This document shows positions 1-64,000 of a DNA stretch of 64,000 bases, one piece after another. The stretch spans positions 1 to 64,000 of the forward strand of contig JAHFRW010000010.1 of assembly GCA_023266055.1 (NCBI GenBank), in the 5' to 3' direction. The stretch comes from Gammaproteobacteria bacterium (GTDB taxonomy: Bacteria > Pseudomonadota > Gammaproteobacteria > Ga0077554 > Ga007554). Each line of letters opens with the position of its first letter. Position 1 is the first letter of the stretch. A model generated the notes under the pieces. The model worked only from the letters and a program-made list of their open reading frames with translations. It was not told where the DNA came from and ran no database searches. The translations under genes were made by a program, and so were the position numbers.

Positions 1-110
1 CCGCTGGTGAAGAACACTGCACGAGAAGCCGCCCACACCACCAGATGGCGGGAAGCGCGCTGCCGCCAGAATCTTGCCCGCACACCCAACCGAATCAAAA
101 CCTGATGAGC

Positions 111-234
111 GCTCTAACGTTTGAGTTAAGAGGCACGCCAACGATGAAGCCGGAGCAATGCGCCACCCGTGATGAAAATCATGCCCTTGAAATGCCTCGA
201 CAAGGCGTGTCCTTCTTGAACGATATGTTAGGCT
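111..234 (-). repeat. attC site (long type, ~124 bp)
   Basis: gctctaacgtttgagttaagaggcacgcc...ggcgtgtccttcttgaacgatatgttaggc; near-duplicate of 1693-1814. Confidence 0.8.
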
Positions 235-920
235 TGGGAAGACGCTGAATAAGACGCACCCGCCCAGCCAAACTTTGAGTAACATTAACCGGCTGACGCA
301 ACCCGCCTACCAACACCTGGGGGCAACGTTAGCACGCCGGAGTGTAACCCGTAAAGCACACGACTATGCCCCGTAAAACCTGAGAACGCTTTGCCCATAA
401 CATTGGCTTGCGCCGCGCCCGGCTGGGATAACCACACCCGAGTCGTTAGGCCGGGGAAGATGTTGCACAAAACGCACCCGCCACTAAAACCTTCAACAAC
501 ATTAACCGGCTGACGCAACCTCGCTTGCCAACACCTGGGAACAACGTTAGCGCGCCGGAGAGTGACCCGTAAAGCAGGCGGCTATGCCCCGCAAAACCGG
601 GAACGCTTCGCAGCCAACCCCCGGCTTGCGCCACGCCCGGCCGGGATAACCACACCCGAGGGGCAACCCCGAAAGCCGGGGAAACCGCTTCATTCGCACC
701 TTACCATGGCGTGGCGCAAACGGATAATGCGACAGCGTGAAATCTACCCGCGACCCCAGCGTCTACTCTCGGGTTGCATTCCATGGCTGGGTAAACACTA
801 AAGCTCAGTGGGCAACGAAGTAAACACTTGGCCTGGAGGCCCCTACTTTTGGTCAGGCTCACTTGCACCTGCTTTCTGCGCGTTACCCACACACTAAAAA
901 GTGAATGCGCTTTTCAGGAT

Positions 921-984
921 GCCTAACGTAAAGTTGAGGGGCGCGCCGCTTTTGGCGCACCCCTCTCGAACGCCATGTTATGCC
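921..984 (-). repeat. attC site
   Basis: gcctaacgtaaagttgaggggcgcgccgcttttggcgcacccctctcgaacgccatgttatgc. Confidence 0.9.
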
Positions 985-992
985 GCAAAAGC

Positions 993-1322
993 CTAAAATA
1001 TACTAATAAGCCTACAAGTCAGGCCAGATAAATGGCCTGCTACATTTTTTGGCGAAGACGTAGTGTTATAGATAATATCTACATTTTTTCCCGCAATATA
1101 ATTGGCTAATGCCGACGAAAATAACTCTTTATCGTCCATGTTGATGTACAGCCTATTAGAGTTACAAACAGCGGGTAACGTCTGGTTTATTTGGACTAAA
1201 TACGCATCACTATCCAATCTGCTTTGTGCATATACTTTAGTAATGGTAACGCCATATAACACCTCGGCCTGCGACAGGCTTGGCACTAATATTGAAATTA
1301 TGCATAACACCAATCTCTTCAT
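993..1322 (-). CDS. Cassette-encoded small secreted hypothetical protein (signal peptide)
   Basis: ORF on minus strand; MKRLVLCIISILVPSLSQAEV... N-terminal signal peptide; immediately upstream of an attC in cassette orientation. Start chosen at internal Met. Confidence 0.65.
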   Translation of the reverse strand: MKRLVLCIISILVPSLSQAEVLYGVTITKVYAQSRLDSDAYLVQINQTLPAVCNSNRLYINMDDKELFSSALANYIAGKNVDIIYNTTSSPKNVAGHLSGLTCRLISIF

Positions 1323-1337
1323 AAGAGTCTCTCCTAG

Positions 1338-1376
1338 ATTCAACGCATAAAGATTAACTCGAGCGCAATGTTAGGC
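1338..1376 (-). repeat. Short/degenerate attC-like site
   Basis: ATTCAAC gcataaagattaactcgagcgcaat GTTAGGC; matches RYYYAAC/GTTRRRY but is unusually short. Confidence 0.5.
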
Positions 1377-1692
1377 TCTTGAGGGACCCAACAAACGCGC
1401 AGATTGAAAAAGATTCATTTAAAAAATAAGCAACCAGGTGACTTTCTGTTGCCGAAGTCAAAGTATGTTGGCTTTGAGCCGTCTCTTTATAACTATCTTG
1501 GCACTCCACCATGTTTCAAAAAAACATGGGTGATCCGTTCGGAGCTGTGCTGGGGGTGTCATGTATCTTTCCACGTAGTCACAATGCTTCCAGATACCGC
1601 ACTTTTAGCCAGCCATTATTCTGCCAGCTTACCTGAAGAATGGCCCAGCACTAATTCAAAAGTTTTTCAATAGCATACCCCCTTTCTTTCTG

Positions 1693-1814
1693 GCCTAACG
1701 TTTGAATTAAGGGGCACGCCAACAATGAAGCCGGAACAACGCGCCACCCGTGATGAAAATCATGCTCTTGAAATGCCTCGACACGGCGTGTCCTTCTTGA
1801 ATGAGTCGTTAGGC
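1693..1814 (-). repeat. attC site (long type, 122 bp)
   Basis: gcctaacgtttgaattaaggggcacgcc...ggcgtgtccttcttgaatgagtcgttaggc. Confidence 0.8.
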
Positions 1815-2294
1815 CGGGGAAGATGTTGTACAAGACGCACCCGCCTAATCAAAACCTTGAACAACATTAACCGGCTGACGCAAACACACTTACCAACACC
1901 TGGGAACAACGTTAGCACGCCGGAGAGTGACCCGTAAAGCAGGCGGCTATGCCCCGCAAAACCGGGGAACGCTTTGCCCCCAACCCCCGGCTTGCGCCGC
2001 GCCCGGCGGGGATAACCATACCGAGGGGGTAACCCAAAAGCTGGGGAAACTGCTTCACTCGCATCTTACCATGGCGTGGCGCAAACGGATAATGCGACAA
2101 CGTGAGATCTGCCCGCGACCCCGGCACCTACTCTCTGGGCGTACTCAATGGCTGGGGAAAACCAAAGCTCAGCGAGCAACGAAGCCCGCACTTGGCCTGG
2201 AGGCCCCTACTTTTGGTCAAATATTCCTTCACCCGCTTTGAAGGATGTTACCCACACACACCAAAAAATGAATGTGCTTTTCAGGAGGCCTAAC
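1815..2294 (-). repeat. Repeat B cassette body, full copy (other copies 444-927 full, 231-440 truncated)
   Basis: Shared blocks: aacattaaccggctgacgca, caacacctggg.aacgttagc.cgccggag, ccttaccatggcgtggcgcaaacggataatgcgaca, cttggcctggaggcccctacttttggtca. Confidence 0.88.
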
Positions 2295-2320
2295 GTGAAT
2301 TCGCGATAACTTTACTGCCT

Positions 2321-2557
2321 TTATTTATCAGGCAGAGCCTCAAATTCCTTTCTCTTATTTTCAAACCATTCATTCATCGCCTTCGGATTTTTCATAAGCT
2401 CTTGCATTTCATTCATGGCTTTAAGATGTGCGCCATCCTTTTTATGAAACATTTCCATGGCATGTTGTTTGCTCATTCCAGCAATCTCGTCAAATGAGTT
2501 TGCATGAAATTTTTCGCCACAAGCCCCACCGAGTTGTTTGCAGGTCATTGTCTTCAT
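2321..2557 (-). CDS. Small cassette protein, DUF1059-like (MKTMTCKQLGGACGEKFHANSFDEI...)
   Basis: Complete 78-aa ORF in cassette orientation; K-T/M-T-C-x-x-L-G-G-x-C motif recalled from DUF1059-type proteins. Confidence 0.7.
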   Translation of the reverse strand: MKTMTCKQLGGACGEKFHANSFDEIAGMSKQHAMEMFHKKDGAHLKAMNEMQELMKNPKAMNEWFENKRKEFEALPDK

Positions 2558-2585
2558 ATTTTCCTCCGTTGATGAAATTTGACAC

Positions 2586-2640
2586 GCCTAACGCAAAGCT
2601 AAGCGGCGGCGCAGCCGTCCGCTTGAGCGCCGGGTTAGGA
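2586..2640 (-). repeat. attC site
   Basis: gcctaacgcaaagctaagcggcggcgcagccgtccgcttgagcgccgggttagga. Confidence 0.9.
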
Positions 2641-2643
2641 GCG

Positions 2644-3072
2644 CTATGGGGACACTTGAGTATCAATCGGTTTCTCATAATCAACTCGCTGCCCGAGATT
2701 CTTATCGACGATTGCAATTCCCCATTTCATCGCCACCGTGTCAATAACTGCATTTATGACATACTCTTGGCCTGCCTGTGCTTGGAACCAACGTGTGATT
2801 TCCCCACCAGTATAGCCATCCTTATGTAGAGCCACAGTAATTGAATGTTCACCGGGCGAAAGCTCACACCTTTCAATGATGTCCAAGGGACCACGCCGCT
2901 TACCATTAAGAGTTGTAATCACAATATCGCTATGTATAGAACTTTTATTGATGACTGCCATTTCCGAGGGTTTCAACAATTCGCTGCCGGGGCTTCTGTA
3001 GACAGTAGCGCAACCAGAAATCATTAGAGATAAAATGATACCGACGACGATCTGTAGTACGTGATGGTTCAT
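2644..3072 (-). CDS. Cassette-encoded lipoprotein
   Basis: MNHHVLQIVVGIILSLMISGCATVYRSPG... lipobox (LMISGC); cassette bounded by attC at both ends. Confidence 0.75.
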   Translation of the reverse strand: MNHHVLQIVVGIILSLMISGCATVYRSPGSELLKPSEMAVINKSSIHSDIVITTLNGKRRGPLDIIERCELSPGEHSITVALHKDGYTGGEITRWFQAQAGQEYVINAVIDTVAMKWGIAIVDKNLGQRVDYEKPIDTQVSP

Positions 3073-3077
3073 ATCTC

Positions 3078-3140
3078 TCCTAACGTACAAGTTGAGCGGC
3101 GCGCGGCTTCATGCGCGTCCGCTCGAACGCAAAGTTAGCC
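3078..3140 (-). repeat. attC site
   Basis: tcctaacgtacaagttgagcggcgcgcggcttcatgcgcgtccgctcgaacgcaaagttagcc. Confidence 0.9.
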
Positions 3141-3143
3141 GTG

Positions 3144-3479
3144 TTACTTGACGCGCTGGAAGAATGCAAGGTTGGCTGAGCCTTCTTCAATTTTCTCTAG
3201 GTAGGAGAGACAGGCTGGAGCGAACGGGCCAGTGCCCCACTTGGCGCACAACTCAGCCGCCCGGGACTGGCTAGTAGCAAAGACAACATCGACATAGGTG
3301 TCGTTTGCACCGCGCAGCACTGCATGGCCCAAAAACCCGTCTTCAGTTGAATAGAGACCTTCTACCATTGCGTCAACGGCTGTGAAAAGCTCGGATTCGG
3401 AAACACCGTGTTTGAGCTTGAACGTCGAGAACTCCATGCCGCCAAAAGCAGGAATATTTGTAAGTGGGTTGAGTTGCAT
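3144..3479 (-). CDS. Cassette protein, putative dimeric alpha/beta barrel-like
   Basis: Complete 111-aa ORF in cassette orientation. Confidence 0.6.
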   Translation of the reverse strand: MQLNPLTNIPAFGGMEFSTFKLKHGVSESELFTAVDAMVEGLYSTEDGFLGHAVLRGANDTYVDVVFATSQSRAAELCAKWGTGPFAPACLSYLEKIEEGSANLAFFQRVK

Positions 3480-3574
3480 AATTTCTCCTTGAGTGTTGTT
3501 GAGGGTTCGCTAAGTCTACCAAGCCCCTACTGACACCGTCATGTCAGCAGCTTGAGACGGCTAACGTTCGCCAT

Positions 3575-4024
3575 TTATTTTTTACGCTGCATATTGTGCA
3601 TGAACTTCTCGTTGATTTGCGCCTTCTTTGCTGCTTGCTTTGATGAAATATTTCTTTTTCTCATGATGTCGAAATAGAACTCTTTTTCCCATTCAGTAAT
3701 CCAACCACGGTCAAAAGCATGTTGTATTGCCTCTGCATTTAGTGATTTTTCTGTGTCCTTTCGGACCCGCTTAACTGCTTGGAATATCTTGTCCGACGGT
3801 AGACCGATGAACTTCTTTACACAGCAGTTACCAACAACTGCTGTATTTCTATTGGCCTTGTTCCGTAGCACACAGATTTCAATTATTGGGAAATGCCCAC
3901 AAAGGCAAGTGTCTGGTTCTTCGGATTCGTATACCTCTTCAAGCGCCCATTCCAACTTTGCGGCGTCCCATACTTTCGCCTCGGAGCGGGCCACAATCTC
4001 TTTTGTAAGTTGGTACTCGGACAT
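3575..4024 (-). CDS. Cassette hypothetical protein with Cys-rich (CLCGH...CCVKKF) motif
   Basis: Complete 149-aa ORF in cassette orientation; ends almost at the R box GGCTAAC (3559-3565). Confidence 0.65.
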   Translation of the reverse strand: MSEYQLTKEIVARSEAKVWDAAKLEWALEEVYESEEPDTCLCGHFPIIEICVLRNKANRNTAVVGNCCVKKFIGLPSDKIFQAVKRVRKDTEKSLNAEAIQHAFDRGWITEWEKEFYFDIMRKRNISSKQAAKKAQINEKFMHNMQRKK

Positions 4025-4033
4025 GTTTTAAAT

Positions 4034-4096
4034 GGCTAACGTAAAGTTGAGGGGCGCGCGGCTTTTGGCGCGTCCCGCTCGAACGCCATGTTAGGT
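4034..4096 (-). repeat. attC site
   Basis: ggctaacgtaaagttgaggggcgcgcggcttttggcgcgtcccgctcgaacgccatgttaggt. Confidence 0.92.
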
Positions 4097-4157
4097 TTAG
4101 TACTCAAGCAACTTACCATGTTGCTTTGTAAGGCACCCACATGCTGGTGTTGCGGCA

Positions 4158-4544
4158 TTAGTTTGCGCCCTGTACTGCTTGCTTGAAGTCTTCCCATACA
4201 GAGGGCTCCCAGTCGCGATCCACGAATTCGGTTTGAAGCGGTTTTTTGCTCACGATGGTGATGGTGTATTGAGAAGCCGATTCATCCGTGGGTTGAATAA
4301 AGAATCCCACCACTTTTCCTGCCGTCCCATTGACGACTTGGGATTTGATAACACCAGAAGGTTTGTGACTTTCAACGATTTTCATATCAGTGCTCATAGC
4401 CACGGTTGCCGCACGCCATATCTGTTCGTAGCTCTTGCCGCTAACGGAAAAGCTTTTGCCTTTACCGTTGCTAAGCTGCAGGCTATCTGTGCTTACGCAG
4501 GCGGACAAATACAGGCTTAACAGCAAAGTTAAGATGATCTTCAT
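4158..4544 (-). CDS. Cassette-encoded lipoprotein
   Basis: MKIILTLLLSLYLSACVSTDSL... lipobox LSAC. Confidence 0.7.
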   Translation of the reverse strand: MKIILTLLLSLYLSACVSTDSLQLSNGKGKSFSVSGKSYEQIWRAATVAMSTDMKIVESHKPSGVIKSQVVNGTAGKVVGFFIQPTDESASQYTITIVSKKPLQTEFVDRDWEPSVWEDFKQAVQGAN

Positions 4545-4558
4545 ATTGTCTCCCCTTG

Positions 4559-5029
4559 TCATTTGCGCATATCTGGCTTTGGTTGTGCGCCAGAACACCT
4601 GAATATGATGACCTTGCTCTGGTTGCAGCTAGGTGTCAGCTGAACATTGCCCACATAGCGAGCCTTGACGTTGCCAAGCCCTTCATGTCGAATCGAATAT
4701 TGATCTTTACCACCACATGCTTCATCTATGGCAGCAAGAGCCTGATTCCTTCTTGCCTGAACAAGGGAAGATAGTCCTGCATCACAGTAGTTAACGTCAC
4801 CAGTTGGCTTGGTGATCTTCTTCTTGTTGGCGAAAAGCTCCTTCACCTCGGATGGTGTAAGCATAGTTGGAATAGTACCCTCGGCGGTCATATTTGCCTG
4901 TTCCTCCGGAGTATATATATAGGCTTTGGCGGCGTTGCTGCTGAACATTCCGCCGCCCGCATTTGGATCAATTGCACAGCCGACAAGTGCGATTGCTGTG
5001 GAAATAATTATTGTGATTTGTTTCTTCAT
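4559..5029 (-). CDS. Cassette-encoded lipoprotein (second ORF of the same cassette)
   Basis: MKKQITIIISTAIALVGCAIDPNAGG... lipobox LVGC; no attC between this ORF and 4158-4544. Confidence 0.7.
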   Translation of the reverse strand: MKKQITIIISTAIALVGCAIDPNAGGGMFSSNAAKAYIYTPEEQANMTAEGTIPTMLTPSEVKELFANKKKITKPTGDVNYCDAGLSSLVQARRNQALAAIDEACGGKDQYSIRHEGLGNVKARYVGNVQLTPSCNQSKVIIFRCSGAQPKPDMRK

Positions 5030-5057
5030 GCTGCTTCCTCTTTGGTGAAAAAATAAA

Positions 5058-5112
5058 ACCTAACGTAGAGCTAAGCGGCGGCGCAGCCGTCCGCTTGAGC
5101 GCCGGGTTAGAA
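5058..5112 (-). repeat. attC site
   Basis: acctaacgtagagctaagcggcggcgcagccgtccgcttgagcgccgggttagaa. Confidence 0.9.
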
Positions 5113-5465
5113 CGCGGGGGTGCAGTGGATGATGAATATGAAAAGGACCCTGCACCTGACGCCTCCGCTGTTTTTCAAACCCTTGAGGGGACTACTGTAC
5201 TCGAACCTTTTACCGGTGAACAGAGCCCGTGAATGGGCTTTACCTGATGCGGTTGAAAAAACGCCTGCTCTGGGCGACACGGCCTGAAAGGATCTTCATG
5301 GCCCCACTAAAGACCACGCCCCCGCGAAACCCTTTGCGGCAGAACAGAACGGGCGCCGCGGGTGAAGAACTCTGCACGAGAAGCTGCCCGTACCCCTGGA
5401 GGGTGGGGAGCGTGATGACACCAGAATCTGGCCCACACACTCAACCGAATCAAAGCCTGATGAGC

Positions 5466-5529
5466 GCTCTAACGTAAAGTTGAGCGGCGCGCCGCTTCTG
5501 GCGCGTCCCGCTCGAACGCCATGTTGGGC
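5466..5529 (-). repeat. attC site
   Basis: gctctaacgtaaagttgagcggcgcgccgcttctggcgcgtcccgctcgaacgccatgttgggc. Confidence 0.9.
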
Positions 5530-5540
5530 ACTTATGTTAA

Positions 5541-5807
5541 TTACTCAGACCACAGCACATCATATTTAGGAACCATTTTTTCAAGCACGCGTTGGCGCAA
5601 CGCATCGCATTCTGCGGTGTATTCTGCGAGCCAAAGAAGAGTGGTGCCGCCAGTGTTAAACCCGGCGACCTCCCAATTTCTCTCCGGGAGGTTTATTTTT
5701 CTGAGGCTCCCGACGGCACAGTGGCAATCTTTGTGTGCCCAATCCTTTTCCAATGCCTCGTTGATAACTTTAAGTAGTTGCTGCTCCGAAAGTAGATCTT
5801 TTGCCAT
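5541..5807 (-). CDS. Cassette hypothetical protein (MAKDLLSEQQLLKVINEALEKDW...)
   Basis: ORF in cassette orientation; the longer ORF called to 6164 would cross an attC, so the start is placed at the internal Met at 5807. Confidence 0.65.
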   Translation of the reverse strand: MAKDLLSEQQLLKVINEALEKDWAHKDCHCAVGSLRKINLPERNWEVAGFNTGGTTLLWLAEYTAECDALRQRVLEKMVPKYDVLWSE

Positions 5808-5851
5808 ACGGTACTCCCTTTGTTTGTGTTCTGATTTGCGTACGTCCCCTG

Positions 5852-5950
5852 GGGCCCAACGTAACGAAGTTGAGCGACGCTTGCAGCACAGAGTGCCGGG
5901 GAAATATAAAACGCTTCCCTGCAAGTGTTCGCTCGAACGCAGGGTTGGAC
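5852..5950 (-). repeat. attC site (99 bp)
   Basis: gcccaacgtaacgaagttgagcgacgcttgcag...ctgcaagtgttcgctcgaacgcagggttggac. Confidence 0.85.
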
Positions 5951-6210
5951 GTGAAAGGGGGTGCGCCAAGGGGATGTCCTCGTGAACGAATTTTTTCGGC
6001 CCGGAGTCTACCCCGCCCCGCTGACCCCTCGGTGAGTTATCCGGGGCGAAGCGTCGGTACCGCTCGTTCGCATTAACGAACGTTATGCGACGGCGCGTAC
6101 GACGCTTCGCTCTTTTAACATATTTTGACCCCTTTGTCCAGTGTGGCGTGTTTACTTGGCTCATATCATCCGCTGATACGGGTCAACGAAGGCGCCGCAC
6201 CCCCTATCGC

Positions 6211-6265
6211 GACCAACGCAAAGCTAAGCGGCGGCGTAGCCGTCCGCTTGAGCGCCGGGTTAGAA
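6211..6265 (-). repeat. attC site
   Basis: gaccaacgcaaagctaagcggcggcgtagccgtccgcttgagcgccgggttagaa. Confidence 0.88.
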
Positions 6266-6625
6266 CGCGGGGGGGCAGTGGATGATGAACATGAAAAGAA
6301 CCCTGCACCTGACGCCTCCGCTGTTTTTCAAACCCTTGAGGGGACTACTGTACTCGAACTGTTTACCATTGAACAGAACCCGTGAACGGGCTTTACCTGA
6401 TGCGGTTGAAAAAACGCCTGCTCTGGGCGACACGGCCCGAAAGGATCTTCATGGCCCCACTAAGGACCACGCCCTCGCGAAACCCTTTGCGGCATCACAG
6501 AACGGGCACCGCGGGTGAAGAACACTGCACGAGAAACTGCCCGCACCCCTGGAGGGTGGGAAGCGCGATGCCGCCAGAATCTTGCCTACACACTCAACCG
6601 AGTCAAAACCTGATGAGCGCTCTAA
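6266..6625 (-). repeat. Repeat A cassette body, copy 1 (copy 2 at 5113-5472; partial copy 3 at 1-117)
   Basis: Near-identical ~360-bp segments beginning aacgcggggg(t/g)gcagtggatgatgaa and ending cctgatgagcgctctaac. Confidence 0.9.
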
Positions 6626-6771
6626 CTAGAAGTAGACCCCAATAAAATACCTAAAATTATATCAGACAGGTGTCTAAAGCTGGATTTAACTATATTTTTT
6701 ATTTAAAATCAATGGTAATCTTGTTTTATGAGCGATAACCCTCATTTTTTAATACACCTTCGGTTTTATTT

Positions 6772-6936
6772 ATGCCACACACTCAAAATCCACCTAAACT
6801 ATTAGAGCAAGTCCAGGCGAAACTCCGGGTAAAACATTACAGTATCCGCACCGAGCGTACTTACCTCGACTGGGCGAGGCGCTATATTTTGTTTCATCAC
6901 CAAAAGCACCCAGCGAAGATGGGGGCGCAGAACAAC
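6772..6936 (+). pseudogene. intI: Truncated integron integrase (IntI) N-terminal remnant
   Basis: MPHTQNPPKLLEQVQAKLRVKHYSIRTERTYLDWARRYILFHHQKHPAKMGA matches the IntI/XerC-like SAM-like N-terminal pattern (HYS-RTE-Y--W-R--I-FH---HP); divergent from the cassettes as in canonical integrons; the ORF stops after ~55 aa. Confidence 0.85.
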
Positions 6937-6939
6937 TTA

Positions 6940-7055
6940 AGGGTCAAGTTTTGACATCATTCATTATGGAAATACGCATAAATCCAAGTGTATTATTCAA
7001 CGGTGTGTTTGATGATAAAAGGTGGACGGTGATGAATAATGTCAAGACTGACCCT
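6940..7055. mobile_element. Putative MITE-like element (116 bp)
   Basis: Terminal inverted repeats agggtcaagttttgacatcattcat (6940-6964) and atgaataatgtcaagactgaccct (7032-7055); lies exactly where intI similarity ends. Confidence 0.65.
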
Positions 7056-7067
7056 AATGTTTTTTCG

Positions 7068-7110
7068 GCACCTTGCGCACCCTCGCTACGAGGCTAATGT
7101 AAAATCTGGG
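7068..7110 (+). mobile_element. Solo terminus of the same element family as the MITE at 62407-62581
   Basis: gcaccttgcgcaccctcgctacgaggctaatgtaaaatctggg matches the reverse complement of 62407-62449 with one mismatch visible. Confidence 0.8.
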
Positions 7111-7127
7111 ATAATGCGGGAGATATC

Positions 7128-7877
7128 ATGATCTTCAAACAATTATTCGAACCCAATTCATCAAGCTACACTTACCTGCTGGGTTGTCGTGACAGCGGGC
7201 AAGCGGTGCTCATTGACCCGGTACTGGAAACGGTAGAGCGGGATCAGCGTGTTATACAGGAACTCGGGCTGAAGCTCGCCTATTGCATAGAAACCCATAT
7301 TCACGCCGACCATCTCACCGGCGCGCGCAAATTAAAATATTTGCTAGGCAGCAAAATCGCGGGGCCAGCACTTGATGGTATCGCCTGCCGTGATGTTGGT
7401 CTGCGTGAAGGCGAACTGTTTCGTGTTGGCAGCATTGAAATTCACCCGCTGTTCACGCCCGGCCACACTGACACGCATCACGCTTATTGGCTCGACAATG
7501 GCACGCATACGCTGCTGTTCACGGGTGATGCGTTATTGATTGATAGCTGCGGCCGCACTGACTTTCAAAGCGGTAATGCCGCCACGCTCTACGAATCCAT
7601 CCAGAAAAAATTCTTTACCCTGCCCGACGAAACCTTGGTGTATCCCGCGCATGATTATAGCCAGCGGCAAATATCCACTATCGGTCAGGAAAAAATCCGC
7701 AACCCGCGCATTGGCGGAAAAACCGCGCAGGAATTTGTCAGCATTATGCACAACCTGAATTTACCTTACCCGAAAAAAATGGAATTCGCTGTGCCCGGAA
7801 ATATGAGTTGCGGCGAATGTCCGCCAAATGTGCCGGAGGAATTTAAAGGGCCGTGCGAGGTTAGCAAGCAGGGGTAA
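7128..7877 (+). CDS. MBL-fold hydrolase, ETHE1/persulfide dioxygenase-like
   Basis: THIHADHLTGA metal-binding motif, CGRTDFQSG, TPGHTDTH; overall ETHE1-like length and motifs. Confidence 0.85.
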   Translation: MIFKQLFEPNSSSYTYLLGCRDSGQAVLIDPVLETVERDQRVIQELGLKLAYCIETHIHADHLTGARKLKYLLGSKIAGPALDGIACRDVGLREGELFRVGSIEIHPLFTPGHTDTHHAYWLDNGTHTLLFTGDALLIDSCGRTDFQSGNAATLYESIQKKFFTLPDETLVYPAHDYSQRQISTIGQEKIRNPRIGGKTAQEFVSIMHNLNLPYPKKMEFAVPGNMSCGECPPNVPEEFKGPCEVSKQG

Positions 7878-7891
7878 ATCAACCGTGAAAT

Positions 7892-8299
7892 TTACTCGCC
7901 CTCAGGCGGTACAACTCTCGGTTTGCGGTTTTCATCAATCGCCACATAAGTGAGTATGGCTTCAGTAACTTTGGCAACGTGTAATCCCTGTGGACTAATC
8001 CTTTCCGCATAGACATCAACACTGACAGTCAGCGAAGTACGCCCCACTTTAATGACATCCGCATAACAGCTAATTACATCGCCAACAAATGTTGGTTCAT
8101 GGAATTGCACGGAATTTATGGCGACAGTGACCACATGGCAACGTGCGCGACGATACGCGGCAATGCTCCCCGCAATATCAATTTGAGAAACCATCCAACC
8201 ACCAAAAATATCACCTGCCGCATTGGTATCAGACGGCATGGGCGTCAGGCGCAAGGTGGGTTGACGATGCTCGGGAAGCACAATGGCGTTGGGATCCAT
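7892..8299 (-). CDS. Acyl-CoA thioesterase, hotdog fold (YciA-like)
   Basis: TNAAGDIFGGWMVSQIDIAG motif. Confidence 0.88.
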   Translation of the reverse strand: MDPNAIVLPEHRQPTLRLTPMPSDTNAAGDIFGGWMVSQIDIAGSIAAYRRARCHVVTVAINSVQFHEPTFVGDVISCYADVIKVGRTSLTVSVDVYAERISPQGLHVAKVTEAILTYVAIDENRKPRVVPPEGE

Positions 8300-8367
8300 A
8301 TATAATTTATCTCTGGGAAGTTAAATAATTGACAATATAAATTTACAACAACACTTGATGATCACCA

Positions 8368-10197
8368 TCAATGCCCTTCATAAAGCTTTTCCACCAGGTC
8401 GCTATAACGCGTCATCACCAGATTGCGGCGCACTTTAAGCGTAGGCGTGAGCAGCCCATTTTCCACTGTCCACGGCTCCACGCACAAGGCAATACGCCGC
8501 ACCTGTGCATAGGCGTGAAAACTGTTTAACTGCACACTTAATCTTTTCAATACAACATTACAGGCACGTTTATCCTGTAACAGTTCGGGATTCACTCCTA
8601 ATGTGCCCGCGAACGCAGACCATTGTTCAGCATTCAATACGGCCAACGCCGCCAGATAGGGACGCCCTTCGCCGATCACCAACACCTGATCAAACAGCGG
8701 ATCCATGGCAATTGCCATTTCCATATCAGCAGGCGGTACCTTTTCGCCGTTGGCCATCACAATAATATCCTTGATTCGACCCGTGATATAAATATGATCA
8801 TTATCAATACGCGCCTTGTCTCCCGTATGAAGCCAGCCATCGGCATCAATTATTTTGGCAGTGGCCTCCGGATTCCCCCAATAACCCAGCATGACACTGG
8901 AACTTTTGGTCAGTAACTCGTCGTCATTACCAATACGCACCTGTATGCTCTGCAATGGCGCACCCACACCCGTAGGATCATTATCATTGAGCCGATTGGC
9001 GGCAATAACCGGACTGGTTTCAGTCAAGCCGTAACCCAGTGTCAAAGGTAATCCAAAGCCAAGAAATACCTTGGCAATCGGCATGGATAACGGCGCTCCA
9101 CCACACACGGCAAGACGAACACGCCCCCCCAGTCTGGCCATGACCTTGCTGGCGACCAGCTTATTCAACACCGGCCATAGTAGATGCGCAAAACGATCGG
9201 GACCACGTCCCTGAAGATACTGAAAACGTGACCAGCCTACATCAACCGCCAGATTGAACAGCTTTCTCGCCAGCGGTGATTTCAACTCAAGCTGCGCCTT
9301 GATTTTGCCATAGACTCTTTCGAAAATACGCGGCACCGATACTATTGCCGTGGGGCGCAGCGTCAACAGGTCTTCGGCAAGCAGTGGGATGCCGCGCGCG
9401 TAGGCCACCGTTGCACCACACATCATCGGTGAATAATAACCGACTGTACGCTCAAAGGTATGGCATAACGGCAGGAACGATAAAAACAGATCATCAGGAT
9501 AAGCGGGGAATCCTTCCACACATGCAGCCACATTTGAAAGTATATTGTGATGACTCAGCATGACTCCCTTGGGGCGACCGGTCGTACCGGAAGTGTAGAC
9601 AATCGTCGCAAGCACATTGGGCGCCGCATCACGGACCAGCAGTTCTCCTCCTGCGGGCAACCACTCCATCACCGCCTTCACGCGTAGCTCCTGTACATCA
9701 GCCATCGATTGCAGGCTGACAATACGCAGCAACCCCTGCAACTGTGCCTTGATCTCCGGTGAAACGTCTGACAGGGTACGCCAATGTTCCGCACCTTCAA
9801 TAACCAGCAGACGCACCTCGGCATTCTGCACAATATAGGCAATATTATCGGCACGGTCATTGGGATAAAGTGGCACGACCACCAGCCCCAATCCCAATGC
9901 CGCCTGCTCGACCATCACCCATTCACGACAGTTATGCAACAACATTGCTATGCGGTCACCCGGCTGTAATCCTTCACTGAGCAACGCATGTTGCCAGCGT
10001 GCTACCCATGCCGCCATCTCTGCCCATGAGGTATCTTTCCACGACTTGCTGGCATCATCGAAATAACGATACGCAATGGCATCCGGGCTGCGTCTGACAC
10101 GTTCCCGGAACAGACCCGCCAGCGTAACCGCTACTTCCTGGGAGATAATATCACTGACATGATCTTTCATAGAGGACCCTTGATATTCTTGAAACAC
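8368..10197 (-). CDS. Long-chain acyl-CoA synthetase (AMP-forming)
   Basis: IVYTSGTTGRPKGVMLSH, GYGLTETSPV, GWLHTGDKA motifs; 609 aa. Confidence 0.93.
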   Translation of the reverse strand: MFQEYQGSSMKDHVSDIISQEVAVTLAGLFRERVRRSPDAIAYRYFDDASKSWKDTSWAEMAAWVARWQHALLSEGLQPGDRIAMLLHNCREWVMVEQAALGLGLVVVPLYPNDRADNIAYIVQNAEVRLLVIEGAEHWRTLSDVSPEIKAQLQGLLRIVSLQSMADVQELRVKAVMEWLPAGGELLVRDAAPNVLATIVYTSGTTGRPKGVMLSHHNILSNVAACVEGFPAYPDDLFLSFLPLCHTFERTVGYYSPMMCGATVAYARGIPLLAEDLLTLRPTAIVSVPRIFERVYGKIKAQLELKSPLARKLFNLAVDVGWSRFQYLQGRGPDRFAHLLWPVLNKLVASKVMARLGGRVRLAVCGGAPLSMPIAKVFLGFGLPLTLGYGLTETSPVIAANRLNDNDPTGVGAPLQSIQVRIGNDDELLTKSSSVMLGYWGNPEATAKIIDADGWLHTGDKARIDNDHIYITGRIKDIIVMANGEKVPPADMEMAIAMDPLFDQVLVIGEGRPYLAALAVLNAEQWSAFAGTLGVNPELLQDKRACNVVLKRLSVQLNSFHAYAQVRRIALCVEPWTVENGLLTPTLKVRRNLVMTRYSDLVEKLYEGH

Positions 10198-10215
10198 GGG
10201 CAGCTATCAGGAAAA

Positions 10216-12291
10216 TTATAACTCGGCCCACTCTGCATCAGCCACAAAACGCTTGCCATAATGTTGCTCTAGCTCATGTAGTTTTCTGAGCTGGGTTTCG
10301 ACACCACCTTCCTGAACATAATTGATCGGGCCGCCACGAAAGGGCGCAAAGCCGGTGCCAAAGATGATGCCTGCATCCAGCAGATCAGCATCAGCAACCA
10401 CGCCTTCGCGCAGGCACGCCGCGGCTTCATTCAACAAACGCAACATCAACCGCTCGACAATATCAGCAGGCGGCGTGTAACCAGGCCTGCCGTGTGGAAT
10501 CTGCGGCTTGCCATTATGATAGGTATAAAATCCCTGGCCACTCTTGACACCCAGTCGGCCCGCGTTCACCAGTTCGCGCAAACGCGGTGGCACGTCCACA
10601 TCAAGACGTTGCGACAAGATGTCTGCAACCGACAGACAAATATCCAGACCCACGGTATCGGCAAGACGAATCGGCCCCATCGGCATGCCAAAATCCAGGG
10701 CTGCCTTATCAATGATCGCAGCAGGTACACCTTCCCATTCCATGGCCACAGCTTCCAGAAGATAGGGCATAAGAACGCGATTTACCAGAAACCCCGGAGA
10801 GCTCTTGACAGGCAGGGGTAAACGATCAATATGCCGCACAAAGGCCGCCGCTTGCCGAGCCACTGCAGGGTCGGTAAGGGGACTGCTAACAACCTCCACC
10901 AGTTGCATTTGCGCAACTGGGTTGAAAAAATGTATGCCCACCAGACGACCGGGCTTTGCCAGCGACTCGCTCAGAACATCCAGTGGAATACTGGAAGTAT
11001 TGGTTGCCAATAAGGCATCGGCCTTCATTTTTGGTTCAATCTCACGGTATAACGCCTGCTTGGCCGTGATATCCTCAAAAATGGCTTCAATCACCACATC
11101 GGCATGACTCACACCCACGCCCTTGTCGTCCGGTATCAAACGATCCAATGCCGCCTGTATCAGACGCGGCTGCTTGAAACGCTTCTTGAATAACCCATAA
11201 GCCCGCTTGATGACTTTTGCCAGTGCATCATGGCGTGTATCCTGTACGGTGACACGCATGCCTTGCAGCGCGCACCAGATGGCAATATCACCGCCCATCA
11301 CACCTGCACCAATCACATGCACATGCTGCGGTGAAATCAAATCTTTCTTCCCCAGCGCCTTGAGACGTTCCTGGAGAAAAAAGACCCGCACCAGATTATG
11401 CGCCGTCTTGCCCAGCACAAAATGCGCAACTGACAACGCTTCTTCTTCCATCATTTTGACAGGATCGTGAGCGTGTTTCGCCCACAAATTTATCAAGGCG
11501 TAGGGCGCAGGGTAATGTGCTTCATTCGCTTTTTCTGCAAGACGATGGCGCATCACTCTTGCCAATATATTTCTCGCCAGACCGGTGTTGGTCAGTGATT
11601 GAATCAGGGTAGGACGATGCGGCGCCAGACTGGACGCCGCCGCTCTCATGATGACCGATACCGCCGCCCGCTTGAGATGACGCGCCGGAACCGCATAATC
11701 AATCATGCCGAGCTTCCTTGCGGTACGCGCATCAATGGTTTTACCGGTCAGCATCAAGTCCATGGCAGCCGGTGCGCCAATCAGTGGCGGCAAACGTACC
11801 GTACCACCAAAACCCGGATGAATACCCAGTTTGATCTCGGGCAAACCGAGGCGGGTACGCGGATCTTCATCAGCAACACGATAACGACACGCCAGAGCAA
11901 GCTCCATGCCGCCGCCCAGACAGAAACCATGGATCAGTGCCAGGGTGGGGCATTTCAAATCGGCCAAACGATTCATGGCACGCTGACCCCGCCGGATCAA
12001 TGCCAGTGAGTCAGCAACCTCTTTCAGGGGCACGAACTCCTTGACATCCGCACCCGCAATAAAGCCATTCGACTTGCCTGACAATACAATCACACCGCGC
12101 GGCAACGCGTCCGTTAATGTTTCCAGAATATCATTCAATTCATCCAGTACTTCAGATGAAAGAACATTGGCCGTGCTGTCTGCCTTGTCGATATAGAGCC
12201 ACGCAATAGCATGGTCGTCGCGCTCAATACGCCAATGTTTATAGGTCGTCTGCATCTGGCTGTGGATATCCGGCTCGCTCATTGCTATCAC
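10216..12291 (-). CDS. fadJ: Fatty oxidation complex alpha subunit (enoyl-CoA hydratase/3-hydroxyacyl-CoA dehydrogenase)
   Basis: N-terminal crotonase (GFCLGGGMELALACRYRVA), Rossmann HIGAGVMGGDIA and HFFNPV motifs. Confidence 0.93.
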   Translation of the reverse strand: MIAMSEPDIHSQMQTTYKHWRIERDDHAIAWLYIDKADSTANVLSSEVLDELNDILETLTDALPRGVIVLSGKSNGFIAGADVKEFVPLKEVADSLALIRRGQRAMNRLADLKCPTLALIHGFCLGGGMELALACRYRVADEDPRTRLGLPEIKLGIHPGFGGTVRLPPLIGAPAAMDLMLTGKTIDARTARKLGMIDYAVPARHLKRAAVSVIMRAAASSLAPHRPTLIQSLTNTGLARNILARVMRHRLAEKANEAHYPAPYALINLWAKHAHDPVKMMEEEALSVAHFVLGKTAHNLVRVFFLQERLKALGKKDLISPQHVHVIGAGVMGGDIAIWCALQGMRVTVQDTRHDALAKVIKRAYGLFKKRFKQPRLIQAALDRLIPDDKGVGVSHADVVIEAIFEDITAKQALYREIEPKMKADALLATNTSSIPLDVLSESLAKPGRLVGIHFFNPVAQMQLVEVVSSPLTDPAVARQAAAFVRHIDRLPLPVKSSPGFLVNRVLMPYLLEAVAMEWEGVPAAIIDKAALDFGMPMGPIRLADTVGLDICLSVADILSQRLDVDVPPRLRELVNAGRLGVKSGQGFYTYHNGKPQIPHGRPGYTPPADIVERLMLRLLNEAAACLREGVVADADLLDAGIIFGTGFAPFRGGPINYVQEGGVETQLRKLHELEQHYGKRFVADAEWAEL

Positions 12292-13622
12292 TCCCTGCCA
12301 CTTTCAATTAACATGGCACCACCCTGACCACCACCAATACACAGGCTGGCCATGCCACGTCGTGTGTTGGTTCTTTTCAATACATTCAGTAGATGCAGAA
12401 CAATACGCGCGCCACTGGCGCCCACAGGATGCCCGAGGCTGACACCACCGCCATCAATATTCAATCTGCTCAGATCGATTTCACCCAGGGCCTGCGTCAA
12501 CCCCAGTTCGGTACGACAATAATCCGCATCTTTCCACACTTCCAGACATGCCAACACCTGTGCAGAAAATGCTTCGTTGATTTCCCAATAATCTATGTCC
12601 GGTATTTTCAAACCATGGCGTTGCATGATCGGCGCCATGGCATGCACAGGGCCCAGACCCATTTGCGCCGGCTCAAGCCCGGCCCAATGACAATCAATAA
12701 TACGCCCCAGCACTGGCAATTTATATTTCTCAACGGCCTCGGCACTGGCCAAAATCAGCAGTGCGGCGCCATCCGTCACCTGCGCGCTGTTGCCTGCCGT
12801 CACATTACCAAACTCACGGTCGAAAACCGGTTTGAGCCTGGCCATTCTGGCCATGTCCCCATCACGACGCACGCCGTCATCCTGTTCGTAAACATTGCCT
12901 CGGGTATCGTAAAGGGTTTCGATTTCGCCCAGCAGTTTATCATCCTGCGCCTTGGCGAGCCGACGATGGCTTTCCAGTGCAAAGGCATCCATCTGCTCAC
13001 GGCTGATATTAAAACGGTGTGCGAGATTTTCTGCGGTCTGTCCCATGGATAAACCCACCACCGGGTCGGTCAGGCCACGCAACAGGCCGATAATGGGCTT
13101 GAGATGCCCGGGGCGCAATTTGCTTAATGCGCCAAACCGCGCACCGAAGTTACGTGCCGCACTCCATTCACCCAGCCAGCCCACCATGTCATTATTGAGT
13201 AACACAGGTGCATGGCTCATTGCTTCCACGCCCCCGGCCAGAATCAAATGAGCACGCCCTGTGGCGATATTGCGTGCGGCACAATCCAGCGCCTGCATGC
13301 CTGAAGCACAATTGCGCTGCACCGTCCAGGCAGGAACATGTTTGCCGCACCCCAGACGTAACGCGACGACACGTGCGATATTGGCCTCATCCGGCCCGGG
13401 CATCACACAACCGAGAATGACCTCATCAAAATCACTGGGCTGGAAGGGTTGGCGCGCCAGCAAAGGACGCCCGGCACCTATTGCAAGATCCGCGGCCGGA
13501 AAAGAACCCGGCTTGCCTTTTGCTTTAAGCTGCGGTGTACGGCTACCGTCAACTACATATACTGTTTTGCCGACTTGACCGGGCTTTTCGACCGGGCCGG
13601 TGCTGTCTGTTCGGTTGGCCAT
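12288..13622 (-). CDS. fadI: Acetyl-CoA C-acyltransferase (thiolase)
   Basis: NCASGMQALDCA, NGAxNxxGGGVSLGHPVGASGAR-like (NIDGGGVSLGHPVGASGAR), CIGGGQG motifs. Confidence 0.93.
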   Translation of the reverse strand: MANRTDSTGPVEKPGQVGKTVYVVDGSRTPQLKAKGKPGSFPAADLAIGAGRPLLARQPFQPSDFDEVILGCVMPGPDEANIARVVALRLGCGKHVPAWTVQRNCASGMQALDCAARNIATGRAHLILAGGVEAMSHAPVLLNNDMVGWLGEWSAARNFGARFGALSKLRPGHLKPIIGLLRGLTDPVVGLSMGQTAENLAHRFNISREQMDAFALESHRRLAKAQDDKLLGEIETLYDTRGNVYEQDDGVRRDGDMARMARLKPVFDREFGNVTAGNSAQVTDGAALLILASAEAVEKYKLPVLGRIIDCHWAGLEPAQMGLGPVHAMAPIMQRHGLKIPDIDYWEINEAFSAQVLACLEVWKDADYCRTELGLTQALGEIDLSRLNIDGGGVSLGHPVGASGARIVLHLLNVLKRTNTRRGMASLCIGGGQGGAMLIESGRE

Positions 13623-16060
13623 TCAACTTTCTCCCTTTGCCAGTAGTCTGGCGCGAAATCATCCACCTTAATCACTTCCCTGCGCGCGGCAATGGCATCA
13701 TACATCAACTGCGCTTCTTCTTCCGTAATAACGCCCAGCTTGATACCCGCCTGCACACGCGGTGTTTCATCATTACCACTATATCCGCCCGGCCCCAGGC
13801 CAACACGTAATTTTTTCTCTGTCGCCTCCGCGGCCATCGCCTTGTTCAAGGCGTCCTCCAGACGCCCCAATGGCTCATTGACATCCGTGGGGATATACAA
13901 ACCGGCCGTTAAACGCTCGCGCGCCTCTGTAGATTGCAATAACGTGCCCGCCACTTTGTGGCCCAGCGCATCATTAGGCACAGCATAGGGTGTCCCCAAC
14001 GGAAACACCAGCTTGCGCAACACCCAGGCGACCGGACGATTAGGCAGATTTTGCAACAATCCATCCAGTGCACTCTGGATATTGTACAAGGCATTCTGGC
14101 ACGCCCAGTGCACCATGGGGAGATCACTGCCGGGCCGCCCCTGGCTGACAAAACGTTTCAACACGGCAGACGCGAGGTACATATGGCTCAATACATCCGC
14201 AAGCCGCCCGGAAATTTTCTCCCGGCGCTTTAGAGACCCGCCCGCCACCAGCATTGCTGCGTCCGTCATCAAGGCAAATGCCGCACTCATACGGGTGAGT
14301 TGCTTATAGTAACGCTCCTCCGGCCCAGACAACGGAATAAACACAAAACGTGCACCAGTAAGCCCCAGCCACCATGCCCCGACAGCATTGCTCATGGTAA
14401 AACCAATGTGACCAAACAAGGCGTCGTCGAATTTCAGCGATGCCTGACGTGTATCAGGATCTGCCGCCGCCTGCATTTCCTTGATCACATAAGGATGACA
14501 ACGTATGGCGCCCTGGCCAAAAATAATCAGGCTGCGCGTAAGAATATTGGCGCCCTCAACGGTGATGCCAATAGGAATGGATTGATAGATACGCCCCAGT
14601 AAATTACGTGGCCCCATGCAGATACCGCTGCCACCCTGTATATCCATGGCATCATTCACCACCTTGCGCATGCTTTCCGTAAGATGGTACTTAACGATAG
14701 CCGACACGACCGAAGGTTTTTCACCCACATCGAGCGCCCCAGCGGTCATGGTGCGCGCCGCATCCATCATGTACGTATAACCGGCCATACGTGCCAGCAC
14801 TTCTTCGACACCTTCAAAACGGCCGATGGAGGTTTTGAATTGTTTGCGGACGCGTGCATACGCCCCCGTAGCCCGGCAACCCATCTTGCCCGCACCCGTG
14901 GCCAACGCCGGCAATGAAATGGAACGCCCGGCCGCCAGACACTCCATCAGCATGCGCCAACCCTGACCCGCACGCTTGGGGCCACCAATAATCCAGTCTG
15001 CCGGAATAAACACATCCTTACCGGAATTAGGCCCGTTCTGAAACGGGATATTCAGGGGAAAGTGTCGATGGCCAATGACCACACCCGGCGTATTGGTGGG
15101 AATTAAAGCGCATGTAATTCCCACATCACTTCTGTCTCCCAGCAAACGATCCGGATCATAAAGCTTGAACGCGAGCCCCAGCACCGTTGCCACTGGCCCC
15201 AGTGTGATATAACGTTTATCCCAATTCAGGCGTATGCCTATCACCTCCTTGCCTTCAAACTCGCCACGGCAGACAACGCCGGAGTCAGGCATTGAACTGG
15301 CATCACTGCCCGCCTCCGGCCCGGTCAGCGCAAAACAGGGCACCTCTTTACCGCACGCGAGGCGGGGCAAGTAATAATTCTTTTGCTCGTCGGTACCATA
15401 ATGCAGCAGCAACTCGGCAGGCCCCAGTGAGTTAGGCACCATGATCGTCACCGCCGCCGTGACACTGCGACTGGAAATTTTCATGACTACTGCGGAATGA
15501 GCCAGCGCGGAAAATTCCAGGCCACCGTATTGTTTCGGAATAATCATGCCGAAAAAGCGATTATCCTTAATGAACTGCCAGACCTGTGGTGGCAGATCGT
15601 GTAATTCTTCGGTAATTTCCCAATCGTTCAGCATACCGCACAACTCTTCGACCGGGCCATCAAGAAAAGCCTGCTCCTCAGCACTGAGTTTGGGTGTGGG
15701 AATCGACAACAGCTTGATCCAGTCCGGATTACCGCTGAACAATTCACCGTCCCACCATACGGTACCTGCCTCCAATGCATCACGTTCTGTTTTTGACATG
15801 GGTGGCAACGCGGTACGAAACAACGGTAAAACGCGATTACTAATCCACGCGCGACGCAGCTTGGGCACATTGAGCAAAACAGCCGTCACAATAAAGAACG
15901 ACCACAATAAGGCGATCATCCCAGGCGAAGGAGGGTCAAATACTGTCCATAAAATCGGCACCCCTGACGCAATCACCGTTGCAATAATCAGAGGGATTCG
16001 CATATACGCCAATAGACCAACCATGGCCATCAGCAATCCTATCCAGAAAAAGGACATCAT
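13553..16060 (-). CDS. fadE: Acyl-CoA dehydrogenase, FadE type
   Basis: 835 aa with N-terminal TM segments; CFALTGPEAGSDASS and DIQGGSGICMGPRN motifs. Confidence 0.93.
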   Translation of the reverse strand: MMSFFWIGLLMAMVGLLAYMRIPLIIATVIASGVPILWTVFDPPSPGMIALLWSFFIVTAVLLNVPKLRRAWISNRVLPLFRTALPPMSKTERDALEAGTVWWDGELFSGNPDWIKLLSIPTPKLSAEEQAFLDGPVEELCGMLNDWEITEELHDLPPQVWQFIKDNRFFGMIIPKQYGGLEFSALAHSAVVMKISSRSVTAAVTIMVPNSLGPAELLLHYGTDEQKNYYLPRLACGKEVPCFALTGPEAGSDASSMPDSGVVCRGEFEGKEVIGIRLNWDKRYITLGPVATVLGLAFKLYDPDRLLGDRSDVGITCALIPTNTPGVVIGHRHFPLNIPFQNGPNSGKDVFIPADWIIGGPKRAGQGWRMLMECLAAGRSISLPALATGAGKMGCRATGAYARVRKQFKTSIGRFEGVEEVLARMAGYTYMMDAARTMTAGALDVGEKPSVVSAIVKYHLTESMRKVVNDAMDIQGGSGICMGPRNLLGRIYQSIPIGITVEGANILTRSLIIFGQGAIRCHPYVIKEMQAAADPDTRQASLKFDDALFGHIGFTMSNAVGAWWLGLTGARFVFIPLSGPEERYYKQLTRMSAAFALMTDAAMLVAGGSLKRREKISGRLADVLSHMYLASAVLKRFVSQGRPGSDLPMVHWACQNALYNIQSALDGLLQNLPNRPVAWVLRKLVFPLGTPYAVPNDALGHKVAGTLLQSTEARERLTAGLYIPTDVNEPLGRLEDALNKAMAAEATEKKLRVGLGPGGYSGNDETPRVQAGIKLGVITEEEAQLMYDAIAARREVIKVDDFAPDYWQREKVEWPTEQTAPARSKSPVKSAKQYM

Positions 16061-17004
16061 GTCTTTGTCACTCCCAAAACAACTTTATGCTTCCTGGTGC
16101 GACATCTGACGCGCGAACGACGCGCCTTCAACGCATGCTGTGAAATGCCATCATCCTTAATATCATAAAACAAGGCCGTATCCCGTGCAGACTCCGGCAT
16201 TAAACATTCATGCTCATCATTACAGATAGCGCCATGCTTGTCCCAGGGAAGATAACGATACGCGCCAGTGTCATCCAGGGCCACTACAGAAAATTTCACA
16301 TTATCAAAATAAGGAGAGTAATCAAAGTCTCGCGGCGTACACAACCGGGTATTACGTGGATAAAAACACAATGCACCATCCTCACTGCGCCGGACAACCG
16401 GCAGCACCGGAAAACGCACCGACTCAAACGCTGCCGCTATCAGTGTGGAGCATATCGTACGTTCCGACAAGCTTGTATTAATATCAAACAGACTTGACCC
16501 CAGCCGCCGAGGCAACCAGCTACGCCGCGCAATCCAGCGCGCCAAATCAAACAATTGACGAATATCATACGGCACTCCCAGATGATGCGCCGCAAACCGC
16601 AGCACGTGGCAAGCATCATCGGTGGACAAACCACGTGGCTGACAAACGCGCAAATTCACCCCACGGTATTTACTCAGGGGTGCCACAATAATACCCTGCC
16701 CAATCAATCCTTCGATAATTAACGGTTCATTTGGACTGCCCTGATAGTGCCGCTGAAGTTGCTGGCGTAACACCGAATCACCCATCTCGCAAAGCCGCCC
16801 AACATACAGCGCGGAATGCGTCCACGGACTTTTCGTAATATTCTTTATGAATTGACTAAGACGGGTATTCCCTTCTACCAGAATCACATCAGCCGGACGC
16901 AGCGCCCGGCTCAATCGATCAAAATCACATATTGGCACCGCTGAAGCATCTTCTTCAGTCAACCAGCCGACAAATTTTTCTTTCAGCCAGCCTAACATGC
17001 TCAC
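16057..17004 (-). CDS. YiiX/YebB-like permuted papain-like (NlpC/P60 superfamily) protein
   Basis: ADVILVEGNTRLSQFIKNITKSPWTHSALYVGR and a later CSTLIAAAFE motif. Confidence 0.75.
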   Translation of the reverse strand: MSMLGWLKEKFVGWLTEEDASAVPICDFDRLSRALRPADVILVEGNTRLSQFIKNITKSPWTHSALYVGRLCEMGDSVLRQQLQRHYQGSPNEPLIIEGLIGQGIIVAPLSKYRGVNLRVCQPRGLSTDDACHVLRFAAHHLGVPYDIRQLFDLARWIARRSWLPRRLGSSLFDINTSLSERTICSTLIAAAFESVRFPVLPVVRRSEDGALCFYPRNTRLCTPRDFDYSPYFDNVKFSVVALDDTGAYRYLPWDKHGAICNDEHECLMPESARDTALFYDIKDDGISQHALKARRSRVRCRTRKHKVVLGVTKT

Positions 17005-17774
17005 CTCGGTACCTTGTTTATAAACCAGTTAGTCACCGGGACAACCGCCTTGAGCATCAAGGTGGCTATGGGAGGAAGTTTCATCCTATCGACAAGACGC
17101 GCCCCTACATTCTTGTAGCGGCAAAATGCACTTTTTTTGAAGGGTATCCCGAAAACTCAGGGGGTTCTCACAAATAGCTCTCACATCCTCGCCACCTAAC
17201 ACACCGCGCCTTGAACAGGGATGTGAACGGGGGCCTGAAACATCCATCGTCCATGCCCAAACCGCATAGAAAATCAATAAAATTCAAAAATATGATCATT
17301 AGCACATAATCAAGCCATCCACCTCTTGCTTAAAATAATTGGACACCACCCACACCCCTAGCGTTCACGCAGCAGTCCATAATGGCATCACCACGAGGTA
17401 ACATTCTTATCTTTGATGAATTAACAACCATTTCTACCCCCTCGCCCCACCCTGATCGCGCCATCACCCGACACGATACACTCGCCCCGTCTGCGCGTCT
17501 TTCCGACTGTATGCCAGAACCACACGACCAGCAGGTACAGATTCAAAGCCACCAAAACTATGCCCACATTTTTTGCCCCCGAAAAACCTCCCCTATGCCT
17601 TCAGAGCCGCAAAACTGCCTTGATTTAACAGCTACTGAACTCGACCCTGTTCCTGAAACTTTCCATAATCTCAATATTGGCACCTCGATACTGTCGTCAC
17701 GAGATTATAGCTTTATGTTAGAACTGCATCTTTCTGAAAATTTGAAGGGGCTTGTGGTGCAGGAATCCTATCAG

Positions 17775-18240
17775 CGGCACGATATTACAGATCACGTATG
17801 GGCGCATTTGCCTGGGCGTGAAGGCCCCTGGGGCGGCATTGCCTAAAGACAACTGGCAAGTTATCAATGCAGTATTCTGGATATTTTCGCACCGGCGCAC
17901 CGTGGCGTGATCTCCCACCCACCTAAGCAGGTTCACGACCTCCTTGCACACATGAAAGCGCAGCATCTACTGACGGACAAAGGCTATGACAGCGATGCCA
18001 TTGTGGAGCCAGTCCAGAAACAAGGAATGCCGTGATTGTGCCGCGCACAAACCGTAAAGAGCAACGCGGGGATGACAAAGATTTGTAGCGACTGCGCCAC
18101 GTGGTGGAAAACGCATTCCTGCACCTCAAACGCTGGTGCGGCATCGCAACACGTTATGCCAAAAACGTGTCGTCATTCCTCGCAGCGGGATACATTCACT
18201 GCCTGGCAGTGTGGCTGGAAATCTCGTGACGATACTATCT
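17775..18240 (+). pseudogene. IS5-family transposase relic, frameshifted and internally deleted
   Basis: Across frames: RHDITDHVWAHLPGREGPWGGIA*(R)QL..CSILDIFAP, then LTDKGYDSDAIVEPVQKQGMP, then a VENAFLHLKRWCGIATRYAKN-like tail in another frame. Confidence 0.8.
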
Positions 18241-19026
18241 AGCACCATGACGCCAGTTAATTTCATGCGCCGTCTTTTCTCCGACAAGAACAGGCCCAAG
18301 ACTGCTGGGCATTGCCAGCTCACTTTCTGAGACAGGCACTCGCCCCCCCATAATCTCGGCTCTTCTCTGAGGAAAGCGTGGCTCTTGATGAGGATCCGCG
18401 TACCCATCGGGATACACGGGGAAATTTGTACTCGGGTCATACTTGTCAGTAGCACCGACGATATGCAAAAACTCATGCGCAATCACCACATTGTTTGGCC
18501 CTGCCATTTTCTCGCTGGCAAACGCATTCACCACACCGACCAACCCTTTTTCCAGGCCAAATGAGTGATCCAGGGTATCGTGCATTTCAGGATCATAATA
18601 AACAACAAACATGCGGATATCGGGCGCCGGGCCGTTATAGGTATCGGCCCGAAATGCCCAATAACGCATTTTAAGACTCCACCATATGACCGCCAGTGTA
18701 TCGCCATTATGGGGTGGTTTGGGAGGGAGATCGGTAACCACCGGGCCAAGCTTGATGCTCACAGGCTTATCAAGCTTTAACTGATAGCGCCGTGCTTCAC
18801 GCGCCATGAACGCTTCTATATCGCTGAAATTTTCTTTCCTTACACTATCGACATATGCCGCTGATGTCGCGCTACCGTCACCATTGATCGGATAGATCAC
18901 CACCCATAAGGAACGATCCCAATCCGTGGTACGGAGCTTGTTTAACCAGGTATTGGCCGCCACGAAAACCAGCAATAGCAGGAGAAATGTAATCCGTAGC
19001 TTGCGAAACGTCCCACCTTTTACCAT
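18235..19026 (-). CDS. Membrane-anchored putative zinc metalloprotease
   Basis: N-terminal TM segment and VVIAHEFLHIVGATDKYD (HExxH) motif. Confidence 0.7.
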   Translation of the reverse strand: MVKGGTFRKLRITFLLLLLVFVAANTWLNKLRTTDWDRSLWVVIYPINGDGSATSAAYVDSVRKENFSDIEAFMAREARRYQLKLDKPVSIKLGPVVTDLPPKPPHNGDTLAVIWWSLKMRYWAFRADTYNGPAPDIRMFVVYYDPEMHDTLDHSFGLEKGLVGVVNAFASEKMAGPNNVVIAHEFLHIVGATDKYDPSTNFPVYPDGYADPHQEPRFPQRRAEIMGGRVPVSESELAMPSSLGPVLVGEKTAHEINWRHGAR

Positions 19027-19056
19027 GCCCTATTTCCCGCACCCGCAAAAGACAGA

Positions 19057-20424
19057 CTACGCGCCGAACAACCGCCATTCTTCCGTATAGAAATGGAGGG
19101 CGGGCACGGGTTTATCTGTCAGCCTGATGGTTTCCAGCACGCGTTCGTTCTGCCCATCCAGCACCGAGACTGTGCCATCGGTAGGATTGGAAATGAAAAT
19201 GCGTACAAACTTGCCGTTCTGCTCAATAAATCCAATGGGGCGCCGCCCACACTCCGCAACACCTACCTTGACCTCTTTAATCAAGGGCAATACCGGCGAC
19301 GCACCGGGAAAAGCGGTAGCCGCAGATTTTGCGGGTGGCGCGGCAGGTGGAATGCCGGAAGCCACCAGTGCCGACGTATCAAATACCAACAAAATATCCT
19401 TTTTGAGATTGGCGCGCTGCACGCCTTTGCCGGTCACTGCTGTGGTTAAATATAACTTTCGTCCATCATGGCTAAAACGATAAACGCTGGGATAGATGTC
19501 CGGCAAATCAATGGTTTCAAATACGGTTCTACTGACCACATCCAGCACGGTCAGCTTGCCAATCACATGCTCAGGCTGCGTGGTGCGATCCGCACCTTTG
19601 CAAATGATGAAACGGCCATTCGGACTCAACAAGGCATTGCTGCTAAGACCAACATGAATCGAGTCTTCAATGGTATTGGTCAATGGATCCATCACGACTA
19701 CCGTGCCATAACCATTATTAAGGTTATAGACCTTACCCGTTAATTCCGAGTACGCCATGCCATGAGGTGCAGCACCATTGGAAAATCCGGCGTCCACTTC
19801 TGTCTCACGCGCCGTATCCTGCAAATCAATCGTCGCTATCACTTTCAAATAGGTTGAAACATCGGCGGGGTCATTGCCTACCACTGAAATATCACCGCTC
19901 ATCAGATTGCTGATAAATGCACGGCGGGGTGTCGCTGGCATCATGGGCGTGGGATAAGTGAAGGCCACCACATGATGACCGCGCCCCACGCACAGTGTGC
20001 TCAGCACATTAAGTGGCATACCTTTATGGTCGGGGCGCTTGTCATTCTGGATAACCGTGACTGACGATCCTGCTGCTCCGCAATTCACGGGATCCGTACC
20101 GGTCGTCTTGTCTCCGTCATTTCCCAGCCAGAGTTGCGACTGATCAGGGTAACGATACATATGATCCGGGCACGCATTCACCGGGAATTTTTTATGCGTG
20201 ATGATTTTTTTCGTCATCGGGTCAAACAATACTGCCTGATGATCTGGTGTAGCATTTAAAAAAACACCGGGCGATGCGCCACTGTGTAACTCGGCATCCA
20301 GAGTTGTTACACGGGTTTTGCCACTACCACTCTCATGGTGAATAACGGCAATCTCACCTGTTTCTTCGTTGCCAGCGTAGCATACTAAAGACCAATCAAG
20401 ATCATCGGTTTTATCAGACGTCAT
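19057..20424 (-). CDS. YVTN-type beta-propeller protein
   Basis: Repeated blocks such as GTVSVLDGQNERVLETIRL, GTVVVMDPLTNTIEDSIHVG, GKLTVLDVVSRTVFETIDL; no obvious signal peptide. Confidence 0.7.
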   Translation of the reverse strand: MTSDKTDDLDWSLVCYAGNEETGEIAVIHHESGSGKTRVTTLDAELHSGASPGVFLNATPDHQAVLFDPMTKKIITHKKFPVNACPDHMYRYPDQSQLWLGNDGDKTTGTDPVNCGAAGSSVTVIQNDKRPDHKGMPLNVLSTLCVGRGHHVVAFTYPTPMMPATPRRAFISNLMSGDISVVGNDPADVSTYLKVIATIDLQDTARETEVDAGFSNGAAPHGMAYSELTGKVYNLNNGYGTVVVMDPLTNTIEDSIHVGLSSNALLSPNGRFIICKGADRTTQPEHVIGKLTVLDVVSRTVFETIDLPDIYPSVYRFSHDGRKLYLTTAVTGKGVQRANLKKDILLVFDTSALVASGIPPAAPPAKSAATAFPGASPVLPLIKEVKVGVAECGRRPIGFIEQNGKFVRIFISNPTDGTVSVLDGQNERVLETIRLTDKPVPALHFYTEEWRLFGA

Positions 20425-20478
20425 TTTAATATCCTGTTTTTCTTGGAAACCAATTCATCATGAACCATAAAATCAGGA

Positions 20479-21204
20479 TTACTGTTCCGGAACGGGTGTC
20501 ACCCGAATGGGCGCAGGTTGTTTTGATAGCGGTTTATCGACATCCGGGCTGTTACGATCTGTCCACTCTCTGCCTTTACGCGCCATAAACTCGGCTTCTT
20601 CCCTGGGCAACGGACCCCGCGCCAGAATACCTTCCCACTCCCACATCGCCGCACGTGCCTTACGCACGTGGGGATCCTCGGGAGGCGACAGATGTACGTA
20701 AGTGCGCATGGCACCTAATGCACCCTGAAAATCGCCCCGCTGCTCCAGCGCAACTCCCAACCCCCAGTAAGCATTCGACTGATAAGGTCGCAACGTGGTT
20801 GCCTTGTCAAAAAAATTCACCGCCTCTTCATAACGCTCAAGACCCAGCAAGGCATATCCCATATTGACATGCGCATCCACCAGATTGGGCGAGAGTTGCA
20901 GCACACGCTGCAATGCCGTAATGGCGTGCTCGTATTGCTTGGCATGCAGCATTACCACCGCCTGCTCAAAACGCGTTTTTATTTGCGCCATGCGCACTTG
21001 CTGGGAGTGGCCCTTAGGATCCTTGGCAGGATCAATCACGGCCTGCGGCACAGGCGGTGGTGGCACAAATATCGGATTGTGCATCACGCCCACCAGCATC
21101 GCCACCATGCCCAGCACCAACGCCAATGAAATAAACGAGGTTGACTTTGATGTATCCGACACTAGGCCTGGCGATACATGGGGTTGCGTCAATGCTGTGC
21201 TCAT
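20479..21204 (-). CDS. Membrane-anchored TPR protein
   Basis: TM at ~30-45; ALQRVLQLSPNLVDAHVNMGYALLGLERYEEAVNFFDKATTLRPYQSNAYWGLGVALEQRGDFQGAL TPR units. Confidence 0.85.
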   Translation of the reverse strand: MSTALTQPHVSPGLVSDTSKSTSFISLALVLGMVAMLVGVMHNPIFVPPPPVPQAVIDPAKDPKGHSQQVRMAQIKTRFEQAVVMLHAKQYEHAITALQRVLQLSPNLVDAHVNMGYALLGLERYEEAVNFFDKATTLRPYQSNAYWGLGVALEQRGDFQGALGAMRTYVHLSPPEDPHVRKARAAMWEWEGILARGPLPREEAEFMARKGREWTDRNSPDVDKPLSKQPAPIRVTPVPEQ

Positions 21205-22073
21205 ACCACACCTTTGTGTGCAGCTTCGCTGTAAAAAGGTGTACCAAAGTACGTGATAAAAGCAAAAACAAATACGGCAATAATAGCAATGGCGCCCACA
21301 CGAATTGGAATGCGGTAGGTAAGCCGCGCATGAATGCTGGCACCCAATAGAAGCCAGTTAAGAAAAGAAGATGTTTCCAGCGCATCCCATGCCCAATAGC
21401 GCCCCCAGGCATCCTGCGCCCATACCGCACCCGCGGTAAGCATTAAACTGTGAAAAATGAACGCCAGCAACATGAAACGCCACGCCAGCGCATCCAGCAC
21501 TTCATCGGCAGGCACATGACGAAACCATGATGCAAATCGCTGCGTATTACGCAGTAATATCACCCCAGCCAAGCCGGTGCCCACCAGACAGAAGGACAGA
21601 AAAATCTTTCCCAAACCTACATGCGCCCATAACCAGTCATTGTGATAAGTGGGTGGCAGCGCGGTATCCACGGGCTGCAATGCCAACACCCAGCCACCCA
21701 GCACCCACATCATGGGTAATGCCACCACCGCGCTGGGACGCAACAACGGCACTCGCCAGTACACCACGGCAAACACCAGGCCCAGGCTCCACAATTGACT
21801 CATCAGCAGTTCAAACAAATTAACAAAAGGGCCATGACCAAGACGCATCCAGCGCTCGGCAATCGCGATGGCAATCAGGGCCACTCCCATGGACACCATG
21901 AGCAGTACAAATTTTTCATGGGTGCGCACCACCGCCATTGAGCCCACCGTGGCGACTTGTGCTCGCAGGATACCCATGACTGCGGCCACCGTGGCCAGTA
22001 CATACGCCGTCAGCCCAGCCCATAACCAGGGCAATTCTGTGGCGCGACTGATTACACCTGTCATGTCATTCAT
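21201..22073 (-). CDS. ccsA: Cytochrome c assembly protein CcsA/ResC (system II)
   Basis: Polytopic, WAQDAWGRYWAWDALETSSFLNWLLLGASIHARL (WWD-type motif). Confidence 0.9.
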   Translation of the reverse strand: MNDMTGVISRATELPWLWAGLTAYVLATVAAVMGILRAQVATVGSMAVVRTHEKFVLLMVSMGVALIAIAIAERWMRLGHGPFVNLFELLMSQLWSLGLVFAVVYWRVPLLRPSAVVALPMMWVLGGWVLALQPVDTALPPTYHNDWLWAHVGLGKIFLSFCLVGTGLAGVILLRNTQRFASWFRHVPADEVLDALAWRFMLLAFIFHSLMLTAGAVWAQDAWGRYWAWDALETSSFLNWLLLGASIHARLTYRIPIRVGAIAIIAVFVFAFITYFGTPFYSEAAHKGVV

Positions 22074-23146
22074 AAAAACCTCCCATCGGTCGTTTCCGGC
22101 ATCTTCTGCAATCGCCCTATCGACCCAGCGGGCGACCCAGCAGCGTGTGAAGATGGCACGCGGACACCCACCTTAAGCCAGAAATGCGTTGCCAAACCCG
22201 TAATCGCTATCAATGCTGCGCCAAACAACCAGTGCAGGGTAGGATCATAAAATACCTTGTACCCCATCCAGGTAGTCAATCGGTCATAGCGCAGGTTACC
22301 GCCCGGCAGTTGCACGTTTTGTCCCGGCTCAAGCTCAACTCGCTGCTCGCCTGTATTCACTACCAGAACTCCGGTCGCCGTTTTTCCATTCAACACCCAC
22401 GCCGCATCTTCACGCAAGCCGGTCTTTAAGCGCAACCAGAACTTGATCTCCTGACCATTCGGTGGCGTCCAACTGCTGTCCTGCTTGTACTCAAACAACG
22501 GGTAGGGCGGCATATGTATGGTGCCACTAATCGCCTCGCCCTGCTCAGGAATCCATGTCAATATTGGTGCAAACCCTTTATTAAAGGTCGTGTAAAAACG
22601 ATAGCCTTCCAGGATCAGGGGACGATCGTCTCCTACCACTTTGGTTTGCCAACCCTGCCCACCACCCGATGCATTTGCCTGACCGTCTGGTATCAAAACC
22701 TGGCTATGGGTCAAACCACGCACCATGCCAGAAGAATAATCCACGGTAAATGATCCCTGCACAAAGGCCAGCTGCTGCAATGCGCCGGAATGTAACGGGC
22801 CTTTTTCCAGGTTGGTCAGATCGGAGGGTGAAAAAGGAGTGCCTTCGGTAATTTCCAGTTGCGCGTCGAAATGTGTCAGGCGCCCGACGCCTGCAAGCAC
22901 AATAATCGCTAGCAGACCCAGATGGAACACCAGCAATCCACCACGGCGGTTGATACGAGGATTGGTGGCAATAGCCGCCAGCAGGTTAACTGCCAGAAAG
23001 GCCAGTGGCACAACCAGCACCCAGACCGGCGTCTCTGCCGGATTATCGTAACTGAGCGCCGCGCCAATGGCCAGCAGGAACATCCCCACCAACGCCAGTC
23101 GTGTAGAGCCCAAACCGCGACCCATATTCATCATGCGGTGGGTCAT
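22070..23146 (-). CDS. resB: Cytochrome c biogenesis protein ResB/Ccs1
   Basis: TM segments, large periplasmic domain, YFTTFNKGFAP / GYKVFYDPTLHWLFGAALI; overlaps ccsA start. Confidence 0.85.
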   Translation of the reverse strand: MTHRMMNMGRGLGSTRLALVGMFLLAIGAALSYDNPAETPVWVLVVPLAFLAVNLLAAIATNPRINRRGGLLVFHLGLLAIIVLAGVGRLTHFDAQLEITEGTPFSPSDLTNLEKGPLHSGALQQLAFVQGSFTVDYSSGMVRGLTHSQVLIPDGQANASGGGQGWQTKVVGDDRPLILEGYRFYTTFNKGFAPILTWIPEQGEAISGTIHMPPYPLFEYKQDSSWTPPNGQEIKFWLRLKTGLREDAAWVLNGKTATGVLVVNTGEQRVELEPGQNVQLPGGNLRYDRLTTWMGYKVFYDPTLHWLFGAALIAITGLATHFWLKVGVRVPSSHAAGSPAGSIGRLQKMPETTDGRFL

Positions 23147-25809
23147 GGCAGATTACTGCACGTCTCACCGCCAAAACCGTTCATCCAGCTAATACCGCGA
23201 TTGCCATTACCTGGCAGCCCTGCCGAGCCACAGTTTTGTGGCGTCCATTCTCCACTGCGCCTGAAGTTTACAACCTTGAGGGTAGAGCCATTGTAATAAG
23301 GGCCATTGTAATAACGTGCAGTCGTGTTATTGCGCACCTGGGTTCCCGCAGGCAAGCCACCTTCCAGGCCCACGTCGTTGAGATTGACCAGGAAGTTCTT
23401 GTTTTTCCAACCATGCGGAACAGCAATGTGGCAGTAGGTACAACGGAAATTCTGTACCACCTGCGCATGACCGGTATGCAGGTTGGTCTGCTGGACATTC
23501 AAGCAACCCGTGCCCGACCCATCCGTGGGATTACGCGCGAAACCACTCTTTAATGTTTGGCTCGCGGTTATAAACCCCGGCCCAAACTTCTTCCCATAAT
23601 AATCGTAGTTATGGCATTTGAAACACAGATGATCCTGCTTGTTCTCGCCGGACTGATCATCCCACGGGCCTTTCAGCAGGAAGTCACTGTTGGAACCGTG
23701 CGGCCCCCATACATTGCCTTGCTCGCCGCCGTCCGGCACCACGGTACCCGGTGCCGTGGTCGAACCATGACAATCCGTGCAATACATGGTCTGAATACCC
23801 ACACCGGTATTGAACGGCTCACGCCAGATGTTTGGACTATCCACCTTGCGTATATCAATGGTACGTCCGGTGTCCTTCAATGCAGGATGCCAGGAACGAT
23901 GGTTGTCATTCTGGAAATCCACGGAATACGCCTGACCCGGCGGGTTGCCGACATACGCACCACTGCGGGTAGGTGACGTACCTTCGCCCTTGTGTTCATC
24001 CGGCGACTGATATTCCATGCCTATGTTGGTATATTGAATCATCGCGTTAGTGCCTGATGGCGTTCCTCCCGAAAATGTCCCCAGCATCGGTGGCTGGTCA
24101 AACCCATAATTGGAATGGCACTTCATGCATATTTGATACTCGCGGGTCACATACGGCGCGCTGACATCGGTACTACCGCCCACACCCGGATCACCGCGCT
24201 TTACAGTGAACACCTGCGGCTCACTGCCGAATTCGGTGCTTGGCCAGCCACTCGGCTCCACGCCGGTAATACCACGCAACACACCGGACGCCAGATTGGT
24301 GTGATGCCGTTCCGGGGTTGCCGCAATCTGCGCCGGACTGTGATTATGCGTCCCTTCGGAATCAGGAATCGAGGTATCCGCATTGAAACGACGATTTTTG
24401 GTCACGCGATGCGGGTTATGGCAATCGGTACACTCAGCGTGGCGATTCTGCAAACCACCGCCTTCACCGTGTTTATTTACGCGGCTGGCCTTGCCCATAT
24501 TGGCAGGCGACTCCAGAAAATCCTTACCGGCCTGTGACTCGCCCGCTGAGCCAATATCGTGCCGCTCACGCCCGGCTGGCTGATCCCGGCTGGCAATCGG
24601 CATGTGGCGTGCCATGGTAGTAAAGTCTGTCTTGATATCCGGTACTTCAAAACCGGGTTTGACCCCTTGGCCTTGCAGCGTACCCCCGTCGGTTGAGTGA
24701 CAGGCATAACAGGTTTCCTCAACGGCGGGATTGCCCCCCTGTTTAAAGCGGGCGCCGTCCGCCCCGATGATGGTGGGGCCATCGGTACCTTCACGCAAAA
24801 TACGGCGCGAACCTTGCACCGTATGTGGATCATGGCAATTCAGGCACGCCGCCTGCCACACCGGCAAGTCCTTGGGGAATTCACGCAATTTGGCCGCAGC
24901 GTCCGTATAACGCTCATTGCCCACCGCAGGATGCGCATGCGCCGAACCGACCCAACCCGCCTTGTCATGACACCCTAGGCAGATCAGGTCATCTTTTTCA
25001 TTGAACACCTTATCGGTAGGTGGTTGCTGCTGAAAACGATTAACGCGAAGGAATTTAATGCTCTCGCCCGAGGTATCGCGCAGGTGCGGGTCGTGGCAAG
25101 TGACGCATTCCACCTTATTATCTTCGAGTGGCAGGGTCGGCTTTACACCCGGCGTACGGGTACCCAGATGCGACACCGTCATCGGGTCATACAATTCCCC
25201 ATCACGCATGGCCTGCGCACTGTCATAGGTAAAGGAAATCGGGTGATCATTGGTTAAATCCGTGCCGAGCAAACGCGTAAATCCGGTATGTCGGCCACGC
25301 CCCTCAGGAATAGTGTCGTTTGCCCCAATGCCGGGGCCGGTAAAATCAACCTTGGGATTTTCTACGCGGTTAAGCACATTCACTGAACCCAGTGCCAGCG
25401 TACCGTCATGGCATGACAGACACAATCTGGATTTACCGCCCGGCTGACCCAGGTCAGTCGCGTCAAGCGACCCTGAGGTATAGGGAATGTACGTTGCCCC
25501 GGACAGCTTGCGATTCCACAACGGGGTTTTAGGCGCCAGGTTGGCGCCATGCGGGGTATGACAAAACGCACACACCTGCGATTCACTGACCGCCTTGGCA
25601 TCGCGCGTAATACCGTCCGGTAAAATCGGCACAATGACAGCGGAGAAATTATGCTTGGTATTACGAATATCCGAAATGCGCTCGGCCTGCACACCCACAG
25701 GGACACTTATCGCCAGCACAGCCGCCACGAGTAACAGCAGGGCCACCATCCAACGTGGCCTTGATAAGCGATGGAACAACCCTCGCACACTCATGCGCCT
25801 TCCCCTCAA
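23143..25809 (-). CDS. 11-heme c-type cytochrome
   Basis: Signal/anchor plus 11 CXXCH counted: CAFCH, CLSCH, CVTCH, CLGCH, CLNCH, CYACH, CTDCH, CMKCH, CTDCH, CFKCH, CTYCH. Confidence 0.93.
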   Translation of the reverse strand: MRGRRMSVRGLFHRLSRPRWMVALLLLVAAVLAISVPVGVQAERISDIRNTKHNFSAVIVPILPDGITRDAKAVSESQVCAFCHTPHGANLAPKTPLWNRKLSGATYIPYTSGSLDATDLGQPGGKSRLCLSCHDGTLALGSVNVLNRVENPKVDFTGPGIGANDTIPEGRGRHTGFTRLLGTDLTNDHPISFTYDSAQAMRDGELYDPMTVSHLGTRTPGVKPTLPLEDNKVECVTCHDPHLRDTSGESIKFLRVNRFQQQPPTDKVFNEKDDLICLGCHDKAGWVGSAHAHPAVGNERYTDAAAKLREFPKDLPVWQAACLNCHDPHTVQGSRRILREGTDGPTIIGADGARFKQGGNPAVEETCYACHSTDGGTLQGQGVKPGFEVPDIKTDFTTMARHMPIASRDQPAGRERHDIGSAGESQAGKDFLESPANMGKASRVNKHGEGGGLQNRHAECTDCHNPHRVTKNRRFNADTSIPDSEGTHNHSPAQIAATPERHHTNLASGVLRGITGVEPSGWPSTEFGSEPQVFTVKRGDPGVGGSTDVSAPYVTREYQICMKCHSNYGFDQPPMLGTFSGGTPSGTNAMIQYTNIGMEYQSPDEHKGEGTSPTRSGAYVGNPPGQAYSVDFQNDNHRSWHPALKDTGRTIDIRKVDSPNIWREPFNTGVGIQTMYCTDCHGSTTAPGTVVPDGGEQGNVWGPHGSNSDFLLKGPWDDQSGENKQDHLCFKCHNYDYYGKKFGPGFITASQTLKSGFARNPTDGSGTGCLNVQQTNLHTGHAQVVQNFRCTYCHIAVPHGWKNKNFLVNLNDVGLEGGLPAGTQVRNNTTARYYNGPYYNGSTLKVVNFRRSGEWTPQNCGSAGLPGNGNRGISWMNGFGGETCSNLP

Positions 25810-26984
25810 TGCTTGCCCAGATATTGAAACACTACGACACGTCCGTTGAACATATCTGCCACATAAATGCGGTCACGCTGATCTCCCCACACACCTGCCG
25901 GCAATACAAACTGGCCTGTGCCGCTCCCCCCACCACCTATTGGCAATAAAAATTCACCCTGTGAATCAAATACCAGCAAATGATCATAGTAGGATTCTAC
26001 GACATAAATATTACCCGCCGCGTCGGCCGTGACACCTTTCGGCCGTACCAGATCACCCACGAACAAACCGCGTCGACCAAATACCTGCAATACCTTTGCG
26101 GCTAAGCCCATGGGCGAGGTCACCGCCAACGTCTGCGCCGCGCCTGAATCAGGCGCGGCGGCCGGGTCCATCATGGCCACGGCATCCACCGCCAGCACCT
26201 GAATACGCGCATTCAAGGTATCCGCAACGTACAGTTTACCATCTGCAAATGAAAGATGGGTGGGTGAATTAAATTCACCCGGCACCTCACTCCGCTGCCC
26301 ACTGCCCAACGTCGCCAGCACATTGCCGGCATCATCAAACACCCTGATCTGGTGCAAATGTGAATCCGCCACATAGACACGACCGTGCAGGGCGTCCCGT
26401 GCCAGCCCGGTGGGCCGCTTGAGCAGGCCTTTGCCAAAGCTCCCTACCGGCACCCCGGCGCTATCAAGACGAAACACCTGACCCAGCGAAGCATCGGTAA
26501 CCAGCACCTCTCCGTTCGCTCCCATCGCAATGCCGATGGGCATCTCAAAGCGGAGATTTTGCTCGGCCATCTCCCACACCTGGAGACTGCCTGCCTTTTC
26601 ATCAAATACATATACTGCCTGGCGACTGACATCGGTCACGTAAATTCTGCCGTTATTGTCCACCATACCGGCCTGTGGCCGCTGCAATATTACCGCCTGA
26701 TTTTTTTCCGAAAGCAATCCCACCAGCCATTTCAGGGCTTTTAAACCTGAGGCAACAATCCCACTTTCGTTGCGCTGGATGTTCTCTTCGCCCGTCAACT
26801 CACCTACATAACGATAACGCGGTATTTCGGGGGCCGGTGGCCACACCGTCTGCTGAGCACCCGGCACCTCATAGCGTAGGGTAGAATGGGTCTGCGCACA
26901 ACCAGACAACAATCCCGGCAGCAGCATGACGCCCATCAGCCCCCACACCCATCTCAAACCCGTACCGTGGTGTAGCCGAATCAC
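25806..26984 (-). CDS. NHL-repeat lipoprotein
   Basis: Lipobox (LLSGCAQ); repeated NHL-type blocks (GRIYVTDVSRQAVYVFD, GKLYVADTLNARIQVL, GNIYVVESYYDHLLVFD, DRIYVADMFNGRVVVFQ). Confidence 0.88.
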   Translation of the reverse strand: MIRLHHGTGLRWVWGLMGVMLLPGLLSGCAQTHSTLRYEVPGAQQTVWPPAPEIPRYRYVGELTGEENIQRNESGIVASGLKALKWLVGLLSEKNQAVILQRPQAGMVDNNGRIYVTDVSRQAVYVFDEKAGSLQVWEMAEQNLRFEMPIGIAMGANGEVLVTDASLGQVFRLDSAGVPVGSFGKGLLKRPTGLARDALHGRVYVADSHLHQIRVFDDAGNVLATLGSGQRSEVPGEFNSPTHLSFADGKLYVADTLNARIQVLAVDAVAMMDPAAAPDSGAAQTLAVTSPMGLAAKVLQVFGRRGLFVGDLVRPKGVTADAAGNIYVVESYYDHLLVFDSQGEFLLPIGGGGSGTGQFVLPAGVWGDQRDRIYVADMFNGRVVVFQYLGKH

Positions 26985-26996
26985 GTCAAATCCTTT

Positions 26997-28076
26997 TTAA
27001 TTCCTGCCACCAGCAGCACCTGACATCACACGCAACACCTGCACGCGACCATTCAGACTATCTGCCACGTACAACTGGCCTTCATCAAACCACAAATCGG
27101 TAATATAACGAAAATCACCCAATCCTGAGCCTGTCATGCCCACTCGTCCCAGCAAGCGGCCTTCGCCATAAATCTTGATCGTGTTGTCACTGAAGTCACT
27201 GACGTATACCCGACCCTCATTATCCACCGCAATCGCCGTGGGAAACGTGACGTCTCCTTGTGGCATGGAGTAACGGTACTTGCCGTCTTCTGCCAGCACC
27301 TGAATGCGCTGACCAAAGCGCGCTGTCACATAATAACCATCCACGCCCGCTGCCATCGCGGTAATATTCAAAAACTGACCGGCATCACTGCCCCGGCCGC
27401 CGCCGGACGCAACCAGATTACCAAAACTGTCAAACGCCAGAATATGATCATACACCCCATCGGCCACCAGCACACGACCACTGGCCTCATCCACGCTCAC
27501 CGCCACGGGCCGGGCAAGATTCAGAGTATTACTATACGTTCTGATTAAACGACCGTGCCGATCAAACTGCAGGACACGACTGCCCATGGGATCAGCGATA
27601 TAAAACGACAAATCACGCGCCACATAAAGATCCGTGGCTTCGCCTGCCAGCACACCGCGCAAGCTCATCACCACCTCAAGACTGCCCATGATGCGGTTAT
27701 ACTTAAACAGAATATCCTGCCCCGCATCAATTACAAACACATCATTGCCCCGCACGGACACCGCCACCGGGCGAATAAATTGCATGTACCTGACACCCGT
27801 GAGCGCGTTACCCTGTGGGCCACCACGAATAATTTCCAGCGGTACCAGAATTTGTGAAGCGTCATCCTGCCGCGTAAACACTGAAGGATTGACGAGCACC
27901 CCATCCGAAGATGCCGTGGCCGGACTGGAAGATGCGGCGGGCGCATTGATTTGCGACGCAGGGGCCGGTTGCTTTTTGCCCAGCAGGGAGCACCCTCCCA
28001 ACAAGAGAGTGTCGGCCAGAACAACGGCCAGAACGATTAACGGAAACCGGCGGTTTGCCGAGGAACGGAGTGACAT
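26997..28076 (-). CDS. NHL-repeat lipoprotein (paralogue)
   Basis: MSLRSSANRRFPLIVLAVVLADTLLLGGCSLL lipobox; NHL blocks (GRVYVSDFSDNTIKIYG, GQLYVADSLNGRVQVL). Confidence 0.88.
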   Translation of the reverse strand: MSLRSSANRRFPLIVLAVVLADTLLLGGCSLLGKKQPAPASQINAPAASSSPATASSDGVLVNPSVFTRQDDASQILVPLEIIRGGPQGNALTGVRYMQFIRPVAVSVRGNDVFVIDAGQDILFKYNRIMGSLEVVMSLRGVLAGEATDLYVARDLSFYIADPMGSRVLQFDRHGRLIRTYSNTLNLARPVAVSVDEASGRVLVADGVYDHILAFDSFGNLVASGGGRGSDAGQFLNITAMAAGVDGYYVTARFGQRIQVLAEDGKYRYSMPQGDVTFPTAIAVDNEGRVYVSDFSDNTIKIYGEGRLLGRVGMTGSGLGDFRYITDLWFDEGQLYVADSLNGRVQVLRVMSGAAGGRN

Positions 28077-28711
28077 CGACCACAATTCTTGGTTGGCGCA
28101 AAAGCGACTTTGCCGTGGCACACGCCACAATAATTACCCTGGATAATCGCAGCCATGTTCACTGGATTAGCCCCCTTCTGCGGCAAAAAGATCAGCGGAT
28201 GACAATTGGCGCACGTCAACCATTCCGTGTGCTGGCGGTGCGGAAAGCGCACATTGGGCATCGAACCAGTGTTTGTAAAGATCACATCAAAATCCACCGG
28301 AAACATCTGATCTTCACCGTTCAAACCCTTACGCGGATCAATCAACCCCTGATCCAGCGCCTGCACCCAATCCGTCTGCCCCTTGGCGTCACGCGGAAAA
28401 CTGCCCAAGGCCTCGACCGGCTCCTGAAAGACACTGATCGCAGAATTGGTAGGATCACGAATGCCGTCTTCGGCGAGCGGTACCACATCACCTTGCGTCT
28501 GAAAATGCCTACCCTTCGACCAGATCAATTCGTCGGCCATCGCAGTACTGGTCATGGCCGCACCTGTCACCCAGCACAACATTGCCATGATGACACCCAA
28601 CCACCGGGCGCCATACCCCCCACCCATCCCCATACCTGTACGAAGAGGCATAAAGTGACGATCCAACCGGAGACACGTGTTATCGCTCATAGATACTCCA
28701 GACCCGCGCAC
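28037..28711 (-). CDS. Triheme cytochrome c (c7-type domain)
   Basis: CANCH, CGVCH, CGRCH; FPHRQHTEWLTCANCHP. Confidence 0.9.
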   Translation of the reverse strand: MRGSGVSMSDNTCLRLDRHFMPLRTGMGMGGGYGARWLGVIMAMLCWVTGAAMTSTAMADELIWSKGRHFQTQGDVVPLAEDGIRDPTNSAISVFQEPVEALGSFPRDAKGQTDWVQALDQGLIDPRKGLNGEDQMFPVDFDVIFTNTGSMPNVRFPHRQHTEWLTCANCHPLIFLPQKGANPVNMAAIIQGNYCGVCHGKVAFAPTKNCGRCHSVPRQTAGFR

Positions 28712-28804
28712 TATCCCACCTCAGAGAATTTCTGAACCTTGAAAAGGACTGTATTCTGGCCCATAACTCCCCACATCATTTAGAGATTTACACCTCTACA
28801 AAAA

Positions 28805-30157
28805 TTAATTCACGCCCGCAATCATCAGTGCGCGCTGTAAATACGACGTGGCTTCCTGCAGGGTATTGATGGCGCCCACATAATCACCCTTTCCCGCCAG
28901 CTGCGCCGCTTCCACATTCAGCCCTTGACTCTTTTTCTCTAATTCAGCCATTTTATCAACCGTGATGGCCGGTGGCTTTTTCTGATCCAGCGCCAACGGA
29001 ATCAATTCTTCATAGCTTTTATAGCGAGCCACTTCATACTCGTACTCAGCAGCCGGTGTCGCAAAGTTTTTATCGTACACAACGGTTTCATTATCCAGTA
29101 ACGCACCCAGTGCACCCGTCACCATACGTTGCGCATTAGCCAGAATTTTATTCGCCTCATCATAACGCCCGGCATCACCATGTCCCTTGGCCTGGCTCAT
29201 CAAATCCTGGAATTTTTTTTCATCCAGCGCGGCAGCCGGTTTCTTTTTTCCTGCCAGACGCTCGCTATGCTGCTTGTAAGATGACTCAAATGTCTTGGTC
29301 GCATCCAGCAACTCAGCATAGCGGAACTTGGGGTCAAGCCCTGTGTCCTGAGTGTCGCTCGGCACCAGGCGCACTGCGGCAGTCACCAGACGTATCGACT
29401 CATCCACTTCGTCCTGCGCCTTGGCAAGGTTATTCGTCCCCAGTGTCACGCGCGCCGCATCCAGATGCGTACGTGCACTGGCCAGCATTTCCTTGGCCCG
29501 CACATGGCTGCTGGCACTGACACGCTGCGCACCTTTCGATGTATTCATCAGCATGTTGGCATACTCAATTTTTTGCTTGACCTGCATCTCCGTCACTACG
29601 GCATGGTCCGTCTCTGGATGCCCCTCTGCAGCGGCACGCGATGTCACGGGGGCGACCGCAGCACCCTCCAGCGTAGACGCTTTACCCTTGTCAACAATCC
29701 TGAGCATACCCCCCATGCTTCTGTGATTACGACACTGGTAATACACGACATCCGGCGTCGTCGCCGAGGGCGTGAATGTCACCATGCCACGAAAGGTAAA
29801 CTGCCCCTCCACTCCATCAGTCACCGTACTACCACCCTGCCCCACCGCGCTGGTCGAAAAATAAAAATCGTGTTGTGGCCCGGTATCGATGTTAAAGGTA
29901 TATTCCACACCCCGCGTCAACACCAGCGTCTTCCCTTGCACACCGTCCAGCGCCAGACCAATTTTATGACCCTGCCCGAAAAAGGGATGGGTTTGATCTT
30001 TGGTGACAGCGGTGATGGAAAACACCCGCTGCTCTGTACTTTTACTATCTGTGGGAGCACCCGCGGCTACAGATGCAGCACTGTAAACCCCCGCAAAACC
30101 CAACGAAATTATCTGGAATAAAAACCAAATCTGTCGACCCATAAGCTTCATGATCAT
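28805..30157 (-). CDS. Secreted cupredoxin-domain protein fused to helical repeat region
   Basis: Signal peptide; GPQHDFYFS...VVYYQCRNHRSMGGMLRI (H/C/H/M type-1 copper pattern); long Ala/Lys-rich helical C-terminal region. Confidence 0.75.
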   Translation of the reverse strand: MIMKLMGRQIWFLFQIISLGFAGVYSAASVAAGAPTDSKSTEQRVFSITAVTKDQTHPFFGQGHKIGLALDGVQGKTLVLTRGVEYTFNIDTGPQHDFYFSTSAVGQGGSTVTDGVEGQFTFRGMVTFTPSATTPDVVYYQCRNHRSMGGMLRIVDKGKASTLEGAAVAPVTSRAAAEGHPETDHAVVTEMQVKQKIEYANMLMNTSKGAQRVSASSHVRAKEMLASARTHLDAARVTLGTNNLAKAQDEVDESIRLVTAAVRLVPSDTQDTGLDPKFRYAELLDATKTFESSYKQHSERLAGKKKPAAALDEKKFQDLMSQAKGHGDAGRYDEANKILANAQRMVTGALGALLDNETVVYDKNFATPAAEYEYEVARYKSYEELIPLALDQKKPPAITVDKMAELEKKSQGLNVEAAQLAGKGDYVGAINTLQEATSYLQRALMIAGVN

Positions 30158-30387
30158 TCCCTAAAAATATCAATTAACGCAGCCGCGCAAGGACGTGCCA
30201 CAATAAAGTCAGCCCGCTGTATTCTCTCCACCTTGCCGGGACGTATTTCCTGGTGGCGCGTCCCGATTATTTATTTCCTGTGCAGACAACCGTGTCCATC
30301 ATTATTTGCCAGGATTATTATGTTTGATACCCAAAGGACGTCCCACACGGAGACGCCCTTTGCAGCACTTGCCTCATGCCTAATGAC

Positions 30388-31131
30388 TTATTTCCATGGA
30401 TTCTTGAGTGTTGCCTCGCTCAATGGCGGCTTCCAGTCATCCGGTTTCGGCTTGGAATGACACTTGCGACACGACTTGGTTGTAATCGGGAACGATACCT
30501 TGCCATGACATACGCCACATTTCTGTCCCAGCAGGATGGCAGACATGTTGATCTGGTTCGCGCCTTTTTGCGGAATAAAGATCGCGGGGTGGCAGTTTGA
30601 ACAAAACAGCCATTCGGTATGCTGGCGATGCGGGAACACCACATCCGGCACTGACGCTTTTACTGGACGGACAATATCCAGATCCATGACAAACGGCTCG
30701 GCATCGGGATCTTCCCTTTCCCAGCGCGGGCGGATCTTTTTATCATCGAGGGTTTTCACCCAATCCACACGATTACCGTATTCGGTAGGTGGCAGCCCTT
30801 CAAAAGCCGGCTTGGGCGCCGCAAGAATATGCGTGGCCTCGTTTTGTGGATCACGCAGACCATCTTCAGCCGGGGGCAAATGGATGCCCTTGGGCTTCTT
30901 CAGATTACGATTGAAGCTGTTAATATCGTCCACCTGCGCAATATGAATAACCTGCACATCGGACTGGGCCATTTCATCAACCGGCTTGTATTCTGGCGCG
31001 TAAGACAAATCCTTGACCGGGACCGAACCATCGGGACGCGGTGCAACCTGGGGTTGGGCGCTGCACGCCGACCCCACCAGAAACAGCGAGAACGCGCCGA
31101 CCATAAAGAGTGTTTTTTTATGCAAATTCAT
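30388..31131 (-). CDS. Triheme cytochrome c lipoprotein (c7-type)
   Basis: CSNCH, CGVCH, CRKCH; FPHRQHTEWLFCSNCHPAIFIPQKGANQINMSAI; lipobox VGSAC. Confidence 0.9.
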   Translation of the reverse strand: MNLHKKTLFMVGAFSLFLVGSACSAQPQVAPRPDGSVPVKDLSYAPEYKPVDEMAQSDVQVIHIAQVDDINSFNRNLKKPKGIHLPPAEDGLRDPQNEATHILAAPKPAFEGLPPTEYGNRVDWVKTLDDKKIRPRWEREDPDAEPFVMDLDIVRPVKASVPDVVFPHRQHTEWLFCSNCHPAIFIPQKGANQINMSAILLGQKCGVCHGKVSFPITTKSCRKCHSKPKPDDWKPPLSEATLKNPWK

Positions 31132-31163
31132 GTACTTTCCCCTCCTTCACTAGATTTTAGTCA

Positions 31164-31631
31164 TTACTTTTTAGGGGCGGCGGCAGGCGCAGGGGCAGCA
31201 GAACCTGTGAGTGGCTGATACGGCGGAGCCACCAAAGTCTGTACTGTGCTGCCATGAAAATGGGTAGGGGTTCCGGGCACGCCCGAATGGCACATACCGC
31301 AGTTTTCCACCGACCAGGCAATTTCACCGTTATGGCAGGCACCACAGAATTTGCCGTCAATGATTTTGGCCATGGTAATTTTGTTACCGCCGGCCTTGAA
31401 CTGGAAGCCCAAATCAGCATGACACACCTTGCAACGAAAACGTATGCGGTGGAACCAATGCGAAAACACCGCCGGACGCATACCCGCCGCATCGGCGTAG
31501 TTATTGATGACCACGTCTCCGTATTCAGCTTGCGCTGGCGCGGGTGCTACCAACATGGCCGCCCAGGCAACCACCCCCAGAGCAAGCGCCCTCCACGTAA
31601 TACGACCTTTCATTATCGGTAACATCAGCAC
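31164..31631 (-). CDS. Triheme cytochrome c (c7-type), periplasmic
   Basis: CKVCH, CGACH, CGMCH; FSHWFHRIRFRCKVCH; signal peptide. Confidence 0.9.
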   Translation of the reverse strand: MLMLPIMKGRITWRALALGVVAWAAMLVAPAPAQAEYGDVVINNYADAAGMRPAVFSHWFHRIRFRCKVCHADLGFQFKAGGNKITMAKIIDGKFCGACHNGEIAWSVENCGMCHSGVPGTPTHFHGSTVQTLVAPPYQPLTGSAAPAPAAAPKK

Positions 31632-31795
31632 TCTCCCCTCGTTTTAAAAATAATCCTGACTCCATGCACCACCACGATCGAACCTCAATCACGATGATTC
31701 ACATTTTAACCTGTACACACAACAACCACACCGTCCAAACCAACGATCATCACCCCGGTCAACGGTGCGCCCCTGACCGCTCTTTGCACTACGCA

Positions 31796-33667
31796 TCAGA
31801 AACGCCGCGCGATACGCGCCATTACCAGACTTGAATTTTGCCCATCAATCTGTATTAAACGCAAGCTTAAACTAGTATCTAACAACCCAATCATATAATC
31901 CAGCCGGTTATCCCACTCGGCACGATCGATCCCCGCTTCCGCCGCGGCCCGGGATACAAACAAGTTTGACAGAAAACGCAGATTCGTCACACCAAATATA
32001 TTAGAATGCTGATAATCCACCCGCCCTGTCGCCGTCGCGACATCGGTGCCCACACCCAACTGCGGAAATTCCTGACGCACGTACTGTACTGTCAGATTAC
32101 CCGACAAAAAACTGGAACGATTCAACGGCTGGACACGCAAAACCTGAAAATTCACCAGTTGCTGCTGATCCGTGGTATCGGTCAGCGCACGTGAGTCCGA
32201 AAGCGTCATCTGTACTGTAGAATTCCCCCCGCCCCCCGCCGCCTGATTCCAGGCCACAGTCCCAGTATGATCCAGACGCGCATTAGAAGCACCAATGCCG
32301 GCATATTGACGTGTCGCCAGCGACCCTTGATGATCCTGGTAAAGCGTAACTGCTTCATCGTTAATGCGGTAAGCACCATTGATCGACTGTCCCAGACTGA
32401 CGTTCAACGAAGAAATTTCGCTTAAAAACCAGGTTTTTTGCCCGTTATGAGACAGCGAGGACGTCACTGTCTGGCGAGCCGTCTCTTCGCCTGACTGATT
32501 ATCCAGACTACCGGTGGCAAACCAGCGGTATATAAACCCTGATTTTTCATACAAATCAGATTGATACAACAGTCCTGCCTGCTGGCGGGCCAATTGGGTT
32601 TCGGAACCGTTGCTTTGCGTATTGGTAAATGCCGCGCTGGCATCAAAACGCCATTTCCTGCTTAACTGATAAAAAAATCCACCCGAGGCACTGACCGACA
32701 GCGAATCACTGGACGCCACCGGCGCATTACCCTGCAGGTCATAGACACGTACCCCGCCACTCATCGACCAGGGCCGGGCGTCCGGGCGCCAGAAAAAGAA
32801 GCTGGAAGCCTGCATAATATCCGTGGTGCTACTGCCATAGGTGGAACTGGCGCTGGTCACACGGAACGAACGATCAAAAGTATAATAACTGGCTTTGTTG
32901 TCGATGCGAAACGAAGGCGAAGGCAAATAAAAATGGCTCAGGTCAAAAATAACACTCTCATTACGCAACTTGCTCAAAGAGTGATCTGTTGTGCCCTGAC
33001 TGAGCTTCACCAATACATTTTGCTTGCCACGCCGCACATCCGCTTCGGCACCCAGCAACACGTCATCATAACTACCATCACTCGCCGAACTCCAGCTCGA
33101 TGAATCGTAACGCACCATAAAACGATCATTTTGATCATTGAGGTAAGACTGCCGCAATTCCAAGCGTGTGGTATCAAACTCAATGTCCGTAAACATCACT
33201 GGCGCACTCGAAATGCGGGTTGCATCAATACGGCTATTGCTTGCCAGATACCGCAACCCGAATGGCGCCTTGCTCTGTGGCAACACATTAAGATTGAATT
33301 CGCCCGTCACGATCGTTGCTTCATTATTCACAAGACCACCATCCGCCATGCTGGCGCTGGAACCCCCGCTAAACTCCGTAGTGTCCCTGGCAAATGTAAT
33401 CCCGCCCTCAACCGTAGCAAGCCATGGCTGCCATAAGTAAGAACTGGCATGCGTATTGGCCAGCCATTGATAACTGGTACTATCTGCATTGCTGGTACCG
33501 CTCAACCAGCGGTAGCTGTACCCCACGCTGCCCGACACCTCAACCGGCCCCAACGAAACGGCGAACACATGCACGGGCCACGCCAATGCCAGCAGCACCA
33601 GCATCGCCATGACCATATCAGATCGACTCCCCGATCGACTTACCGTGCTGTCAATATTAAAATTCAT
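31796..33667 (-). CDS. Large outer-membrane beta-barrel (candidate porin of a porin-cytochrome conduit)
   Basis: Signal peptide; 623 aa of alternating aromatic/polar strands; ends ...SLSLRLIQIDGQNSSLVMARIARRF (C-terminal aromatic). Confidence 0.75.
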   Translation of the reverse strand: MNFNIDSTVSRSGSRSDMVMAMLVLLALAWPVHVFAVSLGPVEVSGSVGYSYRWLSGTSNADSTSYQWLANTHASSYLWQPWLATVEGGITFARDTTEFSGGSSASMADGGLVNNEATIVTGEFNLNVLPQSKAPFGLRYLASNSRIDATRISSAPVMFTDIEFDTTRLELRQSYLNDQNDRFMVRYDSSSWSSASDGSYDDVLLGAEADVRRGKQNVLVKLSQGTTDHSLSKLRNESVIFDLSHFYLPSPSFRIDNKASYYTFDRSFRVTSASSTYGSSTTDIMQASSFFFWRPDARPWSMSGGVRVYDLQGNAPVASSDSLSVSASGGFFYQLSRKWRFDASAAFTNTQSNGSETQLARQQAGLLYQSDLYEKSGFIYRWFATGSLDNQSGEETARQTVTSSLSHNGQKTWFLSEISSLNVSLGQSINGAYRINDEAVTLYQDHQGSLATRQYAGIGASNARLDHTGTVAWNQAAGGGGNSTVQMTLSDSRALTDTTDQQQLVNFQVLRVQPLNRSSFLSGNLTVQYVRQEFPQLGVGTDVATATGRVDYQHSNIFGVTNLRFLSNLFVSRAAAEAGIDRAEWDNRLDYMIGLLDTSLSLRLIQIDGQNSSLVMARIARRF

Positions 33668-34692
33668 TAATTATTATCATTGTCCTTGATGACGACGGGA
33701 GTGCGTGCACGCAACCCCTCAATCAACCCCTGCCACGCTGCATCAGCCTGCTCACGCATCAATAATTCACGCGCCCGTGGCTCAGCGGCCACGGCATCGT
33801 TCAACACTGCCGCAGCACGCTCACCCAGCCGCAACACCACCACCCCCTGCAGCAACATCACGGGATCCGAAATGTCCCCTGCCACCATTTTATCTAGCAC
33901 CTGCTGCGCCTCAGCGGCCAGCATGCCGTGATGCACATACCCCAAATCCCCGCCCCTGGCGGCTGAACTGTCAGCAGAATGCAAGCGCGCCAACTCCGCA
34001 AAATCCGCACCGTTGCGCAACTTGCCGACCAGCTGGGCGGCCTCCTGCTCGGCCACTTTCCACATTTGCGCAGATGCCGACGGCGCCACTTTCAGCAAAA
34101 TCAACGAAACACGCACACGCTCGGGCGTGGTGAATTGATCCAGATGATCCTGATAATACTGACGCACTTCCGCCATGCCTGGCACAGGCACCTGCTTCAC
34201 CTGCGCTTCAAGCTGTGCCAGCTTATCTTCGTCTTCCAGGCGGCCACGCAACAACGGCAGGGCACGCTCCCTGTCCGCACGCCATTCTGACGTACCCGAC
34301 AGACGTTGCTCAATCTGGGCCAGTTTGGCATCCACCGCCACCGTATTCGCCACAATACCGCGACGCCTGATTTCCTGCCGCAACAGCACTCGATCAACCA
34401 GACGTTGCGTTACCTCAAGACGATACGCGGTCAACTGCTCCGGTTGCGGCGCGCCGTGAAAAAACCTGCGGCGCATGCCCTCATGCAGGGCCGCCTGGAA
34501 CTCCTCGCGGGAAACACTCTCTTCCCCCACCATTGCAAAAGGCGTTGATATTTCAATGGAAGACGACTGAACTGCACCAACCGCCGATTCAGTCATTGCA
34601 TCAGGCGCCGCGTATACCGCCGGCACCAGTGCCACGGCTAGCAGCGCCACCCCTCCCTGCCAGGCACCCAAACGCCACCCTCTATTTGGCAT
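33667..34692 (-). CDS. Secreted peptidyl-prolyl cis-trans isomerase, parvulin/SurA-like
   Basis: VRVSLILLKVAPSASAQMWKVAEQEAAQLVGKLRNGADFAELARLHSADSSAARGGDLGYVHHGML parvulin motif. Confidence 0.88.
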   Translation of the reverse strand: MPNRGWRLGAWQGGVALLAVALVPAVYAAPDAMTESAVGAVQSSSIEISTPFAMVGEESVSREEFQAALHEGMRRRFFHGAPQPEQLTAYRLEVTQRLVDRVLLRQEIRRRGIVANTVAVDAKLAQIEQRLSGTSEWRADRERALPLLRGRLEDEDKLAQLEAQVKQVPVPGMAEVRQYYQDHLDQFTTPERVRVSLILLKVAPSASAQMWKVAEQEAAQLVGKLRNGADFAELARLHSADSSAARGGDLGYVHHGMLAAEAQQVLDKMVAGDISDPVMLLQGVVVLRLGERAAAVLNDAVAAEPRARELLMREQADAAWQGLIEGLRARTPVVIKDNDNN

Positions 34693-35515
34693 GGCAGGTC
34701 AAGCATACCGCACTGCCCTTCGGATCTACGCGCAGAAAAGTAGGGTTATAATCAACATGCGGATCATGGCACGACGCGCATTCCACATAGGGCTGTGGCT
34801 CGCCGGCAAACCGGCCACGCGTGCCCACGCGGGTATACAGCTTCATATCCGTCTTCTCAAACGCCAGCGAGCCCTCCACCGGCGTGTTCACCCACCATAC
34901 GCGCTCAGTGCCCACAATGGCGGTACTGGCCTGATTAAAATCCTTGTCCGCACCCGGACCGGAAGGGTTGGAGGACGAATACCCCCCTCCCGCAAATTGA
35001 ATACCGACAGGATGGTCATTGGTCAAATCCTTGCCAAGATTGGTAATCACACTGGGCGGCGCAATGCGGCCACCTACTGTAGAGGCCTGACCACTCCAGC
35101 GACCCGTGCTGAAACCTTGCACAATACGTCCCGATCCTGGCTCATTGAGCAATGAATCCATTGCCTGGGTACCATCGTGGCACGACAGGCAGGCCAGCGA
35201 TACCGACCCCACCTGCTCCACATGAGCATCCAGCGTGGTGGTACCCATCTGATCGTAGGTCTGGAACCCATTAGGATCAAGATTACGGTTCCACAGCGGC
35301 ACAGCGGCCGCCTCATTGGCACCATGAGGGGTATGGCAGAACACGCAGATCTCGCGCGTACCGCTGAACTGACTGGCCGCGTTAATGCCGGTACTGCCCA
35401 GATTGTGCTTGGTATTAAAAATTCCGGCCAAAGCCCCCCCCGCCACCAATAATAGCAGCACAGCAATAATCAGATTTTTTCCGGAGGCCGTGTGGCTACG
35501 GTACTTTATTGTCAT
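34682..35515 (-). CDS. Tetraheme cytochrome c, doubled-CXXCH / cytochrome c3-like
   Basis: CVFCH, CLSCH, CASCH, CLTCH; FNTKHNLGSTG...CVFCHTPHGAN...PLWNRNL; signal anchor. Confidence 0.92.
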   Translation of the reverse strand: MTIKYRSHTASGKNLIIAVLLLLVAGGALAGIFNTKHNLGSTGINAASQFSGTREICVFCHTPHGANEAAAVPLWNRNLDPNGFQTYDQMGTTTLDAHVEQVGSVSLACLSCHDGTQAMDSLLNEPGSGRIVQGFSTGRWSGQASTVGGRIAPPSVITNLGKDLTNDHPVGIQFAGGGYSSSNPSGPGADKDFNQASTAIVGTERVWWVNTPVEGSLAFEKTDMKLYTRVGTRGRFAGEPQPYVECASCHDPHVDYNPTFLRVDPKGSAVCLTCHAK

Positions 35516-35648
35516 CTTCCCACCCCTAATCCTTAGCTTTCTAACACAGGGGGTTTTGCGCTGTCAATGAAAGCCGGGGAAAACGGGCCGAAAAAATACA
35601 CAGGGAGAAATACTCCCTCTCACTCCCCACTCTGCATCACATGGAATC

Positions 35649-35692
35649 ATAAAAAAAACGGGCACCCCCACTGAAAGCGGGGGTGCCCGTGA
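35649..35692 (-). terminator. Rho-independent terminator downstream of porin 1
   Basis: Minus strand: cgggcacccccgctttcagtgggggtgcccgttttttt, perfect 11-bp stem then T-tract. Confidence 0.93.
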
Positions 35693-35743
35693 TTAACGAC
35701 TGCTCAGACTATAAAAATGGATAATGCATCCACCTGCCGCCGG

Positions 35744-36826
35744 TTACTTTGACGAGAAGGTATGGTTAACACCCACAGAGAAGGATGAAACATCCTTGCC
35801 TGTTACGCCACCCACACCCTCAACCGTGTACTTGGCCGCAGAGTCGTTGCTGACCATGGTGTACAAAGCATAGGCTTCCGTGGTCTTGGACAGGGCATAG
35901 GACGCGCCCAATGCAAACTGGGTCGCACCGGTATCCGCCACACCACCCGTCTTGTCAGCCACGGCGAGCGCCGCTTTCAAGGTGATGGCATCCATCTTGT
36001 GCGCTACGTTCAGGTACCAGGCATCACGGTCATTGTTTGTACCGCCCTTGTCCGCACTTTCCCAGATGGCGCCAATGGTCGTCGCCCCACCCAAGGTAAA
36101 GGCACCGCCAATCTTCCATGCCGTAGCATCATCTGTTCCACCGGGAACAGTTGTAAAGGCGTTCAACGACTCATAAGCAGCCGTCAGGTAAAGTGGGCCC
36201 TGCGTGTAAGAACCGCTCAAGCTGTAGGCATCCTGGTCACTTGCGGCCGTGGTCAAGGGCAACTCATCGCTACCGCCAGGACGAGTGCTATAGGCTATCG
36301 CGCCCTTGAAACCACTGATGTCCGGCGATCTGTACTGAATGGAATTGTCAAACCGGCCACCGAAGGTAGCCTTGTCTGAATTAACCGCGCTTATAATTCC
36401 GTTATAATCACCACGGGTATCAACAAAGATATCCATTCCCTGGGTTGAATTCTTGTAGGGTGTATTGATACGCCCCGCCAGCACCGTGCCGAAACCACCG
36501 CTCAAACCCACGTAAGCATCACGTTTCTTGGAGCCCCAGGTGCTGGTATCAAACGCCACTTCCTGTTCAAACTGCCACATCGCTTTCAGGCCACCGCCCA
36601 GATCTTCATCACCCTTGAAGCCTAGACGTGAAGCATTGCTGCTAATAGCAATTGCCTTGTCTTCATATCCTGCTGCGGCGTCATCGTTGCTACTGAAATC
36701 CACTGACATACGGGCCTGACCGTATACTTCAACACCCGCCTGCGCCAGCACAGGCACCATGAATCCTGCACTTGCCACTATTACCGCCAATTTTTTATGC
36801 ATATTACTCATCTCTCCACTCCCCAA
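35744..36826 (-). CDS. Gram-negative porin (porin 1)
   Basis: Signal peptide, GVEVYGQARMSVDF start, ...FSVGVNHTFSSK C-terminus; porin-type motifs. Confidence 0.92.
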   Translation of the reverse strand: MGSGEMSNMHKKLAVIVASAGFMVPVLAQAGVEVYGQARMSVDFSSNDDAAAGYEDKAIAISSNASRLGFKGDEDLGGGLKAMWQFEQEVAFDTSTWGSKKRDAYVGLSGGFGTVLAGRINTPYKNSTQGMDIFVDTRGDYNGIISAVNSDKATFGGRFDNSIQYRSPDISGFKGAIAYSTRPGGSDELPLTTAASDQDAYSLSGSYTQGPLYLTAAYESLNAFTTVPGGTDDATAWKIGGAFTLGGATTIGAIWESADKGGTNNDRDAWYLNVAHKMDAITLKAALAVADKTGGVADTGATQFALGASYALSKTTEAYALYTMVSNDSAAKYTVEGVGGVTGKDVSSFSVGVNHTFSSK

Positions 36827-36902
36827 TTAAGCGTTCATCTCCTAAAATATCTTGCAAAAACAGCATACCAACACTTTATGACAACTCGGTGACAACCACC
36901 AT

Positions 36903-36943
36903 AAAAAAACGGGCAGCCCTTCATAAAGACAAGGCTGCCCGTC
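36903..36943 (-). terminator. Rho-independent terminator downstream of porin 2
   Basis: Minus strand: cgggcagccttgtctttatgaagggctgcccgttttttt. Confidence 0.88.
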
Positions 36944-37010
36944 TATACCTCCCCCATACCAACGGGGAAAGCGCACCACAAGCGGGGTTACTGCGCCCCC
37001 GCTCTATGCT

Positions 37011-38072
37011 TTACTTGGATGAAAAAGTATGATTAACACCCACAGAGAAAGATGAAACATCCTTGCCTGTTACGCCACCCACACCCTCAACCGTGTACTT
37101 GGCCGCAGAGTCGTTGCTGACCATGGTGTACAAAGCATAGGCTTCCGTGGTCTTGGACAGGGCATAGGACGCGCCCAATGCAAACTGGGTCGCACCGGTA
37201 TCCGCCACACCACCCGTCTTGTCAGCCACGGCGAGCGCCGCTTTCAAGGTGATGGCATCCATCTTGTGCGCTACGTTCAGGTACCAGGCATCACGGTCAT
37301 TGTTTGTACCGCCCTTGTCCGCACTTTCCCAGATGGCGCCAATGGTCGTCGCCCCACCCAAGGTAAAGGCACCGCCAATCTTCCATGCCGTAGCATCATC
37401 TGTTCCACCGGGAACAGTTGTAAAGGCGTTCAACGACTCATAAGCAGCCGTCAGGTAAAGTGGGCCCTGCGTGTAAGAACCGCTCAAGCTGTAGGCATCC
37501 TGGTCACTTGCCGTGGTTGTCATGGGCAGATCATCACTGGAGTAATTGGTGCTATAGGCTATCGCGCCCTTGAAACCACTGATGTCCGGCGATCTGTACT
37601 GAATGGAATTGTCAAACCGGTTGTTAAACGTGGCGCTGTTTGAGTTAACCACACCCATAATTCCATTGTAATCGCCGCGGGTGCTGGCAAACACATCCAT
37701 TGGCTGGGTTGTATTCTTGTAAGGTGTATTGATCCGTCCAGCCAACACCGTACCAAATCCACCGCCTAATCCGATGAACGAATCACGCTTCTTGGAACCC
37801 CAGGTGCTGGTATCAAACGCCACTTCCTGTTCAAACTGCCACATTGCCTTCAAGCCATTGCCCAAATCTTCATCACCCTTGAAGCCAAGACGTGACTTAT
37901 TGCTGGTGATAGAAATTGCCTTGTCTTCAAACCCTGCTGCAGTGTCATCGTTGTTGCTGAAATCCAGGGACATGCGTGCCTGACCGTAAACTTCCACACC
38001 CGCCTGCGCAGCTAACGGTGCGGCCAGAACACCTGCTACTGCCAAAGCAATTAACTTCTTTTGCATTTTCAT
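37011..38072 (-). CDS. Gram-negative porin (porin 2), C-terminal half identical to porin 1
   Basis: Same family; ORF track shows identical residues over the C-terminal half. Confidence 0.93.
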   Translation of the reverse strand: MKMQKKLIALAVAGVLAAPLAAQAGVEVYGQARMSLDFSNNDDTAAGFEDKAISITSNKSRLGFKGDEDLGNGLKAMWQFEQEVAFDTSTWGSKKRDSFIGLGGGFGTVLAGRINTPYKNTTQPMDVFASTRGDYNGIMGVVNSNSATFNNRFDNSIQYRSPDISGFKGAIAYSTNYSSDDLPMTTTASDQDAYSLSGSYTQGPLYLTAAYESLNAFTTVPGGTDDATAWKIGGAFTLGGATTIGAIWESADKGGTNNDRDAWYLNVAHKMDAITLKAALAVADKTGGVADTGATQFALGASYALSKTTEAYALYTMVSNDSAAKYTVEGVGGVTGKDVSSFSVGVNHTFSSK

Positions 38073-38240
38073 TTGCTCCCTATAAATTTAAGTGCATGTT
38101 AAACAGAAATAAAGCCACAAACATCAGATGGCATGGGGGCAACTTTACAAGGCTGACCCACGAAGATGCAACACCTTTCGTAACGAAAACCACAACCGAC
38201 GCCAAAGTGTAGCAAATATGATACAGCGGGTAAAAATTAA

Positions 38241-38463
38241 AGTGTGTCGCCGTGCTCGCGAACCATTAATTGGGACATCCCCGTCCCAATTAATGACTGC
38301 GCCCGGCAACAAGTACGCCTGCAGCGCCCGGACAGGCCTGTCGTTGTTTCCCCATGTTGTCTATACGGGTGCTCTCGCACTCATTCCGACAACACAGGGA
38401 AACCTCGGCTATCCGGGGCTTGCCCGCCACCGCTCGCTTTCGCGTCGCCCTCCCTGGCGGGCG
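38241..38463 (+). repeat. Structured repeat R, copy 1
   Basis: gtgtgtcgccgtgctcgcgaaccATTAATTGGGACatccccGTCCCAATTAATgactgcgcccggcaacaagtacgcc... through tccctggcgggcgc; second copy inverted at 39867-40147. Confidence 0.88.
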
Positions 38464-38478
38464 CTTCTGTATCTTCTA

Positions 38479-39543
38479 TTATTTGGATGAGAAGGTGTGG
38501 TTAATGCCCACCGAAAAAGATGAAACGTCTTCACCCAATACACCATTTACGCCATCAAGACTGTATCTGCCAGCAGAGTCATTACCCACCATGGAGTACA
38601 GGGCATACGCCTCGGTGGTCTTGGACAAGGCATACGACCCGCCCAGCGAAAACTGATTAGCCCCGGTATCTGCCACGCCACCAGTTTCGTCCGCCATGGC
38701 ATAGGCAGCCATCAGAGCGATGTCACCCATCTTGTGCTTCACGCTTAGGGTCCAGGCGTCACGATCACCATTTGTAGCGGTGGTACCGCCCATATCCAGA
38801 CTTTCCCAAATGGCGCCGAAGGTGGTGTGGCTCATCAGTGTGTAGCTGCCGCCGATCTTCCAGGCAGAAACATCATCACCGCCCGCACCCAAGGCATTCC
38901 ATGACTCATAACCGGCGGTCACAAAAATAGGGCCGCTGGCGTAAGTGCCGCTCAAGCTGTAGGCATCTTCCTTGCCCTGGGCTGTCGTCATCGGCAGGCT
39001 GTCGCCCGTCGCGGCACTCGGCACAATATACGCCGCCATCGCGCTAAAGCCACTCATGTCCGGTGACGCATACGCCACCGCGTTGTCTGCGCCATTCTCA
39101 TCATTCCAGCCGGTATTCCCATTCAGCGAACCTATAATGGCGTTGTTATCGCCACGGGTGTTGCGGAAGGGATCCAGGCCACTGGTCGCAATGCGGTAAG
39201 GCGTGCCCAACTTGCCCGCCAGAACCGTACCAAAACCGCCGCTCAAACCGATGTAAGAAGCACGACGGCTGTCATTCCAGTTGCCAGTGTCAAAAGCAAC
39301 TCCCTGCTCAAACTGCCACAGAGCCTTCAAGCCACCGCCCAGGTCTTCATCCCCACGGAAACCAAGACGTGAGCGATTGCTGGACACGGCAAGGGCGCTG
39401 TCTTCATTCGTAGCCACTGGATCGTTATTACTGTTGAAATCCAGGGACATACGTGCCTGGCCGTAAATTTCAACGCCCGCCTGTGCGGCTAACGGCGCAG
39501 CCAAAACACCTGCTACTGCTAAAGCAATCAACTTCTTTTGCAT
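38479..39543 (-). CDS. Gram-negative porin (porin 3)
   Basis: MQKKLIALAVAGVLAAPLAAQAGVEIYGQARMSLDF... FSVGINHTFSSK. Confidence 0.93.
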   Translation of the reverse strand: MQKKLIALAVAGVLAAPLAAQAGVEIYGQARMSLDFNSNNDPVATNEDSALAVSSNRSRLGFRGDEDLGGGLKALWQFEQGVAFDTGNWNDSRRASYIGLSGGFGTVLAGKLGTPYRIATSGLDPFRNTRGDNNAIIGSLNGNTGWNDENGADNAVAYASPDMSGFSAMAAYIVPSAATGDSLPMTTAQGKEDAYSLSGTYASGPIFVTAGYESWNALGAGGDDVSAWKIGGSYTLMSHTTFGAIWESLDMGGTTATNGDRDAWTLSVKHKMGDIALMAAYAMADETGGVADTGANQFSLGGSYALSKTTEAYALYSMVGNDSAGRYSLDGVNGVLGEDVSSFSVGINHTFSSK

Positions 39544-39866
39544 TTTACTCGCTCCCTTAAAAAATGTATTTTATGCGTACGAAAACATTACGTTCCAGAT
39601 GGTAATACAAAGGTTAGGTTGACGGTGCGCAACACCAAATGCAACATTTTTTATCAGTAGGGCGATAAATTGCACCAAAATGTGGCAAATATGAGACGGT
39701 GCGCCAAAAATTAAAAGGGGAAGCATTTATACAAAAAATTAAGGGCGGCTGAAATCAGGGGCCTGCAACAAAACAACCCCGCTGCTCTGGGCTAGCGGCC
39801 AGTAATTTTTGCCCTGTGTCGCCAAAGGCAATGTCAACCGTATGGCCAGATCAAGACAGGCCGCCG

Positions 39867-40147
39867 GCGCCCGCCAGGGAGAGCGAGGCGAAAGCGAGCG
39901 GTGGCGGGCACCCCCCGGATAGCCGAGGTTTCCCTGTGTTGTCGGAATGTGTGCGATAGCACACGTGTAGACAACATGGGGAAACAACGACAGGCGTAGC
40001 GGCATTGTGGTCGCCATGACGCGCGGCGTAGTCGCGTGTCGTGGCGAACGCAGGCCTGTCCGGGCGCCGAAGGCATACTTGTTGCCGAGCGCAGTCATTT
40101 TAGGGATTGGGATATCCCAAAATGGCTCACGAGCACGACGACACACT
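39867..40147 (-). repeat. Structured repeat R, copy 2 (inverted, with ~60 bp extra hairpin)
   Basis: Reverse complement gtgtgtcgtcgtgctcgtgagcCATTTTGGGATATCCCaatccctaaaatgactgcgctcggcaacaagtatgcc... tccctggcgggcgc. Confidence 0.88.
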
Positions 40148-40149
40148 TT

Positions 40150-40512
40150 TTACACACCAACATCTGACCATACCGCAAGCTCATTACCGCTTGGCTCAAT
40201 AAAATGAAAGCGGCGCCCACCGGGAAATGAAAATATGGCCTTGCTGATCACCCCCCCGGCCTGCTTAACCTTTACTTGTGTAGCCTCCAGATCCTGGCTG
40301 TAAAAAACCATTAATGCCGCGCCCTTCTCAGACACTGATGCGAGCTCGGACCTGAAAAAACCCCCGTTCAGACCCTGATTCGAGAAAGCGGCATAGTTCG
40401 AGCCGTAATCGACAAAGGTCCATCCAAACGCTGTTTCAAAAAATTGCTTTGTTGCCTGAATATCTTTTGCAGGATATTCAACATAATTGATTTTCTCATG
40501 TTTATTCATCAC
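40150..40512 (-). CDS. VOC/glyoxalase-family protein
   Basis: INYVEYPAKDIQATKQFFETAFGWTFVDYGSNYAAF ... FHFIEPSGNELAVWSD. Confidence 0.88.
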   Translation of the reverse strand: MMNKHEKINYVEYPAKDIQATKQFFETAFGWTFVDYGSNYAAFSNQGLNGGFFRSELASVSEKGAALMVFYSQDLEATQVKVKQAGGVISKAIFSFPGGRRFHFIEPSGNELAVWSDVGV

Positions 40513-40559
40513 CGTGTCCTCTCTAGGAACATCATTATGGCGTTATGATGCCGCGTTTC

Positions 40560-41342
40560 TTAACGGTTGGGCGCCTGTTCTCCACACAAACCGGGACTGT
40601 CGCACGGAGAATGGTTAATAATCTCGACCTTCGGATTACCATTGCTGAAACGTCGGAGATAGAAACCCACCCATGCCGTGTTATTGGAATAATCTTTTTC
40701 TATAAAGACCTTGTCAGGATTCGCCGTACTGACGAGATAGTAGAAACCTTCAGGCGCGCCGGTAATATCCAGTTGCTGGCCGTTCGTCGCCTGATGGTAT
40801 TGATCAACCCAGCCCGGACTAATGCCCTGGTAAGCCCCTGCGCAATCAGAATAGACTCGGTTGAGCGCGTTTGAATTACCCTCAAGCTTGTACCAGTCAA
40901 TCAGACAGAAGGTGGTTTTGAGCGAATTGCCGCCAAACACTGGGCCGCTGGGGCTGCCCTGCCGCACCTCAAACAACGCGATGCCGTCGATGTGCCAGTG
41001 ATTATGCTGCTCATGAAACGCGAACCGACTCACCACTTTCTCCTCGACGACATTCCCGTGCACGTCCAGAATTTCCTGAATGGCCTCTTGAACCTGCAAC
41101 GTATCACTGATCGGGAAGCCTGGCCGCATCCGCCATGGTCCCACGCCTGTATTTGCCACGCCGTTCGAGAACCGCAGTATTTCGCGCTGCTGCTTATTCA
41201 CAAGCTGGAGATGCAAAGGAACAACTGTGCGCAGATCCGGCAACTGGGCATTAACGTTGTCGGCCACCGCCGGTCCCGAAAAAAACAGGGGGGCGCCCAA
41301 CGCCAGGGCCAGAGCCAGTGAATAAGTCATGTGTCTTCTCAT
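40560..41342 (-). CDS. Secreted lysyl-oxidase-family (copper amine oxidase-like) protein
   Basis: Signal peptide; LPDLRTVVPLHLQLVN; HEQHNHWHIDGIALFEV copper-binding motif; FCLIDWYKLEG; ISPGWVDQYH. Confidence 0.85.
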   Translation of the reverse strand: MRRHMTYSLALALALGAPLFFSGPAVADNVNAQLPDLRTVVPLHLQLVNKQQREILRFSNGVANTGVGPWRMRPGFPISDTLQVQEAIQEILDVHGNVVEEKVVSRFAFHEQHNHWHIDGIALFEVRQGSPSGPVFGGNSLKTTFCLIDWYKLEGNSNALNRVYSDCAGAYQGISPGWVDQYHQATNGQQLDITGAPEGFYYLVSTANPDKVFIEKDYSNNTAWVGFYLRRFSNGNPKVEIINHSPCDSPGLCGEQAPNR

Positions 41343-41509
41343 TGCGCATTTCCTTACATTAATTTTGATGGTTCTTTACGGGGAAAATCTAATAACTTGA
41401 CATCCATTTGTGCAAGACACGGTCAATCTGTGGTTGACCCATGGCATTATGCAGCATAACGGTGCCACACCTGTTTTTCAATATGATGTATACAACAATA
41501 ATTCAACCA

Positions 41510-41685
41510 CACCTGTCTCACGTATTCATCAGAACCACCGACCAGTGAAAGTAGCATGGCTGCAGACACACGAAACAGTGCAGGCACTTCAAGCAACGAG
41601 CCAATGAAAGAGACACCCCACATGGTCATGGCGACCAGAGCGGTAATCACAGGCGATGGAAGCCTGAGTTCGAACGATTGCATGT
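41510..41685 (-). pseudogene. Possible isoprenylcysteine methyltransferase-family N-terminal fragment
   Basis: MQSFELRLPSPVITALVAMTMWGVSFI... resembles the N-terminus of ICMT-family proteins, then the similarity is lost. Confidence 0.35.
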
Positions 41686-41957
41686 GAATGACCTTGATAT
41701 CTGACGTGATGTAGAAAAACACAGAATATCACCCTGCCATTAGACCTAATACCAGCCATGCACTCATGCAGCACCCCCTCCCTCACGCCAGTCTGGCACA
41801 CAACCCTTTCTCTATAAATACAATTGTTTATGCCATGACATAGTGACCTCCACAGCCCAAACCAACCCGATGCTTCACCCCACCCCACGCGCAAATAACC
41901 CTGTCGTAGAAAAGTACGGCATAATATGTGCTGAACCCGACTTGAGCGTATAGGCCC

Positions 41958-42278
41958 ATGATTGCAATTTATGACCGAAAAGGCTTTGATGTGTTGTTGA
42001 CGGTGCGGGCGCCTACCCTGCGGGGTGCCCGGCTGATGGGTGCGGCATTGGGCAATGCCAATATGGTGGAGTTTGATTTACGCGGGGCGGATTTGAGCGG
42101 GGCAGATTTATCGCATGCTGATTTACGGCTGGCGAATTTTCGCGGCGCCAACCTGAAAGGGGCCAATCTGACCGGCGCCGATGTTACCGGCGCCGATTTC
42201 ACTGACGCGGATGTGAGTGATACGGTGCTACAGCCTTCCAACCTGGCGGCGGTCATTGCCCAGCTTGTGGATGACTGA
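41958..42278 (+). CDS. Pentapeptide-repeat protein
   Basis: FDLRGADLSGADLSHADLRLANFRGANLKGANLTGADVTGADFTDADV. Confidence 0.9.
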   Translation: MIAIYDRKGFDVLLTVRAPTLRGARLMGAALGNANMVEFDLRGADLSGADLSHADLRLANFRGANLKGANLTGADVTGADFTDADVSDTVLQPSNLAAVIAQLVDD

Positions 42279-42286
42279 CCGCACCC

Positions 42287-43456
42287 TCACCAGATTTCCT
42301 GCGCCATTTCTACCACATCACCCACGCTGATGACGCGGTTACGGCCACGGGCCTTGGCATCATACAAGGCACGGTCGGTATGGCCCAGCAGAACATCCCC
42401 ATTCATTTTAATGGCGTGAGGGTCGTGCTCCGGGTTAAACGTGGCAATGCCTATGGAGATGGTGACGGAAAACTGCTGGATACCCTGTTCACTGCCGGGC
42501 GCATGCCGCTGCAGGGTAAAACGATGTTCTTCAATACTGCGACGAATACGCTCGGCGATTTCCAGCGCGCCTTCGGCACCGGTCTGGGCCAGTAGCACCG
42601 AAAACTCTTCACCGCCGTAGCGTGCCAATACGTCACCCCCGCGCAATTGGGCACGAATAACGGTGGCTATTTCACGCAGCACCTGGTCGCCCATTTGATG
42701 CCCGTAGGTGTCATTGACACGTTTGAAGTGGTCAATGTCGAGCAGCAGGCACGACAGGGAACGCAGGTTACGCCGTGCGGCGGCCACCTCTTCGTTCAAA
42801 CGCTGGTCAAAGAAACGCCGGTTGTTGACGGCGGTGAGGGTGTCCGTCAATCCCTGGCGCTTGAGCCGCTCAAGGTTGACGGCGTTCTCCACGCAAATGG
42901 CAACGATGGCGGCAAAATGCTCGAGAATATCGGCGCGCATGCCCTTGACGAAGCGTTCGCGGTTATAACTACCCAGGTTAAGGCTGCCAATGAGTTTGCC
43001 GTAGCGCACCAAGGGCAGCAATGCAACGCTGGCAGGGCGGGGTAATTGTGGAAACAGTCCGGCGTGGCGATTGGGCTGAAACGGCCCAATCATGGGAAAC
43101 AGGGAGTAAGGGTGCAATGAATCCAGGCCGTCCAGGCTGCTGACAAAAATCAGCATGGGCTGGTCAGCCACCGGAATACTCTCTTCCTCAAGGGTACGCC
43201 GCACTTCATATTCAGGATCGACCAGCAGCAGTGTGACAAGATCCCACTGAAAGTTGGCGGTGTCGGGGTATAGCAGCGCCTCGATGAGCTCCCACAACGA
43301 CCCTAAACCGGCCAGACGCAGTTCCAGTGCCTGAAAGCGCCGTAATTTACGCTCATTCTGGCGGCCTTCAGCCAGTACATTATCGAGTCGTTGACGTAAC
43401 GATGCCTCTGCGCCGTGTGCGCCAATCATATCGGGCACCGCAGGTGTAGCAGACAT
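42287..43456 (-). CDS. Diguanylate cyclase: N-terminal GAF/DUF484-like plus GGDEF
   Basis: LDIDHFKRVNDTYGHQMGDQVLREIA, RYGGEEFSVLL. Start set at internal Met MSATPAVPD. Confidence 0.9.
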   Translation of the reverse strand: MSATPAVPDMIGAHGAEASLRQRLDNVLAEGRQNERKLRRFQALELRLAGLGSLWELIEALLYPDTANFQWDLVTLLLVDPEYEVRRTLEEESIPVADQPMLIFVSSLDGLDSLHPYSLFPMIGPFQPNRHAGLFPQLPRPASVALLPLVRYGKLIGSLNLGSYNRERFVKGMRADILEHFAAIVAICVENAVNLERLKRQGLTDTLTAVNNRRFFDQRLNEEVAAARRNLRSLSCLLLDIDHFKRVNDTYGHQMGDQVLREIATVIRAQLRGGDVLARYGGEEFSVLLAQTGAEGALEIAERIRRSIEEHRFTLQRHAPGSEQGIQQFSVTISIGIATFNPEHDPHAIKMNGDVLLGHTDRALYDAKARGRNRVISVGDVVEMAQEIW

Positions 43457-43601
43457 TTCGGCACGGCGGATGCTGAAGCCATCGGCCGGATCATCAGTGT
43501 GGCGGTTTTCCACCCTCCCCCTCCGTAACGGTTTGGCTGACGCTGTAATAGTGGCAGGTTGGTCATGGCCACGCAAGCCAGGCGCGCCTTTATCACCTAT
43601 A

Positions 43602-45194
43602 ATGTCCACCATGAACATCAATCCACACACGGCATCACCCTCTGCTGGCATTCTGCCCTATTTGTTATTAGCTGCGATAAGTCTAGGTTTTTTCTATAAT
43701 ATTCACGCGATTCCGCTGTTTGATGTCGATGAAGGTGCGTTCAGCGAAGCCACCCGCGAAATGCTGGTGCGTGGTGATTTCATTTCAACCTACCTGAATG
43801 GCGTGCCACGTTACGACAAGCCGATTTTGATTTACTGGCTACAAGCGGCCAGTGTAACGCTGTTCGGTATTAACGAATTTGCACTGCGTCTGCCGTCGGC
43901 ACTGGCCGCCACCGCATGGGTTCTGGCGATATTCTTTTTTGTCAAAACACTGCGCGATGGCAAAACCGCTTTTTACGCGGCCATCATGATGGCGACGGCG
44001 CTGGAAATATCGATAATGGGCAAAACCGCCACTGCCGATGCGCTGTTAAATCTGTGGATTACCTCGTCCATGCTGGTGGGTTATCTGTTCTTTCATACCC
44101 AACGGCAAAAATACCTCTACTGGATGTTTTTTTTCATTGGCCTGGGCTTTCTCACCAAAGGCCCGGTGGCGGTCATGATTCCATTGGCGGTGAGTTTTTT
44201 GTTTTTTGCCATCAAACGTGAATTCAAATTATGGCTGCGTGCGGTGTTCAACCCCATTGGCCTGATTATTTTTCTGGCGGTTGCCATGCCCTGGTATGTC
44301 GCGCAATACCTGAAGGAAGGCGATGCGTTTATCCAGGGGTTCTTTTTCAAGCATAATATTGACCGCTTTCAAGGCGCCATGGAGCAGCATGACGGCAGCA
44401 TTTTTTATTATGTGCCGGTCGTGCTGCTGGGCTTGTTGCCATATACCACGGTGTTACTGGGTACGTTGCTGCGCATCAAAACCATCATCAAGGACGATTT
44501 ACAGTTATTCCTGCTGCTGTGGTTTGGTTTTGTATTTTTGTTTTTTTCGCTGTCCGGCACCAAATTGCCGCATTATGTAGTGTATGGTTTCGCACCATTG
44601 ATCATATTAATGGCGTTGCACTTGATGAATACGCTGCCAGACCGGCGCCCACCGGGCATGCGCGCAAGAATCGGGCTGTTTCTGCCGCCACTGCTGTTTT
44701 TTGCGACCTTGCTGTTTTTACCCAATATTGTCGGCTATGCCTTGCCTCAAATCCGTGATGACTTCATGAAGCTGGCGCTCGCCGACTACCAAACCCTGTT
44801 CACACCGGCATACCGGATTTTTTTCGGTGTTGCGGTATTGTTAACCCTGTATTTCATGGTTGAGAACCGGCTGGAATCCTCCCGCAAGCTGCTTTTGAGC
44901 GGCCTGGTCACAGCGTTTGCCGTATCGAATTTTTTAATTCCTGTCGTTGCACACGTTCAACAAACGCCCATAAAAGAAGCCGCGCTGATTGCGAAGCAGC
45001 ACGATTATACCGTGGTCATGTGGCGCCTGAGTATGCCGAGTTTTAGCGTATATAGCGAGCGTCTGGTGGAAAAACGCGACCCGCGCACGAATGATATTGT
45101 CATCACCAAAAGCATTTACCTGGCTACGCTCAGAAATACTGAAATCATCTATGAGAAAAATGGCATCGTACTCGCCAAAGTAGGAGCGCAATGA
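43602..45194 (+). CDS. GT39/ArnT-like membrane glycosyltransferase
   Basis: PLFDVDEGAFSEATREML...YDKPILIYWLQA; polytopic. Confidence 0.88.
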   Translation: MSTMNINPHTASPSAGILPYLLLAAISLGFFYNIHAIPLFDVDEGAFSEATREMLVRGDFISTYLNGVPRYDKPILIYWLQAASVTLFGINEFALRLPSALAATAWVLAIFFFVKTLRDGKTAFYAAIMMATALEISIMGKTATADALLNLWITSSMLVGYLFFHTQRQKYLYWMFFFIGLGFLTKGPVAVMIPLAVSFLFFAIKREFKLWLRAVFNPIGLIIFLAVAMPWYVAQYLKEGDAFIQGFFFKHNIDRFQGAMEQHDGSIFYYVPVVLLGLLPYTTVLLGTLLRIKTIIKDDLQLFLLLWFGFVFLFFSLSGTKLPHYVVYGFAPLIILMALHLMNTLPDRRPPGMRARIGLFLPPLLFFATLLFLPNIVGYALPQIRDDFMKLALADYQTLFTPAYRIFFGVAVLLTLYFMVENRLESSRKLLLSGLVTAFAVSNFLIPVVAHVQQTPIKEAALIAKQHDYTVVMWRLSMPSFSVYSERLVEKRDPRTNDIVITKSIYLATLRNTEIIYEKNGIVLAKVGAQ

Positions 45195-46177
45195 CACCTG
45201 CCCGGTTTTTTCAGGTAACCGTTGTGGTAATGGCCTCACTATTGTCAGGCGCCTGTGCTGGCCCCTCCACCCTTGTCACAGGCTCAACACCCGTGGCGTA
45301 TGTGGCAAAAAATGACGGCAGCCTGTTTGCGCGCCATGCGCCGATGATAGTGCCGCAGAATCAATTCAAAACCCACAATCAAATTGGCCGGCCTACCGTG
45401 GATTATGATGTGCAGGATCAGGAAGAAACCCTGTACATTGACTCCACCTCACCGGTCTTTTACGCTCAGCAACAACCCTTCCAGACCAGCAAGGGTCAAT
45501 ACACCAATCTGATTTACCGCGTGCATTTTACGGAAGTGCCGTTTCAGCTTTTTCCCTTCAATCTTACCGCCGGAAAAAATGGCGGTCTGCTGATCGTGGT
45601 AACGCTCAATCACACCGAACAACCGGTGTTGATCACAACCGTACATACGTGTGGCTGTTATGTCGCCATCATACCGACGGCATTTCTACCGGCACAGGAT
45701 TATCCCGCAACATGGGACACCACACATTCCCAAAATATTTATGGCGAACGCCTGCCATCACAACTCACCTACCCGGCAAACCCTGACACACACTATCGAC
45801 CCGTAATATTCCTGCGTGACGGCACACACCGTGTAATGGATGTAACGATAGACACTGCAGAGGCCTATCATGCCGTGATTACGCCTGTCGAACCGGCTGA
45901 AACATTAAAAAACCTGCCATTGGATATCAATACTACCACCTCGTTTTACGCAACCGAGGGAATACGCAAAGGCTATGTCAAAAGGTCATTCAAACCCTTT
46001 GAACTGGCCTTGATGAGTTGGTGGGTACTCGATCCTTTCGTGGGCGTCGATAAGGAATTCAGCACTGATCCGAATAGCGGACCGGTATTTTACACCAGCC
46101 TCGCGCCCTGGAACCGCCAGGACTCAGACATGCGAAACTTCGCAAACTTCCTGACATTTTGGGGATGGCGGTTGTAG
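45191..46177 (+). CDS. Hypothetical lipoprotein, overlaps preceding GT
   Basis: MTPARFFQVTVVVMASLLSGACAGPS lipobox; 4-bp overlap. Confidence 0.75.
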   Translation: MTPARFFQVTVVVMASLLSGACAGPSTLVTGSTPVAYVAKNDGSLFARHAPMIVPQNQFKTHNQIGRPTVDYDVQDQEETLYIDSTSPVFYAQQQPFQTSKGQYTNLIYRVHFTEVPFQLFPFNLTAGKNGGLLIVVTLNHTEQPVLITTVHTCGCYVAIIPTAFLPAQDYPATWDTTHSQNIYGERLPSQLTYPANPDTHYRPVIFLRDGTHRVMDVTIDTAEAYHAVITPVEPAETLKNLPLDINTTTSFYATEGIRKGYVKRSFKPFELALMSWWVLDPFVGVDKEFSTDPNSGPVFYTSLAPWNRQDSDMRNFANFLTFWGWRL

Positions 46178-46221
46178 TGACCACTCTTCATATCAACCAT
46201 GTCACCCATGATGGGCCATTG

Positions 46222-46776
46222 TCATTTTCCAAACTGAAGCGCGTCGACTTTTTTGCGTAACTGCGCCGCCTCAGCGAACATTTCCAGTACGTCATACTCT
46301 TCTGCGTACTTGTTGAAAATGATACCCACCGTCTTTTTTTCATCACCCGAAAAGTTATCAGACAACGCCATGAGCCTGACAACCATGGGCCAGGCTTCAG
46401 CGAATCGTTGCTGTTCAGCGGCAACGATAGACAACTCGGCCAAGCGTCGGCCAATCTTGCTCTGATCCGGAACAGGCAGTGACTCCTGTATTTTCAGGGA
46501 TGCCTTATAATATTCTTCGACTTCAGAATACTTCCCAAGCTGTTTCTTGATTCTGCCCAGATTGTAAAGCGTCTGGGACTCCAGAACCGGCCCAAGATTA
46601 CCCATGCGCACATTTATCCATGCGCGACGACAGGCATCTTCTGCAACATTCAGCTGACCGCCATGCTCGGCATCGGTGCATGCCTGCGCATAGCGGTCCA
46701 TCGTTACGCGATTCAGTGGATTCGCGCACCCTGCAACCAGAACTCCCACAGCCACGCCAAAAATCAAGGTTTTCAT
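46222..46776 (-). CDS. Small TPR-like lipoprotein
   Basis: MKTLIFGVAVGVLVAGCANPLNRVTM lipobox; helical repeats. Confidence 0.7.
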   Translation of the reverse strand: MKTLIFGVAVGVLVAGCANPLNRVTMDRYAQACTDAEHGGQLNVAEDACRRAWINVRMGNLGPVLESQTLYNLGRIKKQLGKYSEVEEYYKASLKIQESLPVPDQSKIGRRLAELSIVAAEQQRFAEAWPMVVRLMALSDNFSGDEKKTVGIIFNKYAEEYDVLEMFAEAAQLRKKVDALQFGK

Positions 46777-46832
46777 TATTTCCTCCAGAATATGACACTC
46801 AAAAAGCGGGCAACCACATTGACCGATCCGGC

Positions 46833-47729
46833 TCAACTTTTACGTCTTGCCCGTACCCACCACAGGCATGCAATCGCCAGGGACAGGCTCCATATATCCA
46901 TGCTCCCACCACCACCCAGCTTGAAATTATCAACCCTGTTCCAGTTGTCATCCTTGCCCCCCTCTTTTGTCACCGTGGTGGTGTGCTCCGCCGTTACCAC
47001 AGACATGGAAACGGCCTGTGAAAGATCATAGTTATCAAACCGGCTTAACGTTTTGGAAAGTTGCTCACCAAAATTCTGCGTCGCCGCAAGCAAACCATGA
47101 GTGGACTCCTGCGCCCGTGCACCATTCAGGCCGTAGCTTGTTGAATGAGTGGTGCGTCGATCATTACCACTCTGCCTGAAGATCAGGGCATTACTTTCAA
47201 TATGAATGACTTTTCCATCGATATGCGTCGAGGTCACCGTCTTGGCGGAGGGTACCAGAAAAGCACCGACGATGGTCGCATCGGCAAGGCCACCGGGGCC
47301 GCTTTGCTGGTCACTTTGATCCTGCTCATAGGACAACAGAATTACAATCTCCGCATCGTACATTGACCGAATCTGACTCAGGGAAATTTTGGCATTAACA
47401 TCCTCCAGCGCCACGACAGATACCGACCTTATGTACTTCGGATTTGCGAGGAGCTGTTGCTTGAGCAGATCGGCGGCTTGCCGCAACATTGTTTTGGGTA
47501 TGTTGTGATTTTTATCAGGCACAAACGCAATGGCAACCGACGCAGGAAATGCCAACGATGCTTTTTCAGTTACTTGCCTTGAATCCTTTACCGGCTCAAT
47601 GATCGTAGCCAGTGGTTGAGACGAGGTGTTGCGCGTCGCGTATTGGGCACAGCCAGAAAGGGTGGCACTGGCCATTATAACCAACGACACCATACCGAGA
47701 GAAAGACGTTTTAAAGTAGACATGACCAT
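46833..47729 (-). CDS. Rhombotail-type lipoprotein: lipobox plus GlyGly-CTERM sorting signal
   Basis: N-terminal ASATLSGCAQ lipobox; C-terminal GGGGSMDIWSLSLAIACLWWVRARRKS. Confidence 0.8.
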   Translation of the reverse strand: MVMSTLKRLSLGMVSLVIMASATLSGCAQYATRNTSSQPLATIIEPVKDSRQVTEKASLAFPASVAIAFVPDKNHNIPKTMLRQAADLLKQQLLANPKYIRSVSVVALEDVNAKISLSQIRSMYDAEIVILLSYEQDQSDQQSGPGGLADATIVGAFLVPSAKTVTSTHIDGKVIHIESNALIFRQSGNDRRTTHSTSYGLNGARAQESTHGLLAATQNFGEQLSKTLSRFDNYDLSQAVSMSVVTAEHTTTVTKEGGKDDNWNRVDNFKLGGGGSMDIWSLSLAIACLWWVRARRKS

Positions 47730-47781
47730 GACCCCTGTTAGTGAATGACTGGGGTCATCTTAGCCATGAGGACAAATATAA

Positions 47782-47839
47782 ATAAACTTTATTGTCAATA
47801 GTTTATGTTTATTATCATTATGGTATATTATTAATATAC
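47782..47839. promoter_or_regulatory. AT-rich divergent regulatory region with two palindromes
   Basis: ATAAACT-N11-AGTTTAT (47782-47806) and GTATATTA-t-TAATATAC (47823-47839). Confidence 0.55.
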
Positions 47840-47865
47840 TATTTGTCGTCTACAGAGGATGACCC

Positions 47866-48612
47866 ATGACCCAGACTGCGGCGGTCATCGACACACTGAA
47901 ACACGCCCTGAAAAGCCACGGACTGACTTACGCTGACGTGGCACGCGAGCTGCGCATGAGCGAGGCCAATATCAAACGCATGTTTGCCTCCCGACGTTTT
48001 ACGCTGATGCGACTGGAGGATATTTGTCGCCTCATGCACATGGAGTTAATTGACCTGATCAATCTCCATGAGGAATCGCGTCAGCGCATTACCCGCCTCA
48101 GCCTGGAACAGGAGGAAGAATTGATACGTGATGCCAGACTTTTGTTTGTCGCCGTCAGCGTACGCAACCGATTGAGCTTCAGTGATATCATCACCCACTA
48201 CACAATATCCAGAACGGAATGCATACGCTATCTCGCCAAACTTGACCGGCTCAAAATCATCGACTTATTACCGGACAATCGCATCAAGCTGCGTATTGAC
48301 GAAAATTTCCGCTGGCTACCCAACGGCCCTATCGAACGTTTTTTTGAAACACAGATTCAAAACCAGTTTCTGAAATCGGATTTCACTTATGCGCTTGCGC
48401 AGCGCTTGTTTCAATTTGGCCTGTTAAGCGATGCCTCCATTCAGATCATGCTTAACAAGACAGAATCCCTGGCCAAGGATTTTATGGATTTACACCGCCA
48501 GGATGCGGGTTTACCCTTGGCGCAGCGGCATAATATGGGCATGATGCTGGCGCTACGCCCCTGGGAGCTGGGCGTGTTTCAGCCCTTGCGACGACATTCC
48601 GACGATATCTAA
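47866..48612 (+). CDS. XRE/Cro-like HTH transcriptional regulator
   Basis: HGLTYADVARELRMSEANIKRMFASRRFTLMRLEDICRLM. Confidence 0.85.
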   Translation: MTQTAAVIDTLKHALKSHGLTYADVARELRMSEANIKRMFASRRFTLMRLEDICRLMHMELIDLINLHEESRQRITRLSLEQEEELIRDARLLFVAVSVRNRLSFSDIITHYTISRTECIRYLAKLDRLKIIDLLPDNRIKLRIDENFRWLPNGPIERFFETQIQNQFLKSDFTYALAQRLFQFGLLSDASIQIMLNKTESLAKDFMDLHRQDAGLPLAQRHNMGMMLALRPWELGVFQPLRRHSDDI

Positions 48613-48633
48613 CGCACCGCGCACACGACACTG

Positions 48634-49230
48634 ATGACCATGCCAATTGATACCCACCTGATTACCCGAAGATCCATTGCCGAACAGATAGAAGAACTGG
48701 GGCAATTTCGCATCGCCATATTCAGGGATTGGCCCTATCTCTACGATGGCAACATGCCGTATGAGCGCGACTACCTGTCTCGCTATGCCAGGTGCGAGAG
48801 CAGCTTTGTGCTTGTGGGACGCGATGCTCATGGCATCAGGTATGCGTGTACCGCCATTCCTCTCAAGCACGAGCTTCCACAATTTCAGCAATCTTTTCTG
48901 GAACGTCAGATCCCTGTTGATAATAAATTTTATCTGGGAGAGATCATGGTACGGCGGGAACTACGCGGCCAGGGTATGGGCAGGCTTTTGATGAACAAGG
49001 CGCTGTCAACCATCGCTGAACTCAATCACCCCTCTGCCGAGGTAGTGCTTGCTACAGTAATTCGCCCCTCAACACATCCGCTTAAACCCGCTGATTATAA
49101 TGCCAGTGATCATCTCTGGACAAAATCGGGATTTGCACGAAGGGATGATCTTGTTATGACGCTTGACTGGAAAGATATTGACCAGGAGCGGGAAACTACT
49201 AAAGAGATGGTCTATTGGCTTAGAAAATAA
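48634..49230 (+). CDS. GNAT N-acetyltransferase
   Basis: LGEIMVRRELRGQGMGRLLMNKAL. Confidence 0.85.
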   Translation: MTMPIDTHLITRRSIAEQIEELGQFRIAIFRDWPYLYDGNMPYERDYLSRYARCESSFVLVGRDAHGIRYACTAIPLKHELPQFQQSFLERQIPVDNKFYLGEIMVRRELRGQGMGRLLMNKALSTIAELNHPSAEVVLATVIRPSTHPLKPADYNASDHLWTKSGFARRDDLVMTLDWKDIDQERETTKEMVYWLRK

Positions 49231-49242
49231 CTGCCCACCTTG

Positions 49243-50160
49243 TTACGCGCCTGTCCCTTGAGCATGATTCACACGTTCACTCAAATGTTGTTTGGCCCAG
49301 GCAATAAATGTTCGGGTACGGGCGGAAAGACGCCGGGATGGGGAATAGACCAGCGCGACCGGCAATGGCGCAGGCTCGTAGTTATCCAGAATAATCCGGA
49401 GCTGCCCGGTGGCAACCAGACTCTGAATTTGATATGACAGAAACAGGCTCGCGCCCAAACCATCCAGACAACCCGCAATGGCAGCATCACCATGATTGGT
49501 GGCAAGGCGAATATGGGCAAGCGCTACTTCCTGGTGGTGGGGCGAAGTGCCAAAGGTGATGTGGTTCGTCGGCATTAAACCATGCAGCTGAATAAATGGA
49601 ATGTCGGCGATATCGTCGGGCTTTTCGATTTTTGCATGTGCGTCAAGAAATGCCGGTGTTGCGCAGACACATCGACGGACGCTACCGACAGGGGTGACGA
49701 CCAGATCCATATTGCTCACCGCCCCTATTCTGACCGCAAGATCAATACCCTCTTCAATCAGATCAACCACGCGGTCTACCAATAACAACTTTACCGAGAT
49801 TTTTGGGTATTGCACAAGAAAGGCATTCACAACCGGGCTGACGTGCAGCCGCCCGAACAGTACTGGCGCGGTCACGACCAGCGTGCCTGTCGGTTCTGTG
49901 CGGCGGTCACGCAATATGTCCTCCAGCTCCGAGAGCTCGCCCAGTATGCGGCGACATGCTTCCACATAAAGCGCGCCTTCTTCCGTGATATGTACACGCC
50001 GCGTGGTACGATCAAAGAGACGCACTCCGAGAGAGTCCTCGGTGGCCGCAAGTACTCGCACTACGGTTGGCAGCGAGGTATCCAGATGGTTGGCGGCAGC
50101 GGTCAGGCTGCCATTTTCTGCAATGGCAAGCACAACCCGCATGTGTTGAAGGGTGTTCAT
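49243..50160 (-). CDS. LysR-family transcriptional regulator
   Basis: N-terminal HTH SLTAAANHLDTSLPTVVRVLAATEDSLGVRLFDRTTRRVHITEEG. Confidence 0.93.
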   Translation of the reverse strand: MNTLQHMRVVLAIAENGSLTAAANHLDTSLPTVVRVLAATEDSLGVRLFDRTTRRVHITEEGALYVEACRRILGELSELEDILRDRRTEPTGTLVVTAPVLFGRLHVSPVVNAFLVQYPKISVKLLLVDRVVDLIEEGIDLAVRIGAVSNMDLVVTPVGSVRRCVCATPAFLDAHAKIEKPDDIADIPFIQLHGLMPTNHITFGTSPHHQEVALAHIRLATNHGDAAIAGCLDGLGASLFLSYQIQSLVATGQLRIILDNYEPAPLPVALVYSPSRRLSARTRTFIAWAKQHLSERVNHAQGTGA

Positions 50161-50182
50161 GGCTCATATTAGTCCGTATTTT

Positions 50183-50216
50183 GGAATAAATATATCATAA
50201 AATGGTCATTTATTCC
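50183..50216. promoter_or_regulatory. Candidate LysR-type operator in divergent promoter
   Basis: GGAATAAAT-N16-ATTTATTCC inverted repeat. Confidence 0.55.
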
Positions 50217-50289
50217 ATATATTGAACTGTATAAGCTGTTCTTGCCCGTCATGTCGTCGGGCCAGGATCACACTTAAGGAGAGTCTCCC

Positions 50290-50676
50290 ATGAGCATTAC
50301 AAATAAAATAGCCATTATTATTCTTGCTGACCCCAAGCCGGGTACTGACGAAGCGCTAGGACGGCTGTTCAACGCACTGGTCACCGCCTATGATGCCAAG
50401 CAGCGTGGCGACCAGGTGGATGTGGTTTTTCAGGGCGCGGGTACACGCTGGACGGAGTTAATCACGCGCAAGGATCATCCCGCCCACGCGCTGTATGAGG
50501 CGGTTAAAGATAACATCGTTGGCGCCTCCTGCGGCTGTGCAGATGTGTTCGGCGCAACCAGCGCGGTCAAGGACAACGGGTTTACTCTGTTGAAAGAAGC
50601 CAACATCCCTGGCACCAGTGGTGTAGCCAGCATTGCCGGGCGTCTTGCTGATGGATATCGGATTGTGACGTTCTAA
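50290..50676 (+). CDS. DsrE-family protein
   Basis: KIAIIILADPKPGTDEALGRLFNALVTAYDAKQRGDQVDVVFQGAGTRW...GASCGCADVFG. Confidence 0.8.
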   Translation: MSITNKIAIIILADPKPGTDEALGRLFNALVTAYDAKQRGDQVDVVFQGAGTRWTELITRKDHPAHALYEAVKDNIVGASCGCADVFGATSAVKDNGFTLLKEANIPGTSGVASIAGRLADGYRIVTF

Positions 50677-50716
50677 CCCGTTTCACCTGTGTTAACGCAC
50701 GTGGCGATACTGCCAC

Positions 50717-51649
50717 GTGCGTGTTTTGGAGGACCCTATGTCAACCCCTTATCATTCAGAAGAATGCCATATACAGGCACTGGCCGGGCAGGTGCATCAG
50801 GCCGGCAGGAGTGGTGCGATGATTGCCACATCGATTATCCCCGGCGCCTGGCATTTTCTGGCGGCTCAACCCATGCTGATACTGGGCAGCTGGGACGGGC
50901 AGCGCGGTGCCTGGCCTGCGCTCGTGATGGGTGCACCCGGCTTTGTCAGAACGGTGGATGGCACGCAGGTTTTTTTGGATATGACCACCGCCTGTGCCGA
51001 CCCGGACGATCCGCTGTGGGATAACCTGCAGCGTAACGGCCTGATCAGCCTATTGGCCATAGAGCTCGCAACACGCCGCCGGCTGCGCATTAACGGGCAT
51101 GTGGCCGCGTTGCCAAACATCTCTCTGGCACATAGCGCCTTCGAAATGAAGGTTGATCAGGCGTATCCAAATTGTCCCCGATATATTCAGCGCCGCACGC
51201 TGCACATGGATGATCTTGCCTCTGCAATGAGTCCGGCGCATCAAAGCGTATCACTCAATGATGAGCAGGCGCGGTTGATCACCGCCGCCGACACCTGTTT
51301 TGTTGCCAGCGTCCACCCCGATCACGGCACGGATGTATCGCACCGGGGTGGAAAGCCTGGATTTGTCGAGATTGAATCGACTGACTGCCTGCGCATTCCG
51401 GATTATCCGGGCAACGGCATGTTCAATACCTTGGGAAATATCCACGCTACCGGTTTTGCGGGGCTGTTGTTCGTCGACTTCACCGCGGGTCGGCAATTAC
51501 AGATTATGGGTGATGCATCCATCGACTGGAATACCAATAACACCGACATACAGCGGTTCTGGTCGCTGAAAATCCGACAGGTGCGTGAATCATCATTACC
51601 CCTGGGAGTGCGCTGGGAGTTCGTCGATGCATCGCCATTTAACCTGTAG
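50717..51649 (+). CDS. Pyridoxamine 5'-phosphate oxidase-related FMN-binding protein
   Basis: TCFVASVHPDHGTDVSHRGGKPGFVEI...DYPGNGMFNTLGNI. Confidence 0.8.
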   Translation: MRVLEDPMSTPYHSEECHIQALAGQVHQAGRSGAMIATSIIPGAWHFLAAQPMLILGSWDGQRGAWPALVMGAPGFVRTVDGTQVFLDMTTACADPDDPLWDNLQRNGLISLLAIELATRRRLRINGHVAALPNISLAHSAFEMKVDQAYPNCPRYIQRRTLHMDDLASAMSPAHQSVSLNDEQARLITAADTCFVASVHPDHGTDVSHRGGKPGFVEIESTDCLRIPDYPGNGMFNTLGNIHATGFAGLLFVDFTAGRQLQIMGDASIDWNTNNTDIQRFWSLKIRQVRESSLPLGVRWEFVDASPFNL

Positions 51650-51713
51650 ATATACGTTTAGCCTTGAATCCGGCCTTTAAACACCGTATAAAGGGAGATA
51701 ACAGGAGGCTCCC

Positions 51714-52595
51714 ATGTCCATCGAACGTACCATTACCGGCGTTTACCGTGGCGCACCGTTTCACTGGGTGGGCGATGGCTTTCGCGTCAGCAACTACTTT
51801 CAGTCCGGCAATAATTTTGGGCGTAAAATCAGCCCATTTCTGTTATTGGACTATCATGCACCCTTTCATTATGCGCCAACGGATAATCAGAAACGTGGTG
51901 TTGGCCCACATCCACATCGCGGTTTCGAAACTGTAACACTGGCATTTGCCGGCAGCGTTACGCATCACGACAGTGCGGGCAACGGCGGTATTATTGACGC
52001 CGGTGACGTGCAGTGGATGACCGCCGGGAAAGGTATTCTGCATCGTGAATATCATGAAAAAAACTTTGCGCGCTCGGGCGGAACACTGCACGCGATACAA
52101 CTGTGGGTGAACCTTCCCAGGGCACACAAAATGGACGAGCCGCATTATCAGGGCATCGTTGCCGCACACATGGGGCACGTCGAATTACCCGATAACAGCG
52201 GTTATGTGCGCATTATTGCCGGAAAATACCAGGGCACCAAAGGCCCGGCCAGGACGTACACGCCGATAAATCTGTTTGACATTCATATGCAACCCGGCGG
52301 CCATGCCCACTTTTCATTTCCGGCACATGAAAATACCATGATGCTGGTGATGAGCGGCGCTGTCACCATTAACAACACCACGTCCGCCACCGCCGCTGAC
52401 TTCGTGCTGTTTGATAACACAGGGGAAAACATCACGATTAACGCGCAATCCGTTGCACATCTGGTACTATTGAACGGTGAGCCGATCCATGAGCCCTTCG
52501 TGCAATATGGCCCCTTCGTGATGACCACAGAGCAGGAAATCCGCACAGCGATTGATGATTTTAACAGCGGCGCCTTCGGCAACCTGGAAAATTAG
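51714..52595 (+). CDS. Pirin-family protein
   Basis: SPFLLLDYHAP...GVGPHPHRGFETVTLAFAGSVTHHDSAGNGGIIDAGDVQWMTAGKGILHREYHEK. Confidence 0.95.
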   Translation: MSIERTITGVYRGAPFHWVGDGFRVSNYFQSGNNFGRKISPFLLLDYHAPFHYAPTDNQKRGVGPHPHRGFETVTLAFAGSVTHHDSAGNGGIIDAGDVQWMTAGKGILHREYHEKNFARSGGTLHAIQLWVNLPRAHKMDEPHYQGIVAAHMGHVELPDNSGYVRIIAGKYQGTKGPARTYTPINLFDIHMQPGGHAHFSFPAHENTMMLVMSGAVTINNTTSATAADFVLFDNTGENITINAQSVAHLVLLNGEPIHEPFVQYGPFVMTTEQEIRTAIDDFNSGAFGNLEN

Positions 52596-52632
52596 ATTCA
52601 TGGCAAAGCAAATACTAGCGGAACGATAACCC

Positions 52633-53130
52633 TTGGGAATCACGTTCGACATTCATGCCCTCCCGCCCACATCCGCTGAAATTGTCACGGTGCGTGAGCA
52701 GATTCTACGTGACAAAACTGCACTTGAACGTGAGGACTGGAAAGTTTTCGCATTGATTATGGTGGTGTTTGTATCCAGCATGGTGATTGCACTGGTGGGG
52801 GGACGTGCCATTCTGAAAGACCAGACCAGCCCGACACTGGTCACCGCCATTGTGTATGGCTTTCCCTATGGCATGATCGTTGTCTTTGGTATTTCAATTA
52901 CCTTTCGCCACAGGAAAATCGAGGTGCCGAAAAAAACCATGGTGATGGCCCTTGCCGCGCTGGAAAATATTACGCCCGAAGACCTTGCCACCGTGATCAC
53001 ATGGAAACAACAAGAGACTGCGATTGCGCACTATCACTCAAACGTCATTGCGCAGGGGCGTGAGCTGGTGCGTGGTGAGCTGGACGCAATGCGGCAACAC
53101 CTGCCCGTTGCACATACCACCGACGATTAA
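52633..53130 (+). CDS. Hypothetical membrane protein (two TM)
   Basis: ORF with two hydrophobic segments; Met at 52633 may not be the true start. Confidence 0.6.
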   Translation: MGITFDIHALPPTSAEIVTVREQILRDKTALEREDWKVFALIMVVFVSSMVIALVGGRAILKDQTSPTLVTAIVYGFPYGMIVVFGISITFRHRKIEVPKKTMVMALAALENITPEDLATVITWKQQETAIAHYHSNVIAQGRELVRGELDAMRQHLPVAHTTDD

Positions 53131-53134
53131 CCGA

Positions 53135-56100
53135 TTACAGCAACACCCGCTCAACACCACCCAATTGCGTTTTCTCGACAAATTTCTGCTGCCAGCTTTC
53201 GCCTAATAATTTATTGGCCAATTCCACCACGATGTAATCCGTCTGCATGCCCGTGTCACCCACGTAGCGCGACAACCCCTGCTGGCAGGCCGGGCAAGAG
53301 GTGAGCATTTTGACCTCATTGTGCTCCACCGTCTCCGCACCCGTGAGTGCTTTGATGCCTTTGTGCAGCTCTTCCTGTTTACGGAAACGCACCTGGGCAG
53401 CAATATCAGGACGCGCCGTGGCAAAAGTACCCGCCTCGCCACAGCAACGATCAGAAAGCTGCACACCTTGTCCCATCAGCGTCGAGGCCACGCTAATGGG
53501 ATTATGGGTTTTCATGGGGGTATGGCAGGGGTCGTGATAAATGTACTTTACACCCGATACACCGCTCAAACTTACGCCTTTTTCCATCAGGTATTCATGG
53601 ATATCAAGCAAGCGACAACCGGGGAAAATGGCATCGAATTCATATTTCAAAAGCTGATCCATGCACGTACCACAGGATACGATAACAGTTTTAATATCCA
53701 TATATGCCAGAGTATTGGCCATGCGATGAAACAGCACGCGATTTTCGGTGCTGATCTGGCGCCCCTTGGCTTCATCACCACTCGAAGACTGTGGATAACC
53801 GCAACATAGATAACCCGGCGGTAGCACGATTTGTGCGCCAACCTCATAAAGCATGGCCAGTGTTGCAAGGCCGATCTGGCTGAATAACCGCTCCGAGCCA
53901 CAACCGGGGAAATAAAATACGGCATCCGAGGTTTCGCTGACCTTCGCAGGGTCACGCAAGATCGGGATAACATTTTTATCTTCAATGCCAATCAGTGCAC
54001 GCGTGGTCTTGGTTGGCAGGCCACCCGGCATGGGTTTTTTCATGAACTGGATGATTTGCGTCTTGATGGCAGGCTTGCCGGTCGTTGCTGCCGGAGGCTG
54101 ATCCTTCTTGCCGAGCAAACCAAAACGTTTGGCGATATGATGCGCGGCACGTTGACCGGCATAACCCCATTTAATCATGGTGCTACGCATGAGCTTTATC
54201 GTCGCAGGATCCGTGACATTCAGAAACGCCATTGCCGCGGTGGTGCTGGGGCTGGCATGACGTTGACCACGGTCTTTCAGAATACGGCGCATACGCACGG
54301 TAACGTCACCAAAGTCTATGTTTACCGGGCAGGGGTTCAGACACTTATGGCACACGGTACAATGGTCGGCAACATCGTTCATTTCATCAAAGTGCCGGAT
54401 CGAAATACCACGCCGGGTTTGCTCTTCATAAAGAAATGCTTCAATGATCAGCCCCGTGGCGAGAATCTTGTTACGCGGCGAATAAAACAGATTGGCACGC
54501 GGCACGTGGGTATTGCACACTGGTTTACATTTACCGCAACGCAAACAATGACGAATGTCATCATTAAGCGCACCGAGTTCACTTTGCTCCAGAATCAGAG
54601 CTTCCTGCTGCACCAAACGTAATGATGGTGTGTAGGCATTCTGCAGTCCGGAGTCGATCATCAATTTTCCACGATTGAAACGGCCTTCGGGATCAACTTT
54701 TTTCTTGTACCCTGCAAACGCCTGCATTGCTGCGGGTTCCATGTAACGAATCTTGGTGATACCGATACCGTGTTCGCCCGAGATTACGCCGCCCAGCACG
54801 GTCGCCAGTGCCATGACGCGATCAACAATGCGGTCTGCCTCCTGCATCATTTCATAATCGTTGGAATTGACGGGGATGTTGGTGTGAACGTTACCGTCAC
54901 CTGCATGCATATGAGTGGCAACGAATAACCGACTGGAACGAATATGCGCATGAATTTCATCAAACCGCTGATGCAGTTTCTCCAACTCACGTCCGGCAAA
55001 TATCGCCTTGAGTGATCGCTCGACCTGATTACGGTAAGAGATACGCAAATCGCGCCGCTGCAGCAACACAAACAGGGTGTCGCCTTCCTGCACTTTGGCT
55101 TTCACCGTATCATTGAGCAAGTGCATACAAGACACTATTGGACTGTCAAGCTGTTGCAGAATTTCACGCCATTGCTGTTGGATTTTCAACAAATAATCCT
55201 GGGCGGCCGCCACTTTATTGGCGAGAATAACCTCGCTTTCCGTATCGGATGCATAGTCAGCGCTTCGGGTAAGTTTGGCAGGGCCATCACTCCCCAGGTA
55301 ATCGAGCAATGCCGCCACCAGACGCAATTTGTTGGCCATGGATTGTTCGATGTTAATGCGTTCGATGCCTTCGGAATATTCCGCCAGACGTGGCAGTGGA
55401 ATGACCACGTCTTCGTTGATTTTGAATGCATTGGTGTGAGCAGCAATGGCCGCAGTGCGGGTGCGATCCGCCCAGAAACGGGCGCGCGCTTCAGGACTCA
55501 CCGCCACAAAGCCTTCGGCATCGCGCGCATTCGCCAGACGTACCACGTGCGAAACTGCGCGCGCCACGGCATCTTCCACATCACCCGCCACGTCGATAAT
55601 CAATACCATCTTGGGCCGTTCGCGACGGGGTGCCTTGGTGCTGTAATTTACGGCGCGCACGTAACGCTCGTCCAGATGTTCCATGCCCGCCAGCAATACA
55701 TTCGGCTGTGTATCAAGGTAGTCCTTGATTTCAACAATCGCAGGTACGGCACGGCGCAAATCAGCGCCAAAAAATTCCAGGCATACAGTGCGCATAAAAC
55801 GCGGCTCGCGGTGCAGAATAAACACGCCAGAGGTAATCAGTCCATCACAGCCTTCTTTTTGTATGCCGGGCAGTCCACCCAGAAATTTGTTGGTAACATC
55901 CTTACCCAATCCAATTTTGCGCAACTCGTGGCCAGGAATGCGCAAGGTTTCGGATTTACCCGTGGGGGTTTTGCCATCGACCTGATAATAAGTCACGCGA
56001 AATTCGGCAAATTCCACGTCATGAATCTTGCCCAGGTTGTGGTTAATCCGTTCCACTTCCAGCCATTGCGCGTCAGGCGTGACCATGCGCCACGACACCA

Positions 56101-56992
56101 GATTGTCCAGACACGTGCCCCACAGTACTGCTTTTTTTCCGCCTGCATTCATGGAAATATTGCCACCAATCGTGGAGGCATCCTGCGAGGTCGGATCAAC
56201 CGCAAATACATGGCCGGACGCGTAGGCACGCTCCGAAACGCGTTTGGTAATCACTCCGGCTTCAGCACGCACAGTGGCGACGGAATCGGGAACGCCGGGA
56301 AGGGTACGAAATTCCACCTGACCCAAACCTTCAAGTTTTTCTGTATTGATGACGGCCGTGTCGGGATGCAATGGCACCGCGCCACCTGTATATCCGGTAC
56401 CGCCACCCCGTGGGATGATCGTCAATCCCAGCTCGATGCACGCCTGCACCACGTCCGCCATTTCTGCTTCGCTGTCAGGTGCAATAACCACAAACGGGTA
56501 TTCAACGCGCCAGTCAGTCGCGTCCGTTACATGCGAAACGCGCGCCAGGCCACTGAAGTCAATGTTGTCACGCCGTGTTACTTTCGACAGGCGTTTGAGG
56601 GTTTTTTTGCGCAAATCATACTGGCTTGAAAACCAGTCCTGAAATGTTTGCACGGCCTTGTGCATGGCCTGTTCGAGCTCCAGTGCCAGCACATTATCTC
56701 CCGAACGTTCCCGAATCTGCTCAAGGCGTTGCATCAGCGTGTTGATGAGCGATGCGCGGCGCTTGGGGTTTTCCAGCAGGTCATCCTGAATGAACGGATT
56801 GCGCGATACAATCCACATATCACCCAACACTTCGAACAGTAACCGTGCCGAATGCCCGGTTCGGCGCACACCACGCAATTCGTTCAACACCTCCCACATG
56901 CGCTCACCCAGAAAGCGATTCACGATCTCGCGGTCAGAAAACGAGGTGTAGTTATAAGGAATTTCGCGAATACGTGAAGCGCTGCTACTCAT
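53135..56992 (-). CDS. FAD-linked oxidase / Fe-S oxidoreductase fusion (DUF3683, GlcD, CCG domains)
   Basis: [84 protein letters not shown]-type [13 protein letters not shown]. Confidence 0.93.
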
Positions 56993-57157
56993 AAGGGGTG
57001 GCCGGTAAATGTTTAATAGGAATGCTATTTTAGCACGCTTGGGAACGGATAATTCTTGCGTGGTTTGCAGGGGATTTGAAAGCTCGCCCTGCATGGGGAA
57101 AATAACTAACACTTTCAGGCAAAAAGTTGCGAAAATAGGCGAATTGTCACCTTCCTT

Positions 57158-58363
57158 ATGTTGCTCAACGGCCATCCTGCCATGCACCCACAACACCTTA
57201 ATCTGCTTCTGGATCTACTCGCCCAACCCACGGCACCGTTCCGTGAGGAGCACATTATCGCCTGCGCTAGCCATGTACTGGAACAGGCGAATGTGCCGTA
57301 CTTTAGCGACCCTGTGGGCAACCTGATCATTGGTGCGACATCCAGAGCCCACTATCTGCGCCGTATCGGCGAGAAAAGCACCGAACCGCTAAGAGTATTT
57401 ATTGCTCACATGGATCACCCCGGTTTTCACTGCGTGGAATGGCTGTCTTCTGATCGATCACGAGGCCGTCTGAAAGTACTGTGGCACGGTGGTGCGCCAG
57501 TAAAACATCTGGCAGGCGCGGCCGTATGGCTGGCAGACCGTCATGGCTGGGCCGGGTCGGGTACACTGCGCAAGGTGACGCTGATCGCGTCTAAACGTAC
57601 CATTCACAGCGCCGAGGTGCTGCTTGATACGCCATTGAACACACCCGCCACGAGCTTGTACGGTGGTTTTCAATTTCGCGCGCCCGTGTGGCGACGCGGC
57701 AAAAAACTCTACACGAAAGCGGCCGATGATCTCGTCGGCGTGTTTGCGATCGTCGCCACTGCGCTGGAGATGTTTGGCACCGCCAAGCGCCGCGCCGCGT
57801 CCGCGCCGCCGTTTATCGGGTTACTGACGCGTGCCGAAGAAGTGGGTTTTGTCGGCGCGGTGGGTCACTTCGAACTGGGCTGGCTAAGCACAAAACATCG
57901 CCCCATCGTGTGCGTGAGCCTGGAAGCCTCGCGCACCTTGCCCGGCGCGATTGTCGGCAAAGGGCCGGTGGTACGGCTCGGTGACCGGCGCACCGTGTTT
58001 AATCCGGATGCATTGAAAGTGCTCACTGACCTCGCTGAGCACGTCTTGCCCGGCAAGCATCAGCGTCGCGTCATGGACGGCGGGGCATGTGAGGCCACCG
58101 CCGCCACTGCCTATGGCTTTCCTGCCATCGGCATTTCCGTACCGCTGGGTAATTATCACAATCAGGGCTTCGAAGGTGGGCCGGACTGCGCGCACACCGA
58201 AGGCCCGGCGCCTGAATTTGTACATCTGGATGATATTGCTGGCGAACTGGTGCTATGCCGCGCCCTGATGCAATCGAATCTGCCGTGGGGCGATGCGTGG
58301 CACAAACAGCGCCAGGCGTTGCAGAAAAACCTGCGTGGTTACCGTAAATTACTAAACCCATAA
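57158..58363 (+). CDS. M20/M28/M42-type metallopeptidase-like protein
   Basis: [45 protein letters not shown]. Confidence 0.78.
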
Positions 58364-58399
58364 AACAGTACACCACCCGTACTTGATTCAACCCCGCCA

Positions 58400-59585
58400 T
58401 ACTATGCAGCAATGAATGCCGCTAAAACAAGTCTCCATCATCAATCTGATCGTGCTCATTCCAATTCTAATTAATAAGTGACCCATTATCCAGGGCCAGG
58501 CGACAATAGATTGAACCCTGTCCCGTTGCAATTCAAAATTTCTAAGTGCGGCCTCAAGATGCGTTTCAAGTGCATCCAATGAATCAAAAACGATATTGCC
58601 AAATGACTTCTCACGCAAATCATCCCAGAGATTTTCCACGGGATTGAGTTCGGGCGAATAAGGCGGTACAACAACATGACCACGTTCTCCGGCATAACCA
58701 ATGGCACACTTCGATGCCATCCCGCACCATCCATTACCATAACAATGCGATCATCGTCGATGGCGCGCCGCCACTTCATTCAAGAAAAATTTGCATGCAC
58801 TCAGTATTTTCTGATGGAAGAATCAAGGTGTCCAGGGAGCCATCGACGACACTGACTGCCGCATAAGCGTAGGTGTATTCACGCGTTTGCATCGCCTTGC
58901 AAACAGGCCGAAGGGGGTAAGGTGCCCAACATCGCCGTGGATCAGTGAGTCGCCCAAAGCGCGCCTCATCCTGAAACATCAAACGGAGCGGGCCTTGCCC
59001 TTTGCCTTGCCAGTGTTTATCAATGTCTCGCAGGACTTCAGGAAGTTTTTTTCCATTCTTCCTGCTTCTCAACATCCGCTTTGGGATGTTTTTTATCAGG
59101 CGCTAATTTTCGCCAGCCGTGCCGGTGCAACAAATTATCACGACCCGGCGCAAAGCCAGCGCCGACGCGAATTATAGGTGGTCCCAATGGCCGTGGCGTG
59201 CCCTGATTTTTTCTCCAGTGATTGGCGAGTTTCGCTCACAATCAATATTCCCGCTTGACCCGCTTTTTCCACAAAAGGAAGTAAAAACGCTTGCTCCTGC
59301 GGGTGGGTCAAGTAAGCGCGCCCACGACCACTACCAGTCTTTTCGCGTGACGATTGCGTCGGCTCTGGCCGACTCTGCTCCTTGATAAAAGAGCGCCTTA
59401 ACTGGCAAGCCCAACCTGAAGGATACGCCTATCGCTTTTGCTGTGTTTTCCATTGAAAAACCAAAGTCTAAAGGAAATACAACCGCTTGCGCACGCCGCA
59501 GTTCATCAACCGTTTTGCCTCAAACAACTGCTTTCGCGCCGCATCAATCACTGACAATCCCGTCGCTGTTCTCGCCATCACAATC
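58400..59585 (-). pseudogene. IS630-family transposase relic with multiple frameshifts
   Basis: LRLMFQDEARFGRLTDPRRCWAPYPLRP, DDRIVMVMDGAGWH, VVPPYSPELNPVENLWDDLREK spread across frames; N-terminal HTH region also broken. Confidence 0.9.
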
Positions 59586-59728
59586 TCCTCTTGACATAAT
59601 GACTTTATTATTTAACTATTTCATTGAAATTGGAGTTTAAGGGTCATCAGCAGGATAGATACCATCCTGCGATCCATCATCAGGTGTCGATCGAAGCGAA
59701 AAGCAAATAACATCTGGGAGAGAAACTT

Positions 59729-60130
59729 ATGAAAATCACAAGGATGGACATCACAAGAAGTCTCATTCCTGCAGTTTTGGCCACAAGTTGCTTGTTGCTT
59801 TCTCAAAGCGCGTCAGCCGGGCTAACTTGGTTCAGTCGCGCAAATTGCATCAATAACGAAAGTATTTCTTGGGATTGGCCAGGAAATGACCGCTGGCTAT
59901 GGACTTATAGCTACCACTATAACTACCGCGCAGGCAGGTGGGAGCAGACACTCGCAACCGGCTGGGAAAACACCTTTCGGTCGGCGGCGGTTCATTGGGG
60001 TGAAGGATTCTCTGGGGGATATTATGTCGTAGGTGATCACTACACATGGGTCAGCGGATACGGCCTATTGTACCTCGGCAGGACGCAAACCAACAATTGC
60101 AACCTCGGATATTTCTTCCCATATTGGTGA
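59729..60130 (+). CDS. Small secreted Trp/Tyr-rich ORFan
   Basis: Signal peptide ...SQSASAG; mature LTWFSRANCINNESISWDWPGNDRWLWTYSYHYNYRAGRWEQ. Confidence 0.65.
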   Translation: MKITRMDITRSLIPAVLATSCLLLSQSASAGLTWFSRANCINNESISWDWPGNDRWLWTYSYHYNYRAGRWEQTLATGWENTFRSAAVHWGEGFSGGYYVVGDHYTWVSGYGLLYLGRTQTNNCNLGYFFPYW

Positions 60131-60146
60131 CCATGGAGTTTCTGAC

Positions 60147-60869
60147 ATGAAAATGATACTTAAGATTTGCATTGCAGTTGGCGCACTAATCTGCGGCAAC
60201 GCAATGGCACAAAACAGCGCTACTTTTGAAATTGTTGCGCCCGGCGCAATGCCTCTAAAGCCACCGAGTGGTGAAGTTGAGAAGTTCGCAGCCACCAATG
60301 CGGTGACAGAACAGGCAAGTGGTGCCGTCTACTATAAGGATCGTCGCAAACACGGCGATTTCCTTCGTGAGCGAAATACGGTACAAGATAGCGCCGACGG
60401 TAAAACTGTGGAAAGTCAGCACGATCTTAGTTCGCCTATCGCCGTCAAAGACCTTACGAAAGTGAAGTTGGCCTTTAACCCAAAAAAACATAGCGTCCAG
60501 CACAAGCTTCTGGCCGCCAGCCCGGCGGGCACGTTGACCAACAAAGGTTGGACAGGGCTTGACCGATATGTTGCTATTGAAAATGTTGGTACATACAAGC
60601 TAACCGAGATTGATCTCACCAAAACCAGAGGAAAGTTTTTTCTTTCAAGTGACGCGATCAATGCAAACGTCGAGAACTCTCCGGCAGCAACGAAGACGTT
60701 TATCGACGATAACGGCAATATCGTTGAAGAGGTTGTTTGGGTTTCAGAGGGCAAGTTTCACATGTTGACCTATGCCCCGGAAACTCAGCCATCTAGCACC
60801 GGAAATTTGCGCAATAAGAAGTTGATTACCACTTCAGCCCTTACCCTCGTTCAGGAACTTCGAAACTGA
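60147..60869 (+). CDS. Secreted hypothetical protein
   Basis: MKMILKICIAVGALICGNAMAQ signal peptide. Confidence 0.7.
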   Translation: MKMILKICIAVGALICGNAMAQNSATFEIVAPGAMPLKPPSGEVEKFAATNAVTEQASGAVYYKDRRKHGDFLRERNTVQDSADGKTVESQHDLSSPIAVKDLTKVKLAFNPKKHSVQHKLLAASPAGTLTNKGWTGLDRYVAIENVGTYKLTEIDLTKTRGKFFLSSDAINANVENSPAATKTFIDDNGNIVEEVVWVSEGKFHMLTYAPETQPSSTGNLRNKKLITTSALTLVQELRN

Positions 60870-60872
60870 CGT

Positions 60873-61163
60873 ATGCTTGTTTGGACGAATTTCGCAATTT
60901 CTACAATTGTTTGTATATTTTCCATGGCCCCATTCCCTGGGGCCATTTTTTTTACTCCGATACTCGCGATTCTGTCCATGTACATCGCGTCGAAGAGAGT
61001 TCACTGGCTATTGATTCCAGCAAATCTTCTAAATGTCGCTGCAATATGGCTGGCACCAGGTTCCTTGCGTGATCAACCGTTCTTTCCTTACCTTGCCGCA
61101 TTTGTGTGTACGTCAGCGTTGATAGCCATAGTTACGCAATTTCGCCAACGAATATTCCGATAA
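60873..61163 (+). CDS. Small membrane protein
   Basis: Three hydrophobic segments in 96 aa. Confidence 0.5.
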   Translation: MLVWTNFAISTIVCIFSMAPFPGAIFFTPILAILSMYIASKRVHWLLIPANLLNVAAIWLAPGSLRDQPFFPYLAAFVCTSALIAIVTQFRQRIFR

Positions 61164-61318
61164 AGCACGCGTAGCTCGGTAGCGCTGGGTTGACAAATCC
61201 AGAAAATAATGGGGTCACAGGAATAATGGGTAGGGTAGAGAGCAGCCGCTCGGCTACCCTCCCTCATCAAACCGTGCATGCGCTACTAACGCACACGGCT
61301 TTCCGATGTTGTTCACAC

Positions 61319-62851
61319 CTAAGCATGCGCCGATCTCCAGCCTGCTGTTGTTGGAACTTTGTATAAGCCGTAACGCTGATACAGCTGTTGACTTGGAAAG
61401 CGCCCCAGACCGATCCCTCGGTCTTTTACTTTATGCCGCTTCATTAGGTGAGTTCGCAGGCGTTCTTCTGCATACGTCCTGACCTTGCTTAAAGCACTGC
61501 TAGAGTTTTTATAATGGAAGTAGTTTGTCCAGCCACGCAGGCTTGCATTCATGCTGCCAACTATATCATCCAACGGGATCGGGGTACGATCTCTGGTCGT
61601 CAATTGTTTCATGCGCTCTTTGATTTTTGCAAGTGATTTGGTCGACGGACAAACATGAGCGTATCGCTTGCCTGACTTCCTTCCCTTACTCACTCTGATT
61701 TCAAATCCTAAGAAATTAAAGCTGCCCTGCCGTGCATCGACGATATGGGTTTTGGTCTCATTTAACTTGAGATCAAGCTTATCCATTATGTAGCGCATCC
61801 GTGCCAATGGCACATCTACTTTGCCTTTGCATAGCACGACGAAATCATCCGTATAACGAACAATTCGTGCTCCCAGTTTCTTATCTGGTTCATGCCTGTC
61901 CCAAATCCTGTCCAAAATATGTAGGTAGCAGTTGGCCAGCAACGGTTAAATGACACCCCCTTGCGGGGTGCCTATGCTGTTGGCTTTGCCACCACCCACG
62001 TTTCTCTTGGTGCCGTCCTTGTCCTGCTCTATTACCGGGGCTTTGAGCCAGAGTTTGATGATGTGGAGGATCGCTCCATCAACAATTCGCTCGGCAACAA
62101 CGGCCAGTAATTTTGCGTGGGGAATACTGTCGAAGTATTTCGACAGGTCGGCATCAATGACTTGGGTGTAACCTTGGTATAACGCGTCGGCTATTTTATC
62201 GAGCGCTTGATGGGCTGATTTCTTTGGCCGGAATCCATACGAATTCGGGCTGAAATCGGCTTCAAAAATCGGTTCAATGATGAGCTTGGTCACCATCTGG
62301 GCTACGCGGTCACGGATCGTCGGAATGCCTGGTGGACACAGGCTGCCATCCGCTTTGGGTATCATGACGCGCCGCACCGGGCTTGGACTGTAGCTTTGAT
62401 TTTTAACCCAGATTTTCCATTAGCCTCGTAGCGAGGGTGCGCAAGGTGCTGAAGATGGGCGAGAAAAGTTGAAAAACAGGCGAAGGCGTAGTCACTCTAC
62501 GGTGACAGACTGTTTTTCAACTTTTCTCGCGCAAATTCAGTGCTTTGTGCGACCGCAGTAGAGTCTAATGGAAAATCTGGGTTTAAGGTCAGTGACTAGT
62601 TCCAACAAAAACGTGTCTATCCCTTCTCCGTTTTCTATGTCGTCAAAGTCGATCCCGTTAATGCCGGGACTGCCTTTGTTGGCGCGAACAAGGCGGTAGG
62701 CAAACATGAGGATGTCTGCCCGCCATACCTTGTCGTAGAGCGCGTAAAAGCGATAAGCCGGTTCTTGCTTGGCTTTGATATAGAGCTTCCTCTGTAGTGT
62801 CCTGATATTCTCAGAGGTAACTAGCACCATGGCAATCCCCTTTTCCTTCAC
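61319..62851 (-). pseudogene. ltrA: Group II intron reverse transcriptase/maturase, disrupted by MITE and nonsense codon
   Basis: RRVMIPKADGSLCPPGIPTIRDRVAQ, GTPQGGVI*PLLANCYLH (TAA at 61946-61948), VRYTDDFVVLC, MNASLRGWTNYFHY; coding interrupted at 62402-62586. Confidence 0.93.
62407..62581. mobile_element. 175-bp MITE inserted in the RT gene (TSD TTTAA)
   Basis: CCCAGATTTTCCATTAG...CTAATGGAAAATCTGGG (perfect 17-bp TIRs), TTTAA at 62402-62406 and 62582-62586; internal perfect 21-bp inverted repeat 62459-62479 / 62510-62530. Confidence 0.95.
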
Positions 62852-63258
62852 TCTTTGGTTGCATCAACAAAGCAGGGCTGGCCCCTCGCTTCGCTCTCCC
62901 CTCAATCGTGGTTGTGTTGTCCGTCGATCTCAAGCAGTACTATGAGCCCCTCCGACTCCCGTTACAGTCTGCTGCGTTTTCGTTTCCTTATACGCAGCAG
63001 TCGATGGTCTCCCCACCACCGCAACGGGCCGGAAGCCAAGGGCAATAAATCTTCGAGAACATGCCGACCTTGCTACCCCGGGAGTCGATGCGCGCCACTT
63101 CCGTTATTTCAGCGCACATCCAACGGCCTTCCCCTTCTGACCACAGGGTCGGCTTCTCCAATTTAGTTTACGAGGCTACGTGTAGGTTCACTTGCGTTAC
63201 GGCCTGCTCTCTTGCTGTGTGAAAACTCACGACCTCGTGTTACCACAACGCCGCTTTC

Positions 63259-63987
63259 TCATGCTACCAAGGCGTACGGACAATTCCTTGGACGGGACTT
63301 TAACTCGCTAGATTTACTGCTGTTACTGCGAACAGTCAGGCCTAACATAAGGAGGCCGACAATGAACACCACAAATACAGTCCACCTCAGTGAATCCTTG
63401 ATAATCGAGATATTGATGTCGGCCGCTGCAACATAGTAATTACCCTGTGGTGACTGAAAGCGAACCAGAACACTGCGAAAGGTGCCCCAGCGATCGGTGT
63501 AGGTATCGAACAATGGCTTACCTGATTGCATAGCGGTCCAAAATACCGGCGTACCCTCAGGATAATCTGTCCAGTAATACGACACATTGTTGTATTTGAG
63601 ATCATCGGCGGCGTAGCTGCTGGATGTGAAGTATACCGTGCCATGCTGTATGACATAAATGTACAGATAAGCAAAACCTCCCGTCGCGACATGGCGGGAC
63701 ATCTTATCCATATTCATCTGATCTTCTGTACGACGGATGCTATCAGCCGATATCGCGCCGTCGTGGAAATCTGTTGGCAATATCTTCGGCAGATTATTTG
63801 CCACCGCGACCAGCCGCGCATCGATACCCGACATATATTCATGGCGGCTGATCACATAAATTGCTGTAGCACTCAGCACCACACCAAGAAAATAAATAAC
63901 CACCGCCAACAGCAAGCGCGGGGCGTGTATTCTATTCTGTTGAATCGACAGGGCCATGCGCCATTCCCCTCGGGTGGGCAACCTCAC
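63259..63987 (-). CDS. N-terminal sensor (periplasmic double-Cache-like) of a signalling protein, possibly truncated by the intron
   Basis: TM (LLLAVVIYFLGVVLSATAIYVIS), periplasmic domain, second TM (WTVFVVFIVGLLMLGLTV), then the ORF runs out into intron sequence with no output domain. Confidence 0.65.
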   Translation of the reverse strand: MRLPTRGEWRMALSIQQNRIHAPRLLLAVVIYFLGVVLSATAIYVISRHEYMSGIDARLVAVANNLPKILPTDFHDGAISADSIRRTEDQMNMDKMSRHVATGGFAYLYIYVIQHGTVYFTSSSYAADDLKYNNVSYYWTDYPEGTPVFWTAMQSGKPLFDTYTDRWGTFRSVLVRFQSPQGNYYVAAADINISIIKDSLRWTVFVVFIVGLLMLGLTVRSNSSKSSELKSRPRNCPYALVA

Positions 63988-64000
63988 CCGTGATTCGCAA

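Follow-up and report, generated by a model that had tools for sequence, protein, structure and literature searches.

A probable Uet electron-transfer cluster with OmcE-like cytochromes in a gammaproteobacterial genome

Gene content of the locus

The window analyzed here, a stretch of 64,000 nucleotides, belongs to a contig of 68.8 kb. The assembly, 2.7 Mb in size and 94.6% complete, represents a genome near the MAG Ga0077554. The list of open reading frames (ORFs) in the window places 15 co-directional genes on the minus strand within positions 18235-35515. Transcription runs through uetA to uetJ, from 35515 down to 23143, and then through genes for a ResB-like, a CcsA-like and a TPR protein. 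In that order, and under the names of the cluster to which we assign them below, the genes are:

34682..35515, minus strand: UetA, tetraheme cytochrome of the OmcE family with a signal peptide; 4 CXXCH motifs
33667..34692, minus strand: UetB, exported PPIC-type peptidylprolyl isomerase with a SurA-like N-terminus (PF00639, 1.3e-15; SurA_N_3, 2.5e-8)
31796..33667, minus strand: UetC, predicted outer-membrane beta-barrel, about 28 modelled strands, no plug
31164..31631, minus strand: UetD, triheme c7-type cytochrome with a signal peptide (PF14522, 9.5e-16; TIGR04257 nanowire_3heme, 6.1e-19)
30388..31131, minus strand: UetE, triheme c7-type cytochrome (PF14522, 3.7e-11)
28805..30157, minus strand: UetF, cupredoxin domain (His ... 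C-x2-H-x3-M) and a helical, TPR-like region (At5g54830-like domain, 1.1e-6)
28037..28711, minus strand: UetG, triheme c7-type cytochrome (PF14522, 5.4e-13)
26997..28130, minus strand: UetH, NHL-repeat lipoprotein (PF01436, 2.1e-15; lipobox LGGC); the ATG at 28076 is the more likely start
25806..26984, minus strand: UetI, NHL-repeat lipoprotein (PF01436, 2.2e-24; lipobox LSGC)
23143..25809, minus strand: UetJ, undecaheme cytochrome with an OmcE-like module at residues ~35-245; 11 CXXCH motifs
22070..23146, minus strand: ResB-like System II haem-ligation protein (PF05140, 3.6e-13)
21201..22073, minus strand: CcsA-like System II haem-ligation protein (PF01578, Cytochrom_C_asm, 1.6e-24)
20479..21204, minus strand: membrane-anchored TPR protein, the conserved last gene of the unit (PF07719, 1.3e-16)
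19057..20424, minus strand: YVTN/PQQ-type beta-propeller, outside the Uet core (TIGR03866, 1.4e-10, below the cut-off)
18235..19026, minus strand: HEFLH-motif protein, a possible zinc metalloprotease with no family match, outside the Uet core

An earlier sequence-only reading had counted 13 co-directional genes here; the shared direction holds and the number is corrected to 15. The overlaps that it reported at 21201/21204, 22070/22073, 23143/23146 and 25806/25809, giving 4-base overlaps at several junctions, and the base shared by two genes at 33667 were all found on the minus strand. Counting CXXCH motifs reproduced its heme numbers exactly (UetA 4, UetD 3, UetE 3, UetG 3 and UetJ 11; 24 in total), and its family assignments for the isomerase, the two NHL proteins, the multiheme cytochromes, ResB and CcsA were confirmed by profile matches (PPIC rotamase, SurA-like N-terminus, NHL, c7, Cytochrom_C_asm, TPR). 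The same profile search of the locus products placed three proteins in the cytochrome c7 family and two in the doubled CXXCH family.

Just upstream of uetA, at 35744-39543, stand three tandem Gram-negative porin genes (Porin_4), the first two of which encode proteins of 85% identity and have 461 identical bases in common. In 9 related loci the cluster likewise has a similar porin upstream of it. Near the end of the window, an ORF at 61319-61942 contains a YTDDFVVLC stretch, like that of a group II intron reverse transcriptase.

Uet membership and distribution

Uet (undecaheme electron transfer) clusters have been described in Tenderiales, first by Eddie et al. 2022 (via PMC10734462), and in Gallionella. 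In the accessible text of Hoover et al. 2023 (PMC10734462), their parts are the undecaheme UetJ, the tetraheme UetA, the trihemes UetDEG, the isomerase UetB, the barrel UetC and the NHL proteins UetHI, for which a porin-cytochrome complex forming a conduit across the outer membrane is proposed. The window holds the same ten genes A-J, and its D-E-F-G...J order is that of the Ca. Tenderia electrophaga locus tags Tel_16515-16545, in which 16515, 16520 and 16530 are the trihemes, 16525 a TPR protein and 16545 the undecaheme (Eddie et al. 2017, PMC5371394); on a cathode, the three triheme genes rank with those of highest expression in that organism (PMC5371394). On the Candidatus Tenderia contig L055 the genes stand in the order F-G-H-I-J-ResB, and in the UetJ tree its protein and that of the window fall within one clade of 14 with support of 100/100. 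Because the heme counts, the B, C, H and I parts, the gene order and the UetJ clade with Tenderia all agree, the locus is almost certainly a member of the known Uet cluster. The sequence-only reading had regarded it as an unnamed new combination of genes, which does not stand, since by these comparisons the combination is already known as Uet.

There are differences from the described clusters. UetF carries a cupredoxin domain here, whereas Tenderia's own protein is described as TPR only; two extra family-specific genes stand at the end of the window's locus; and no RuBisCO was found in the window's assembly. ResB-CcsA-TPR, which belong to the conserved unit, are not among the Uet parts in the accessible text of PMC10734462. 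The extra genes are specific to this bacterial family on present comparison: among the kept loci of the scan described next, the gene at 19057-20424 is in the same place only in the closest relatives, L043-L047, and the gene at 18235-19026 shares its place with L043-L045 and L047 alone.

When one genome per species was scanned, relatives proved to be encoded in at least 474 stretches, and the 79 best loci among these were kept. Upstream DNA was sufficient in 53 kept loci, and any given gene from A to I is present in 41-50 of them; ResB, CcsA and the TPR gene follow uetJ in 55, 51 and 51 of 66 kept loci, respectively. An automatic count of loci with the genes in order (36/53) was confused by paralogous cross-matches, between D copies and of H with I, and the gene strings are the better record. 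The carriers are Gamma-, Beta- (Ramlibacter, Ideonella) and Alphaproteobacteria, with Ideonella sp. A 288 and Ramlibacter albus GTP1 as apparent isolates. Because A-J with ResB-CcsA-TPR recurs in many contigs of these three groups, the assembly of the locus is more than chance, and conservation of the block as a unit in relatives, whose absence the earlier reading had named as grounds for rejecting its interpretation, is borne out. Of 369 genomes sampled from the class, 52 have a UetJ match at E <= 1e-10; genomes with partial or second-type matches are counted in this number. UetJ has 11 CXXCH motifs here and in 61 relatives counted, UetD has three hemes in 58/58 relatives, and UetA has four in nearly all.

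UetJ relatives also occur in other settings. Solitary 11-heme forms, with the other Uet genes absent nearby, are found at L089:9875-12508, L094:9965-12553 and L116:9932-12355, and likely in L080 and L108 too; several solitary relatives stand before a dihydroorotase-like gene. A second locus type, in other Gammaproteobacteria, comprises an OmcE-like tetraheme, an NHL protein, a barrel-sized ORF, another NHL protein and an 11-heme protein with an OmcE-like start (L151:4568-11527), and genes similar to these are present in L150 and L154. The UetC profile gave no match to the barrel-sized ORFs of this second type.

Cytochromes, barrel and accessory proteins

OmcE of Geobacter polymerises into conductive nanowires. 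When UetA was compared with the PDB, its sole sequence relatives there were 9YUQ (7.8e-28), whose entry contains a single chain in 16 copies, and OmcE of Geobacter sulfurreducens (7TFS, 1.5e-25), with an alignment that spans all four hemes. The UetJ profile likewise matched 9YUQ and 7TFS (7TFS at 7e-30), across its first four-heme region. Eight candidate haem-ligand histidine columns, namely those of the four CXXCH motifs together with KH, TPH, NDHP and a second xH, are common to OmcE, 9YUQ, UetA and UetJ; seven are kept in every compared row and TPH in 96%. A small tree groups UetA on the OmcE/9YUQ side, apart from UetJ, its exact position being weakly supported; in both the histidine and the tree comparison the OmcE and 9YUQ sequences came from printed alignments and possibly lack a few residues. 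We conclude from the alignments that UetA over its full length and UetJ over its N-terminal ~245 residues are homologous to OmcE. The differences from the OmcE system are that UetA is ~45 residues longer, that UetJ has seven more hemes, that a barrel, trihemes and ResB/CcsA are encoded within the Uet locus itself, and that a Uet filament is a prediction from sequence.

On inspection of the locus proteins, neither UetA nor UetJ has a lipobox, unlike MtrC-type surface cytochromes, which carry one. A search for internal repeats in UetJ gave only short matches local to CXXCH motifs and no clear duplication, and its AlphaFold model (mean pLDDT 48) was set aside. UetA had no match in a plasmid collection. 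In OmcE one interface haem is ligated by a histidine of the next subunit (PMC12954529, PMC12307469), and since the eight histidines are kept, the residues for polymerisation are available in UetA, which is not in itself proof. UetA may thus polymerise into an OmcE-like filament, an outcome that we would place just short of probable. No connection between Uet and OmcE was found in the accessible literature, which lacked the papers defining Uet, Osc and OmcE.

UetC has no Pfam or NCBIfam family, yet the beta-barrel claimed for it by the earlier reading is what AlphaFold returns: a transmembrane barrel (pLDDT 85.3, pTM 0.66) of about 28 long strands, as read by eye from the listed strands of the model, with no plug and a C-terminal Phe. 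The first Foldseek match in the PDB is MtrB (6r2q_B, 8e-10 but TM 0.38), followed by many large barrels, and a sequence profile search of the PDB returned nothing. It is the least conserved Uet part, with 20-41% identity outside the bacterial family. The model describes a very wide, apparently open barrel, compatible alike with a cytochrome-filled conduit and with the export of folded cytochromes. A TonB receptor or LPS exporter is rejected, as the model has no plug or extra domain, and UetC matched no transporter family, contrary to the unrelated transporter that, in the earlier reading, would have spoken against a conduit.

Like Mtr, Mto and Pio, Uet encodes a large outer-membrane barrel with multiheme cytochromes, and MtrB is the best, if weak, structural match of UetC. 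However, Uet lacks a decaheme related to MtrA, a match to the MtrB_PioB family and a lipoprotein surface cytochrome, and membership of these systems is ruled out by the heme counts (4, 3, 3, 3, 11), by the lack of PF11854 in UetC and in the assembly, and by the lack of a lipobox on UetA and UetJ. The mismatch with Mtr and Pio that the earlier reading had noted therefore holds, the closest solved relatives of the tetraheme and undecaheme being of OmcE type; the cupredoxin fusion, which that reading counted in the combination, is a lineage-specific extra. The Omb-Oma-Omc cytochromes of Geobacter have 8 and 12 hemes, and this system is ruled out because no locus protein has either number. By description only, the locus can be likened to the Osc (OmcS companion) machinery of Geobacter, in which, according to Shen et al. 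2025 as relayed in PMC13194489, one operon encodes a filament cytochrome together with factors for folding and secretion; that cytochrome, OmcS, is however described as without sequence homology to OmcE (PMC12954529).

Wherever an aligned ortholog possesses the N-terminal cupredoxin domain of UetF, one His and the C-x2-H-x3-M copper motif are kept. Alpha-, beta- and some gammaproteobacterial members lack this domain and retain the helical part alone; the position of UetF matches Tel_16525, annotated as TPR. As judged from this alignment, the copper site, restricted to some gammaproteobacterial members, is an optional addition, and the domain is probably a periplasmic electron carrier.

The 'private' haem ligation of the earlier reading is a fair description, the ResB of the locus being the sole ResB match in the assembly. 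Other Cytochrom_C_asm proteins are encoded on contig C57, in a cluster resembling System I (Ccm). DsbA-like (L059:15303-15938) and thioredoxin/TlpA-like (L083:19511-20041) genes, so named from their sequences, are found repeatedly on the downstream side of uet, in 8 and 7 loci respectively, and fit a System II haem-ligation set. On contig C57 of the same genome, a second OmcE-like cytochrome gene (275 aa, 5 CXXCH) overlaps a gene for a UetI-like NHL lipoprotein (L149:5221-7145); this smaller second pair adjoins two class I (cbb3-type) cytochrome genes, near the ccm-like genes.

Probable electron transfer across the outer membrane

The locus probably moves electrons between the periplasm and the cell exterior, either through the outer membrane or on its outer side; this part of the sequence-only reading stands as the best explanation and agrees with the published Uet proposal. 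A search for experiments on Uet proteins found none, and both their localisation and the transfer of electrons are predictions. The trihemes UetD, UetE and UetG would carry electrons in the periplasm, joined in some gammaproteobacterial members by the copper domain of UetF, and UetC would be the passage for the cytochrome chain through the outer membrane. UetA and UetJ would be the cytochromes outside the cell, and UetA may well take the form of an OmcE-like polymer there. UetB may assist the folding of exported cytochromes, the NHL lipoproteins UetH and UetI may have an assembly role at the outer membrane, and ResB, CcsA and the TPR protein would serve the attachment of the many haems.

The data are compatible with flow in either direction, inwards from Fe(II) or a cathode, or outwards to a mineral. 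Searches of the assembly found no RuBisCO large subunit, no quinol-linked NapC/NirT and no MtrB_PioB (PF11854), and they did find a haem-copper oxidase. The autotrophic uptake of electrons that has been proposed for Tenderia therefore does not simply carry over to this genome. With no NapC/NirT found in the assembly, the link from the locus to the respiratory chain is missing, and no quinol dehydrogenase recurs among the genes shared by the relatives' flanks. These absences are provisional because the assembly is incomplete.

A sharper form of the conduit explanation, to which we give a little under an even chance, is that Uet mainly assembles and secretes an OmcE-type filament, with UetB, the NHL lipoproteins and the wide barrel exporting UetA, and UetJ acting as base, cap or branch. 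The whole-length homology of UetA to OmcE with the same eight histidines, the intersubunit ligation of the OmcE interface haem and the lack of a lipobox on UetA and UetJ all speak for it, as do an OmcE homologue of Geoalkalibacter that adjoins two NHL proteins and other multihemes (PMC12016550) and the folding and secretion factors of the OmcS operon (PMC13194489). The histidines would, however, be required in a monomer as well, UetA exceeds OmcE in length, and an OmcE-like module is also found in UetJ, which with its seven more hemes is not known to polymerise. Alternatively, the complex may be static, with UetJ or a triheme occupying UetC in the way that MtrA occupies MtrB, and with UetA as a monomeric surface cytochrome that forms no filament. 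This is the porin-cytochrome complex of the published model, as given in the accessible text of PMC10734462, and MtrB is the best solved match of the barrel; yet there is no MtrA-like decaheme, MtrB_PioB family member or lipid anchor on UetA or UetJ, and the closest proteins of solved structure are a filament cytochrome and the 16-copy entry 9YUQ. We regard a static conduit as slightly less likely than the filament reading.

Very improbable, in our view, is a soluble respiratory pathway whose cytochromes stay in the periplasm beside an unrelated transporter. The trihemes are of the periplasmic c7 type and a haem-copper oxidase is present, but the barrel lies inside the conserved block and has neither transporter family nor plug, and UetA and UetJ resemble an extracellular cytochrome.

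Four findings go beyond what the accessible literature describes for Uet: the homology to OmcE, a barrel modelled with ~28 strands, the conservation of the haem-ligation genes at the end of the operon, and a copper domain limited to certain lineages. We tentatively suggest that Uet may be a proteobacterial assembly machine for OmcE-type nanowires rather than a static complex, in which UetA is exported via the barrel with the NHL lipoproteins, the isomerase and its own haem-ligation pair, and UetJ forms the filament base. If this is true, many uncultured Gamma-, Beta- and Alphaproteobacteria would make nanowires. Few systems are candidates for electron uptake in iron oxidisers and bacteria of biocathodes, and Uet is one of them; with UetA and UetJ tied to OmcE, the general porin-cytochrome model can be tested directly, by looking for tetraheme filaments.
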